A stretch of 64,000 nucleotides of DNA, taken from contig JAFCMP010000201.1 in the NCBI GenBank assembly GCA_017506865.1, positions 186,001 to 250,000 of the forward strand, given 5' to 3'. The notes beneath the pieces were generated by a model, which did not search any database, had not been told where the DNA came from, and saw nothing but the letters and a program-made list of their open reading frames with translations. The position numbers and the translations under genes were made by a program. Shown here one piece after another: positions 1-64,000 of the stretch. Within the stretch, counting starts at the first letter, position 1, and each line of letters begins with the position of its first letter. The stretch comes from Tribonema minus (Eukaryota; Sar; Xanthophyceae; Tribonematales; Tribonemataceae).

Positions 1-354
1 TTCAGATCAAGTCACAGCTGTCAGGTGCTCAACATCTGTCAGCCTTTTGTTAGCAATGATCTGGCAATTTCTCATCCCCGTCAGCCGGCAAATACAAATG
101 CCGAGACCTCGGAAGACAGCCAGCGTTCACCGGCTCAAGCGGCTTTCACTCCGATCGCCGCACACTTGCCGCAGAACATTCTGGCAAGTCGCTGGCAAGC
201 CGACGGGCGACGGCAACGGCGGATGGTTTGCCGGCAAAATGTGGCGTCTCGCAAGTAAATGAGACCACCCCTGTTTCCTGATTATGGACTGCATACAAGA
301 AAGAGAGACAACACAGTCACGTCATGTTGCAACTTGAACATTCAATCCCTCACA
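1..354. other. gene-free stretch
   Basis: Short ORFs occur on the plus strand, but none has a recognisable motif or convincing codon pattern. No RNA gene or transposon end was recognised here. Confidence 0.4.
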
Positions 355-359
355 CGATA

Positions 360-505
360 AGTGTGACCCCGCCGGCGGGTGTAACCCTAAGTACGACCCC
401 TAAGAATTACCCCCAAGTATGACCCCCTAAGTATGACCCCCAAGTATGACCCCCTAAGTACGACCCCCAAGTATGACCCACAAGTACGACTGCCAAGTAT
501 GAGCT
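360..505. repeat. tandem repeat, ~14 bp unit
   Basis: About ten imperfect head-to-tail units of roughly 13-15 bp, consensus CCCCCAAGTATGA or CCCCTAAGTATGA. The units interrupt every frame. It lies just left of duplication copy A and is not seen beside copy B near 39.7 kb. Confidence 0.85.
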
Positions 506-1086
506 GGTGACATGACACGGTAGCATGAACTGGTAGGTATATACCTACCAGTGTTCACACACCGTGCCCCTAGGTATAAATGCTTCAGCGTTGTTACCAC
601 CATGCACTCGCCGAAGCATGTGCACTTCGTGTACTTACTAAAGCACGTGCATAAGAACGTAATCACTGCAGTAGTAATACTTGTCACATGGGGCCACTCC
701 CCCTGCGGCCCCAGCTCTGTCCTCAGGAGAGTGCTTTTTGATTCATCATGAGTCTAGCGCGTATTATTGAAAGTAAATCAACACACAGCAACCTCAGTCC
801 ACAGAGGAGAGCACTTGCCCGGCCGGGATACTCCCCTCCCCCTGCCTCGCCGCTCATCCGATGCGTCGAGATGGTGGTCTTGCTGTCTTGAGCCGGTTCA
901 AGCTGTCAATTGTGTGAGGGTGACTGCCGTAACGGTCGTAGTCTCCAAAGTTCTCAGATACAACGGAATCCGATGCACGTAAGCAGCTCCTATTCACAAC
1001 ATGATTCGCCAGCACCTGTGTTCATGAATACTTGCACCACAAAACGTTATCATTTAGGCCACGACAAAGCCCAGGATGATTGTACT

Positions 1087-1924
1087 TCTTATTAATTCTC
1101 GCTCAGGGCGCGAAAAAGCCCAGATGATTGGCATCTAGCTGTAAGGAATCTACATGTCGTATGACAGTCTGAAAGTGTCGCAACGACAACCACTCAAACG
1201 CCGCCGCCGCCAAATGGCATCTCGGGGTCCTCCCCTACGTCGTCCTCCATGTCCCCCCCCCCCTGGATTCTGCCATGTGTGTCATGACACGGCCAGAGTA
1301 CGCCATGTGGAGCGCTGCCGACAGTGCCGAGCGTAAGCGCGCCAGGGCGATGCCCTTGAGAGCTTTAGGGCGCGCTCCTCCGGGCACTGACATCCTGCTG
1401 ACATACTCCGTCGCCACAGCCTCCAGCAGCTTCCGCCCCTGCTCCCCGATGCTGCCAAATGACCCTATTGCCAAAGTGGCAAGTTTGTAGCAATTCTGAT
1501 CATAATGACCAGAATAGTGGGTAGTCTTGGCGGCCTCTTGGTCGCGGCAGCATCGCTCGGGGTCTGCTGCAGTCTTCGCCGCCCGCGACGCCACCTGTGC
1601 CTCGAAGCAGGTAACGTCCACCATGAGCGGTAGGTGGCGTGTCGGGTCGTCGTAGCCGGTCACCGGGAAGGCGTCGGCAGGCAGCACGATGTCCATCCTG
1701 CGACTCCTCGGCGGCCCGGCGGACCCCAGAAACGGCGTGTAGTCCTCGTCCACCAGTCCCGTTTTGAGGTATTGCCGCAGGATGCGCTGCGCGGCCCTCT
1801 TGACGCTATTGTGGACGATGGTGTCGTGCGCCTTGACGCGTGGCGCTTGACACAGCCGTGCATGCAGGGTGCCGCCCGGCGACTTCCCGCACAGCTTGCA
1901 GCCTGCCGTCTGCTCCTCTACTCC
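1087..1924 (-). mobile_element. 5'-truncated non-LTR retrotransposon LINE-2 (zinc finger + restriction-like endonuclease end)
   Basis: Read on the minus strand, the insert encodes the C-terminal end of a non-LTR retrotransposon polyprotein. It has a C-x2-C-x8-H-x3-C finger (CKLCGKSPGGTLHARLC), then an endonuclease-like block with acidic residues in RRMDIVLP and LMVDVTCF, then a conserved tail ending near HMAESRGGG. A C-tract length change shifts the last codons relative to the copy at 17.8 kb. The 12 bp GATGATTGTACT flanks the insert at 1075-1086 and 1925-1936, a target-site duplication. The matching position in copy B, near 40255, has no insert. The 5' truncation and the 3' end in AAGAAGTAC fit target-primed reverse transcription. 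The long open frame continuing to 2227 leaves the element, so it is not one gene. Confidence 0.9.
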
Positions 1925-2227
1925 GATGATTGTACTCATGTGGTGAAGGCAAAGGGAGATGTACTGCATGTGGCATATTTGCCAAAATATCAGGTCCTCA
2001 TTGCTTCCAAGGATCTTCGAAGTGTATGGCACAATGACTTTGTGAGGGTGTGAGGGACGCATGCATATATGGTGCATGACATGATGACCAGCTTCAATGC
2101 TGGGGTTAGCACAGTCGGTGCTCCAGCCTGAGGTAGAAGGGCATGGCAAAAATAAAGGTATGCATGTGCTTGCTGCAATGTTCGCCCAGACACCCCTGGT
2201 GACTCGGAGGTCTTTGCGAGAGCTCAA

Positions 2228-3149
2228 GGGTATTTTTGGCGATGGTTCAAGTTGAACTACTCAACACTCAGCATCCGCAAACCATTCAGGTTCAGCTTCA
2301 AGCTTCAAAGCTCAGCAGTGTGGTTTGCACTCTATAGAAAGGGTGCCATCGGTACATTAGCAGTTGTCCGCAGTGAATTGTCAATTTGTCACAAATCCGA
2401 AGCCCTTGGTCACAAATACATGGCTCACTACTGCCAGTGGTACATGCTGCAGGTAAATCAGATACGCATGCACAGGAGTTTGCAGTGACAGTGACAACAT
2501 CAGAAGATCCACATTAACATACCATTGGGGGGCGCGCATGCTTCCACATTTGCTGCAGTCCTGTTTTGTGACTGACAAATTGAATGTGCAATGTCGGCGC
2601 AGGGAGCACCAGCTGCGTCAACTGATGTCAGGCCTGGGCAGCCGCTGATGGCCAAAGCCATATTTCCGAACTCTAGTGTGTAACCACTTGGTCATACTGC
2701 TCTTGTGTGAAAATGCATGAAGCCTGAGCAACCCTACATCAGACATGTGCTGAGATGCATGGTGGGCATACACCGTCAGCAGCAAACAATGCAACAGGGC
2801 AAAAAAAGCTCCGCTATTCCAAAACATATGGATCTATTGCACCATCGCGGTTGCCACCGCTATATTCGAAAAAGAGCGAGGCGCGTAGGGCCACCAGAAA
2901 AGTGTACACGTATACTATAGAGTGCTTTGACATACACTGACTTTGAAGTATGACATCCAGAAGGCGCCACAACCAAGCGATGACCCTCTCACGAAACATA
3001 GCCAAGCTGCCTTGCAGAGTCTGGTGCTGCCTGATCAGTTGCTGCTAATGCAACAGGGACGCCATCTATATAAACCCACACGCTTGCGAGCGGCCTACGC
3101 GCAGTTGTACACAGTGGTGAACTTCACGACCGCGCAGTCGCCGCCTCCG
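2228..3149. other. non-coding part of duplication copy A
   Basis: This stretch is alignable by eye to 40550-41517. No ORF is conserved between the two copies. A TATATAAA box at about 3068-3075 is shared with copy B (about 41450). It points toward the antisense of the TspO-like gene, so its role is unknown. Confidence 0.5.
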
Positions 3150-3395
3150 CTACTCCCTACACACATCCCGACGCCCGTCCGCGGAGCGCCACACCGCACG
3201 CGAAAGCACCGCCGCCAGCGCCACCCCGCCGGCCGCAAGAACCCCCTGCAACCCCCTCGCAGCCCCCACGCTCAGCCGCCCATTCCTCGCGCCCGGGTTG
3301 GCAGCAGCGCCCAGCAGCGCCCACGCGACCGCCGTGCCGAACCCTAGGTCGCGCCTCTCGACGCCATACGCGGTGCCCGTCGCGCCGAGCCCATT
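3150..3395 (-). pseudogene. C-terminal fragment of TspO-like membrane protein gene
   Basis: The minus-strand frame matches the last ~75 residues of the intact gene at 41518-42396, sharing blocks such as GAAANPGARNGRLSVGAARG and the same end in RRE plus stop. Homology stops abruptly near 3395, at the duplication breakpoint. The first residues of the open frame (MSMSANGLG) are not homologous. Without the N-terminal membrane segments this is a broken copy. Confidence 0.85.
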
Positions 3396-3410
3396 GGCAC
3401 TCATTGACAA

Positions 3411-3893
3411 GTAGAGGATGTCATCAGCCCGACTATGCTAGCATTTTGAAATGTGGTTATTGTCACCGCAACAAACAGAATTTCATCAGAGCATGTCATG
3501 TGGTCTGCGCAACCACAGGTCCGCACAGCCCTTGTGGAGGGGATCTGACAGTTGACGTGCAAGGTCGGGGGTTGCAGGAGCAACTAGGGCCATCTCATAC
3601 CCGCACGTCGCACTGGTGCTTTTGGATGTTTGTCAACTTGAATAGTGGTTGCTATTGTTCAGTTACAGCAAAGGGCGCATGAGGAGTTCAAGCTGAAAAT
3701 ACCATCGTGCCATACTGCCCGCCAATTGGAATCGGATTGAACTTTCAAGTGTCAACTTTGCGTCGCATGACCAAAAAAACTCCTGCGCGTGTGTCAAGGC
3801 GCCCGCAACGGTGCAAGGCTGCCTACTAAGCACATGGGCCCCAATTTTTGCCTCCAGCTACTGTACGCTGTGGGTTTGCAGACTGTTGTGGCT
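3411..3893. other. gene-free stretch downstream of GBP gene A
   Basis: The stretch lies between the broken TspO-like fragment and the stop codon of the minus-strand GBP gene A, so it should contain that gene's 3' UTR. No conserved ORF or repeat was recognised. Confidence 0.4.
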
Positions 3894-6800
3894 CTACCCA
3901 TTGTACTCAAGCCCGCCCCACCCAGAACCGCCGTAACCGCGACTGCTCCTGGGATTGCAGTTCACGCATTGACAGTTCCTTGAATGCGAATCTCCGTACA
4001 TCAGCATGCCACCAAGCGGCTGGTGCTGGAGGTAATCGAAAGCGGCGCGCTGCTCCGATCTGCCGCTGTTGCTGCCGCGCCTGTACGCGGCGCACGACGC
4101 ACACGGGCACCCCGCGGGGCCGCCGCCGCTGCGGTGCTGCCGCTCCAGCTCTGCGGCGCGTGCCACCGCCGCTGCCGCCGCCGCCTCTGCCGCGCGCGCC
4201 GCCGCCTTCGCCGCCTCACGCGCGCGCCGCTCCGCATTGAGCCGCCGTGCACGCTCCAGCGCAGCGCGCACGGGCACGTGCGCGGCGAAGGCGCGAGCAT
4301 CGCGCGCTGCCGCAGGCATCAGCGCTCCGCATGCGGCAGCGTTCATATCTGGCGCAGCAGCGCAGACGGCGGCAGCGAGCTCGCCGAAGGCGTGCTGCAC
4401 CGCGGCGCCGCAGCGCTGCTCCAGCTCCGCATCATCCATGCTGGCGCTGCTGCCGCTGCTGGCGCTGCTGCCGCTGCTGGCGCTGCTGCCGCTGCTGCCG
4501 CTACTGCCGCTGCTGCTGCTGCTGCTGCCGCTCGTGAGCTGTGTCATGTCAGCCTCGACCTGTGCGGCGGCGCGCGACACGAGGTCCTCGAGGCAGCGCG
4601 CCAGCGCCGCGCGCGCCGATGCGTGCAGTGCAAGCGCTGCCTCGCTGCGGCGCTGCAGCGCCGCCGCCAGGCGCGATTGCGCGGCGGCGGCGGCGGCGCA
4701 GACGGCAGCGCTCGCGGTGTTCGCAGCAGCGGCGGCGCCTGCGAGCTCAGTGAAGCGCGCCGTGGCAGCGGCGTTGGCGGACCAAAGGCGCGTGGCGAGG
4801 TCGTCTTGCGGCAGCACGGCATTGGCGGCTGGCGCATCGCAGAGGTCGCGTGTGGCGGCGATGAAGCATTGCTCAGCTGCGGTCTCAGCATCCGTCAGCC
4901 TGGTGTGCGCGAGAGAGCGCATTGCAGACAAAAGCAACCAAGAGCAGCGCAGACAAAAGCAGCAGCAGACAGGGACTGAGAACATTCTGCGCGATGGTTG
5001 ATGGAAGAGAGTTGCAGGCGCCGTAATGAATGTTGTCGCTGGAATGCATAGAATTGAAAAGTATGCGTTGCCACATGTGCTGAAGCAATTGTTCAATGTC
5101 AGCTGTTGCCACTGTTGTTGGTCCAGACGTTGACCGATGCGTCAGCCTGAGGATGCTGCATCGGCAATGCTGATTAACGTTCTCAGAGCAAGTCCATTAA
5201 CATAAGCATGCGGCTCCACTGGCTTTCATGCTACAATGCAAAGCGCGTTCGTGCGCCGCTACCGTTGTGCACGACACATGTGTCAATGTCAGTAGCCCAA
5301 TGCAATGTAGCCCACTCATATGACACCTCTCCATGCCAATTCATGCTCCTGAACCCTGATCCTAAAAGCCACTGCCGCCTCACCGGCGCATAAGCATGGC
5401 CTCCACCAGCGTCGCCGGCGACAGCTCGCCCGCGCCGCCATTCACCGCGCGCACCACCTCCCGCAGCGCGTCCGCCGCCAGCGCCACCGTCAGCACCGCG
5501 CCGCCGAAGCGCCGCGGCGCCGCCAGCCGCAGCGCCGCGTCGCCGCGCAGCGCCGCCAGCGCCGCCGCGAAGGGCGGCTCCGAGTCGGCGGCGGCAAGCG
5601 CGCGGCCGCGTGTGGCGGCGTCAGCGGCGGCGGGCGGCAGGCAGTGCACAGCGACGCTGGCAAAGGCGCGGAGGAGCGCTGCGCGCGTGGCGTTGCGTGC
5701 GCGCGCGCTGTCTTCGTCTGCGTCGCGGCGCGCGGCGCCGGCGTCCTGCAGTTCCGCGGAGGTGGAGGGGGAGGTGCGCTGAGCATGCTTGCAACACAGG
5801 CCTAGTAGGAGGACTTCTTTGAGGTACTGCTGGGTTCATTGCACAGTAAGACGTGGTGATGATGAGCGCAGCTGTGAAATGCAAGGGGTGCATCTGGTGC
5901 GCTGCACTTAACGGTTAGTTGTGCTGAGTTCCTTTGAAATGTGACTTCACCATTGTGCGCCCAGGTGTTGTCGATACAACGCATGTCGGTACCTGTACGT
6001 GCGTTGTATCGACAACACCTGGGCGCACACCATGATTGGACTTCAACTAGCAGTTTTGTATCCAGAATAATTTTTGGTGTGTAAACGTTTACGAACCAAC
6101 CCCCAAGTTGTATGCCAAGGCTTGCCACTCATGCAATCAAAAAGTAACAGCAGCACACCTGCCTCACGAGGCTGCTGTGATAGGCTCTCAAGGTCAAGTC
6201 GCTTCGCACGGTGGTTCTGAAGATGTCACGATGTGTTCTTCAATTACTGTAAGCCGCTGCTTGCAGGTGCACATGCGTGCAGTGCCCCATGGGAAATCAT
6301 CTGGGCTAGAGCTGAGATTTAGGTAAGCAATTTTGACCTCAGAGCTCACTCAAAGTTCTTGTCTCAATCTCAAAGCGAACTCAGAGTGCAGCATACTCAA
6401 CAACACACATCAGACCTACAGCACCAAATACTTGCTGTCTACAGCACCAAATACTTGCTGCACTCAATAACAACAACGTCACACACCACAGCAGAGTCGA
6501 TGTTTAAAGACACTGCTACCTCTTTTTTTTAAATGAACGTGGCTGACCTCATTTCCGAAAATCAGCTCATAGCAGTCCTCCCTGGGCGCAATGCAATCGC
6601 GCAGCACAACAATAAGGTCGCCGAAGACGCCATCGCGATCGCTGCTTGGCAGTCAAAGAGCGACGGGCACCGCTGTCATGAGCATCGCTAATATTCAGCA
6701 TATACAGGCAGGCAGCAGTGGCATACATGGACTCTAAGTGCGCTGAAGCATCCGACAGGCGACCTTCTTCATTCGCTCATGGGCGCACATATTAGTGAAT

Positions 6801-8581
6801 GAAAACGAATCAAAAGATTGTAGAGCTCATTAGTATTTGCTAAGTTAGGCCACCTCTCTCCAATGGCAGCGCAAGCTACGGGCGCTTTGTGCCCATCGCA
6901 GGACACAACATAAAATTAGTCAGATGCCGAGTGCAGGCCCCATAGGTGTACCTGCCCTTCAAATCGTAATGGTTTTTTGTTGAAACGCCAGTGATCGCGC
7001 TAGCCCTTTATTTGACATGACACATCAATTTGTAGAAAAACACTTTCTGTAAGGTCACTAGTATACAACAACACTTTGGTGCATGATGATCCAGTGGTCG
7101 GGGGCATACTCAATCACTCAAACATTCACGATGACTCTAATGTTCGTCACGGTTGTACAAGCTGATCTGTTTTGCAGGCCAGCTCGTGCCAGTGTTTCTT
7201 GCATGTGTACGCAGCCGGCGTTGCACGGATTTCAGATATTGTCAACGGTTGCAGCAAGCACATGGATGTACAGCACGTAGGCATGCATGCATGTGTACTT
7301 TGTCGACCTGCGACAGTCACCGCTGCGCTGAGCACTGCTGTCATGCTCTATACCTGCGGTTCACAACGGCTGCGGACGCCTGCAGCAGTGCCAGGTGGTT
7401 GAGCATGGTGGTCTTGTTGGGCATGCCCAGCCAGTTGAAGATGACAACCCGCGACAGCAGCAGTACGGGCAGCGCCAGCTTCACGTCGCTGCTCATGCCG
7501 CGGTCACCCTGTGGCAGGCGTTGCATGCAAGGTAAGAGAAAGTTAAAAAACAGCACAACGGTAGACGAGGGAGAGGGGACCCAGCCCGTGCAGCAACTGC
7601 GCTGCGTACACGCAGTACATGAGTCTCAACACTACCGACAGTATGCCAATGGATGCTGACTTGACAAAGAGAACTTCAAGCACATTGCAATGACATGCAT
7701 ATAGTATGGGTGGGGCACACGCTGTCGCTGATCTAACAATCACTGATGGCATGATACTACTTCTAGTATACCTATAGGGAAAGTCGCTGATGGTCAACAG
7801 ATACTATAAGTACTTCCGCCGCTCGCTGTTTGCAGCGCATACAGTAGTGATTATGATCAACAGTCAGCTCCTGAGATGACAAGCACACAAAGCATCAAGG
7901 TGCTGCCTGCATGTATTATAATATCAACGTGCATCTCAATCGTGGGGATTTGTTGGCTGGTCTGACCTGGCCCTCCATATCCAGCACCTTGACCAACACA
8001 TCCTGGGGCAGGCCAGCTACTGAAGCATCTGGCACAGGACCCGGGTGTGTGGCAGCAAAGTCGCGTAGTGGCAGAGCTGCTTGACTGATGTCGACGCCCT
8101 GGGTGCATGGCTGGACGGACGCACTCACGTGAAAGCAATCGCCGCCTACTAAGCAGTTTGCCAGGAACGACTTACCCTGCAACAGGCATCAGCAAATCAG
8201 CAAGTGTCGTCAGGGAAGGGGGGGGGGGACAGAACAGATCAGCAGATCAGCATGAGTCATTAATGTCCTGCATCACAAGTTGATGTGTATGCTGACAGTA
8301 CATTATATGCGGCAGGCACGCTATACAAAGCCAAGGCCGCCTCCGCGTGCTGGCCGAGTTGAACATGCATGGTCAAACACTTCACGGCCACGGTAAGCCT
8401 GGTTGCTGTCAAATTTGTATGTTTGACTCAGGAAGAGGCATACCTGCCTCGCGCTACCAAACACACAAAGCAGATTCAATGGAGTGGCCTGCGCGTCCAA
8501 GCTGGCGTCGTGATTGAGCGCCTGGCAGCCCTGCTCGTCAACTTGCAGCTCCTCGCCACGGGGACCCCGCGCGAGGTTCAC
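3894..8581 (-). CDS. GBP-type large GTPase, gene A (spliced, 6 exons read)
   Basis: Exons in transcript order on the minus strand: ~8581-8444, 8176-7967, 7508-7354, 6641-6548, 5778-5384, 4899-3894. All junctions are GT-AG and in phase. The product is a guanylate-binding-protein/atlastin-like GTPase. Its P-loop GSARQGKS is split by intron 1. A PCTQG switch, a D-x-E-G (LDMEG) G3 motif and an LRDC G4 motif follow, then a helical middle domain. The last exon gives a long Ala-rich coiled coil, a Ser/Gly tract (near 4445-4545) and two cysteine clusters, CPCASC and CQCVNC, before a TAG stop. Internal exons of 210, 155 and 94 nt equal those of gene B. The exon 5778-5384 is uninterrupted where gene B has an intron. 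The 5' end is unresolved: an in-frame TAG lies upstream of the GTG at 8581 and there is no in-frame ATG. The biological role is unknown; GBPs in other eukaryotes act in membrane remodelling or defence. Confidence 0.82.
5954..6029. repeat. 30-bp perfect inverted repeat (hairpin)
   Basis: The arms are 5954-5983 and 6000-6029, perfectly complementary over 30 bp, with a 16 bp spacer containing GGTACC. One arm plus the spacer recurs at 19187-19238 and 19886-19933 with one or two changes. It lies in the 5779-6547 intron of GBP gene A and is probably a transposon end or foldback remnant. Confidence 0.9.
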
Positions 8582-8902
8582 AAGTCTGCAGCTTGAGCTT
8601 GCTGCTTCTTTAGCTGCATTTGAGTTCTATCTCTTTGTCTCTTTGCTGTCCACCGCAGCTGTGTGTCCTGCTCAACTGCGGAGGTGATCTCGTTCGGCGC
8701 AATATCAAAGAGCGACGGGGATTTCTCGCTTGAACTTGAACATGACGAGCCAGTTCCCAAAGAGCGAGCGACGCTAGCTCGACTGACATGTGATGCGTCG
8801 CCGGGCCTCCCCGGCCACATACTAGCTCGTGTAGTGCTCGTCATAGCTTGTGTGGTCGACAAACTCGAGCGGTCTCCCTGCTGTAGGCAAGAACACGCTT
8901 TG
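8582..8902. promoter_or_regulatory. shared 5' region of the divergent GBP gene pair
   Basis: The readable exon 1 of gene A (minus) and of gene B (plus) start on opposite sides of this interval, so any promoters must lie in or near it. No TATA box was recognised. The interval is open on both strands, so part of it may be untranslated exon or N-terminal coding sequence for either gene. Confidence 0.4.
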
Positions 8903-11900
8903 ATGTGCCTCGCTGGGACACCGACGGCCTCCGCAGATGGAGCAGCCAGTCCTTCGGCATCGCCAGGAACCAGAGCAAAACACGATGAGGCAGTACCGGC
9001 CGCAGTGCCACTTCTGCGACTGTCAAGAGGGACCAGCGGCAAGGAGGAGCTGAAGCTTCAGGAAGATGGCCTCGATGCATTGCAGCACGTACCTGCTGCC
9101 GATGCAGCTTTACCCCTGCGGCTGGTCACCATACTGGGGGCAGCCAGACAGGTTTGTTGCACATCAAAACATCAAAGTCACCTCCTTTGTCAGGCTCTAT
9201 GTGTACTCACAAGATGTACACAGCTTGCAGCCTGACCCATTCGTTCTTTAAAAAAGCTGGACTCATTCCAACTCGTGTCATGCAGGGCAAGTCGTTCCTG
9301 ATGAACTACCTTCAGGGCAGCGACAGCTTCACCGTGAGCGGCGCCGTAGCGCCATGCACGTGCGGCGTGGACATCAGCAGCGCCGCGCTCACAGTGGCCG
9401 CCTTTGCGAACGGTCACAGCACCTCCAGGCTGAGCGTTGACAGCAGCCCCCCGACTGAGGGGGGGCTGGTGATGGTAGCTGACGTTGAAGGCCAGGTGAG
9501 ACCGCGCTTTATGTGTTACTTTCACACATGTGCTGGTCGTGAATCGCATAATGCGGTCACCGACATCGATCAGCAACAGTGATGGCAAATACGTCTTGAG
9601 ATACGAGTACTTCCATGATCCTGAGATATCACCTCTGAAGGTTTGACAACAATTCAATGAAGCTGTAGTCCACTAATACTTCTGCCATGCCATCATCAGC
9701 ATGTGCAAGAGCTCGCTACTCAAGTGCACCGACATCAGCACTGTTGAGCACAGCTGGTGTTCCATTATCAGATGGTTGACACCATGTGGTGCAACTTCAA
9801 CTTGGAGGTCAGCACAAATGCAACGCAAAGCGCGCTCACAAAAATCGCAAATCATCAACCAAACGTATTTGAGTTGAAGCTGCTGCCTATCATTGGGAGC
9901 TGGCTCACCAAAAACAGTCTTCCTTTGCGAGCAACCAGCCCATACCACGGCAGCATATACAGCATATGCATATATGCCTCACCCTTATCTGCTAATGTGC
10001 CGCAGGGCGACAAGAACAATGGATATGACCTCAAGCTGGCGGTCCCCATGCTGCTCCTCTCCAACGTGGTGCTGTTCAACTGGCTTGGCATGCCCAACAA
10101 GGACACCATGGTCAACCAGCTGGCTCTCATGAAGGCAGCAGCCGACATTGTGGACCGAAGGTGTGGCAGCGGTGCTCAGCAACTTGAATGATTGCAATGA
10201 AGAATTTGGTCGGGCAATTCCATGCACTGTACCACCGCCGCGCAAGCAGCCATGTAACTTGAACTAGAGTATCAGAGTGTTGTAAGGTTTGCATGCAGTT
10301 ACTGCAGATGAGATGTAATTGTGCAAGCAGTAATGAATAAGCTCTATCTGGACGTGCTGCACCTATAAACACACTTGGCTATGCCCTTTTAAGTGCAATC
10401 ATACTATGTTGCTGTCTTCTTCAGTGCAAAGTGCCCATCTTCTGTGATCATGGCCACATGCATTCAATGAAGTTGAGCTGCTCAACAAATTGTGCATTGA
10501 TGCATGTTCTTGCACAAGTTTATGAACATAATGGGACCCCGCCTAGTCAGTAGTCTAAAGTTATATGACGGAAGTGTAGAAAGACAGTGCTGCAGCAAGG
10601 AGAAGCCCAAACTCTGTCAGAGGTTCACTCTGCTGCAATGGCAAGTTGCAACACAGCATTGCGGGAGCCATGACTTGGACTTTTCCGCTTTGGTTTCCAT
10701 GGCTGATAGCAGCCGCTGATGCAAGATCATGCATCAACCTTGGCAGCTTCCAGCATGCACAGATTCCAGCATGCATACATGATCATGCATCGCTGCATCT
10801 TCTCACCTCTTTGCTACCTGCAGCAACCGCAAGAACGCTTTCGGCCACCTGGTAGTGGTTCTGCGGGACTGCACATCGTCGCGCCATGAGTGCTTTGACA
10901 TCATATTTGGCATGGAGGCAAGTGGTTGCGTTTACCTTCCTCTACCAGATTCAGTCATAGTAAGCATGTTGTGGCACTGACCTAGCTGTTGCCCCCACTA
11001 GACTACTGTTGTACGCTGCAAGAGATATCTAGACATCAAGGTAACAAAAGCTTGACAAGGCTGACACTGGTCGTCTGCTCTCAGGAGTGGGTGTATAATA
11101 GTGTGCCAACAGGCGTAACTGTTGTCACCGTTGAGCGTGCAATGGCAACAAGCATAAGATGTCAAATGCTCAAACACATGCATACATTCATGGCAACTTT
11201 ACATGCTGCCCTTCACGTAACAGTGTCCACCACCACCTTGGTCGTGTGCTTCAGCATTACAATGCACCACGTGTGCATCTGCCGCCACTGTACCCGTAAA
11301 ATTGTACTGTCAGCCTCATCTCTGCGTGCACATACAGCAGTACTGACACATTTGCGCACAAGCAGAGTTGCAAGTAGCAGCCAACACTACACTGCAGCAC
11401 GCTGCCACTCTGTCCGCCCTCCACCCCCCGTTTGAACTACTTGTGACTCATGACAAGAAAGATGGAAATGTGTGGCAAGCAAGTCTTCAATGTTACAGTA
11501 TTCATCACATGCAGCGCACAGTGGCGTGATCTCTGTCATTGTGCAGTGCTGGCCTGTACTGTGTATTTGCGCTGTGCACTCACCATACATGTGCTTCCAG
11601 TGCTTGCGTGCATTCATACATGGCCGTCCAGGTGTGCCATCAGCAAGACCCGGACGCATGCATGCTTCAGGAACAATCGCCAAAAGTGCACAACAGCATC
11701 AGCGTTTGCAAGATCAAATACAAAAAAATCCAGCATCTTCATGGCGCGTTGAGCATGCAACACATTCAAACCTGCAGCATCTTCACACGCCTGACAACGC
11801 GAAGTGCTGTCGCTTGCCGCCACCATGCAGAGTCCCGAAGACGCGGACACCGACAAAGCGGAGGCTGCCATGAGGGACCGCAACTGCGCGCGCGAGGCGC

Positions 11901-14830
11901 TGAAGCGCGCCTTCACGTCGACCGCGCTGTTCACGCTGCCCGTGCCGCACCCCGAGGCCACCAGGCGCGGCGCTCTGCCCATCTCCGACGCCACGCAGGT
12001 ACGTGCTAGTTTGTGCAGTAAGTTATAGTATTCCATACTGAACACCCATGCCTCGAACGCGAAAAGCTTGCACACAGAAGTGTTTTTTACTACTGTGGTT
12101 ATGGTGGTACTTTTTGACTCGTGGCCAATGACTGCAGCAGCGGCGACCACGGTTATTGGTGGAAGGCACTTGCGGCTAACCATTCCTTGTCACCTGGAGC
12201 TCTACGATCTTTTGATTCGTTTTCATTAACTAATTTGAATACTTAGAGTTTACATGGAGCAATTGTCAATGCGCATTGAGACATTTTCAAGTCTCACAAG
12301 ACACATGTAGATTCTGGTGGCACAACGAACGTTTGCCATCTGGGCGTTTTCACGCGCCACGCGAGAATCAATGAAAAATACACAGGAGCTTTTTGTCAAG
12401 TAATTCAACGTACTTCTACACGTTGCCTGCTCCCTTGTAGAAGTATACATTCTGTAAGGTAAAATTATCTCCTGAGTAGGTGGGCAGTGACACTGCAATC
12501 TCCCTGGCGCGTTGTCATCATGGCATTGAAGTTGCAGCTCGTCTGTGATGAAGTGGCCCCCCACTTCAAGCGCTTTCTGAAGCAACCCCCCCTTCTGACG
12601 TGTATGAGAAGCTGCTGACAATTCATATTTGTACAACACTTCAAGTTTAGGTACGTGTCTGTCATCTGAACATGAGCCGTGGATGCCCTTCTCTGAACAC
12701 AACACCGATCCCTCGGGCCATCACGTGCGGAGCGCTGCCACATCAACAACTGCCACATCAACAACACAAGAATCAAGATTGACCGCTGCTACCATGCATA
12801 CCGCTACCTGGTTTCTGCAGGACTTTGTAGACGCTGGGGAGAGAGGCTTCAGGCACACACTGTGGCATGTCATTGCGTGCGGAGCGCTGCCACACCAACA
12901 AAAACTAAGCCTGAGCACTGCTGCTGACTCGCATTCCGATACCCTCCGTGCAGGACTTTGTGGACGCCGCAGAGGGGCTTCGGGCGCACATCGCAGCGTG
13001 CCATTTTGTGCGGAGCGCTGCCACACCAACAATCAAGCCTGAGCACTGCTGGTGACTTCAAGTTGCTTTCCGATACCCTCCCTGCAGGTTTTTGTAGATG
13101 CCGCAAAGGGTCTTCGGTCGCACATTGCGGCGTGCCAACGCATGCGGAGCGCTGCCACACCAACAAGCAACCCTGAGCACTGCTGCTGACTTGCTTTCCC
13201 TGCAGGACTTTGTGGACGCCGCAGAGGGGCTTCGGGCGCACATCGTGTCGTGCCTCGCGCGCCCGCCGCATGCCTTCGGCAACGAAGTGATCACTTCTGC
13301 CATCGCGTGCGGAGCGCTGCCAGGCATCGTCAAGGCGGTGAACGACGGCGCCAAGGACCTGTCGCCGCCAACCATCGTGGAGGCGCTGCACATGAGCAGG
13401 TGACGCACCATGCACATGAGCGCCGCTCCTGCAGCACCAGTGACCGTTCATGGGTGGCGTTGCTGCTGCCAAGGGGGTACCGATTGCACTTGCTGGGACA
13501 GCAGAAGTTGTGCACACTGCGCAGTCATGCATGGGCGTTTTGACGAGCCGTCAAAGCTTTAGGTGCCTTTCTGAGTGGTAGGAGCCACACCATTGTGGAG
13601 GCGCTGCACATGAGCAGGTGACACGCGGTTTGCGATGCTGCAGCACCGGTGACAGTTGCAACTCGTGGGTGGGGTTAATGCTGCCAATGTACTACTGATT
13701 GCACTTGCCAGGACTTCCAGAAGTAGTGCACGCTCCGCAGGCATGCATGCGCATTCTGACGAGCCATCGAAGGTGTCCTGCTGAATTGTCAAAAAGCCGC
13801 AAACCAGCTGTGTCAGTAGTTTATCACCCAGTCACCACTGTAGAAACCTTGAAGGGTGCAACATCTCGTGCCCCGGGCACCATGTGTACACCAAGCCTCC
13901 AGTGGCAGCATCCCAAGTAACCTGCAAATGCATGTTGTCGCTGCGCCAGAGCACCATGCACTCCAAGCATCCAGTGGCGACGTCCGAGTAACTTCAAGTT
14001 CAACTTGCAATGTATGCCCTCGCTGGCTGCCAACCCCCGCCGCAGCATCGAGGACGCGCGCGCCGCCGCACTCGACCACTTCACAGCAGCGCTCAACGAC
14101 CTCGAGACCGGCCTACACCCGGACGCGCCCGTGCGCACCGAGGCCGACGTGGACACCGTCCTCACAGAGCTGAGCGCTGTTGCCATGGCGCGCTTCGTCG
14201 CGGGGACGCGCGCCGCCGCGGCCTCCGCGTGCGCGGCGGCGGCGGCACGCCAGCTGGCGGCGCGCGGCGCACTGGCGGCGGCGCTGGCGGCGGCGTGCGC
14301 GGCCGTGCGCGCGCAGCAGGCGGCGCTGCGCGCGGAGCTCGGCGACGCCGTGCGCTTCGCGCTGGAGGCGGCGGTTGCGGCGCTGTTCCCTGCGAGCGCT
14401 GCCGCGGACGACGCCGCGCTCGGCGCCGACGGCCTCAGCGACGCCGCCCTTGACGCGCACTGGCGCGCCGCCACCGCCGACGCGCACGCGCGCTTCGCGG
14501 CGGCGCGCGACGCCATCGTGCCGGACGCGGCGCTGCGCGCGGCGCTGCCACAGCCCGCGTGCGCCGCCGCCGCCGCCGCCGCGACGCTGGAGGGCTTCCG
14601 CAGCGACGCCGGCGTGGGGCGCGCGCGCGCGTCGCTGGAGCGCGCCAACGCCGCGCGGCGCGAGCGCGCGGCGGCGCAGACGGCGGCGGCGCGCGCCGCG
14701 GCGGCGGAGGCGGCCGCCAGGGAGGCGGAGAGGCGCGCAGAGGAGGCCGCGACGGCGCGTAAGCGTGCGGAGGAGCTCCAGGCGGAAGCCGAGCGGCGCG
14801 CTGCCGCGAACGTGGGCAACGGCTATGGAT

Positions 14831-14861
<31 letters not shown>

Positions 14862-15057
14862 GTACATACTTGCGGGCGATGGGTACGGCAGCGGCGGCAG
14901 CGGCGGCAACGGCAGCGGCGGCGGCAGCGGCCATGGCGGAGGCAGCGGTCCCCCCTGTGCTGGCATGGTCCCCAAGTTTTTCAAGGGTGGGCAGAAAATG
15001 GGCGGTGGGGGCCGTGCCGGTAAAGGCGGCGCGTGGGGTTATGGCTGGCCCAAGTAG
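8903..15057 (+). CDS. GBP-type large GTPase, gene B (spliced, 7 exons read)
   Basis: Exons: 8903-9151, 9286-9495, 10006-10160, 10824-10917, 11831-11998, 13206-13399, 14046-15057, all phase-consistent. The start is uncertain: the in-frame ATG at 8663 is the alternative. Encoded features are the P-loop GAARQGKS (split by intron 1), PCTCG, VADVEG (G3) and VVVLRDC (G4). A helical domain and an Ala/Glu/Arg-rich coiled coil follow, then a Gly-rich C-terminus (GMVPKFFKGGQKMGGGG) and a TAG stop. Intron 4 has a GC donor (GAG|GCAAGT) where gene A has GT. Intron 5 is absent in gene A and contains tandem exon-6 fragments (12821-13205). Gene B looks like a paralogue of gene A produced by an inverted duplication. 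The Gly-rich tail replaces gene A's cysteine clusters. A guanine-nucleotide-hydrolysing, membrane-associated role is inferred from the family only. Confidence 0.82.
12264..12385 (+). mobile_element. decayed LINE-2 3' tail
   Basis: The order of short blocks (CATTGAGACATTTTCA, CACATGTAGATTC, CCATCTGGGCGTTTTC, GCGAGAATCAATGAAAAA) matches the 3' untranslated tail of the LINE-2 copies at 1.1, 17.8 and 53.3 kb. It has several mismatches, lies in intron 5 of GBP gene B, and shows no clear target-site duplication. Confidence 0.7.
12821..13205 (+). repeat. three tandem truncated copies of GBP gene B exon 6
   Basis: Copies begin after a CAG at 12821, 12954 and 13088; the real exon begins at 13206. Spacings are 133, 134 and 118 bp. 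Each copy keeps the 3' splice acceptor, the DFVDAAEGLRAH start and a TGCGGAGCGCTGCCA block, but lacks the middle of the exon. Each is followed by a shared CTGAGCACTGCTG spacer. A further partial TGCGGAGCGCTGCCA lies at about 12725. Confidence 0.9.
13365..13780 (+). repeat. tandem duplication of exon 6 end plus intron 6
   Basis: The block from the end of exon 6 (GAGGCGCTGCACATGAGCAG|GT) through about 13560 is repeated at about 13585-13780. The second copy keeps the last ~30 bp of exon 6 and its donor site, followed by diverged intron (GATTGCACTTGC, then GACGAGCC blocks). Confidence 0.75.
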
Positions 15058-15060
15058 GGA

Positions 15061-15838
15061 AAAAAAAAAGCAGGGTGCAAAATTCAACTTCTTAGAGTCT
15101 CTAGTATACTGTTCGCATCCGGCGGATGCTGTCATGCCATCAGTGACAGTGTGCCCATTGGCATGTACGTTGACTGCACGCTGGCATGCAAGATGTGATG
15201 CTACCTTAACCCCTCAACACCGTGGCACATGAAGCAGAAGGCTGCACTACTGCAGTTTGACAGTGGCTAAGCGTCTGTTGACGCGTTTGTGAACAACGAC
15301 AATGGCTTGGCCTGCCAGCACGAGACACCATTGCACATGAGGGCAGCTCACAGCTAGCACGCTGCTGTGCTTGTTTGCAACGCCATGCTGCGGGGCAGCT
15401 CACAGCTAGCACGCTGCTGTGCTTGTTTGCAACGCCATGCTGCGGGACAGTGAAGTTGTTGCAACGGCACTGTGACACACTGACAGTTTGCAGGCAAGGC
15501 CTCCCGGGACTTTTGCAATTGATTAATTCTTAATTTTTTAAAATTAAATTTAAAAATGAAAAATGAATCAAAAGATCAATATTATGAATACAGGTCCACC
15601 AGTGCGAGGTGAGTGCCCTCCAGCATTTTTGATACAGAGGCATGCTGGACGTTTTGATGACAGCAGTACTATATTGTGTGCGCATGCGCAACGACCATTA
15701 CCAATTGGCAAACACTGTTACGGGTGAATTTGCCCGTCCCTCAGGCAGGCATACAGCTTTTCAATGGGCCGTGACCCCCCACAGCTGCAGCGCACAGCAA
15801 TTTGCTTTCAACGCGTCGGAATCCGAAATGCGTTGCGC
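15061..15838. other. 3' flank of GBP gene B, non-coding
   Basis: No supported gene. The stretch holds a 52 bp tandem duplication (15342-15447) and an AT-rich block near 15520-15590 unlike its surroundings. Confidence 0.5.
15342..15447. repeat. 52-bp direct duplication
   Basis: Two essentially identical head-to-tail copies of a 52 bp block starting GGCAGCTCACAGCTAGCA. A single diverged copy lies at the equivalent position in tandem unit 2, near 17100. Confidence 0.9.
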
Positions 15839-15990
15839 CACGTGTGCTGCCGCCAACCCGGGCGCGAGAAGTTCGTGGCTGAGCGTGGAAGCTGCGTAGA
15901 GGTTGCAGCATGAGGTGTGACAGCCCTTGCGGCTGGCAGGGTAGCACTTGCAGCGGTGCTGGTGTTTGCCGGCCGTCGCGCTGCGGGCGC
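15839..15990 (+). pseudogene. decayed TspO-like gene fragment
   Basis: In plus orientation, AANPGAR and LSVEAA followed by a stop correspond to AANPGARNGRLSVGAARG of the intact gene at 41.5 kb; later blocks need frameshifts. It is a remnant of the same C-terminal region as the fragment at 3150-3395. Confidence 0.65.
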
Positions 15991-16248
15991 ACGCCAGAAT
16001 GACCAGCAGCACTGGCAACTGTAATTGTGATGTCTGCTGTGTACATTTGGGGCGGCTGAATCCCGGCGGGGTCGGCGCCGCACCAGCGCCTGAAGCACTG
16101 GCAGCTTCACCCGGCCAGAGTCGCAGTCTGGCAGTGCGCAGCGGCTGCCAGTACTGGCAAAGGCGTCACCGTGACCGTACCCGTACCGATGGAAGTTGGT
16201 GAACCTGGGCCGGCGGGTCACCAGAGAGGGATCACGTCGCGACCTTCG

Positions 16249-16879
16249 CGCGATCGTGCTGGACGCGGCGCTGCGCGCGGCGCTGCTGCAGCCCGCGTGC
16301 GCCGCCGCCGCCGCCGCCGCGACGCTGGAGGGCTTCCACGGCGACGCCGGCGTGGGGCGCGCGCGCGCATCGCTGGAGCGCGCCAACGCTGCGCGGCGCG
16401 AGCGCGCGGCGGCGCGGACGGCGGCGGCGCGCACCGCGGCGGCGGAGGCGGCCGCCAGGGAGGCGGAGAGGCGCGCAGAGGAGGCCGCGGCGGCACGCAA
16501 GCACGCGGAGGAGCAGCAGGCAGAAGCCGAGCAGCGCGCTGCTGCCAACGTGGGCGGCGGCTACGGGTGCGGCGGCGGCAGCGGCGGCGGCGGCATTACG
16601 TACATACTTGCGGGCGATGAATACGGCAGCAATAGCAGTGGCGGCAGCCGCGGCAACGGCAGCAGCGGCCGTGCCGGAGGCAGCGCCCCCCCCCGTGCTG
16701 GCATGGTCCGCAAGTTTTTCAAGGGTGGGCAGTTCATGGGTGGCGGACAACTTACCGTGAAGGGCGGCTCATGGGGCTGGGGCAAAGCAAAGAAGACGCA
16801 CGGTGCACACTTCATTATTTTAGAGTCTGCTGCTCCCTTCTGGCAGAGGCTATCGTCACAGTGTGCCAGTGTAATTTGA
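16249..16879 (+). pseudogene. duplicated C-terminal half of GBP gene B
   Basis: The open frame repeats gene B from DAALRAALPQPAC to the C-terminus: the Ala/Arg coiled coil, a NVGGGYGCGGG block, ITYILAGDEYGS, and GMVRKFFKGGQFMGGG. The gene B stop is lost, so the frame reads on into former 3' flank until a TGA at 16877-16879. It has no GTPase domain. The ATG at 16196 lies in unrelated upstream sequence. It is most simply a partial tandem copy, though the frame has stayed open for over 600 bp. Confidence 0.8.
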
Positions 16880-17569
16880 TTGCATGCTGGCGTGTAAGTG
16901 TGATGGTTGCATTGCTGTTTGCAGGGCCAATACATGAAGCAGACGGCTACACTAGAGGTCTGCAATCTGATAGTGGCCAAGGCTCTTGAGCTTTTGAGAG
17001 CGCAAGCATCTATCTACTTTTTTGAAAATAAGGACCAGCATACTACATAATTCATGGGCCTGCCAACATATCACACTAATGAGACATTGCGCATGCCAGT
17101 GGTAGCTCTATGGCTGGCACGCTGCTGTGCTTTGTTTGCAATGTCGTATATATGCTGCGGAACTGTGATTCCAAAGTCGCTGCAATGGCACTTGGTGTGC
17201 AGGCAACGGTACTACTAGTAGAGCGAGTGATGTTGTAGGGCGCAAGCGTTTTTTGTGCCAGGTGAGTGCACTCCGAGTCCACCACCCTGAGTATACTGGT
17301 AGTATACTATACTGTAGTACATGAGCATCATGCTGCATGTTTGAGGGGACCAGTATGTGCACATTGGAACGACAATCATCCATTCAATACTAAGCTGACG
17401 CACACGAGTGATTTGTTCGTCGCCCAGGCAGTGATGCTGTTTTCCTTGGGCTGTGATCCTACACATCCCCTTGGGCAGCTGCTGCACATGTGACCCTCCA
17501 CATCTGCTGCACACAGCGGTTCGCTCTTAGTACATTCGTGGGAATACTCTGAATGCGCTGCAACGTGGG
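16880..17569. other. second-unit 3' flank, non-coding
   Basis: Diverged counterpart of 15061-15838. No supported gene; short ORFs on both strands are not conserved between the two tandem units. Confidence 0.45.
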
Positions 17570-17710
17570 CCTCCGCCACCCCGGGCGCGCGGCTGAGCAT
17601 GGGGGCTACGAGGGGGTTGCAGCCCGAGCCTGAGGGTGGCCTTGCGGCTGGCTGGGTACTGACTCTAGTAGTGCTGGCGCCAGTGCTGGCGTGCGGCGTT
17701 CGCCGCTCTG
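17570..17710 (+). pseudogene. second decayed TspO-like gene fragment
   Basis: The blocks PGARLSMGATRGLQ and LVVLAPVLA are reminiscent of PGARNGRLSVGAARGLQGVL and VALAAVLA of the intact gene. It sits at the same place in tandem unit 2 as 15839-15990 does in unit 1. Confidence 0.6.
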
Positions 17711-17803
17711 CAAGCACGCGTCAGAACTCGCGTTGTGACCAGCAGCACTGCCCTGGCGACTGCACTTGTGTTATTCAACAAAGTTCACTGTGCACATGTG
17801 AAT

Positions 17804-18236
17804 GTACTTTTTATTAATTCTCGCTCAGGGCGCGAAAAAGCCCAGATGATTGGCATCTAGCTGTAAGGAATCTACATGTCGTATGACAGTCTGAAAGTGT
17901 CGCAACGACCACCACTCAAACGCCGCCGCCGCCAAATGGCATCTCGGGGTCCTCCCCTACGTCCTCCTCCATGTGCCCCCCCCCCCTGGATTCTGCCATG
18001 TGTGTCATGACACGGCCAGAGTACGCCATGTGGAGCGCTGCCGACAGTGCCGAGCGTAAGCGCGCCAGGGCGATGCCCTTGAGAGCTTTAGGGCGCGCTC
18101 CTCCGGGCACTGACATCCTGCTGGCATACTCCGTCGCCACAGCCTCCAGCAGCTTCCGCCCCTGCTCCCCGATGCTGCCAGATGACCCTATTGCCAAAGT
18201 GGCAAGAGTGTGTGTACTTTTTATTAATTCTCGCTC
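17804..18236 (-). mobile_element. LINE-2 3' end copy plus a second nested LINE-2 tail
   Basis: On the minus strand the insert 17804-18207 encodes LATLAIGSSGSIGEQGRKLL through HMAESRGGGHMEEDVGEDPE and stops with TGA after GGGGV. This gives the intact C-terminus of the LINE-2 protein. The 3' untranslated tail ends in AAAAAGTAC. Immediately upstream, at 18214-18236, lies another LINE-2 tail terminus, so two insertions abut. Confidence 0.88.
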
Positions 18237-18450
18237 TACTAGTAGGCCCTTGGCAAACTGTGGGTACATGTATGATAGATGGCGTACCTTCGGCATCTGG
18301 TGCACCAGCTTCAGTTCAGACAACGGCGGACTTTGCAGGGCACCTTGGCCATATATTGTACGAGGGCCAACACCGCAGTTGCGAAGCAGCCTTTTGCATG
18401 TAATGCCAAAAACCGCCATGCTTGTTATCGCACAAAATAATGGCAATTGT

Positions 18451-18556
18451 GTCCTAGGGCACAGCGCAGACTAGGCTGCTGCGTTGACGCAAGCTTTTCG
18501 ATTGCATAGGCAACCCGGCCTCCCTTGGGCCTTTATAAAAACAAGTCCATACGTAC
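18451..18556 (+). mobile_element. 106-bp LINE-1 3' tail
   Basis: The sequence matches the end of the full LINE-1 element (26700-26806) from CCTAGGGCACAGCGCAGAC, including the last codons GHSAD and the TAG, to CAAGTCCATACGTAC. It has only a few differences. It is an extreme 5' truncation typical of target-primed reverse transcription. Confidence 0.92.
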
Positions 18557-18559
18557 TAC

Positions 18560-18975
18560 AGTATACTTCTATAAAGGTTGACTGCAACGGTGCAATAGGC
18601 GCATCCATGTGTGGCCCAGTTACTGTAGGGCGGACGTTTTCCCTGCCCGATCGCATGCATTTATGCATTTGTTCTGCCATGTGGCCCAGTGGCACTGGCA
18701 CCATGCATTTCAGCATATGCCTGATGTAGGGGGTTGCTGAGGCTTCATGCATCACGAATGATTTACACACACTGTTGGCAAGAACACTCAGACCGGATTG
18801 CGCCCTTAGGCTAGACTTCAAAAATATGGCTTTGGGCATCAACGGGTCTGACATCCATTGCACAGCTGCCGCTCCCTCAGGCTGTGTCGACATCGCACAA
18901 TGTCATTATCATTCACAAAGTTTAACCTGGACTGCAGCAAAGCTGGAAGTGTGCATCCCCCCGTCTTCATCTAGA
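18560..18975 (-). repeat. third, inverted copy of part of the segmental duplication
   Basis: The reverse complement matches copy A about 2510-2890 and copy B about 40880-41230 through ordered blocks: TTTGCTGCAGTCC, CCAAAGCCATATTT, ATGCATGAAGCCT, and CTATTGCACC. It is more diverged than A and B are from each other. Confidence 0.7.
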
Positions 18976-19186
18976 TGTGTGAAGGTTTTCACTGCAAATT
19001 TACGTACTATTATCGCATGTATCCAATGCATCTGCAGCATCATGGAGTGAGCCGTGCACTAAGTCTTGCTGCCATGTGCTTCTGGATTCTGATGTATACT
19101 GCAAAATATTCAGTGTTGACTGCTAGGCCTTTTTGAAGGCCTTCGATGCGCAGTGTGTAGGCTGCGCTTGAAGCGAGCTTACATGT

Positions 19187-19238
19187 TTTGTGCGCCCAGG
19201 TGTTGTCGATGCAACGCATCTCGGTACCTGTACGACAA
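19187..19238 (+). repeat. half copy of the 5954-6029 hairpin element
   Basis: It matches the left arm and spacer (GTGCGCCCAGGTGTTGTCGA, then CGGTACCTGTACG) but lacks the right arm. It lies directly left of the ~322 bp repeat that begins at 19246. Confidence 0.85.
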
Positions 19239-19245
19239 ATGTGGG

Positions 19246-19568
19246 AACTGGGGTGCGCCAGTCTCCTGTGTGTGTGTGCCGTAAATATATGTCGCTGTTG
19301 ACTACCCGACCTGCTCCTACCTCGACCCAGCAAACTCCTGTGTGCCGTGAGAAAGGGGGTCCACCCTAACTCCCATAATAACCCAAGTAGGCCACCAAGG
19401 TTGGCAAGAACAAGCAGCAGCAAGGCGCTAAGGCTTATAGCTCGGTTTTACAGGTGTCAGAAATGATTACATAGCATGAAGCATCTGCAAAGGCAGAATA
19501 TGGCATAAAGCCAGTGTGGCAGAATATGGCTAAATAGCCCCCTCTAACCCTAGGGTCGCCTCACAACA
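19246..19568 (+). repeat. ~322-bp dispersed repeat, copy 1
   Basis: Almost identical to 29161-29495. It starts TGTGGGAACTGGGG and ends CCTCACAACA. Copy 2 has an ATG in good context followed by GTTGGCAAGAACAAGCAGCA; copy 1 has AAG in place of that ATG. Copy 1 lacks a short GTTACCTG-type segment. The TG...CA ends are LTR-like, but no target-site duplication or clear primer-binding site was found. Confidence 0.85.
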
Positions 19569-19683
19569 CACGCCCCCTGCATGGCGCATCCACGCACAAG
19601 TGGTAAGCCATGTACAAGGTTGAGGCGCCCTGGCATCTATCAGCTACACTGTGGCTGCAAAGAACTTGAATACGTGCTGGCTG

Positions 19684-19830
19684 CACACCCGACATGATGG
19701 CGCTATGCAGCTACCGCTACAGTACATATGTATGCGCCCCCAAAATGATGGTGCTGCGCAGCATCTCCTTTGTATGCGCCCCCGACATGATGGCACTGCG
19801 CAATTTGTCTCCCCCCCCAGCGCTTGTGCA
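19684..19830. repeat. ~48-bp tandem repeat, about 3 units
   Basis: Three units share GCCCCCGACATGATGGCACTG-like cores at about 19690, 19737 and 19785, with partly diverged ends. No coding role is evident. The rest of 19569-20292 has no supported gene. Confidence 0.6.
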
Positions 19831-19885
19831 CACGCGCTGAAAAATTGTGCATGTAACAACAAAACAATAGGGTGGGCGGGTGGGT

Positions 19886-19933
19886 TTGTGCGCCCAGGTG
19901 TTGTCGATGCAACGCATCTCGGTGCCTGTACGA
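19886..19933 (+). repeat. second half copy of the hairpin element
   Basis: It matches the 19187-19238 copy nearly base for base (GTGCGCCCAGGTGTTGTCGA, then CTGTACGACA) and also lacks the complementary arm. Confidence 0.85.
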
Positions 19934-20292
19934 CATTCGCCCCCAGACACTACACTGCTGATGCTATCCAAGCGGTGTTGTGTCTAAAGCGTACAGGCCC
20001 AACAATGAACCTGCAAACACGCTACTGTGCACAGCTCAATGCGACAATACGCTGAGCGCTGCCATGTGCAATAGGCACAGCTGAAAGCGTCCCCATGAGC
20101 TGAGCTACTCAAGCTGCGCTGGTGAGACACATGGCGCATAAAAGAGCTGCTGCCGTCTGCGTCTCACAAATGTCAGCGCAATATGCGCTAAGCACAGCCT
20201 GATTGCTGGTGGGAGACAGTGCTGTGCTAGTGTAAGCACCGCCGCGCATCCCCACTGCGTCCGGCGGCTGCGCACCATCGCCACGCCTCTCC

Positions 20293-20748
20293 TTGCTTGA
20301 GCGCCGCCTGTGCAGCGCCTTATGCCGCGCCTGCCAGTCGCGGAGGCGCTGCTGCTCCTCGGGCGTATGCGCCGCCCAGGTACGTGCACTGGCCCTTGCC
20401 CCTAATCGGGCACGCGTCACGGTGCTTTGCGCTTGGCCGACGGGTACCAAGCTTGGACCCTGCCGCACGTCACGCCGACTGCATATGCGGCCGGCGGCCA
20501 GCGACGCGCCAGCAACACAGACCCTGCTGGGCCGGACTCCCTGCGCACCGCTGGTGAGTCAGATGCATGACCTGACGGTCACGTTCAGCTTGCTCTCCCT
20601 CCGAGAAGAGGGTAATGACCTTGCAACGGTGTTTGACCAACTCTCCCTTAGGGAACCGGTCGTTGCCAGGTCGCCTCGCCAGCCAGCCGGGAAACGTGGT
20701 GAGTCAGACGTAACGCAGGCTGGTGATAACAGCACCCCGCAACAATGA
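20293..20748 (+). CDS. small basic ORF at the 5' end of LINE-1
   Basis: A 151-residue open frame rich in Arg, Cys and Ala. It has a small internal repeat (LLSLREEGNDLATVF then DQLSLREP) and no recognised domain. Its TGA overlaps the ATG of the next frame as ATGA at 20745-20748, an arrangement that in other non-LTR elements allows reinitiation. It may be an ORF1-type protein or simply leader sequence; function is not claimed. Confidence 0.45.
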   Translation: MLERRLCSALCRACQSRRRCCSSGVCAAQVRALALAPNRARVTVLCAWPTGTKLGPCRTSRRLHMRPAASDAPATQTLLGRTPCAPLVSQMHDLTVTFSLLSLREEGNDLATVFDQLSLREPVVARSPRQPAGKRGESDVTQAGDNSTPQQ

Positions 20749-21689
20749 CCGAGACAGCACCTGTCACGGCTATGGTTGCCAGTGGAAAGCGCAGTCGACG
20801 CAGAGGTAAACACAGACGGCGGACGCAGGAGCGACAGGCCCAGTGCGACAATTCTCGTGCACCCCTGGCACCAGCCACCACACCGCCGAGGGGCGGTGCC
20901 TCTGCCCCCTCAGCACCAATATCCGGGCCGGCGAAGGTCACCACCGTGACGGTGGCGACCCGGATACCCTCAACCGTGTGCCATACAGTCACCGTGGAGG
21001 AGCAGCAAGACGCGCTGGCAAAAGCCACCAACTATGGTTTTTCCACTTGGCACACGGACCTGCAGGCACTCCACAAACAGGCGCTTGGGGAAAACACAGC
21101 GACGCTAGCACGTGGTGGGGAGCTTCGCCCCGTGAGCAACGTGGGCAACGGCAACTGCCTGATTCATACAGCTCTACACGGCATAGGCAGCGTCGCAGTT
21201 GAGCACGGACTGCCGACCCCAGCGCTGGTGATTGCCATGCGAGAGGCACTGCTGGACGGGATGGTGGCATACGTCACGCAGGGGGCGGGCAAACAAGGGG
21301 CCAGCATGTCATCGATGCGTCAACTGACCGCGCATGCAGCAGCCCAACCTGCGTGTACACGTGAACAATTCGACACGTACGGGACACGCGCTCGCTGCCT
21401 CGCAATCGAGTACGGCACAAATGAAACGGACAGCGCAGACAGCGGGCACACGCTCCTGCTGCAACGCCTACAGGAAGAGGGCGTGTGGGGACGGCCCCTC
21501 GGTTTGTCTGTGTGGGCCATTGTTGCAGCGGTCTACGCGGTCTCGGTGACGGTGTGGCAGGCCGAGCCTCAGGCCACTGGCAGCATGCAAAAATCAACAG
21601 GGCTGGTGCTGGCACAACTGATGGGGCTGCCAGCGGTATTCGCACCAGCAACTCCGGCTCAGCCTGACTGCCATCTGGATGTGCTGTAG
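20745..21689 (+). CDS. OTU-like cysteine protease part of LINE-1, ended by TAG
   Basis: A 314-residue frame. The N-terminal ~100 residues are basic and Pro/Ala-rich. From about residue 130 an OTU-like cysteine box appears, NVGNGNCLIHTALHG, with the nucleophile Cys near residue 138 and Asn where many OTU proteins have Asp. A helical region follows (ALVIAMREALLDGMVAYV). The TAG at 21687-21689 stops the frame before the His box. Reading on in the same frame gives GHFELLV at 21717-21737, the expected OTU catalytic His motif. The TAG therefore cuts one domain in two, most simply as a CAG-to-TAG mutation or a readthrough site. Confidence 0.75.
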   Translation: MTETAPVTAMVASGKRSRRRGKHRRRTQERQAQCDNSRAPLAPATTPPRGGASAPSAPISGPAKVTTVTVATRIPSTVCHTVTVEEQQDALAKATNYGFSTWHTDLQALHKQALGENTATLARGGELRPVSNVGNGNCLIHTALHGIGSVAVEHGLPTPALVIAMREALLDGMVAYVTQGAGKQGASMSSMRQLTAHAAAQPACTREQFDTYGTRARCLAIEYGTNETDSADSGHTLLLQRLQEEGVWGRPLGLSVWAIVAAVYAVSVTVWQAEPQATGSMQKSTGLVLAQLMGLPAVFAPATPAQPDCHLDVL

Positions 21690-21713
21690 ACGCCGCCTGG
21701 GCTATATACAAAT

Positions 21714-24700
21714 GTGGGACACTTTGAACTGCTTGTCGCCCCTGCGGCAGCTCCGCCCTTGCCAACCACTGTGACAGCATCGGCGACCACTCAAGCTGAC
21801 AGCACCCACATCACGGCTCCGAGTCGGACACAGCCCCGTACTGCGCTGCAGTTGCCACAGCAGCCTGAGCCACTGAGGTGTCCACTATGCACACTGGCAT
21901 TTTGGCAGCTTGGTCAGAAAGAGGACAGCAAACAGCGAGGCAAACTGTCAGCTGCGGGCCGCATGGCACCGGTAGTGGCCCGCTTCAACGGTGGTAGCTG
22001 CACGAGGTCGATGCTGAACCCTGAGGCGAGCACATCACACTGTCAGCAAAATCCGGCGGCAGCATACGCCAAGGGCATCCGGCAGCAGATTGATCACAAC
22101 CCATCCGGTGACCGTGCCCCTTCAGGCAGCAGTACCTGCAACACTGGGGCACACCATGCCAAGCGTGTGCAGGAGATGAGCACCATGTATGGTTGCGCAG
22201 CAGAAGACTTTCTACGCGCAGTAAGGAAGCTGAGTGCATGCACAGGTGCCTGCAGTCTGGTCCATATGTCAGCCAGCGCGGGGCAGAGGCAATGCGCGCT
22301 GACCTCGCCATGCCACACGTGTCGACGGAATGGAAGCGCCCCCACGCGCGCACGCCCGGCAGTACCCCCGGGCCAGTCCGAGGGCGGGGGTGCGGGTAGC
22401 GACGGCGCGGCCGCGGCGGCGGGGGCTGCCGCAGCGACACCTCCAAAGCCACCGGCGGTGCCGGCTAGTGGCGCTGCCAACTCAAAGTCCAGCAAGAAAC
22501 GCCCGGCGGCCACGGCAATCGGCGTGCAACGCCGGCGCCGAACGGCAGCTGCTGCAGCACCGCCTGGCAGCGCCGGCAGCCGCACTCAGTCTAACAGCCT
22601 AAGGCTGCAGGACAGCAGCCCCCCCCACGGGACGGCCGTGGGATGGGCGGACATGGACTTGGACCCGCCGGACGATGCCGCGTCACCGCCCCCCCCGACC
22701 ACCACCACCAGTGGCAGGCCCTCAAAGCCCCAGGCACGAGCATCCCTGGCTTGGGACCTCTCGACGCCCTCGGTCGTCCACGCACTTGACCAGACCAATG
22801 AGGCGGATCTACTGCTGCTACGGTTCACCACGACTGCCAACCCCTTCCACACTCAGCTGCAGTGCACCCAGTGGGCACGGCTAGTGGAGCACGCCACACG
22901 ACTACTGGCGGACGCCACAGACAGTGCGCGTGAGGCGGCACGGGTGCGCCTCCACCATGGTGCCGGGGCGTTTGCTCAGCAGGTTTCTCAGACTCTAGTG
23001 CAGCGCGGCTACAGGCTGCTGCACCTGCTAGCAGCAATGGCCTTTGGTAGGCAACCGGAGGGAACCGGTATGCCGCCTGCGGCCCGGCTGGCAGCGTTGC
23101 TGTCTGGCGACTTCGCGGAGCTACTGAGAAAGACGCTGTCAGCAGCAGCGGCGCTGCGGGCCCCCAAACCAAACAACGCAGCTACGGCGTCGGCACAAAC
23201 GAACTTCGATGCCGACTGGACGGAGGCTGACTCCAGGCAGCAAACAGCATGCGCTGCCCTCTCAGGCAAGCGACGGGGGGTAGGCCTGGCTGCCGCACGA
23301 CTAGAGGCGCGTGAAGTATGCACCCCAGCAGACGAGGTCATGGCACAGGTGCTGGCAGCAAAGCACCCTGAAACTGGCACCCGGCCCGGGGTAGTCGATA
23401 CGCCAATGGAGCAAGTGCGCGGCCTGGTATGCGACGCCCGGCGGCACTGCTTGCACGGCGCAGGGGTGGCAACGACCGCCGGGCCCGCTGGCAGCGGCAG
23501 TCCCGTCTTCAAATCGGGTCAGGCGCATGATCGCAGCGATAGGCCTGAGGATGCTGCCAGCGCAGCCGGACGGCGCCTCGAGGTGGAGGCGACAGACATA
23601 CTGTCGACCTTGTCCGCAGCAGGGGCGGGGAAGGCAGGAGGGCTGGACGGCCTACGCTATGAACACCTCTTGATGGCCGCTGGGCCTGGTGCACCAGTGA
23701 AAGCAGCCACCCCCCCCGTGGGCAGTGCCTCGCCAGGACTAGCTGGTGATTCAGAATCGGATGTGATGGAACCGGCATTCGCCCATCACCTGGCCAAGGT
23801 GTTCACGACGCTGCTTGTTGAGCCCGAACTGCTGCCGGAGCAATCGCAACGGCTTCTCCGCGCCGCGGCCCTCTCAGGCATAGGACAGAAGCGGCGTCCG
23901 ATCGCCTGCTCCAGTGTCTGGCGCAGACTCCTCGGGTCCACAGCGGCACGGAGTGTCAAGGGCAAAATACCGGGGCTGCTGGCCTCCATGTCGCAGTTTG
24001 GCGTAGGATACCGGTCTGGCGTCGAGCATGTGGCAGCGCGCGCGCGCGTGTGGCACGAGCTGTATGGCACCACAATCCAGCTGGACTGTGAGAACGCATT
24101 TAACAGTGTGGATCGCGCCGCCATTGTGCGGGGACTTATGCTCTTCTGTCCGGAGCTGCTCCCGCACTTTGAGTCCGTATACTGTGGTGACACTGCCCCA
24201 GAGATGCGAGTGGAGGTGAACGGTGAAGCTCGCATTATCTGCTCCCACCTAGGGTGCCAGCAAGGGGACCCTCTAGGGCCGCTGTACTTTGCAGTGGCAG
24301 CGGCCTTCCTACTCTTCTACCCTGATGGAGTGAATGCGACGCCCGGCAGTATGCCGGCCTACGGCCACAGCACAGCGGAACCGCCAGCCCCGCACTGCGC
24401 TTCCCTGGATGACCTCAACGTGCTGCAAGCTGCCTACTTCGACGATGCAGCGGCCGCTGGGGTGGCAGAGGTGATCCGTCGGCTTGTGGCTGGGGGCCTA
24501 CGCGTTCGACCAGACAAGTCGCTGGCCATCGCCATGCGCGGCACAGTGTTTGATGAAGCGGCCAGAGCACGCCTGCGCGCCCTTGACATACCGTTTGTGG
24601 ACGCCACCATGCCAGAATCCAGTCAGCCTGAGGGCTTTACGTCAGTCGGGGTACCGGTAGGGCACCCAGCCTATGTGCATGCTGCCATGAGCAAGCATCT

Positions 24701-26723
24701 TGTTGACGCAGGGACATGGCGATTGTCGTGGCAGCTAGCTGGAATGGCGCGGCATCACCTACAGGCAGCACAGTTCATTCTGCGCAGGTCACTGACGAAG
24801 CGCATGGGCTTCTTAGCTCGGGTCGTTGACACGGCTTTGAGTGAGACATGGCTGCACGCATTTGACGGGTTCTGTGCATGGACGCTTGAACGCATGCTGC
24901 ACCTGCACGGCTGCGCTACCGCGGCAGTCATGAAGTCACACCTGCTGGCCGCCTGCACTGCTGGTGACAATGAGGAAGCCAGCAGTGGCAGCGTGCTGTT
25001 ATTGCCGCGCTTGGGCCCGCCAGAACTCACGGACATCGCAGTGCCACTGCGGGCGTCACGGTTGCCGGAGCGACGAGGCGGTCTGGGCATGCCGCTTTTG
25101 GGGCTACTGGCACCAGCCGCATACACGGCCCAGGCATGCACAACACTGCGGCCTGCAATAATTCATGCCACTGTGGCAGCAGGGGCCCTGAGACTCGGCA
25201 CTGACGAACACGGCGCAGTCACCTGGTTCGCGCAGCACTCATGCGCAATACGCGAGGACCAGGGACTGCCGCCAATCATCGAGGCCGTGCGACGCTCTAC
25301 GCGAGCGCTGACAGCTGATGGCGGCAAAAAATCACGCACAGCTGTGGCCGAGCAGCTCCCAGCATCGTTGCTACGGTGGGCAGCAGATACGACGGCCGCA
25401 GCGTCGACGCTCCCCACTGCGGTGCACGCGATCTACGCCGCAACTGCCGTCACGGAGACGGGGACCACTGAGCCAGCCCCACACACCCACGGCATTGTGC
25501 CTGGCGCCGAGGCGGCCGCTGCGGCGGCGACCGTACCTGGCCCTCAAGCCGCTGCCGCGGCTGCCTCTTCCACGCCCGCTATAACACAAACTAGCGCGGA
25601 AGAAAGCAGCTGCAGCGGCGGGCAGGAGGACGACGACGACGACGACTGGGAGGCCTATGCTGACGAGATCTGCAGGAAGGTAGTGCCCCGCCGCCGGCGC
25701 GGTCACTTCACGCACGGACTACAAGCCGGCCTTTCAAATGTTCTTCGACGTCAATACGAGGACTGCCTGGTGGAGGACCTAGAGGCTGCCTCGGCTGGTG
25801 CCGTGGGCAAGCCGACGCAGGCTACACTTATTGGTGACTCGCGTGACACCAGCCGCCGCCGCCAACAGGCTAGCGCGCGGGTCCTGGCGCAGCTGCGCAG
25901 CCAGCGTGCGTCCGGGGCAATGGCGTGGATAAGCGTGCCACCCGCTGCCAATGACCGCCCGGGTGCGGCGCCCATGTCCAGTATGGCAGCAGCCACGATG
26001 ATTTTGGTTGCGATCTTTATAGACGGGTGGGGCATACGGGGCGAGGTGTGCCCATGGCGGTGCAGTGACGTGAGCCCCACCTCCACGCATGCGATCAGCT
26101 GCCCCAGCCAGCACATACGGGGGCACAACGCGACACACACTGCCCAAAAGCGGTGCCTACAGCGCATCTTGAGACAGCACCATGTCTCTATTGTCCGCAA
26201 TGAGGACGCTAGCGTCTTCAAGGTACCGGGGTATCGGGCGGACACAGTCATTGACCCAGGGTGTCTGCACTTTAGCAGTGCATACCGTAACAAGGGAATA
26301 GTGCTAGACACAAGTGTGCGCGCGCCCACAGCGAGCTCGTACCTGACAGGCAAAACTAATGCCTCGAACACGGACGGCTATGCTGCTGGGGTGGGGGAGG
26401 ACGCGAAGGTCAAGCACCACACCGGCACCTTGACGTCATCTTGGGCTTTTGTGCCATTCGTGCAGGAGTCGTACGGACGGCTGGGCAAGCAGACAAGCCT
26501 TTTTGTTAAGGAGTTGGCAATGCACTCAGCACTGTGCTCAGGGGGGGGGAAGGCAGATGTGTTACGCAAGGCCGGGTTAGCTAAGCGTCAGATCCACATT
26601 GAGCTGAGCATATCGCTGGCGCGGGAGTTGGCGGAGCGCATCATGGCATACACACGTGGAGCGCAAATGCTGGGCTGTGTTTCGGCGCCGGTATCCAAAC
26701 TCCTAGGGCACAGCGCAGACTAG
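21714..26723 (+). CDS. LINE-1 reverse transcriptase / zinc finger / restriction-like endonuclease protein
   Basis: About 1,669 residues in the same frame as the OTU ORF. The GTG at 21714 is not a natural start; the frame is open from 21690. Landmarks: OTU His box GHFELL at the start; a CPLC cysteine pair near residue 57; a Pro/Ala/Gly-rich low-complexity region to ~residue 330; reverse transcriptase with motif A IQLDCENAFNSVDR (~790), motif B GCQQGDPLGPLYF (~850), motif C YFDD (~908) and RVRPDKS after it; an acidic run (DDDDDDW); a Cys/His cluster starting CPWRC (~1445); and an endonuclease-like block with RADTVIDPG and IVLDTSV (~1508-1530). It ends GHSAD and TAG, then the 3' tail. It would copy element RNA at a nicked chromosomal site. 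Confidence 0.9.
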   Translation: MGHFELLVAPAAAPPLPTTVTASATTQADSTHITAPSRTQPRTALQLPQQPEPLRCPLCTLAFWQLGQKEDSKQRGKLSAAGRMAPVVARFNGGSCTRSMLNPEASTSHCQQNPAAAYAKGIRQQIDHNPSGDRAPSGSSTCNTGAHHAKRVQEMSTMYGCAAEDFLRAVRKLSACTGACSLVHMSASAGQRQCALTSPCHTCRRNGSAPTRARPAVPPGQSEGGGAGSDGAAAAAGAAAATPPKPPAVPASGAANSKSSKKRPAATAIGVQRRRRTAAAAAPPGSAGSRTQSNSLRLQDSSPPHGTAVGWADMDLDPPDDAASPPPPTTTTSGRPSKPQARASLAWDLSTPSVVHALDQTNEADLLLLRFTTTANPFHTQLQCTQWARLVEHATRLLADATDSAREAARVRLHHGAGAFAQQVSQTLVQRGYRLLHLLAAMAFGRQPEGTGMPPAARLAALLSGDFAELLRKTLSAAAALRAPKPNNAATASAQTNFDADWTEADSRQQTACAALSGKRRGVGLAAARLEAREVCTPADEVMAQVLAAKHPETGTRPGVVDTPMEQVRGLVCDARRHCLHGAGVATTAGPAGSGSPVFKSGQAHDRSDRPEDAASAAGRRLEVEATDILSTLSAAGAGKAGGLDGLRYEHLLMAAGPGAPVKAATPPVGSASPGLAGDSESDVMEPAFAHHLAKVFTTLLVEPELLPEQSQRLLRAAALSGIGQKRRPIACSSVWRRLLGSTAARSVKGKIPGLLASMSQFGVGYRSGVEHVAARARVWHELYGTTIQLDCENAFNSVDRAAIVRGLMLFCPELLPHFESVYCGDTAPEMRVEVNGEARIICSHLGCQQGDPLGPLYFAVAAAFLLFYPDGVNATPGSMPAYGHSTAEPPAPHCASLDDLNVLQAAYFDDAAAAGVAEVIRRLVAGGLRVRPDKSLAIAMRGTVFDEAARARLRALDIPFVDATMPESSQPEGFTSVGVPVGHPAYVHAAMSKHLVDAGTWRLSWQLAGMARHHLQAAQFILRRSLTKRMGFLARVVDTALSETWLHAFDGFCAWTLERMLHLHGCATAAVMKSHLLAACTAGDNEEASSGSVLLLPRLGPPELTDIAVPLRASRLPERRGGLGMPLLGLLAPAAYTAQACTTLRPAIIHATVAAGALRLGTDEHGAVTWFAQHSCAIREDQGLPPIIEAVRRSTRALTADGGKKSRTAVAEQLPASLLRWAADTTAAASTLPTAVHAIYAATAVTETGTTEPAPHTHGIVPGAEAAAAAATVPGPQAAAAAASSTPAITQTSAEESSCSGGQEDDDDDDWEAYADEICRKVVPRRRRGHFTHGLQAGLSNVLRRQYEDCLVEDLEAASAGAVGKPTQATLIGDSRDTSRRRQQASARVLAQLRSQRASGAMAWISVPPAANDRPGAAPMSSMAAATMILVAIFIDGWGIRGEVCPWRCSDVSPTSTHAISCPSQHIRGHNATHTAQKRCLQRILRQHHVSIVRNEDASVFKVPGYRADTVIDPGCLHFSSAYRNKGIVLDTSVRAPTASSYLTGKTNASNTDGYAAGVGEDAKVKHHTGTLTSSWAFVPFVQESYGRLGKQTSLFVKELAMHSALCSGGGKADVLRKAGLAKRQIHIELSISLARELAERIMAYTRGAQMLGCVSAPVSKLLGHSAD

Positions 26724-28568
26724 GCTGCTGCGTTGACGCAAGCTTTTCGATTGCATAGGCAACCCGGCCTCCCTTGGGCCCTTATAAATACAAGTCCATA
26801 CGTACTCCCGCCTCTTCTGCTGCCGCCGTGAGAGCGGCCGCCCCAAGCTGCTGCCTGCGGCGCGCATGCTGCGCCGTGCAGCGCTAATGCCGGCGCGCGG
26901 TCGCGCAGGCGCCGCTGCCGCCGCCGTCACCGAGCTCGCCGCACCAGCGCCGCCGCCCTTGTAGCATGCGCCGCTACTGCCGCTGCGGGCTGGAGTAGAC
27001 TGGGCTGTGCGCCCAGCTAAAGTGCGACGGCTGTGAATCGCCACTGCTGTTGGCGCTGAAAGTGCAGCAGCTGAGATGCTGCTGCCAGGCGCGCCGCCGC
27101 GTACGCGCGTGAATGGGAGCGCCGCTGTTGCCGACGCTGGAAGCGCAGCTGCAGCGTCGCCGCTGTTGTACTCGCCAGTGTCGCATGCGCGACCTGCATG
27201 CGCCGCCATTGTCGGAGCTGCGAGCACGGCTGCGGTGTCGCTGCTGCCAAGCGCGCCACCGCTGCGTGCGTGCATGGATGGAAGCGTTGCCGCTGCCGGC
27301 GCTGAACAAGAGGCTGAACCGCTGCTGCTGTCACGTGCGCGCGTGTCGCAAGCGCGCACAGATGGAAGCGCCTCTGCTGCTGGCGCTGAAAGCGCAGCTG
27401 ACACGCCACCGCTGCTATTCGTGCCCCTGCCGCAAGCGCTTGAAGATGAAGGCGATGACATGTCACCGCTGCCTTGCACGCCATTGCCGCAAGTGCGCGT
27501 AGATGAAGGCGCCGGCGCCAAAAGCGCAGCTGCTGACATGTCGCCGTTGCCATGCGCGTACTTGTTGCAAGCGCGCGTAGTGCGCACAGCTGAAGTGCGA
27601 CGGCTGTCGTGCGCGCCCCCATCGCGCACGCGCACTGCTGAAACTGCCGCCGCTGCTGGTGCCGAGAGCGCGGCTGCACTGGTGCTGTCCTGCGCGCCCC
27701 CGTCGCCAGCGCACGTAGATGAAAGCGCCGCTGCTGCCGGCGCTGAAAGCGCGGCTGAGCTGCCGCTGCTGCCGTGTGCGCGCATGTCGCAAATGCGCAT
27801 AGATGGAAACGCCGCCGCTGCTGGCGCTGAGAGCGCGGCTCCAGTGCTGGTGCTGTCCTGCGCGCCCCCGTCGCCAGCGCACGCAGATGAGAGCGCCGCT
27901 GCTGCTGGCGTTGAAAGTGCGGCTGAGCTGCTGCTGCCGTGTGCGCGCATGTCGCAAACGCGCACAGATGGAAACGCCGCTGCTGTCGGCGCTAAAACCG
28001 CGGCTGACATGTCGCCGCTGCCGTGCTCGCGCCTGTCGCAAGCGCACATAGATGGATGCGCCGCTGCTTCTGGCGCTGGAAGTGCAGCTGACATGTGGCC
28101 GCCGCCGCGCGCGCCCTTGTTGCCAGCGCGCGTAGATGAAGGCGCTGCCGCTGGTGCTGCGGTGAGCGCCTCATGCAGCTGTACCTGAGTCGACACCGAG
28201 CATACCGGCGCAAGCTCGACCTGCGTGCACCCCGGAGCCAGCTCAACCTGCGTTGAAGCCGCTGCCAACTCCCGATGCGGCAGCTGCTGAGCCTGCTGAA
28301 GCTCACTCTCTAGCTCTGCTATCCGCGCCCGTAGCCGCTTTCCGTTGCTCTGCGCAGTTTCTAGAGTTGCCGCTAACTGTCTTGATGAAAGCTTTGCATT
28401 GCGAAAAGCTACAGCTGCCTTGCGCAACTCGGTGCATAGCTGCATATTGCTCATGTCCAGCGCGTGCATGACAGACACGCCACTGCAACCGGCCAGCTTG
28501 AGCAAGTGAAGCAGCTCCTCTCCCCACTGTTGCAGTTGAAAGTGCGTTAGAGCACGCCTGTTCTTCAC
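26703..28568 (-). CDS. Ser/Ala-rich repeat protein with N-terminal coiled coil, tail replaced by LINE-1
   Basis: The frame has 621 codons. Residues ~1-95 look like a genuine helical, coiled-coil start (NGKRLRARIAELESELQQAQ). Residues ~130-560 are degenerate repeats of ~27-32 residues built on SAALSAPAAAA, PSMR, CDMRAHGSS. The last ~35 codons are antisense LINE-1 tail, since the element ends at 26806, so the original C-terminus is cut or displaced. The opposite strand is also widely open because of the CGC/GCG-rich repeat, so coding strand is uncertain. No function can be assigned. Confidence 0.45.
   Translation of the reverse strand: MKNRRALTHFQLQQWGEELLHLLKLAGCSGVSVMHALDMSNMQLCTELRKAAVAFRNAKLSSRQLAATLETAQSNGKRLRARIAELESELQQAQQLPHRELAAASTQVELAPGCTQVELAPVCSVSTQVQLHEALTAAPAAAPSSTRAGNKGARGGGHMSAALPAPEAAAHPSMCACDRREHGSGDMSAAVLAPTAAAFPSVRVCDMRAHGSSSSAALSTPAAAALSSACAGDGGAQDSTSTGAALSAPAAAAFPSMRICDMRAHGSSGSSAALSAPAAAALSSTCAGDGGAQDSTSAAALSAPAAAAVSAVRVRDGGAHDSRRTSAVRTTRACNKYAHGNGDMSAAALLAPAPSSTRTCGNGVQGSGDMSSPSSSSACGRGTNSSGGVSAALSAPAAEALPSVRACDTRARDSSSGSASCSAPAAATLPSMHARSGGALGSSDTAAVLAAPTMAAHAGRACDTGEYNSGDAAAALPASATAALPFTRVRGGAPGSSISAAALSAPTAVAIHSRRTLAGRTAQSTPARSGSSGACYKGGGAGAASSVTAAAAAPARPRAGISAARRSMRAAGSSLGRPLSRRQQKRREYVWTCIYKGPREAGLPMQSKSLRQRSSLVCAVP
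26830..28170. repeat. GC-rich degenerate tandem array, ~80-96 bp units
   Basis: Roughly 14-15 imperfect units with alternating types. Recurrent cores are CGCTGCTGCTGGCGCTGA and GCGCGCATGTCGCAA. The array underlies the Ser/Ala-rich frame on the minus strand. Unit length stays near a multiple of three, which keeps several frames open. Confidence 0.75.
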
Positions 28569-28628
28569 AGCGTCCCACTGGTGCTGTCACAGTGACTCCG
28601 CGGTAGTGCTGTAGTGGCAGTGGTCGCG

Positions 28629-29136
28629 CGAACTCTCCCCCCCCGCCTCCATTGAATTTCTCGAGCGCAGCTTGAGGGTGGTGGCGTCCATGCTGCCACG
28701 AAGCTAGCAGGCTGCTTGCTGCTGCTGCTGCCGCCGGTGCTGCAGCCAAAGTTGAGAGCAGAACGAACTGCTAACAAGAGACGAGATGGAAGCTTCACTC
28801 CTATTGAAAAGCAGCGACCGCCAGAGGAAGCCGAGCTCTTTGGTGCTGCTGCTGGCTTGAAGTAGCACGCCAGCTGAAATGCGAAGCTCCACGAGAAGCC
28901 GAGCCAACCAGGAAAGCTCCAGGTCGACTATGGAAGCTCGATAAGCGAGGGCACTGCGTTCTACAAGCAGAAGCTCCTCATCCGGCGAGCTGTGGCAAAG
29001 CGGAATCTGCTTTCAACTTCGGCTGCAGCACCGGCGGCAGCAGCAGCAGCAAGGCAGCCTGCTAGCTTCGTGGCAGCATGGACGCCACCACCCTCAAGCT
29101 GCGCTCGAGAATGGAGGCGGGGGGGGAGAGTTCGCT
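28629..29136. repeat. ~125-bp inverted repeat with ~250-bp spacer
   Basis: The arms are about 28629-28756 and 29010-29136. The right arm reverse-complemented matches the left arm except for a few substitutions and a 6 bp indel. Both include a GGCGGGGGGGGAGAG tract and a GCAGCAGCAGCAGCA run. It could form a long hairpin. Confidence 0.88.
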
Positions 29137-29160
29137 CTAGCACCTGTCTTGGATGCCTTT

Positions 29161-29495
29161 GTGGGAACTGGGGTGCGCCAGTCTCCTGTGTGTGTGTGCC
29201 GTAAATATATGTCGCTGTTGACTACCCGACCTGCTCCTACCTCGACCCAGCAAACTCCTGTGTGCCGTGAGAAAGGGGGTCCACCATAACTCCCATAATA
29301 ACCCAAGTAGGCCACCATGGTTGGCAAGAACAAGCAGCAGCAAGGCGCTAAGGCTTATAGCTCGGTTTTACAGGTTACCTGGTGTCAGAAATGATTACAT
29401 AGCATGAAGCATCTGCAAAGGCAGAATATGGCATAAAGCCAGTGTGGCAGAATATGGCTAAATAGCCCCCTCTAACCCTAGGGTCGCCTCACAAC
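29161..29495 (+). repeat. ~330-bp dispersed repeat, copy 2
   Basis: Nearly identical to 19246-19568. It contains ACCATGG followed by an open frame of 19 codons, MVGKNKQQQGAKAYSSVLQ, ending at a GT that could be a splice donor. This may be the captured 5' end of a gene or the leader of a transposon. Confidence 0.85.
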
Positions 29496-29883
29496 AGTTT
29501 TAATCTTTTCCGTGTGGGCCAGTCAATCTGTTGACAACAACAAGAAGTTCAACATGAGGCTTCGCATGCTACCTAGATGAGCTTGTGTCCACCAGACTGA
29601 GTCAGCACAGTACTGCAACAGCACGGTGCCAACACTGACATGCTCCCGAGCACACTGTCAGAGTGTTCAATGAATGTTGCAATGACGGTCGTTTGTCTTG
29701 TAGGAGTGATGTCCAAGAATGGCAAAAATGCTGCAGAACAAGACAGGCACACATGAAAGCCAAGACACTCGTCAGGAGCATGATTCCAATGCTCTGCCAA
29801 AGTTAATGCTGCAGAGCAAGACAGGCACCATCGAAAGCTAACTTGAAGATATTTGCCAGGGGCATGATTCGCAGGTGCTATGT
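29496..29883. other. 3' flank of the minus-strand F-box/ankyrin-like gene
   Basis: No gene. Part matches the 3' flank of the paralogue (after 39443). A ~90 bp tandem duplication is visible (GGTGCCTGTCTTGCTCTGCA-like blocks near 29740 and 29820, read on the minus strand). Confidence 0.6.
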
Positions 29884-31632
29884 TCATTCACACTGGCACG
29901 GGCATCCGGCGTCGTGAAGTGCTTTCTTGATGCTGTACCGCCCAAGCGACACATCATCACAGTAGTCTGGTGTCCAGTCACCCCAGGGGCAGCCCTGCTG
30001 TGCTGCCCACAAGACCGCTGCTGCATCGAGTTCATCAGCACCAACAGCATCAGCAACTTCGCTGAGCTGCGGCCATGTGGCGCCTTCGCTGCGCAGCCAG
30101 CTGATCATTTGCTTCAAGTTGAAGGTGGGGGTATCATGCCCGAACAAGCCAAACAACGCGTGTGTCACCATCTCACAGCTCCAACTGCCCCCTACGCTTC
30201 GCAGCCACTCCATCTGCGACGGAGTTGCGCGAGCCACGCCCTCTTGGAAGCTCAGCTCGCAGATGCATGCGATGTCGTGCGGGCAGCCTACCTGATGCAG
30301 CCACTGCAGAGTAGTTAAGTGCCCAAAGGTAGCTGCAATCGTCATGGTGTGAGGCGTGAATGGCAGCGACTGCTCGTGGCGCAGCCACTGCATCACCTCA
30401 ATGCGGCCGCCTGCTGCAGCCCTGTCCATTACGGTGAAATGGTGACGCACACCATCATTATGAAACCAGAGGTCAATAGGCGCATCGACCCACTCAGGGC
30501 TGCTCAAGTCCACTACCGACAAGTCTTGAATGAAGGTACCAAACAGCACCTGTCCCCGGTCTTCGTGCATGAGAAATTTGAGGGCCACTAGCCGGCCATT
30601 CTCCGCAGCTATGTGGCACAAGTGGGTACAGTACCACACCGGCCACGGCCGCACCTGTTGCGACAGCCAGATGAGCACTGCCTTCTGTTCCTTGTCATCG
30701 TACGCACTACGCAAGACATCGATGCCAACATTGATCCATGTTTGGTCCTCCACCTGTTCGCCGCTCTCCAGCGCCAGTGCGGGCAGCCTGTAGAGAACGC
30801 CGGTGCGCTGGGCGCGAGTTGCGCCAATTACGACGCCGGCTGAGACCGGCAGGCCGAGCTGGCGCAGGCGATGTATGACCTCCATCGATCCGGATGCGCC
30901 TGCTGCGCGCTGCACAGCACCACTCTGTACAAGAGCAGGCACATCGGCGCCGCACGCCAGCGCCATCTCCAGCCGAGCTGGCGTCTCCACCACGGCTGGC
31001 CCCGAGGTCACGCACACCCACGATGCACCCTGTTGACGCGCCGTGACGGACATGTATGCCGTGCGCCAGGAGCGCGCGACTGGCACCAGGTATAACCACT
31101 GGCCGCGCCCCACAAAGCTGAGTACTGATTCCAGCAGCTGTGGACTCGCCAGTACGGCGCGCCGGGGCCCGTCGCCAACGACTTCGCTGCGCGAGTGCAC
31201 ACACGCCCTGGCGTAATCGCTGCTTGTGGCCTTCGCTATGTCCTGCAGTCTTGTCCCCATGGCCTCCAGGGTGTAGGCTAGAATGGTCACACCATCGCTC
31301 AAGGATGGGCTAATGTCACCCAAGACCAGAAGCATGGCCGCTCGCTCGGCTGCCAACTCCATCGCCTCCGTCGCCGCTACCGCTCGCTCTGCACACGTGC
31401 CACACGGGGAGAGGGATGAAGCATGAGCGCGAGCCTTAAAGTACACAGGGCGAATGTGGATAGCACTGCGCACATCGACCTCTGCAGCTAGCAACCCACC
31501 TGCAGGTGAAAGAGCCACCAGGTTGTAGCCATGTGACATCCATCGTCTCTCGGTCAGCAGGCGTTTGGATCTCATCTGCAGCACATCGAACACGTGTTGA
31601 TGGTGTGAATCGAGATCATCTCCCTCATTCAT
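29884..31632 (-). CDS. F-box/ankyrin-like repeat protein, paralogue 1
   Basis: The continuous frame gives 582 residues, but an intron 31499-31389 (GTGGGT...GTGCAG, 111 nt, no stop) is likely because the paralogue's equivalent stretch has a stop and a length not divisible by three. The spliced product is ~545 residues from exons 31632-31500 and 31388-29884. After an N-terminal helical region there is an F-box-like segment (LLESVLSFVGRG, then VPVARSWRTAY). Ankyrin-like repeats follow, such as GRIEVMQWLRHEQ, GHLTTLQWLHQVGCP and QMISWLRSEGATWP, ending CPCQCE and TGA. Such proteins are usually substrate adaptors in ubiquitin ligases; that is family inference. Confidence 0.75.
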   Translation of the reverse strand: MNEGDDLDSHHQHVFDVLQMRSKRLLTERRWMSHGYNLVALSPAGGLLAAEVDVRSAIHIRPVYFKARAHASSLSPCGTCAERAVAATEAMELAAERAAMLLVLGDISPSLSDGVTILAYTLEAMGTRLQDIAKATSSDYARACVHSRSEVVGDGPRRAVLASPQLLESVLSFVGRGQWLYLVPVARSWRTAYMSVTARQQGASWVCVTSGPAVVETPARLEMALACGADVPALVQSGAVQRAAGASGSMEVIHRLRQLGLPVSAGVVIGATRAQRTGVLYRLPALALESGEQVEDQTWINVGIDVLRSAYDDKEQKAVLIWLSQQVRPWPVWYCTHLCHIAAENGRLVALKFLMHEDRGQVLFGTFIQDLSVVDLSSPEWVDAPIDLWFHNDGVRHHFTVMDRAAAGGRIEVMQWLRHEQSLPFTPHTMTIAATFGHLTTLQWLHQVGCPHDIACICELSFQEGVARATPSQMEWLRSVGGSWSCEMVTHALFGLFGHDTPTFNLKQMISWLRSEGATWPQLSEVADAVGADELDAAAVLWAAQQGCPWGDWTPDYCDDVSLGRYSIKKALHDAGCPCQCE

Positions 31633-32301
31633 GGCGTTCTAGACGTTGGGCACCCACAACAGAGGCCTCGGGTTCTTTGCAACAACAACTACTTCAAGTT
31701 TGAAGAAAAAGTGTAATCGTGTTTCCTTTCTTCCTCTTGCTTCCCGGCAGAGACAAACAAACACAGGAAACACACATGTGACATTTTTGGTTGCCAGGAT
31801 GTATTGCCATGTGACCGGTGTGTGGGGGGTCCCGTGGAGAATCGACCCCCGGGCTGCAGTGCTCAGCAGCCCAAGCCTTCAACGGGCCGAACGCCCAGGG
31901 GACCCCCCCACCGCCGCCCCCCGCACCCACCCGCCCCCCTCGCGCAGGGGCCCGACCACCCATGGCAGGGTGGGCGGGGGAGGTGTGGGGGGGAACTGTC
32001 ACCAGCCACCACCTGTTGCAACCACTTGACAATGTGACACATCTCGTTCATCATCACAAAGGCAACCCCGGGGCCCAAATTGAATGTTTGATGCGCACAC
32101 CAGCGCGTCAATTGACTTAAGTCGTGTGACTCAGAGGCACTGCAATGACATGTGCACACTGGCAACATTTGACCAGACAAGCTTTGGACTTTCAAAGTTA
32201 CAATGTAAACAATTGATTAGACATCATCTCATTGCGCACTGCCACGCCACCCTGCGCGGACACGTCTAGTGCGCTGAGGCTTCAAGCTGCCACCATTATG
32301 G
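31633..32301. other. interval between paralogue 1 start and the DIRS-type element
   Basis: It contains the 5' flank of the F-box/ankyrin-like gene and, on the right, the 3' end of the DIRS-type element. A C-rich block lies at 31890-31960 and G-rich sequence at 31970-31995. Terminal repeats of the DIRS element could not be identified by eye. Confidence 0.45.
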
Positions 32302-33441
32302 TCAACTACCCGGCACGAGTGCGGAGGAGGCATTCTCCATCTCCGGCGAAAGCCTGATGTAGGTTCTGAACACTGCCAACTTCCACCTCCCCGCTTTCAT
32401 GATTTCAGTATCAGACCTGCCTGCTATCATCATCGCAGTGGCCCCCCCCACTCGCCCTGAATGGAGAGCATACTCTGCAGGTGGGCCTTCACCCCCCACA
32501 ATTGACACCATCTGTCGCAGAATGCGTGTTGCGTCTCGACGCCTGACCACACTGAATGCTGCCCCCCGCGCGTAGGCCATCACAGGCGCCGTGTCTGGTA
32601 AACCAGGAAAAAGGCCCAATAATTCGATCATGACCTGTGCACATGCCCCTGACCTTGCTATATCTGCCCCCACCCTTTTCTGATCCCCTTTGGATGCTTT
32701 GAAGTGTACCACCACCACTTCGGCTTCCCTGTACCTCTCTCGCGGCAGGGGAGCCCCCCCTTTCCTAAATGTTAAGCTACCCCTGGTCAAACCGTAATCC
32801 GGCCGCACCGCCCCTGTGGCATCCTCCCCCCATGTTTCAGAGGCTCGCAGCATCCACAGGTATGAAAGCGCTAGGCCATACCATACCAACCTACCCCCCG
32901 GAGCCGTTGCCCACAACCGTGCGCACTGACTCATCTGCCTACCCTGACATATCTGGTGCCACGTCAGGCCCCGACGGAAGGGGCGCACATTTGTGCCACT
33001 GATACCCTGCCGTCGTGCAATGCCCTCCGACACTGCTCTCACATGAAAATGCTTCACCGGCAACTCACCCCCCCCCCACATCTTGTGGAAGTAGTTGAGT
33101 GCTGACACCTTCGACCGTATCGTGTTGGCCTGATTTTCACGCTGGTGAAACAGCTGTGCCATGAAATCCCCCACTTGAGCGGCCTTTTCCGCGTCGCAGA
33201 GCGACACAACTATAAAATCTGGCAACCCTGCCGCCCGCCTGAACTTCAACCACTGAGTCAAGGCCGTCCTATACTGGCCCATAGATGTTGCTCGCACGCT
33301 GTCTCTGGCCACTGGCAGCTCCTGGCTAAGGCAGCGGTAATAATGTGCATCTCGCGTTGGCTCAGCCCTGCCCGTCCGACTCGCCAGTTTACGTCTGGGA
33401 ACCGTGCCTGTAACTCCGCCTGCACGCGCACAGTATCCCAC
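32302..33441 (-). CDS. tyrosine recombinase of the DIRS-type element
   Basis: 379 residues. The catalytic pattern of tyrosine recombinases is visible: Arg199 in MLRASETWGED, His327-x-x-Arg330 in LHSGRVGGAT, and the nucleophile Tyr361 in FRTYIRLSPE, preceded by AGRWK. An N-terminal SAM-like region (QYRTALTQWLKFRR, RSKVSALNYFHKMW) fits DNA binding. It would integrate the circular cDNA. The first ~50 codons overlap the RNase H end in another frame, so the true start may lie downstream. It ends in TGA; no internal stop. Confidence 0.9.
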   Translation of the reverse strand: MGYCARAGGVTGTVPRRKLASRTGRAEPTRDAHYYRCLSQELPVARDSVRATSMGQYRTALTQWLKFRRAAGLPDFIVVSLCDAEKAAQVGDFMAQLFHQRENQANTIRSKVSALNYFHKMWGGGELPVKHFHVRAVSEGIARRQGISGTNVRPFRRGLTWHQICQGRQMSQCARLWATAPGGRLVWYGLALSYLWMLRASETWGEDATGAVRPDYGLTRGSLTFRKGGAPLPRERYREAEVVVVHFKASKGDQKRVGADIARSGACAQVMIELLGLFPGLPDTAPVMAYARGAAFSVVRRRDATRILRQMVSIVGGEGPPAEYALHSGRVGGATAMMIAGRSDTEIMKAGRWKLAVFRTYIRLSPEMENASSALVPGS

Positions 33442-33533
33442 CGGGAAATACCATCAGCAGTCACATTGAGTTTGCCTGGCACGTGGCGCGCATTCAAACT
33501 CCACCCTCCAATCAGTTCGACTGCACCCAACAA
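33258..33533 (-). pseudogene. C-terminal end of DIRS RNase H, separated by an in-frame TAA
   Basis: Same frame as the reverse transcriptase ORF that stops at 33537-33539. It reads AVELIGGWSLNARHVPGKLN then VTADGISRWD, the typical end of a DIRS/Ty3 RNase H (H-x-P-G-x-x-N, A-D-x-x-S-R). Removal of the single TAA would restore continuity. The N-terminal Met is not a true start. Confidence 0.8.
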
Positions 33534-33536
33534 GGC

Positions 33537-35504
33537 TTAGCGCAACAACCCTCCATTCCTAGGGTCTGCGGCCCCCCCACCTTTTTGAACCCAACCCACT
33601 GCAGAGGTGTTGTCCCCTCGCAGCAGCACCACCCCCCCTGGGACAGGGGGTGCATGGTTTTCCACCACCACCATCACCCAAGCCGTCATCACCATCCCCA
33701 CCAGCTCAAGCAAGTTGATATGTATCGAACCGTCGCCCACCTTGACCTTCGTCCCCTTGTTGAGACGACTTGTCTGCTCTACCGTCAAGTCATATCGCCA
33801 CCATACTCCAGTGACCTCGCAAAACCCTCCAATCGCCGTGTAGCTCGCGTCAGACCACCACTGGCGATCTGCCTTGCGTTTCACGAGGGCCGCTATGGGC
33901 ATGCTCAGTGCGGCTGTCCCTACCCGGGGCCCCACTGCCCACCGCCAAAACACCAAGTCCTTGAGTGCCTCTGCGCCTATCGCTATGGCTGCACCTCCTG
34001 AGTATTTCGTAGTGCATTGACCTCCTTTGAGGAGACCCCGCAACCGCCAAACAAACAACTTTCCGGCCCGAACGCCGTATGTGGCCCAGGACACCTTGCC
34101 CAACAGGCTCCACAACTCTTTCCGCCGAGCCTGCTGCCGGTGTGGCTGCCAAGATTCCAGCAGCGTCTGAAAAGCAGATTGTGTGTCTGCCGGCATTCTT
34201 ATCACCATCGCTTCAGTATCAACCTCCCAACCCAGCACTGTCATCGTCGAATCCCAGTTTGTCACCTTGTTCTTTGATATCGCAGGCGGCAACCCCTCCT
34301 GCAGCTCGCCAAGCAACCGAAAATGGGCGTGGGCCGCGCTGCGAGTCACTGCAAGCAGCGCTTCCTGGTCCCATTCTACCATGACCATGATCAAGTCGTC
34401 CACATACATGCGCCACGGTGCCCATACTGGGTCGGAAGGCCCACCTCCCTGTACGCGGCGTCGGGCTCTGTCGTCCAACGGCACCGGTACCACCTGCCGC
34501 GGGCTCACCGCTGGCACCACCGTTACGTGTGACACGAATTGAGCGGCCGCGAGTCCCGGGATTGGTCCTTCGCCCGGCGCCTCTTGGTGAACCGACCACT
34601 CTATCGCCCCGCCGGCCAGGCTCCACCACCCCGGTGAAGACCGCCAACCGAACTGCAACCGCAGGTCCACCACCACCAGATCATTGTACCTGTAGCCGAG
34701 CAATGGGCCTCTTACGTCGAGCGCCAACTGACGAAACGCCGACTTCACGTCCATCTTTGAAATCAAAATGCGTTTGCGTGGCCATGCCTGCCGTAACGAC
34801 CATATCCTGTACAGCATCGCCTCAAATATATGCCCACACCCCACGACAGGAGCCTCCTCAAACACCGTGGTATTGTTGACACTCTCGCCATGTAGCAAAG
34901 CAGACAAGTCATGCACCACGCGAAACTTTGCAGCACCCTCGTCGACCACAAACACGGGGTTGATGTGCAACCGTGTGCTGAAGTACATGCGGGCAATGGC
35001 AGCATGCATGACAATGCACCGACCCAGAGCAATGTCTTCCAAGACTTTGCAATCAAACACCGGCACATGCCGTGGCTCAAGGGGGTAATTTCCACGTGAC
35101 ACTGTCCATTCTGCCTCAAAATCTGCCTGCCGTTTGACAGACACCGGCACACCGTGCGCCACCACATCTAGCAGCTCCTGCAACCGCGGATAACCCTCCC
35201 CGCACCCAAAGAAAGACGCTGTAACCGCAAGCACCATGTGATCATTGCCTACCCCCAATGACTCCACCACCTTCACCATGTTGCCATCATGCGCAACAAT
35301 CAGCCCGCCGACTTCGTCTGCCAGAGACGACAGCGGCAGCAGTGACTTTCCGGCCATGGCCTGGTAGCAGCGCCACCGGGCGCGCATCTCAGCCGTAAGG
35401 CCTGGACCCCTATGCACAGTAGAAGAAGCAGAGCATTCACTTGCATGAGGCGGTGCATTCGACGTTTGATTCATCAACACGACAGTTAGACTGCGCGCGC
35501 ACAC
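33537..35504 (-). CDS. reverse transcriptase / RNase H of the DIRS-type element
   Basis: 655 codons. Reverse transcriptase motifs: KFRVVHDLS; motif A ISKMDVKSAFRQLALD (~250); FGWRSSPGWWSLAGG (motif B position); motif C MYVDDLIMV (~367); LGWEVDT. RNase H: QWWSDASYTAIGGF (~547), a Glu-containing NLLELVGM, and LLRGDNTSAVGWVQKG (~635). A TAA at codon 656 cuts the domain before its final Asp-Ser-Arg block. There is no integrase. The start is arbitrary; the conserved region begins near residue 40. Confidence 0.88.
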   Translation of the reverse strand: MCARSLTVVLMNQTSNAPPHASECSASSTVHRGPGLTAEMRARWRCYQAMAGKSLLPLSSLADEVGGLIVAHDGNMVKVVESLGVGNDHMVLAVTASFFGCGEGYPRLQELLDVVAHGVPVSVKRQADFEAEWTVSRGNYPLEPRHVPVFDCKVLEDIALGRCIVMHAAIARMYFSTRLHINPVFVVDEGAAKFRVVHDLSALLHGESVNNTTVFEEAPVVGCGHIFEAMLYRIWSLRQAWPRKRILISKMDVKSAFRQLALDVRGPLLGYRYNDLVVVDLRLQFGWRSSPGWWSLAGGAIEWSVHQEAPGEGPIPGLAAAQFVSHVTVVPAVSPRQVVPVPLDDRARRRVQGGGPSDPVWAPWRMYVDDLIMVMVEWDQEALLAVTRSAAHAHFRLLGELQEGLPPAISKNKVTNWDSTMTVLGWEVDTEAMVIRMPADTQSAFQTLLESWQPHRQQARRKELWSLLGKVSWATYGVRAGKLFVWRLRGLLKGGQCTTKYSGGAAIAIGAEALKDLVFWRWAVGPRVGTAALSMPIAALVKRKADRQWWSDASYTAIGGFCEVTGVWWRYDLTVEQTSRLNKGTKVKVGDGSIHINLLELVGMVMTAWVMVVVENHAPPVPGGVVLLRGDNTSAVGWVQKGGGAADPRNGGLLR

Positions 35505-36355
35505 TCAGCTGCGCGCAACTCAAACCACCATCACATTGTTCACTCCCACCGGCGTCCTCACCACCCCGACCAGCTGCATCGCGCGCGAGAGGGGCCTGGG
35601 TCACTGCGTATGAGGCACCATCATCACCATCACCAACGTCAGACACGCCAACTTGCGCATTGCAACTGAGGTCCATCGGCGTGGCCTCTGAACCACTCGC
35701 ATGTGACCTTTGTACCTCGGCATGCACCAATGCTATGCCACTTTCATCACCATAAGCAGCGCACCGCACTGCGTATACCACCTCTGAATCATCACCACCC
35801 TTATCATCACCACAGTTGCGCACCGCGCATCCTGCACTTGTGATACCAGCCCCATGCGAGGCATCGTCGCGCACCGCGTCACCCCTCACCAAACCACCAT
35901 CAGTACCATCAACACAGCCATGCCATGTGACTGCGTGGAACACGCCCGCCACACAGCGTACCACCAACATGAAGTTGAGCTTGATGCCACACATCATCAC
36001 CACGGTGACCCTCGTCATCACTAGTAGTACCGCCTGCATCCGCGCCTGAGTCAGAGACACTAGGATCTGACCTGGCTGCAGCGCCGCTCAATGCATTGAG
36101 TGTTACAGTACCCCTAGCAACCGCACCACCTGATGGCTCACCTGCAATGGACACTGCCGCCAACGCGACAGCCCCGTGCGGCTGGCCCGCCTCCTCCGGC
36201 TGCCCGCAGCGCCCAGCGCTCCCTATCCCCGGCTGCACCCGCACGCCTCGCAGCTCCTGAGGCCTCCTCCGCGTAAGGCCCCACACCTCCGCTGCGTCCC
36301 TCGTCATCGCTGCCGCCATCGGCCCCCGCTCCCGCAAGCTCAGGGGCCCGCCCCC
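35505..36355 (-). other. linker between DIRS gag and RT
   Basis: Several overlapping short minus-strand frames (for example 36060-35437) of Asp/Gly/Ala-rich low-complexity sequence. No recognised domain. It may be the gag-pol junction, disrupted by frameshifts. Confidence 0.4.
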
Positions 36356-37501
36356 CTAGGTGTCGGAGTGGCGGTACTTGCAGGGCCCTGGGACGACGTT
36401 GCACGGGACTGGGTTCTGCTCCTTCACGTGCCTCCACCACACCCAGCAAACACCATAAGGGCAGTTCGCCGGCGCTCCCCGCGGCTGTGAGCGCGTGCCT
36501 CCTGCTCCCGCCGCTGCGCCAGCGCCCCGCCTGCACCCGCGCCGCCGCCCCCCGAGCCGACGGGTCTGCCGCCGCCCCGGAACGCGCCGTCGTACTTGCG
36601 CTTGCGCGCCGCCGCCACCGCTCGCGCCGCTATGTCCCCGTTGACCTCCAGCGCGCGAGCTGCGTTGGTCCACGCCACCGTCAGGATGTCCGGCACGTCC
36701 AGTGCCTCGCCGCTCCCAAAGGGGGGGGCCAACCGGTGGTGCTGGAGCAGACTCGTCGACAGCGCGTCCAGGTTGCTGGTCCACTCGTCCAAGTCCGAGT
36801 GGATGGCCCCCTGGATGGCCGCCAGATCTACGTCCGAGATCGTGACCCCTTCCTGGTGTACCACCAGCATCTCAAACTTTGCGAGCCTGACCTCGCAGAC
36901 CTCCATTTCCGACATGAAGGTCCGCGAGCCCTGCGGAAGCTCCGTGAGCCCGAGCCCGATCAGCTCCGCCAGGGCTGCCCGCATCAGCTTAAAACCCGTA
37001 TACAGGGCCTGATACGACCTCGCAGTCGCCTTGCCGCTGCGAGTGGCCGGATCGCGGATTGAAAAGGCGATCGGCTGCAGGTTGGAGACGTCCCACAGCA
37101 TGTTCGCCACTTTCTGGTCCACGTACACCGCTGTACGAGCCAGGACGTCGTGCAGCTTGCTGACCCGTTGTCCGCCGGTCAGCTTGATCATATGATAGGC
37201 AGAGTGGTAGGTACGCCGCACCGCAGCAGGAGGTGGCGACGGTAGGCCTCGTTCTCCATTAGCGACTTGCGCTCTCGAGTGAGTCACTGTCCTCACTAGA
37301 CGTGGATCGCGAAGATTCCTCGACCTGGAGCTGCACCTCCTGCGCCACTACGTCTTGCATGGAGCCCGCCATGGCTCCAATCTTGTCCTCCAGAGCGCCC
37401 AGCCTCTGCTCCACCGAGTTCATGAAGCGCTCGAGCCTATCGGATATATCTACGGGGTTTCCGTTGCCTGCTCTGCGGATTCCCCACTCTCACCCGACAT
37501 G
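36356..37501 (-). pseudogene. DIRS gag-like gene, frameshifted
   Basis: Starts near ATG 37501 (MSGESGESAEQAT). A shift leads into a coiled coil, RLERFMNSVEQRLGALEDK. A further shift leads into the longest frame, 37296-36424, with LTGGQRVSKLHDVLARTAVY and a basic Gly-rich end (AAARKRKYDGAFRGGG). The overlapping frame ending at 36356 carries a C-x6-C-x3-H end (CNVVPGPCKYRHS) that may be the RNA-binding finger. Three frames in sequence mean at least two indels. Confidence 0.65.
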
Positions 37502-37680
37502 GCTCAAAAACTACTCCCCCGGTTCGCTGCTGCCGTCCGCTCTGTGTTGCGCCAGCCGTAGGTGCCGCGCCTCACAAGATGTGGCCAGCCGCAGCCTCTC
37601 CGTGTCTCTCCCGTTCATCTGCGCGCAAAAAATCGTTTTAATTGCAGCTGTGTCGTGTCCAGGTCTAAAACGACAGCGCC

Positions 37681-39443
37681 ATGGATGAAGAAGAGTTTTA
37701 CGCTGCAAACCATAAGCACGTGTGCGATGTGCTGCAGATGAGGTCCAAGCGCCTGCTGACTGAGAGACCATGGATGTCACATGGATACAACATGGCGGCT
37801 CTTTCACCTGCAGGTGGGTTGTTTGCTGTAGGTTGCAGGATTTGAGGTGCGCAGCGTCATTTGAAGTCACCCTGTGTACTATCAAGCTCGCGCTCATGCT
37901 TCATCCCTCTCCCCGTGTGGCACATGCAGAGCGAGCGGTAGCGGCGACGGAGGCGATGGAGTTGGCAGCCGAGCGAGAGGCCATGCTTCTGGTATTGAGT
38001 GACATCAGCCCATCCTCGAACGGCGGTGTCACCATTCTAGCCTACACCCTTGAGGCCATGGGGGCAAGACTGCTGGAGGTAACGGAGGCCACAGAAAGCG
38101 ACGACGCCAGGGCGTGTGCGCCCTCGCGCAGCGAAGTTGTTGGCGACGGGCCCCGGCGTGCCGTACTGGCAAATCCGCAGCTGCTGGAATCAGTACTCAG
38201 CTTTGTGGGGCGTGGCCACCGGCTGTACTTGGTGCCAGTTGCGCGCTCCTGGCGCACCGCGTACATGTCCGTCACGGCACGTCAACAGGGTGCGGCGTGG
38301 GTGTGCGTGACCTCGGGGTCAGCCGTGGTGGAGACGCCAGCTCGGCTGGAGATGGCGCTGGCGCGCGGCGCCGATGTGCCTGCTCTTGTAAAGAGTTGTG
38401 ATGTGCAGCGCGCAGCAGGTACATCGGGATCGATGGAGGTCATACATCGTCTGCGCCAGCTCGGCATGGTGGTATCGGACGGCGTCGTACTTCAGGTACT
38501 AATTGGCGCAACTTGCGCCCGGCGTACCGGCGTTCTCTACAGGCTGCCTGCGCTGGCGCTGGAGAGCGGCGAGCAGGTGGACCATCAAACATGGACCTAC
38601 GCTGGCATCTGTGTTTTGCGCAGTGCGTACGATGAGGAGGAACAGAAGGCAGTGCTCATCTGGCTGTCGCAACAGGTGCGGCCGTGGCCGGTGTGGTACT
38701 GCACCTGTTTGTGCCACACCGCTGCGGAGAACGGCCGGCTAGCGTCCCTCAAATTTCTCATGCACAAAGACTGTGGACAGGTGCTGTTTGGTTCCCTTGT
38801 TCAAGACTTGTCAGTGATAGACTTCAGCAGCCCTGAGCGGGCCGATGCGCCTACTGACCTCTGCTTTCAGTTTGTTGGTGGTGTACACCACCATGTCACT
38901 GTGATGAACAGGGCTGCAGCAGGCGGCCACATTAAGGTCATGCAGTGGCTGCACCACGAGCAGCCGCTGCCAGTCACGCCTCAAACCATGTCTGTTGCAG
39001 CCGCCAACGGGCGCTTGGCTGCTCTGCAGTGGCTGCATCAGGTAGGCTGCCCGTACGACATCGCATACATCTGTAAGCTGAGCTTCCAAGAGGGCGTGGC
39101 TCGCGCAACTCCGTCGCAGATGGAGTGGCTGCGAAGCGTAGGGGGCAGTTGGAGCTATGAGATGGTGACAGCCGCGTTATATGACTTGGTAGGGTATTGC
39201 ACCTCCACCTCTAAGGAAATGATCGGTTGGCTGCGCTCCGAGGGCGCCCCATGGCCGCAGCTCAGTGAACTGGCTGTTGCTGTTGGTGCTGAGGACCTCA
39301 ATGCAGCAGCTGTCTTGTGGGCAGCACAGCAGGGCTGCCCCTGGGGTGACTGGACATCCGAATGCTGTGACGCTATGTCGCACGGGCGGTACAGCATCAA
39401 GACAGCAATTCACGACGCCAGATGCCCGTGCCAGTGCGAATGA
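37681..39443 (+). CDS. F-box/ankyrin-like repeat protein, paralogue 2 (spliced)
   Basis: Start ATG at 37681 (MDEEEFYAANHKHVCDVLQM). Exon 1 is 37681-37813; the intron 37814-37929 (GTGGGT...ATGCAG, 116 nt, with an in-frame TGA) joins exon 2 37930-39443 in phase. The product is ~548 residues. An F-box-like segment (LLESVLSFVGRG) and ankyrin-like repeats (GHIKVMQWLHHEQ, GRLAALQWLHQVGCP, EMIGWLRSEGAPWP) end in CPCQCE and TGA. It is about 85% similar to the copy at 29884-31632, which it mirrors. A short identical stretch sits just before the ATG (GTCTAAAACG versus GTCTAGAACG), and the 3' flanks are also alike. Confidence 0.8.
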
Positions 39444-39741
39444 ACATGGCACCTGCGAATCATGCTCCTCCTGGTAGACATCTTGGCTTTCGTTGGTGCT
39501 TGTCCAACGCTGCAGCATTGCAGCTTTTGTGGAGATCAGTCCTACAATAAAATGAGATTGCCGTTGCAATGTTTATTGGACACAGTGTGATCGAGTGCAT
39601 ATCAGTGTTGTCACTTCATGTCCGACTCTAATTGATAGACACAAATCCATATAGCATGCGACGCACCAGGTTCCTTATTATTGTCAACATGTTTCGCTGG
39701 CCCAGGGGCAACTAAGATTCAAGCACGTACGCCGCTTACAT
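39444..39741. other. 3' flank of paralogue 2
   Basis: No gene. The first ~100 bp match the 3' flank of paralogue 1 (GCACCTGCGAATCATGC). The rest has no recognised feature before duplication copy B. Confidence 0.5.
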
Positions 39742-41745
39742 ACCGTGCACCTATAAATGCTTCAGCGTTGTTACCACATGCACTCGCTGAAGCATGTGCA
39801 CTTCGTGCACTTGCTAAAGCACGCCACAGTGTGCATTACTACTGCAGTTACTGTATTACTTGTCACAAGGGGCCACTCCTCCCGCGGCCCCAGCTCTGTC
39901 CACAGGGGCCCCGGGAGTGCTTTTTGATTCATGGTGACCCTGGCACGCATTTCTTGACAGTAAACAGAAACACAGCAACCGACGTCCACAAGGATAGCAC
40001 TTGCTCAGAGGCTCGGCCTGCATCCCCCCCTCCCCCTCCCCTCGCCGCTCATCCGATGCGTCAAAATGGTGGTTTGCTGTCTTGAGCCAATTCAAGCTGT
40101 CATGGTGTGAGGTGACTGCCTTTGTAGCCTCCAAAGTTTGCAGATACAACGGATGCATTCAAGCAGCTCTTATTCACAACATGATTTACCAGCACCTGTG
40201 CTCATGGATAATTGCACCCTATAATGTTCTCGTTCAGGCCACGACAAAGCCCAGAACTATTGTACTCATGTGAAGAAGGCAAGGGAGATGTACTAAACGT
40301 GGCATTTGCCACAGTGTCAGGTCCTCGTTGCTTTTGAGGATTTTTTTGACAATTCTGACACGATGACTTTGTAAGGGACGCATGCATATATGCCGTATTA
40401 TATAGTGCATGACATGATGACCTAGGTTCAAGGCTGGGGTAGCCAGGTAGAGGGGCCTGGCAAAAGTGAAGTTACACGTGTGCTTGCATTGTTTGCTTAA
40501 GCACCCCTGGGAGGTGTTGGCAAGAGCCCAAGGCATAATTTTGACAACTCCTCAACATGCATCAGCAAAGCATTCAGCTTCAAAGCTCAGCACTGTGGCA
40601 TGCACTCTATAGAAGGGTGCAACTTGTAGTGACTCAGTGTCACGTCACAGATCCAAAGCACTCGGTAGCAATACATGCCTCACTACATGCTGCAGGTACA
40701 TCGAGCGTCGTTTGAGTGGTCGTCATTGAGACATTTTCAGACTGTCACACAACATGTAGATTCCGTACGGCAAGCTTCAAGTTAGATGCCATTCATCTGG
40801 GCTTTCGCGCCCTGGGCGAGAATTGATAAAAAGTACATCAGATACACATGCAAAGAAGTTAGCAGTGACAGTGACATCAAAATCCACATGAACGCGGGGG
40901 GCGTGCTTCCACGTTTGCTGCAGTCCAACTTCGATAATCTGGCAATGTCGGCACATGGCCCCCTGTGTCAACTGATGTCAGGCCCGGGCGGCAGCTGATG
41001 GCCAAAGCCATAATTCCTAACTCTAGTGTGCAATCACTTGGTCATGTTGCTCTCATGTGAAAATGCATGAAGTCTGAGCAACCCCACATCAGGCATATGC
41101 TGAAATGCATAATTGCCTAGGCCACACACCATCAGCAGCAAACAATGCAGGAGGGCAGGAAAAGCTCCGCTACAATAATACCGAAAGCATGTGGATCTAT
41201 TGCACCATCGCGGTTGCCACCTCCATATGCGATTAAGAGAGTGGCGCACAGGTCCACCAGAAATGTATACATGCACATGTATACCAGAGGGTGCTTTGAC
41301 ATACACTTGTGACTTGGTCCAGGGCATCATGACAAACGCGCCGCGACCAAGCAATGACTCTTGCACGACATACAGCCAAGCTGCCTTCCAGAGTCCGTTG
41401 TCGCCTGATCAGTTGCTGCTAATGCAACAGGGACGCCATCTATATAAACCCACACACTCGCAAGGGCCTACGCGCAGTTGCACACAGCGAACATCGCAAC
41501 CGCAGCCACCGCGTCCACTACTCCCTACGCGCATCCCGACGCGCGCCCGCAGACCTCCGCACCGCGCGCGCCAGCACCGCCGCCAGCGCCACCCCGCCGG
41601 CCGTAAGCACCCCCTGCAGCCCCCTCGCAGCCCCCACGCTCAGCCGCCCATTCCTCGCGCCGGGATTGGCAGCAGCGCCCAGCAGTGCCCATGCGATCGC
41701 CGCGCCGAACCCTAAGTCGCGCCTCTTGACGCCATACGCAGTGCC
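39742..41745 (+). repeat. segmental duplication copy B
   Basis: Counterpart of 551-3395. Beyond about 41745 the homology ends but the TspO-like gene continues, so this copy is the likely source. It has a 137 bp LINE-2 tail insertion (40696-40839) that copy A lacks, and lacks copy A's 850 bp insertion. Confidence 0.85.
40703..40832 (+). mobile_element. LINE-2 3' tail insertion with target-site duplication
   Basis: The insert begins at the family's stop-codon region (TTTGAGTGGTCGTCATTGAG) and ends GATAAAAAGTAC. GTACATC flanks it at 40696-40702 and 40833-40839. The empty site in copy A, near 2450, reads GCAGGTAAATCAGAT. It is therefore a clean retrotransposition event after the segmental duplication. 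Confidence 0.88.
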
Positions 41746-42396
41746 AGCGGCGCCGAGCGCGAGCAGTGACGCAGCCGCGGCCCACAGCTGCAGCGCCGCC
41801 ATCGCGCCGGCGCCGACCAGCGCCATGTTGACATTGACGAGCGTCGCGGCGAGGACCCAGCCCGCGTGCAGCGCGATGGTGAAGTGCGAGGACCGAAACT
41901 CGATGCCGTTGGGGGGGGGCGCGTCACCAGCGGCGCGCGCGCGGCGCAGGCCCGCCGCGGACGCCCAGAGGCACGCGCTGACGACGGAGAGGATGGCAGT
42001 GCTCGTCAGCAGCGCCTCCTGTGCCCAGGCGACGCTCCACACGGCTTGAAGTGCGCACGCGATGGAGAACCAGGGGCCGACGGCGGCGACGGAGCGCGCG
42101 CGCTCGTTGCCCTTCTGCAGCGCCCACACGACCCACGCGCTCTCCCCGCTGTAGATGGGGCCCCAGATGCCGAACGCGAAGGCGGCGGGGGTGATGAGCG
42201 TGGTGAAGGTGTCGCTCACGCCCTTCTGCGTGCGGCCGAGGAGGCCCACGGAGGAGGCGCCGACAACCGCGACGTTGAGGACGAAGGCGAGCGCGTTGAT
42301 GACGGCTGCGCGGCGGTGCCATAGCCGAGGCGCCCCGCCGGGGGGCTGCTTAGATGCCCCATCCTCTGTGGTTCGCCTGGGCGAGCATGGCAGCAA
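41518..42396 (-). CDS. TspO/MBR-like multi-pass membrane protein
   Basis: 292 residues in a single exon, ending in TAG. After a ~30-residue polar N-terminus there are about seven or eight hydrophobic helices. The block TPAAFAFGIWGPIYSGE matches the TPAxxAFxIWGxIY signature of TspO/MBR-related (tryptophan-rich sensory type) membrane proteins; Trp also recurs in WVVWAL, WSVAWAQ, FTIALHAGWVL and LWAAAA. It is longer than the classical ~160-residue TspO and resembles the larger two-part algal and bacterial relatives. Transport or sensing of tetrapyrrole-like ligands is known for TspO; here it is only inferred. Decayed C-terminal copies lie at 3150-3395, 15839-15990 and 17570-17710. Confidence 0.72.
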   Translation of the reverse strand: MLPCSPRRTTEDGASKQPPGGAPRLWHRRAAVINALAFVLNVAVVGASSVGLLGRTQKGVSDTFTTLITPAAFAFGIWGPIYSGESAWVVWALQKGNERARSVAAVGPWFSIACALQAVWSVAWAQEALLTSTAILSVVSACLWASAAGLRRARAAGDAPPPNGIEFRSSHFTIALHAGWVLAATLVNVNMALVGAGAMAALQLWAAAASLLALGAAGTAYGVKRRDLGFGAAIAWALLGAAANPGARNGRLSVGAARGLQGVLTAGGVALAAVLARAVRRSAGARRDARRE

Positions 42397-43227
42397 GAAA
42401 CTGAGGGCCCGAAATGGCGAGCGAGGAGTAACCTATTAAGGCCAGCGGGCTGGCATATCTGCCAGTTGCACAAGTACTAGTGGTGTTCAAAGCGTTTTTG
42501 CTCGACGACCGTTCAGCGATGGTCTCAATAAACTGAGAACAGAGAGCATGAAAGGAGCCTTCACGCCACGGTGAATGCCGTTACCGTGGCTTTTCAGAGA
42601 GGCCTTCGCATTCTGAAACGTTGTGGTACGGTGACAGCAGCGTTGCAGATGACGACACTGACCTGTCTTGTGACATGAGTATATGCTTTACGTGTGCTGC
42701 TGGTTGCCGATCCTGCTGTGGGCAACGTTGGTGCAGCGCCAGCCCGCGTCCCCGTGTAGCGCAGGGAGCAGTAAAAGCTTCCGCCTTCTTCAGTACAAAT
42801 CCTACGCACAGGATAGCTAGAGTCTTGTGCCACCGCATTGCCTAGAACCACTTTCTTTGCTACCTGAGAAGTGTGCTTCAACGAGGCGTTCTGAGAAGTT
42901 GAGTTCCGAGAATACGCGCAATGATTGACGCGCAACGAGGCAATGCAATTTATGAGGGGATGTTCTACTACTGCTCACTCGTCGATTCGCCATGGTCCAC
43001 GGCGTGTAACTGGAGAGGGTGGCACGGACCCACGGAACGGTTGAAGTTTGCAAAGTTCACGAAGTTCGTTAAAAAAAATGGCGGTTGCTGAGAGCAAGAG
43101 GGACTTGTTTGGAAAGCTATATGCACGTAGGCAGCGTCGCAGCTGCTCTCGTCTGTCGTTCTAACCACCATCACGCCAAGAACCAGGCAGCTGAGATGGA
43201 CGGGGGCTAACTGGGCACAGGAGGACG
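42397..43227. promoter_or_regulatory. intergenic region between divergent TspO-like and coiled-coil genes
   Basis: The genes on either side point away from it, so both promoters should lie here. A short frame at 43078 (MAVAESKRDLFGKLYA, followed by GTAGGC) could be an upstream exon of the coiled-coil gene, but no in-phase join to the 43228 exon was found. No other gene was recognised. Confidence 0.4.
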
Positions 43228-46200
43228 ATGCAGCGCCGAGGCCCTATGGTTGCAGGACCAGCGAATGTGCGCAGCAGCAGAACTATGAGGGCAGCTGACA
43301 ATTCACCTGAGACTGGAAAGCTGAGAGCGAAAGTCAGGCAACAGGTAAAGTGCACTGTGGAGCTGAAACTGCGAGGCTCTGTGTGATTGCAGACAAAAGG
43401 ATGACGGCATGATGTCGTGCATGTGCCGTTCGTATGTTCTGGACATCATATTGACCAAAGAATGGGAAGGCTACCAGCTGATGAACTGATGAACGTGCAA
43501 TTAGAATATTCCAGTCTCAAGTTGCGCAGTTGTATCCCTGGCGTCAGCCCAGCCCGTGGCGGATGCCAAAACGATGCATCAGATTGATTTGAATGCCTGC
43601 TTCATGAGCAGCAATCTGAGCTGACGCATTACCTATTGCAATGCTCATCAGACCGATCAAGTTCCATGAGGCAACAAGGGGCCGTTTGCCTGACACAGCC
43701 TGTCTCAAATGATGACACAACTGAAATGTTGCGATGAGCAAATGCAGATGAGCGCCCGTGCTTCAAATCTTCCTTTGCCCTACCGCCAGTGATATTTGTG
43801 CTCGCTGTATTGTGACACATTGGCTCTTGCAGGCAGCGGAGTTGGCTGCTCTGCATGAAATGCTGGAGGATGTGCAGGCGAGGGAAAAGTTGCAACAGCA
43901 GCCGCAGCAGCAGCTGCAAAGCAGCAACAGGTGACTGACTACCAGCAGCCAACTACCCCAGAGTTCGCGTTCCCAATTGTCTTCGCTACTAGGTTCTGCT
44001 GTTAATGGCGTAGATACAACGCTTCAAAACGGCATGTGAACGCATGCTCCCGGGCTTGCCACTCATGGTGCCATTCAGGCAGTCCAGGACAAGGGTTGGG
44101 GTTAGGGTTAGCCTTGTTGGTTGGAGGCATTCAGGAGTAGAGGCAACAATCGCGTGCGCAGCAGCAGCGGCACCATGCTGTGCGCTCAAACAGGTGTGGC
44201 CAGCTCAAACTTGCGTTTGCTGCAAGTGACCAGCTCAAACTTGAGTTTGCTGCAGTGCCGCACTGTCGTGAGGTTAGCGTTGATGATCCAATCAGAAATC
44301 AGGTGCAACTGCCGCCCTGAGAGTCACGGGAATGCGGTTGAGCCACGGCCATGCAGCAGCTTGCGACTGTTGCTGACCGGCCACGAGTTGCTGAAACGCT
44401 GCCAGTGACACATTGCCTGTGCCCCCACGTCTTAGCTGGCACTCATTTCGCTCACATGCTCCTGTGTGTTGTGCTCTGTACGTATTGACAGAGAGTTCGA
44501 CAGTGCTCCGACAGTTGCGCACCAGCGCTCGCCGCGCCAGCAGCGCTCCGCTAAAATGCAGCAGCAGCACAGGCCGCGGCCCTGCTGCCCGGAGCCGGCG
44601 CAGTGCTGGTGAGCATCATAAATCATCTGACTTGTTGACGAGTCGACAGGGCTTGCAGCATGAAACAAGTTCTAAGTAAGTACGACAGTGCAGAAGGCCG
44701 CTTCAAATTGCATCTGCCAGCGCGTCAAGACGCTGCCAAATCAAGTGGCATTGGTGAGCTTCTAAGACTGTTTTTCGCAAGCAAGTGTGCGCAGTCCTCA
44801 GTAATGCGGCTTTTGCTTGTGTTCAATGGCCCAACATGGCAGAGACCGTAATAGCACTGCAAGCACCGCATGCGTTACGAAAATACAAGTAGACCGTGCA
44901 GCTTAAGCCGACGCATGTATACCAATGCACACATATATATATATGTCATCTACATACATGGCCGACACTGGTCTGCACCTTGCTTGGGTCAGCTACAAAA
45001 TTTGGCGGCTATCGCACAGCGGCATCAAGCCTGCAAGTAGTGCAACTCACTGGCCGCTAGCTGCACTGGTACGCCAACCAACTGTCAACACACACGCGCG
45101 CACTTCTTTTCTGTTTTCTCTTTTTGGCAGGGCGAATGGACGGTTAAGGGAGGCAGCAGCGGGCACTGCGGAGTTGCTTGCGCGGGAAGGCGTGATGGCA
45201 TCTGAGAACAGAGCGAGTTTGGAGCTGGCGGCAGCTAATAGGCGGGTGAGCACTGTTGCACAATGTTGCGATGAACACAAAGTTTTCGTCTGCAATGGGC
45301 TAGCATTAGATTATAGGTTTAACAAGAGGGTAATCGTTGCTGAATCATTCTCTGATGAATTTGGACAATGTTTAGTGTGGAATGGGCTAGCATAAGATTA
45401 TATGCTTCAGAGTAGGGTGACGTTGGAATTTGCTTGGTAGTGACAGTTGATAAAGTCTTTTCAGTGCCGTGGACAGGCAATGACTTCTGTAAGGGTGCCA
45501 AGCCAAGGGCTGGATTGTGCTTCAAAGCATGTGGTTTGTGGAAAAGGCGTCTTTGCCAGCTATGACCTTCGACCGACATGAAAGCTCTTTTCGGGGCCGT
45601 GCGGCCGGCACACCTGACCGTAGCTTCAACTGGCGGCAGGCACCATGCGCCAACAGGCATCAAGCGCCAGAGTGCCACAGCTCTCGGCATGTTTTCTGCT
45701 GTACGGCCATTGTTGTTTGACATTTATTCTGCTGTACGTTGCTGTGCTCCTCTATTGACGCCCAAATTACATCTGCGATCCCTTTCAGAAGCACTTGAAG
45801 TCTTCGCTGAGCGCTTCTGTTGTTATATCTCGCTTCGTGTTGTGGGCGGTCACAGATCAGGAGGCTGGAGGTGGCAGCGCTCGCCAGTGAGGAGCGGGCG
45901 CGGTCTGCGGAACGGAGGGCGGGGGCTCTGAGTAGCATCCTGGAAGGAGGAGAGAGGGGGGATAATGACAGTAGTGCTCAGGTATGAGAGACAAATGCAG
46001 CAACAGCGCTCAGCAAAGATGTTACCTGAGCATTGCAGTGATGATCCTGCCTGCCCCTCCAGTAAAATATCTAAAGAATGCTACAGGCCTACATGGAAGT
46101 TGTGTGCTCTTCAGGTCATTCGAACGAGCGACTGCAGCCTCTCTCCTTCGAATACGTGCATGCAGCCACACATTTGCATGCGTACAGATGTATGTGTTTG

Positions 46201-49200
46201 AGAAGCATTGTATTTGCACACAATACATACCCTATGCGCTCCGTCCAGCTCTGCTGCATGCTGAAGCAGCGAGGGAGCTGCATGTGACACAACGCTCAGA
46301 GAGTTGTATAGAATTATACACAGGCTTGCACACAGAAGTCTTCTTGGCTACTGTGGATATGACGGCACAGCTGGACTTGTGGCCAATGACTGCAGCAGCG
46401 GCGACCACGGTTACTGGTGAAAGGCACTTACGGCTAAGTGATTTTTGTCACTCAGATCTCTACGATCTTTGATTCGTTTCCATGTGAACGCGGCGCTCAG
46501 CAGCACGTTAGCGACATGTTGAAGCCACATGCCGCGCATGATGAGGGCAGCAGCTACCTTCAACTTTAACGTGCAAACATTTGTCCTGAGCTGCTGTCAG
46601 TTGCATGCATTTTCTGCTTCTGCAATGTTATACCATGCTGTCGTGCGCACTGGCGGGGCGAGTGTGTGCGGTGGATGACCATCACTGATGGATTATTTTG
46701 TTTGTGTGCAGGCAGAAGTAGTTGCTCGCTTCGTCCGCAACGCGAAACAGCGTGTGCCGCGTTGCCGTCAGTGGCACACCCTTCTCACTCTGCACCACCA
46801 CCCTGCTACTGGGGCTGGAGCAAGCTTGCAGCGATTATTGCCGCTGATCATCACTGATTGCAGGGGCGCCCAACTGACCATGCGTGCGTGTCCTGTCTGC
46901 TGTCATGTGATCCGCTTGATAACGATGCAGGCCCCTGATCTTCGGCAGCTTGCGTCCGAACTTCAAGCCGAGGTAAGGCTTGTGTACGAGCAGCAAGCCG
47001 GGGTAGTACGTATGTACCAACATTGACATGTGTTTGCATGTCGCCATTGCTCTTGTCTTCGGTAGTGCTGGATGCAAGTGGCGAAATGATATTTGAAGCA
47101 TGTGAGAATAGTCCTCAAGGTAAGGTTGGGCTCAAGCAAGGCTGCCAAATTCAAATTGTTTGGCAATTTTACGGAACATGTCATTTCTTGGTGCTCACAA
47201 TGGACTTGAACACTTGGAAGCACCTAAAACGTGTTCAATGTTGTAGGCAAGCAGCAACCACTATTACTGTATGCTCTTCTGATGACGTTTTTGCTGACTG
47301 CTGTCATGGGTTTTTGACGCTTGGTGCTGCAGCTTGCCAGGGAGCGCAATGCGCGTGCTGAAGCACAGGTACAAAAGCACATACTGCAAGTACATACATA
47401 CATACATATATACATACATACATACATACCTATCGTACTGCAGGTTGTGTCATACCAGCCTGCCTTCGGACCCGCCTGATGCGTTTCAAATCTAATTTTG
47501 GAATCGCAGGAGCCGTTACGCTCATTTATGCCTTTGCGATGACTGCGCACGAAGGGTGCCAGTCGTCGTGTGCTGCACCGTATCACTGTGTTTCGGACAA
47601 ATGGCAGTGCCTGTATTCCTCACTGACATGGCGTGGTGTTGAACGGTGGTCATGTGCAGCACCGCATCGCTGTGTTTCAGATGGATGGCAGTGCCCGTAT
47701 TCCTCACTGACATGGCTTGGTGTTGCACGGTGGTCATGTGCAGCACCGTATCGCTGTGTTTCAGATGGATGGCAGTGCCCGTATTCCTCACTGACCTGGC
47801 TTGGTGTTGAACGATGGTCATGTGCAGCGACGCCTGAAGAGATTGGAGGCTGCGTTGAGCGATGAGGGAGGGAGAACGTGGGGGACAAGGGGGACAGGGG
47901 AAACCGCTGCGCTGCTTGAAGAAGTATGTATGCTGATACCCGCTTCGCGAGCGCTTCATGCATGTGTTGCTGTCCTGGCTGATGCCTCACTTGATGTGAT
48001 ACGTCACCTTCAACTTCAACATTAACGGCATGTGGGGGGAACCGCCGCGCTACTTGAAGAGGTATGTATGTTGATGTCTGCTTCGCGAGCGCTCCATGCG
48101 TGTGCTGCTGTCCTGGATGATTCCTTACTTGATGTGATGCATCACCTTCAACATAGCGTGCATGCTGACTCTCCGCTGGTGTGTGTGGCAGCCACGCTGC
48201 AGCGCTTGATATGCGCTCAAGGTGCACCGCTTCCTGCGAGCATCAAATTTGAAAAAGTAGCGGTAACCACTTTCAGAAAGCGCTTGCCAGTGCCTCTGAA
48301 AGCAGCGCTTTTTTTTCTAGGGGCAGGTAGGGGACGCTCGCACTGCTCAGCGTGAAGTGCCAATGAGGAATCTGTAAAGTGCTCAATGTCTGGTGCTCTT
48401 GACCGCTTCTGCGCGCATTATGCTGCTTCATGGCACTACGACCTCACAATTGAAGTTTCAGGCCTGAGTTTGTTTCAGGGTTAGGTAAATGGTTAGCATT
48501 AAGCCTGGTTAACAGCCGCCGGTTTGGCGCAGATGCGATGGGAGCACCCGACGCACTGAGTTCACATTGTGAACTTCACATCAACACAAACCCAACATCT
48601 CATTATAAGACGGCCGGCCAGTGTTTGGCAATATGTAGCATATATTGAACTGGATTTGCCGGTGAGCCGGCCGCTCCTGTCGCTGTTGCCAGTTTTTTAA
48701 TCTTGCACTGTGCATTGTTCAGCTAAGCAGCACACATGGGGGAGCACGTGGGTCACTGCTGCCACGTGAAGCTCTCTTTTAGCAGCATGTGCATTAACCA
48801 GTCTTGCGTCTGCTTGGATCCCGTGGTTGTCCATCTCTGGCACAGTGGTGAGCAATACGCTCCCAATCGCTACTGCAGTTCTCCAAGTTTGCAATGAGCG
48901 TGGTGCAGCTGAGCCGTGTGCGCGGGGTAACCTAACCCTAACCCTAATTCCAGGCGGGGGCTGATCACTGCTGCTGTGTATCGTCATCACTGTGCAGCTG
49001 GGTGCCGCGCGTGAGGACGTGGCTGCACTGAAGAGGGACTCAGAAATGCGAAAGTGAGTGCTTTTGACGTTTGCCCGCTGCATGGCCATTTGTTGCGGGT
49101 ATGAGGTTCATGATAAGTAAATGGGTTTACCTTCTTGCCTCTTGAGTTGGCAAGGTATGTTTTGCGAGCACTGTATGCTGCAGCAGAGTTCGTTCATACA

Positions 49201-52200
49201 GAGCCGCAGGCCTGACTGCAACTGTACCTTACATGGAGCTCAGACGCCTAACATCTTTATAAACAACTTTTTTTCAGATTATGTGTGGCAGTGTTCAGGT
49301 GGTATTGTGACTGCGCTGTAGCGCAGAAGTGTCAGCAACACTCGTTTTTCTCACAGCACATGGCGCTCATAATGCACTGACTGCATCTGGCACATAGATG
49401 AGGAAACATGCGTGCATCTTGCAATATTCGGAAGCATATTACTGACCTCCACTTCCTGATGTTTTTTTCTGACATTGGAAATGCCTCTACTTCGAAGTGT
49501 GAAGTGTTTTGTTTCATCGTGATCTCTCAAGCACGAGTGAAGCGTGATGCGTACGGAGAACAGGAAGTTCAGCAAGTATCTTGGGGCGCAAGGGTAAATG
49601 GAAGACTTATCGAGCCTATAATCCACCCCATGTCACAGTAAGTGCTAATCTGAGAAACCCCAATACGCACTGCTGCCCCCTCTGTTTCTGACATGCAGGA
49701 GGGTGCAGGCGAGGCTGGAGGCTGAACTGGCTCAGGTGTGGCGTTGAAGTTAAAGTCATTGAATTTGGGGACCTTTCTTCAATTCATCAATCTCATCGAT
49801 CAGATTAACGCCAGGGAAGACCAGCAACTTAGCAGATGGCACGCTCTTTCAGAGCCTCGCAGTGTAGTGGGTACCGTCCATGCGTGTATTCGTGTACGCA
49901 CACAATCACTTGCAACTCAGCAGAAAAAGTGGCGAGCGACAATTGCCGTTTGCACCATGGGAGCATCTAGCAGCGCACTTCACAGCGTGTGTCAGTACAG
50001 GCTCGACTTTGAAAGTAGGGGACTCAACTTCACAGGACACAAACACATGAACAAGAGACCATTGGCATGTCTGCGCTTTATGTAGCTGCATGTTCCTCCA
50101 CATTTTGTGAGGAATGTTTCATTGAAGCTTGCTGGCGGCGATGCCTTGCGTCACAGTTGATTGTGGCCTGGCAGCATTGCTGCGTGTGGCAGGATGCAAG
50201 ATCGAACGCTAAGATGACATGTTATGAAGCTTGATGGTTGTATAGGGAGCGTTTCATAATTTGAGAGGATCCTTTCAGTTGTTTGTGTACTTGCCTTTTA
50301 CAGCTCTGGCATTTCATAGAGTTGTTGAGTACAAAAATGTTGTACTATGATTATGCCATTTGCATGTGCTGTATCAAGCACCATTCCTTCATGGCTTTCG
50401 TTCACTTAACCAATCATTTCCAACTGACCCGCAAATTCAGGCTTGCATTTGTTGTTTTCTAGCCATTGTACGCTGTGCACCAAAGTCTGTGTACTCTCAG
50501 CGCTAAATCATGCCAGAGGTAGTTTGAGTCGAATACCGACAGGTGCTTCCACTCTGAATGCAATTATTTTTGTGCGATGGTGAGCACATTCAATACACTG
50601 CTTGCCCCATACTCAAGGACGCTCTTGGAGTACGCAAACCTCGGTCCCTCTCTGATGGATAATTCACAGCTTCTGATGGCCCTGTCCCCCTGCGTCACCC
50701 ACCGCTAACAGCCTCATAGGGTAATGACTTGGTCATTGAGTCAATGCAATACGCCATCTTCGAACAGGCCGCTCGTAGGGATGAGCAAACCTCGCTGCAC
50801 ATTCATGCATCGTTCACTGGTCCTCCTGACTTATCCTCTATGTGTCAAACATGGCTCGTCTTCCCACTGCGAATGTGACTCTCCTCAACGCACAGGCACG
50901 CGCTCTCGCACAAGAAGCGGCCGCTGCCAGGGACAGAGAGGTCAGCGCGGCTTGATCTTAATAGCCATAGCCTGCATTGGGATGCGTGACAATGTGATAA
51001 ATCAGAGGTATTGCGGGTTATGCGCTGTGGTGAATGCAAGCCTTTGGTAAATTCAACAGTCTGTTGTACGCTGCACGACCTGAAAACTTGCAAAGGTACA
51101 CCCTCTACTTGTCTCTTTCCGAATCTCTAGTCGTTTGTGCATTCATTGACACACGCAGATACAGTCAGGGGCTGCCGACCGCGAGGAGCTATTTTGAGAT
51201 ATGTGACAAGGTGGTAAAGCAGAGTTATTGCGGGTTATGCGCTGTGACAAATGCGCGTCTTGGCAACCACAACAGTCTTTTCTGCGCTCCACGACCTGAA
51301 GAATGTGTGAATATACACCTCTGATTACCTCTTCGCATTTTTTTGTACTTTTTCTGTTAATTTATATGACACACGCAGATACAGTCAGGGGCTGCTGACC
51401 GCGAGGAGCTGCGGCGCCTGCGCAGGCTGGCCAGCGGCGCTCGCGCAGGGGCACTGGAGGAGGTGAGCTCGAGCCTGCTATACCTACCTCCCTGAGCGCG
51501 ACGGTGTTCGCATGTCTTGTTTTACTTTGCTTTTCCGGGGGGGGGCGGGGGGGGGGGGGGGGGGCACTGTCAGCTAGCAATTGACTTCAGCGTTACGGCA
51601 TGGCAGCCTGAGCTTTATTGTCTAGGTCTTTTTTTAGAACGGAGCACTTTGTGCATGGCGGAAGACCTCGGGCTGGGGTCACAACTATGTTGGCACATGG
51701 ATATTGGAAAACTGCATTTTTCAGTGATTGCGCACTGCTGCCTGCTTAACACTTGCTTCCTGCATAACACATGCTTCCATGCTCCCATTTAGCATGCTTC
51801 CAAGTTGATGGCATGGCCAGGTGGATTTCAAGGGTTTAGGGTTAGGGTTAACCTAAGCCTAACCCTAAACCTAACCCTGGTAAGACTGCGTGATGGCACT
51901 CTCAGTTGTGCTACTCACCTCAGTTGAACACGGTAAGCTACGAGCAGCGTCACCAGATGAAGTTGAGGCCAGATTCACTATGGCGTTTTGCACAAGCCTA
52001 CTGGCCAGTCGCTTGGGCCCCAGCCATACACACTCTCTTTCCTGGCCTGCTGCGAAACCGCCGATAAGGCATGCTTCCAAGCTCTCACCGTGAAAGCACG
52101 TGTTTCCTTACCCTAGTCGGAATCTATTCATTCTACAGCCTCAGCAAGGCACGGCCTCTTCATTGGCCTGCTACAATCCACCAGGACGTTGGCACTTTTC

Positions 52201-55200
52201 AATTTTGTTTGACATTGATGCGATTCCGTGCGCGCCTGCCAGGTCCAGCAGGAGAAGGCAGTGCTCGTCGACTACGTGCAAGAGCTATTGGACAAGATAG
52301 CAGGCCTGCAGGCTGAGAATGCTGCGGCACAGGGCGCGCAGCAGGTCCGAAATGAGCGCTGTTGCGGCTCTCTTTTGTACTCTGCAGCTTTGTACCTTCA
52401 CGCATCCAATGTGGATCACCAGTAACCTGTGTCTGTGGTACGTAGCTGTTTTCATCGGCGCGCATCGCCAGTGTCGGGTTTAGGGCTAGGGTCAGGTGTG
52501 AGGACGACACGAGAAAGGTCCACCGATCATCATGGGTTAGGTTGAGGGTGGATTTTGCGCTCTTCACATGGCTTTGGTTGGATCGCTCAGCGATTTGAGG
52601 TTGACGAGCAATGACCCTAACCCTAACCCTAACCCTCCGCACCGGATGTTGCAGACCAACTCGTGCTGAGGTTGCAGGACAGCAAGGTGCACTCTAGCGA
52701 TCCACGTTTATGGTTGCAGTTCACTGGTGACCATTATACCAAAAAAAAATTCGTCGCGTGTTTGTTGCTGCCTCAGGTTTGCTTGCATTTGGACGCAGAT
52801 ACAGGATCAATGATGTGATCACAGAGATGTTTCTCGTGAATTTCAAGTGAAGCGACAGAGAGTTGCACGCCAGTTGCGGCCATTTTAAGCCAGGTTTTAG
52901 GCGTATCATGCTGCATCCGGCTAGCCCCCCTGTATCCTTATGTACTTCAATGCTCTGCCATTGTGTGCAGGCACTGGGCCAGGCAACAGCGGCAGCAGAA
53001 GCAAAGGGGCGGCAGCTCACAGAAGCCGCCGCACGAGAGAGGGCTTGTGAGGACCAAGTTCAACAATTGCAGGTGAATAGAAGTTGAAGATATGGCAAGC
53101 CAAGACAGCGCACATCATGATGTTGCGAAGCTTTGTCTATCGCGCCGAGGTACTTGTCTGATGAGCTGGTGTCTGCCAACACTGTTTATGGTGCATGGCA
53201 GCGGGCATACCTTCATGGTGCATGCTTCACAGTAAATCAAAACTTCTATACTTCAAAAGAAGTACATGTCGTTGCGACACTTTCAGACTGTCATACGACA
53301 TGTAGATTCCTTACACCTAGGTGCCAATCATCTGGGCTTTTTCGCGCCCTGAGCGAGAATTAATAAAAAGTACATGCTAAGCATCTGAGACACAGACTTA
53401 GAAAAGGGAAAGACTCAGCGACGATCATCACGCGCAGCGGCGACTGTTGCTTCTGTACGGCATGGAGAGATGCGTTGTAGTACCAGCAGCCACTGAACGT
53501 GCTATGCAGCTGGTGTCGGGTTAGATTAAGGGCGAGGGGTAGGGTATTCTGGCCGCTTGATCCTGTCCTGCCCATGAGCAGCAACGGTCATCGCAGGCAG
53601 TGAGTGACTCCATGGTTATCACCTGGCACCTTACATGAGTCTGCTCTCCAGCCTGGACCCAACACTATGTCATAAGCTAATGGTCCTGTAAGAAGGCGCT
53701 CTTGTGATCTGCAGCCCATCAGCAGCAACGGTGCCAGGCTGTGGCTACGCCACCGCTGGCGGTGATGAGTGCGCTGCCATGCTTCGGAAGTGCTTGTGGA
53801 CGTGCAAGCACTTGCCAGCGCATCTCAAAACTTCACGGCTGTGCACATGTCTGCGTGCAGGCGCAAGCGCGCGAGCTTCAGCAACGACTGGTAGCCAAGG
53901 TACGCATTGTTGTGCTGTAGAAGCGGTCAGCAATGTGTGCCAAGCAGCGGGCACACAAAATGGCTACGTGTCATATGTCAGTCGAATCTAATTATCATGG
54001 CTGCTGGGGGCTGGGTTGGGGTCAAGGATAGGAGCATGCATATGCGTGCATGCATCAAGGCACGACCTCCCTCCATGCTTGATTCATTTCTTTGGAAGGT
54101 CAAGGGCGTGATACTGCCACCGTCGATGCATGCGCTGCCGTTGGTCATGCACGCATGGTTCAGAGCCCGGAAACGACTTGCGTTTTTGCATTTTGTGTTG
54201 ACTCGCGCTGTGCAAGAGTGCAAGCGCAGCGATGCCCGGCCACATTTGCAAGTGACGTCTGATGCGTCGCATCAATTGGCAGCACACCAGAGTGTGCACC
54301 GACAACAATGTGTCGATGTCATGTGCTCATTCTCTACGCCCTTGTGCATACGGTGAGAGTCACGGCCGCCACTGCATCACATGGCGACAATCCTGTCCCA
54401 TCATATAGTATGACGGGTGCGAAGACTACTTGGCCTGCAGAGGGATTACAGCAGCACGCGCACTTTTCTACTTGAGACCTGCATCGCCATGTGCCGGTAA
54501 AGGCATGATACGAAGCTCATGATGTCATGTTCTGCCATATGCCGGTCTAGGCACGATACGAAGCTCATGATGTCATGTTCTGCCATATGCAGGTTTAGGC
54601 GCGATACGAAGCTTATGATGTCATGTTCTGCCATATGCCGGTCTACGCACGATACGAAGCTTATGATGTCTTGTTCGCTAAACCAGGAAGAAATGGTTTT
54701 ATGGTTTCATTGGCCGCTCCTCAGGAGGCCGAGTGTGAGGAAATGGCGAGGCTGCATGAGGAGCTGCTGCAGCAGTCAAGAGAGCTGGTGAAGACGGCAG
54801 CACAGGTACGCTTTTGAAAGAGCATGGACGGCCCTAGCTGTGGCTCACGGCTTAGGGACTGCAATACTGCGGCATCAACTTGAAGTACTCTGGCCTCAGA
54901 AGGAATTTCTTATGCGTTCCCCACATAACACGCTGACTGGTCATGTGCAACCCTGATTATTTCCCAACTCAAGTTTCACTGTTATATTGCCGCGCTGTGC
55001 GCATAGAGGAAACACGGGGCACGTGATCTGCATTCTATGCTCTTGACTTATTGTAGTCTGCTCACACAATATACAGTCCAGAACTTCCGGGTAGGGTTAA
55101 TATCAGCTCAAACCCTGCGCGCGATGATTGAGTTATGGAGCGCAAATTTCATTATCATGCGCCACTTCCCCTCAGACTCAGGGACAAGGATGAATCTATC

Positions 55201-58200
55201 GCAAATTAAACTCACAGCATTGCTAGGTCAAGGTTAGACAATGTTTGGCAGCAGTGCTCATTGTCAGAGGCAGCCCCAGCACCACGCAGCTTGACTCTGC
55301 AACTGCATTCTTCGCTTGCACTGACTATTCTTGTAGGTATCTGTTGCTTCTCCACTATTGGTGATAACATCAGGGATTATTGTCACCATCTGTACTGAAA
55401 TGTGGCTCCAACGCACACAGCACGCGCTGACGTGTGCACTTTGTTTTCACTGCCCGTGCCTGTGTCCTGCAGGCGGATGCACAGGCGGAGGTGGCTCAGC
55501 GCCTCGAAAAACAGCTAAAATCGGGTAAGGATTCCAGCTGTGTGTGTTGTTGCTGCTAGCATTGCTGCATGACAAGGCGCAGGGTGCTTGCAGATGCGGA
55601 TGCGTGTCTGCCTCTGCAGCATTTCTTGCTTTGTTTGCGCTCAAACCAACGGCATGTAGAGGTATGCGTTTTTGTCCCTGCTCTTTGTGGCCGATGCTAC
55701 ACACTGGGCATTGTCGGTTTGGAAGACTGTTCAAAGAGTTCAGAAACTTGAAGGAGTCGTGCTGACAACACATGGTTTTGGCGACTTTACTCTCATTGTC
55801 GCAATGACACCTGGCCATGCTGGACAAGCACCTTCTGAATGGGTACATAAATAGGTAGGTGGCACAGCACATGGCTCCAGCAAATATTTTCTTGGCATTG
55901 CATGAATTTACGTTAGGTATTCTCATGCTTCAAATGCGTAGGCATGCCAAGTATAGTTGTGCACTAGGCAGGGCGCGTGTTTGCTGGTGTTCCCACCTGC
56001 TGGAGGCACCAAAATCTATTTGCTTGCAACTGACACACTTGCGACGCTCCTGTTTTCGCAGAGAGGCTGCAAGTGGAAGCACTTCAAGCGCAGCTGCGGC
56101 AAACAGTGAGTGGTGGCTTTCAAATGCTGTGAGGCACAAGGCATTTCATTTTCTCATATCGTTGACTGTGCGCTGATGCGGTATGTTACTGCTGCATGAT
56201 GCGGCGTTGCTCCAAACATCAGTCTAACCACGACGTACAGTATTGAGGCATCCCCATTTACTCATCTACTTCAAGTATAGCTTGAAAGGTCCGATAATTT
56301 GATGTCCATATTTCATAGTACATCACAATATGCATTGAAGTACTTGGAAGTATAGCACACAGCAAATGCATGAAAAGAATTACCGATTCCTTTGTGGCAG
56401 TACAGGGTACGTACCATTTCACGTCTGGCATCAACTGGTAGCCTGGCATTGGGGCTCCAGCAAACCAAGCATTCTGATGCTTATGCTTTCTTGTCAGCAA
56501 GGCTGCTAAGTGACTTATGAGAACGGCAACATGGCATGAATGTGAGGAGTTTTGAAACTTATTAAGTGACTTCAGCATGCCACAACTGCTAGGGCGATGG
56601 CGGTTTGCAGCAGCGGCAACCTATGCACCCTGCTTCTGAAGCACACGTTCAATGAAGTATACACATGCAGCGCGCCGGTGCGCATCACCATACCGCTCTA
56701 ATCTTACTGAGATGCTCGCATTTGCAAGCAGGCAGGCTATCAACGCCATCAAGCCTCAGGCACGGCGTCCTTTCAGATCGGTGTTGCCGGTGCTGACATG
56801 CATGATGTACGCAGCACTCACAAAGTTCTCTCCGCATGCACTACTGCAGACCTTGCTGTCGCAGCTTCAAACCTTCGGCTGTGAGTACTCAATTGCGCAA
56901 ACCCCTAACCCTAAGACTTGCAGCAGCATGCACCTCAAGTGCGCCTCTGATGCACTTTATGTCATTCTGCATTGTGCAGGCGCGCGCATTGGGGCTCGAT
57001 GCTCACAGCGCAGGGCCGTTGCAAGAAGCGGCCAGGCAGTTGGTGCATGGGCGCGAAGCCGCCTTGGTGAGCGTTGTGGTGGTGTTGAAGTTGTTTAGCG
57101 CGAAGCCGCTCTGGTTAGCTCCGTTGGAAGTTGTTCAGTTGTGTCACCTGCAAGAAGTTCACGTTCATCGAAGCATACGGTTGTTGTACTCCGGTGAATG
57201 AGCGTTCAATGCACGCACAGTGGGCAAGGGCGACCAGACCAAGAATGGTCAGCTGGCAAAGCGACTGTGAATGACGACTTACGGAGGGACCCGCTTGAGC
57301 ACACCCAGGCCACCGCTATGCGGTCAGCAATGGATGATGCCGCCTGCTCATGAATTGCACTCACAGTTCCTGAGCACTGCTCTCCCCTTCTCTTGCCGTC
57401 GCATCGGCCTTGCAGTCGAGGTGCCGTGCAGCGCAATCTGCCTGTGCGGAGCTGGAAGCGACACTCAAATGCCTCAGGCCGGATGGCGCAAGCCCCCAGG
57501 TGAGCCCGCCGCACGAGTTGTGTAACGCCCACCACATTCTGAACTTGACCTGGGGTCGTCAGGGACATGAGGGCAAGCTTCATTGCTTACCATTGGCACA
57601 ACACAACTTCAGGGGTGGCTCCAAAATGGCATGCGCTAAGCACTCATGGATGACACGCATGTGCTCATGCCCGCAGCCCACGTGCAAGTTGGTCACGCAG
57701 TCCACTGACATCAGCAAAGCGGGTGCTGCGCCCAAAGTGCGAGTGCACTGCATGCTAGGAATGAATTTGCTGAGTTCTCCCAGTGCAGGCGTGCCTGCCC
57801 CATTGGGTATGCCTGTGCTGCATGCGCAGTCCTAGACGCCCAGAGTATAAGGTACGCGACGCGGTCACCAAGCCTCGTAGAGAATGTCAAGCAGGAGCTG
57901 TGTCGGAAGTCAAAAGTTCTGCTTCCTGACAGGAGTCCGCTGAATCGCCCGCCGTATGTGCCTGCTCCTAGCACCAGACTGATCCAGGGGCGGCAGCGAG
58001 TGATGAATTTGCCGCCACTGCTCAGCGACAAGGAGTCGAGCGTCAATCCGCAAACCTGACGGCAAAGGGTCACACAGGGCACTTGGAACCTGCTGGTGGC
58101 GGTGGCATTCGGACTTGTCTGGCAGAGGTACAGCGATGCAAAAGTACATTTGCTTGCATGCGCCAGGCAGCAGAGGTACACAGCAACGGCAAGCAGCGCC

Positions 58201-61200
58201 GGCACGCTGGATTGCAAAGCGCGCTTCTCGCGCTGGTTCAGAACTAGTTGTGCACCTTTGTTGGATGAGATGCGCTTCAGGTGTCAGGGTTAGGGTAAGA
58301 GTTAGGGTTAGGCATGTAAGTATGATCTGCTTCGAATGCCATCTCTCCGAAAATTACAAGCAATGACTACCACGTGGTATCGTGGCTGGCCGCATTGATC
58401 TGGGTTTTTTTGGCATCTGCAATGGTGCTTGAACTTGCAAGCGTGTGCAAGTCTACACTGTGGGGGTACCTGACAGCAAAAATTACGAAAAAAAACTTCT
58501 TTGCCACATGCTTGGCTGCAAGTCATTATTTTTCAACATAAGAAAAAGCCGCATTTCCAACACTTGTCCCGGTGCCAATTTGCTGTTGCTGCTCCATCCA
58601 CATCAGCCAAGTTCTAGTACCAGTACCAAATGTGCTTTGCATGATTTTTCAGATTATCCTATTTGTTCTTGAGTGCATCATCATACTGAACATCGCTTTT
58701 GCTCGCCATGGTGCAGGAGGCACCTGGATCACAGCCAGGTCTTGCCGCTGCCAGCCCTATTGCTGCAGCTGTCAAAGCTACGCCCGCCCTGGAGCCACAA
58801 CACGCAACTCAACACGCAACCCAGCAAGCAAGCGCAGCGTCCGAGTCTTCAACTTCAACTGATGAGCCCGTCAGGTAGGACTGTTGCCGGCATCCCCTCA
58901 GATGCGTGTGCTTTATAGGGGGCGCCTCGGTCCTGTCCTGACCTGCAGTAAGTCACTGGAGCTTTAATTCAAGTAGGTAATGTGGCCAGACTCGAAGAAC
59001 GGCTGATACCTTCTCATGCCCATGTGCCTCTCTTCAGCTGGCCCGATTGGCAGGCACATCTCATTGAGATCGCGTAAGCTCATGCACTGCTAATGCAGCT
59101 GCAAATCTGATGCCCCCACAGCAGTGTATGCGCTGACATGCTTGCAGCTTGACAAGTGCAGGTGCGGGAGCATTGCTGCTGAGCACTGCACCCACGTCGT
59201 AGCTGACAACCCAAACCTTCTCAATTTCGGCGAATTGAGTTGTCAATATCGGCATATTGAGCTGCCATGAGGCGCCTTCAAGCAGTCACACTTACACATC
59301 ATGCGCCCACGACAAACACAGGCGCGCTCCTCAGGCCTGCTGCAAATGACGCCGACTCCCTCCCACTTCCCCCCATGACCTGTCACCTAAACACCAGACG
59401 CGGATTAGGTGTGCATGGCGAGGGCTGGGCTGCTGCCCGCGCTCCAGCGCCAGCGGTCACTCCAAGGAAAAGAGATGAGCGAAGACCGGATGCTGCCATA
59501 GAGGTGCAGTCGCCCTGTGGGGGGTGCCGCATTTCCATTCACAGGCAAGCTTTCAAAACCATGCTCATTACCTACTTGGTGTGATGAATTGGTGTAGTGC
59601 GCATGCTGGGGGCAATGGCAGCGGTAGTTGCTGAGGCATCCCCCCCGTTACTTTTTGGATTGGAGTATCTCTGCGGCTGCTACTTTGATAAGTAAAGTGT
59701 GCCACACTTATTCGTTGAAGAGGTGGTCCTGGGCGATACCCCCCCAGAAAGCTCATGACGTGCTTCATGGTAACACCGACGAACGCTGTTTAGAACACGA
59801 TGAAATTGTGTTTGTTTGGAGTAGTACAGTAGGGCTGTGCCCTTAAGAAGCACCAACCGATATCTCCTGTCTGGTGTGCTGCGCTCTTGGCAGGTCTGGG
59901 TGATTTGATCTGGGCATCATGGGTGCATGACGACAGAACACAATCATCTGCTTCATCACGACACCTTGCACGCTAATTACAATGTGCTTCGAAATCTATT
60001 TTTTGCGTGAAGTTGCAATTAATTAGATCTGTGCTTTCTACAGCACAGCACTTCTATGTCTATTTTTTTCTTGAAGTTGTAGGGCAGTTCTTTCAGATTG
60101 TGTCAACTGTGATCGCCTGTGCTGCACTCTTGGCAGGTCTGGGTCATTTGAGCTGGGCGTCATGGGTGCTGAAGCGGAGGTGGACGTCATCGGCGGGCTC
60201 AGGTCAGTGCTCAGCTTCGTCTTGTCAGCTCAGTGCTCAGAACTCAGTACTTGAAGTTGCGCGAGGTCTTGTACTGCAAATTTGAGGAGTGGTGGGCAGC
60301 TACTTGATGTGAAATACCACTCAGACACACAGAGTAGGTGTGTACGGATTTCGTGTTTTTTGTCCGGAGTCGCATTATGATTCAGTTTGTGACACCAACG
60401 CTTTCTAATGCAATGTGTTGTTCAGGCGGCAGTTCAGGCCTGGCGTTCTGGCTGCCGTACTGCCGCGGGCGCGCTCACATACGCGCGGCCGCAGCTCAGC
60501 AGTTGTAGCTCTACTGTCCGCATCAGTTCAATGTAGCCTGGCAGTGCCTCTGGATCGTCCGCAAATCAAACGTTACCTTCATGAGGGCACTGCTGCACGA
60601 GGTCCGAGCATTCTGTCGAGCTCATTTTAGAGTGTCCCGTGTTTGAGCCTACAGATCCGTGCTTGCAGTACACACGCAGAAACCCGCTGCAGCGATGTCT
60701 ACAGGGCAAGCTTTATGTTAGCCTAACCCTAAGTTGCAGGACCCCTGTGCAGCACGTGCTGCATCTGCAACCACTCACGCATGCAGGCATGCTGAACGGG
60801 GTATACCACAATGCCTTGAAGGATTAGGTCGCCTTGGCCGCAGACACACGATGCACATTGCTCAGCACATCGGGTTGCCGTTGTGTCGCAGGCGCATGGA
60901 GGGCATCCGCCGCGGCCGCGTGCTCAGCGCTCAGCAAGAGAAGCTCAGGCGCACGGCGTGCCAGTGCTGCTGCAGAGGCGCCGCGCGCGACAGCAGAGAT
61001 GGGTGAGCTGAGACGTGACACGCACTGACCTGGGCTGCGCGGCGCTGCTGCTGTAGTCGCCCGCAAGTATGCTGCATTCTGCCATGTAGAGCTATGTGCC
61101 GTGGCATTTGTGCCATGTTTGGAGCTGATTGTGATGCATGAATGGCTGGGTTCGGCATTGCACTCCAGTGCGTTCAGGAATTAGTTGCTCCAAAAGCTTA

Positions 61201-61856
61201 CTTCCTTTGAAAAAGTTACTGGAGAATGATGCTGCAGAAGCCGTGACAGTGCAATTTTATCCTTGTATTTTGTCAGCAATGGAGGCGCGGCAGCAGCAGG
61301 TGGCTGGCATGCGCGCGCCGATCAACCATGTCTGACGGTGAAGCATTCATCACTCATGCAGAAGATTGCGGCAGACTCACGAACGCATGTTACATGCGGA
61401 GAGCGCTTGAAATGCACATTGCTGTATGTAGCTTGTTAGTACATGAACCAGCGGTGCAGGGTGGCATGGCCTGGCAGCACACTCGAGTACATCAACGTAG
61501 CCATGCTCCACAGTTTGCGTGTATGCACTGCCAAACACATTTGATGCTACGGTTTCGACGCCGAAGCCTGTCTAAACTACCTCTGTCCAGCTAGAGAGTT
61601 CATCAATGTAGTTATGCTGCAGAGTGCCATGCATGCACCGCCAGATGTACGCAATGTTAAAGGTTGAACACCCGGCCCTGTCCTTATCAGCTTAAAGTTT
61701 GTCCAGCGCACCGGCTCAACATGCGCTGTGCTTGCATCTGGCAGGAGTGGTCGGAGACCTGTGACGCCTAGTGGTCCCGGCTACGAGCAGCTTCAGCAGC
61801 GGTTGCGACACGCGCAGGCGGCGCTGGCTTCATTGCGAGGGGAAGGAGAGGAATGA
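43228..61856 (+). CDS. large coiled-coil protein gene with ~27 small exons
   Basis: Exons read from splice sites and phase: 43228-43344, 43833-43930, 44492-44608, 45131-45245, 45856-45981, 46712-~46756, 46931-46972, 47333-47368, 47828-47923, 48998-49053, 49699-49735, 50896-50940, 51379-51462, 52243-52344, 52655-52686, 52971-53072, 53861-53899, 54725-54805, 55473-55524, 56062-56105, 56980-57066, 57416-57499, 58717-58874, 60137-60202, 60426-~60500, 60892-61002, 61745-61856 (TGA). Uncertain: the ends of the exons starting 46712 and 60426, the join into 52655, and possible exons 59398-59503, 57832-58062 and ~61274. Nearly every exon encodes heptad-like Ala/Glu/Gln/Leu/Arg helix, for example AAELAALHEMLEDVQAREKL, LVDYVQELLDKIAGLQAENA, EMARLHEELLQQSRELVK. 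No globular domain is seen. A cytoskeletal or scaffold role is a guess. Confidence 0.75.
44092..44111 (+). repeat. telomere-like tract in intron
   Basis: GGGTTGGGGTTAGGGTTAG, TTAGGG type, in the intron after exon 43833-43930. Confidence 0.8.
47391..47430. repeat. (TACA)n microsatellite
   Basis: About ten TACA/CATA units with one TATA interruption, in the intron following exon 47333-47368. Confidence 0.9.
47571..47827 (+). repeat. 84-bp minisatellite, three units ending in a splice acceptor
   Basis: Units start near 47571, 47655 and 47740 (GCACCGTATCGCTGTGTTTC). Each ends TGGTCATGTGCAG, and the last CAG is the acceptor used by exon 47828. Two intact upstream copies of the same acceptor therefore precede the used one. 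Confidence 0.9.
47893..48160 (+). repeat. tandem duplication of an exon end plus donor and intron
   Basis: The end of exon 47828-47923 (GGAACCGCxGCGCTxCTTGAAGA) with its GTATGTATG donor and ~100 bp of intron is repeated 138 bp downstream, with the second donor at 48062. The second copy lacks an acceptor, so it is probably not spliced in. Confidence 0.88.
48926..48950 (-). repeat. telomere-like tract in intron
   Basis: GTAACCTAACCCTAACCCTAA, i.e. TTAGGG repeats on the minus strand, about 50 bp upstream of exon 48998-49053. Confidence 0.85.
51004..51412 (+). repeat. 220-bp tandem duplication of intron plus exon start
   Basis: The block ending in ACACACGCAG|ATACAGTCAGGGGCTGC occurs at 51159 and again at the real exon start, 51379. 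Upstream parts share ATTGCGGGTTATGCGCTGTG. The first copy reads IQSGAADREELF then stop, so it is a truncated pseudo-exon with an intact acceptor. Confidence 0.88.
51538..51564 (+). repeat. poly-G tract
   Basis: A run of G interrupted by a single C, in the intron after exon 51379-51462. A likely site of replication slippage. Confidence 0.9.
51831..51880. repeat. head-to-head telomere-like repeats
   Basis: GGGTTTAGGGTTAGGGTTA runs directly into ACCTAAGCCTAACCCTAAAC and CTAACCC. The G-rich and C-rich telomere motifs thus meet as an inverted repeat, the layout expected of a telomere-telomere junction or a foldback insertion. Confidence 0.88.
52614..52637 (-). repeat. telomere-like tract in intron
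   Basis: Four uninterrupted CCCTAA-type units, about 15-20 bp before the acceptor of exon 52655-52686. A degenerate GGGTTTAGGGCTAGGG lies at 52476-52493 in opposite orientation. Confidence 0.88.
53269..53368 (+). mobile_element. LINE-2 3' tail in intron, with target-site duplication
   Basis: Tail from TCGTTGCGACACTTTCAGAC to GAGCGAGAATTAATAAAAAG, followed by TACATG. AGTACATG flanks it at 53261-53268 and 53369-53376. It is close in sequence to the 3' tails of the copies at 1.1 and 17.8 kb. Confidence 0.88.
54492..54676. repeat. 48-bp minisatellite, ~3.7 units
   Basis: Units begin GCACGATACGAAGCTCATGA and end CCATATGCCGGTCTAG, with a few substitutions. The length is a multiple of three, so both strands read as short peptides, but it lies in the intron before exon 54725 and is not thought to be coding. 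Confidence 0.92.
58285..58313 (+). repeat. telomere-like tract in intron
   Basis: CAGGGTTAGGGTAAGAGTTAGGGTTAGG, TTAGGG type. Shorter versions lie at 56901-56915 and 60721-60732 on the opposite strand. Confidence 0.85.
59760..60202 (+). repeat. 243-bp tandem duplication ending in an exon start
   Basis: CTCTTGGCAGGTCTGGGT occurs at about 59884 and again at the real acceptor of exon 60137-60202. The first copy reads SG then stop (TGA). Upstream sequences are alignable but diverged. Confidence 0.65.
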
Positions 61857-61886
61857 CACATTGCCATTTCACCCCACTCGCAATCT

Positions 61887-61891
61887 TGTAA
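61887..61891 (+). terminator. putative TGTAA polyadenylation signal
   Basis: TGTAA, the common green-algal polyadenylation element, lies ~30 nt after the TGA that ends the coiled-coil gene. The remainder of 61857-62124 has no supported feature. Confidence 0.45.
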
Positions 61892-62124
61892 TGAACATAT
61901 CCATGTTGCCAGATCGACGAATATGTGCGAGTGTTGCACGCATGGCAGTCACAAGTCGACGTTGTGGCATGCCATGGTGTTGCACTGCCTGTCCTGGTAT
62001 CACGTCTCCTGCATGTGCTGCCGCCGCCGCCTTCTGGGGCAGCGACAACCAAGTTGAAGGCTCGCCATGCACAGATGGCTGGAACCTTTTTAATTGCAAC
62101 AGTTTTTGTTTTTTTAATCACCTT

Positions 62125-62511
62125 GTACTTTTTATTAATTCTCGCTCAGGGCGCGAAAAAGCCCAGATGATGGTCTAACTTGATGCTGCTGTACGGAATC
62201 TGCATGTCGTGTGACTTCTGAAAGTGTCTCAACGACAACCACTCAAACGCCGCCGCCGCCAAATGGCATCTCGGAATCCTCCCCTACGTCCTCCTCCATG
62301 TGCCCCCCCCCCCCCTGGATTCTGCCATGTGTGTCATGACACGGCCAGAGTACGCCATGTGGAGCGCTGCCGACAGTGCCGAGCGTAAGCGCGCCAGGGC
62401 GATGCCCTTAAGATCTTTAGGGCGCGCTGCTCCGGGCACTGACATCCTGCTGGCATACTCCGTCGCCACAGCCTCCAGCAGCTTCCGCCCCTGCTCCCCG
62501 ATGCTGCCAAA
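62125..62511 (-). mobile_element. LINE-2 3' end copy
   Basis: Minus-strand copy from GSIGEQGRKLLEAVATEYAS to HMAESRGGGG and the 3' tail. C-tract expansion frameshifts the last codons as at 1.1 kb. Its 5' truncation point is close to that of the 17804-18207 copy. Confidence 0.9.
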
Positions 62512-62512
62512 A

Positions 62513-62609
62513 GTACTTCTTATAATTCTCGCTCAAAGCGCGACAAAGCCCAGATGAATGGCATCTAACTTGAAGCTTGCTGTACGGAATCTACATGTCG
62601 TGTGACCTG
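62513..62609 (-). mobile_element. second LINE-2 tail abutting the first
   Basis: A tail-only copy (TATAATTCTCGCTC, CCAGATGAATGGCATC, CTACATGTCGTGTGAC on the plus strand). GTACTT is present on both sides (62513-62518 and 62610-62615), a likely short target-site duplication. Confidence 0.8.
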
Positions 62610-62615
62610 GTACTT

Positions 62616-62982
62616 ATTATGATGTGCTTAGGCGCACCCGGTGTACGCTGGGCGCCATTCGCTATGTAACAGTACCGTGTCTATACTGCACAACCTTGGC
62701 ATGCTACAGTGTTGTTCGCTCCTCCAGCAAAAAAGAAAGTACTTTCATAAATGACATTTCACTTGGGGGAGTGAAAATGCCCTGCTGGCATGGTCGTTAG
62801 CCTTGCAATCACTCTTGGATGTGGCATGCAAAGCTTGCCTGCCACCTCGCCGCTCACATCACCCACTATGTACAAAGCAGCCGCATGCGTCTATCCCACA
62901 CCTACAGGCAAGAAAACTCTGCATAGCTACATACCTCCAACCTCGCAGACAGACTTGCAGTAAGGCCACCGGGCTCCAACTT
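62616..62982. other. gene-free stretch between two retrotransposon copies
   Basis: No conserved ORF, RNA gene or repeat was recognised. Confidence 0.4.
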
Positions 62983-64000
62983 GTACGTATGGACTTGTAT
63001 TTATAAAGGCCCAAGGGAGGCCGGGTTGCCTATGCAATCGAAAAGCTTGCGTCAACGCAGCAGCCTAGTCTGCGCTGTGCCCTAGGAGCTTGGATACCGG
63101 CGCCGCAACACAGCCCAGCATTCGCGCTCCACGTGTGTACGCCATAACGCGCTCCGCCAACTCCCGCGCCAGCGATATGCTCAGCTCAATGAGGATCTGA
63201 CGCTTAGCTAACCCGGCCTTGCGTAACACATCTGCCTTCCCCCCCCCTGAGCACAGTGCTGAGTGCATTGCCAACTCCTTAACAAAAAGGCTTGTCTGCT
63301 TGCCCAGCCGTCCGTACGACTCCTGCACGAATGGCACAAAAGCCCAAGATGACGTCAAGGTGCCGGTGTGGTGCTTGACCTTCGCGTCCTCCCCCACCCC
63401 AGCAGCATAGCCGTCCGTGTTCGAGGCATTTGTTCTGCCTGTCAGGTTCGAGCTCGCTGTGGGCGCGCGCACACTTGTGTCTAGCACTATTCCCTTGTTA
63501 CGGTATGCACTGCTAAAGTGCAGACACCCTGGGTCAATGACTGTGTCCGCCCGATACCCCGGTACCTTGAAGACGCTAGCGTCCTCATTGCGGACAATAG
63601 AGACATGGTGCTGTCTCAAGATGCGCTGCAGGCACCGCTTTTGGGCAGTGTGTGTCGCGTTGTGCCCCCGTATGTGCTGGCTGGGGCAGCTGATCGCATG
63701 CGTGGAGGTGGGGCTCACATCACTGCACCGCCATGGGCACACCTCGCCCTGTATGCCCCACCCGTCTATGAAGATCGCAATCAAAATCATCGTGGCTGCT
63801 GCCATACTGGACATGGGCGCCGCACCCGGGCGGTCATTGGCAGTGGGTGGCACGCTCATCCACGCCATTGCCCCGGACGCACGCTGGCTGCGCAGCTGCG
63901 CCAGGACCCGTGCGCTAGCCTGTTGGCGGCGGCGGCTGGTGTCGCGCGAGTCACCAATAGGTGCAGCCTGCGTCGGCTTGCCCACGGCACCAGCCGAGGC
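62983..64000 (-). mobile_element. second LINE-1 copy, continuing past the right edge
   Basis: From the GTACGTATGGACTTG terminus the sequence follows the full element's 3' tail and coding region to the edge of the window. It is nearly identical to 25785-26806, so a complete copy may lie outside. Confidence 0.93.
63065..64000 (-). CDS. C-terminal part of LINE-1 RT/endonuclease protein (partial at edge)
   Basis: The frame is open to the window edge and has no start in view. It includes the CPWRC Cys/His cluster, RADTVIDPG and IVLDTSV endonuclease blocks, and ends GHSAD plus TAG as in the full copy. There are only scattered replacements (for example MAWMSVPPTAN versus MAWISVPPAAN, and QILIEL versus QIHIEL), so purifying selection or recent insertion is likely. 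Confidence 0.9.
   Translation of the reverse strand, partial: ASAGAVGKPTQAAPIGDSRDTSRRRQQASARVLAQLRSQRASGAMAWMSVPPTANDRPGAAPMSSMAAATMILIAIFIDGWGIQGEVCPWRCSDVSPTSTHAISCPSQHIRGHNATHTAQKRCLQRILRQHHVSIVRNEDASVFKVPGYRADTVIDPGCLHFSSAYRNKGIVLDTSVRAPTASSNLTGRTNASNTDGYAAGVGEDAKVKHHTGTLTSSWAFVPFVQESYGRLGKQTSLFVKELAMHSALCSGGGKADVLRKAGLAKRQILIELSISLARELAERVMAYTRGARMLGCVAAPVSKLLGHSAD

Follow-up and report, generated by a model that had tools for sequence, protein, structure and literature searches.

Two intact, diverged paralogues that belong to the GBP branch within the dynamin superfamily lie head to head in the genome of Tribonema minus, and they would lie at the centre of an old mirror-image duplication, in which a downstream gene, now present as fragments, was also included. 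We place the probability of this reading at about 85%. The window analysed in this study was a stretch of 64,000 nt, positions 186001-250000 of contig C201 (JAFCMP010000201.1), and the genome searched comprised 158 Mb in 554 contigs. The genome is photosynthetic, since an exon-by-exon genome search gave 92 matches to the chlorophyll a/b-binding family. No match to the RuBisCO small subunit was obtained in a six-frame genome search, and light-harvesting matches were abundant; introns that split this short family are perhaps the reason, and a likely one.

Results

Structure of the gene pair

Gene A lies on the minus strand at 3894-8613 and gene B on the plus strand at 8903-15057, so that the paralogues are divergent. 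The features of the region are shown in Table 1. A head-to-head pair of GBP-type GTPase genes with matching exon architecture had been predicted, and the exon models, BLASTP and Pfam agree with it. Internal exons of 210, 155 and 94 nt were confirmed in both genes, with end phases 0, 2 and 0, and the P-loop is indeed split at the same place (GSARQ/GKS in A, GAARQ/GKS in B). The spliced model of B has seven exons and encodes 693 residues, and that of A encodes 678 residues with its tentative first exon included. All modelled junctions of both genes are GT-AG except the donor of B exon 4, which is GC (ATGGAG/GCAAGT). The intron lengths are 479 (first, tentative), 267, 458, 712, 802 and 484 in A and 134, 510, 663, 913, 1207 and 646 in B. 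Five introns are common to A and B in position and phase (0, 0, 2, 0, 2), and one intron found only in B (11999-13205, 1207 bp) splits the counterpart of the single 362-nt exon of A.

The tandem array in this fifth intron of B consists of partial copies of exon 6, and the final unit coincides with the beginning of exon 6 proper. The copies were considered as alternative exons and rejected, because they look internally deleted and without the exon-6 donor when read by eye. An inverted repeat of about 76 bp was also observed in an intron of A (5953-6029), with single arms at 19188-19234 and 19886-19932; it is a dispersed hairpin-like element.

Table 1. Features of the GBP gene pair and its flanks (positions in the window; a slash marks the exon-intron junction)
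Feature	Position	Strand	Basis
A tentative first coding exon (candidate), antisense to B exon 1	9093-9132	-	donor CAG/GTACGT, phase suits acceptor at 8613
A exon ending at P-loop (CVFGSARQ); 5' limit tentative	8444-8613	-	exon model
A 210-nt exon: GKS, switch I Thr, DxEG	7967-8176	-	exon model, genome search
A 155-nt exon	7354-7508	-	exon model, genome search
A 94-nt exon: LIVVLRD (G4)	6548-6641	-	exon model, genome search
A 362-nt exon, equivalent to B exons 5 and 6	5384-5745	-	exon model
A last exon: Ala-rich region, Ser/Gly tract, two CxCxxC clusters; stop 3894-3896	3894-4899	-	exon model
A 3' flank: mirror blocks 3205-3308 and 2528-2764; C-terminus remnant of 304-residue ORF	2528-3437	-	DNA search, tblastn
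B exon 1, first in-frame ATG to P-loop	8903-9151	+	open frame, donor CAG/GTTTGT
B exon 2, 210 nt: P-loop GKS, switch I Thr, DxEG	9286-9495	+	exon model, genome search, Pfam GBP
B exon 3, 155 nt	10006-10160	+	exon model, genome search
B exon 4, 94 nt: LVVVLRD (G4), GC-AG donor	10824-10917	+	exon model
B exon 5, 168 nt: guanine-cap-like region begins	11831-11998	+	exon model, Pfam
Tandem array, 134-bp period, 3.4 copies	12815-13254	+	TRF, repeat search
B exon 6, 194 nt	13206-13399	+	exon model
B exon 7: Ala-rich presumed helical region, Gly-rich tail; stop 15055-15057	14046-15057	+	exon model
B 3' flank: mirror blocks 15846-15960 and 18699-18962; weak ORF remnants	15846-18962	+	DNA search, tblastn
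Second copy of B tail, 81.6% identical to 14511-15200	16249-16905	+	repeat search; frame open over aligned tail
Complete 304-residue ORF	41518-42432	-	tblastn

Assignment of both products to the GBP family

A GB1/RHD3-type G domain had been set in advance as the HMM test, and both spliced products scored above the gathering cut-off of Pfam GBP (PF02263), with 24.1 bits for A and 38.6 bits for B against a cut-off of 21.1. A exceeds the cut-off by only 3 bits, which was counted against the GBP reading. When the later exons were added, the score of A fell from 26.3 to 24.1 and that of B rose from 34.2 to 38.6; the match of the full B model extends to profile position 249. GBP5 was the best match for each product in a structure search with single sequences (E = 6.4e-4 and 3.4e-3). 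A three-sequence profile searched against solved structures matched GBP5 (7ckf at 8.1e-10 over two stretches, 7e59 at 2.6e-9 over one), GBP2 (1.2e-6) and GBP1 (2.9e-6), and the unclassified protein LOC432253 (8.9e-5) outranked one GBP2 entry (9.7e-5). The 7e59 alignment spans profile positions 16-273, taking in the P-loop, DxEG and RD and running into the guanine-cap region. The motifs GSARQGKS/GAARQGKS, PCT, LDMEG/ADVEG and VLRD of A/B aligned with human GBP5, and RD in both proteins stands in place of N/TKxD. In human GBP1, the P-loop arginine, the switch-I threonine, DxEG and RD serve in catalysis or binding. The identification of both genes as new GBP-family members holds, in a family already known in plants and green algae.

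A third GBP-like paralogue, C, was found on contig C510 (locus L016, PF02263 38.9 bits). Its motifs GAARGGKS, PCTTGVD, DVEGQGD and FRD align with those of A and B, whereas its P-loop intron lies two codons later and its other G-domain introns differ, as read by eye. The G4 exon of C lies in a 161-bp tandem array of 3.5 copies (L016 5509-6078), in which at least one further copy of the exon keeps acceptor, frame and donor by eye. The repeated exons of this array and of the array in intron 5 of B look like decaying tandem duplications. Genome searches with the G domain of B gave seven matches (six in A/B exons on C201, one on C510), those with the G domain of A gave eight (six in A/B exons on C201, two on C510), and those with C gave ten (six on C510, four on C201). 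An exon-by-exon genome search with PF02263 reported only a locus on C146 and missed A, B and C, so that the family census is a lower bound. In viral contigs, a profile of A, B and C matched its pattern in 92 stretches, none of which encoded a relative.

Paralogy and age of A and B

Among the matches found in the assembly, A and B were mutually closest relatives. The two proteins are 52.5% identical over 198 residues, and the BLASTP E value of 4.5e-58 means that the match is not due to chance; a second block of 44 residues is 52.3% identical. A blastn comparison within the genes (E < 1e-5) gave four exon blocks and one 41-bp repeat that is intronic in each gene, and the introns are otherwise unrelated. 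Over 318 aligned codons of the large GTPase (LG) region, we counted 128 differences at first codon positions, 96 at second and 168 at third, and NG86 gave dN of 0.49 and dS of 1.03, the latter near saturation. These values fit an old duplication in which both copies were kept coding.

Mirrored 3' flanks

The region past the stop of A (3205-3308) matches 15960-15846, past the stop of B, in inverted orientation (73.9%, E = 1.5e-15), and 2528-2764 matches 18962-18699, also inverted (65.9%, E = 3.6e-17). The two pairs of blocks are in mirror order, at 586 and 1130 bases from the A stop and 789 and 3642 bases from the B stop. The wider spacing beyond B fits the presence of the extra B tail and of a repeat at 17799-18206 between the blocks. 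In whole-genome DNA searches, which skipped very common words and scored the best candidates alone, 3205-3308 and 2528-2764 each gave three hits, every one of them on C201 (the query site itself, one near 41 kb and the mirrored site beyond B), and 15846-16001 found itself and 3205-3308. As a control, the A 3' flank was compared with eight other 4943-base pieces of the window. Five of the eight gave no match, and the remaining pieces gave one short match, one repeat copy and one direct duplication at 39.7-41.8 kb. An early view that nothing outside the exons was common to A and B was dropped when the mirrored 3' flanks were found.

Both flanks also contain remnants of a 304-residue ORF. Its C-terminus was found beyond A by tblastn with 90% identity over 70 residues, and pieces of it beyond B (15846-16012 and 17569-17733) matched weakly (53-71%, E = 4e-5 to 2e-4). 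The remnants share the strand of the adjoining GBP gene on both sides. Since they occur in both flanks, the mirrored unit is larger than the GBP gene. These results suggest that the pair most likely arose from an old mirror-image duplication.

A direct segmental duplication was observed beside the GBP pair as well, where 557-1086, 1929-2346 and 2453-3390 match 39738-41758 in the same order; its blocks are 68-80% identical and closer than the mirrored copy beyond B. One repeat has copies with 92-98% identity at 1077-1483, 17799-18206 and 62124-62509, two of which flank the GBP pair in the same orientation.

Alternative explanations for the pair

Upstream of the first conserved exon of A, the reading frame runs into a stop without passing an ATG, so that an additional 5' exon is needed. 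Phase-compatible ATG-donor pairs for it start at 9132, 9266 and 9281, all beyond the ATG of B at 8903, and the scored candidates fall inside or beyond the first exon of B. The genes may therefore overlap head to head, with the first exon of A antisense inside exon 1 or intron 1 of B, and their 5' ends would meet and may interfere instead of sharing a promoter in the spacer. We hold this overlap as a tentative possibility, at clearly less than even odds, because 48% of 300 shuffled sequences also contained a compatible candidate, in a scan confined to 8661-9700 and to donors scoring at least 5 of 7. Two more ATG-donor pairs (8844 and 8820) sit between the genes, although out of phase. The single short 5' region common to both genes in the original prediction is thus only a candidate arrangement. 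The absence of a start codon from this frame could also mean that one gene, more likely A, is a degenerating copy that lacks a working start. However, A has open exons and good splice sites throughout 8613-3894, its catalytic motifs are preserved and third positions change most often, which makes decay very unlikely.

With both genes read as coding, A and B could still be relatives of atlastin or RHD3/Sey1 and not GBPs, since all belong to one superfamily and atlastin-3 (3.6e-4) and Sey1 (0.085) also match the three-sequence profile, at lower ranks. This is very unlikely: GBPs came first and best in the structure searches, the four highest hydropathy windows of each protein gave no clear C-terminal membrane span in A or B, and it is the separate PF02263 match on C146 that looks atlastin-like by eye. 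A and B thus appear nearer to GBPs than to atlastin/Sey1, as judged from the rank order of solved structures. For the origin of the GBP pair, the main competitor is a tandem duplication, one copy of which was later inverted. It predicts identical mirrored flanks, and the direct flank duplication at 39.7-41.8 kb indicates that direct copying occurs here. It also takes one extra step, which the sequence does not call for, and we consider it plausible, a little short of even odds. The inverted duplication of the original prediction is accordingly strengthened by the mirrored low-copy 3' flanks as far as the mirrored arrangement goes, and its one-step form is left sharing the same picture with tandem duplication plus inversion. 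A mirror-image duplication remains our preferred reading.

Divergent C-terminal tails

The C-termini differ as predicted, with a Ser/Gly tract and two C-x-C-x-x-C clusters in A and a Gly-rich tail in B. From residue 341 to the end, alanine makes up 28% of A and 31% of B, and no Pfam family matched the C-terminal half of either protein, so that a helical GBP-C/GED domain there is only presumed. The CxCxxC motifs of A are at model residues 608 and 653, and at least two such motifs arose in 1 of 20,000 composition shuffles of A residues 341-678. The Gly-rich stretch at the end of B contains the motif KFFKGGQ. A CaaX box was absent from both C-termini (LEYNG in A, GYGWPK in B). Among the four highest 19-residue hydropathy windows of each protein, the maxima lie in the LG domain (1.83 in A, 1.74 in B), and a further window of B, Ala-rich and located at 426-445, reached 1.50-1.55.

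The last 0.7 kb of B is the part copied at 16249-16905. Over 180 codons, the tail and its copy differ at 16 first, 22 second and 28 third positions, with a dN/dS of about 0.45 (YN00) to 0.56 (NG86), so that weak constraint is indistinguishable from recent relaxation. When the B tail was searched against the genome, it found itself, this copy, and weak matches on C19 (6.4e-5) and C434 (2.9e-4) that may be compositional.

Other divergent gene pairs

Divergent light-harvesting neighbours were found on C1 (1237208 minus, 1241824 plus), C79 (1257657 minus, 1260591 plus) and C554 (558996 minus, 560392 plus), as read from the strands of the matches alone; those on C1 and C79 are possibly duplicate copies of a single locus. 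Two long ankyrin-matching ORFs in the window, at 29884-31638 (minus) and 37764-39443 (plus), are also divergent and similar-looking. These results indicate that divergent paralogues are not rare in this genome, and the light-harvesting pairs imply that the layout alone says little on the co-regulation proposed for A and B. The minus-strand ORFs between the ankyrin ORFs (32302-37347) look by eye like a DIRS-type retroelement, and the two of them that were tested gave no Pfam match. A LINE-like element with a 1677-residue ORF lies at 20730-26723 (plus), and its RVT_1 match (E = 1.8e-4) is below the curated cut-off.

Discussion

Each product would have about 680-690 residues, arranged as an LG domain that includes a guanine-cap-like segment, followed by a region rich in Ala and presumed to be helical and by a tail of low complexity. 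If the two proteins behave as characterised GBPs do, the LG domain would dimerise when loaded with GTP, the P-loop arginine would aid GTP hydrolysis, and the tail would set assembly on a target. Since A and B have no CaaX box and no clear C-terminal membrane span, their divergent tails, with Cys clusters in A and a Gly-rich stretch in B, probably decide the site of action. In human GBP1, GBP2 and GBP5 (PF02263), the LG domain, the Arg-bearing GxxxxGKS, the switch-I Thr, DxEG and RD are as in A and B, whereas the tails of A and B are Ala/Gly/Ser-rich, unmatched in Pfam and without CaaX.

GBPs are established in plants (PMC12489281, PMC12034427), and a published GBP tree includes Chlamydomonas reinhardtii (PMC9629626). 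In PMC12489281, the plant GBPL1/GBPL3 clade is described, like A and B, with an LG domain and a C-terminal extension without CaaX; these proteins are 1000-1100 residues long and contain coiled coils, a disordered region and an NLS, in contrast to the 678 and 693 residues of A and B. AtGBPL2 and atlastin have the G-domain superfamily in common with A and B but carry C-terminal transmembrane helices (PMC12034427 and PMC12489281), and none is clear in A or B. Dynamin-superfamily proteins in algae have been treated in PMC11789081, the main text of which contains neither 'GBP' nor 'guanylate'. No title among those listed in searches of the open literature library concerns two GBP genes arranged head to head in an alga.

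In animals, GBPs act as cell-autonomous defence GTPases, and in land plants they are linked to immunity and to the nuclear pore (PMC12034427, PMC12489281 and PMC9629626). A and B may have a role in stress or defence. A more far-reaching proposal is that A and B work as the two components of a dedicated GBP machine in this lineage, co-regulated and hetero-assembling, as an independent parallel to plant GBPL1-GBPL3. In A, the tail with its Cys clusters, lipidated or metal-binding, would then replace CaaX in anchoring to a membrane or target, and the Gly-rich tail of B would drive condensate-like assembly. We consider this proposal unlikely, and the pair would carry greater weight only if co-expression or hetero-assembly is true. 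The mirrored flanks offer a readable example of how a divergent pair may originate. The small set in Tribonema minus, with two neighbours, a third paralogue on another contig and an atlastin-like match, and with strikingly different tails, would be convenient for asking which GBP functions predate land plants.
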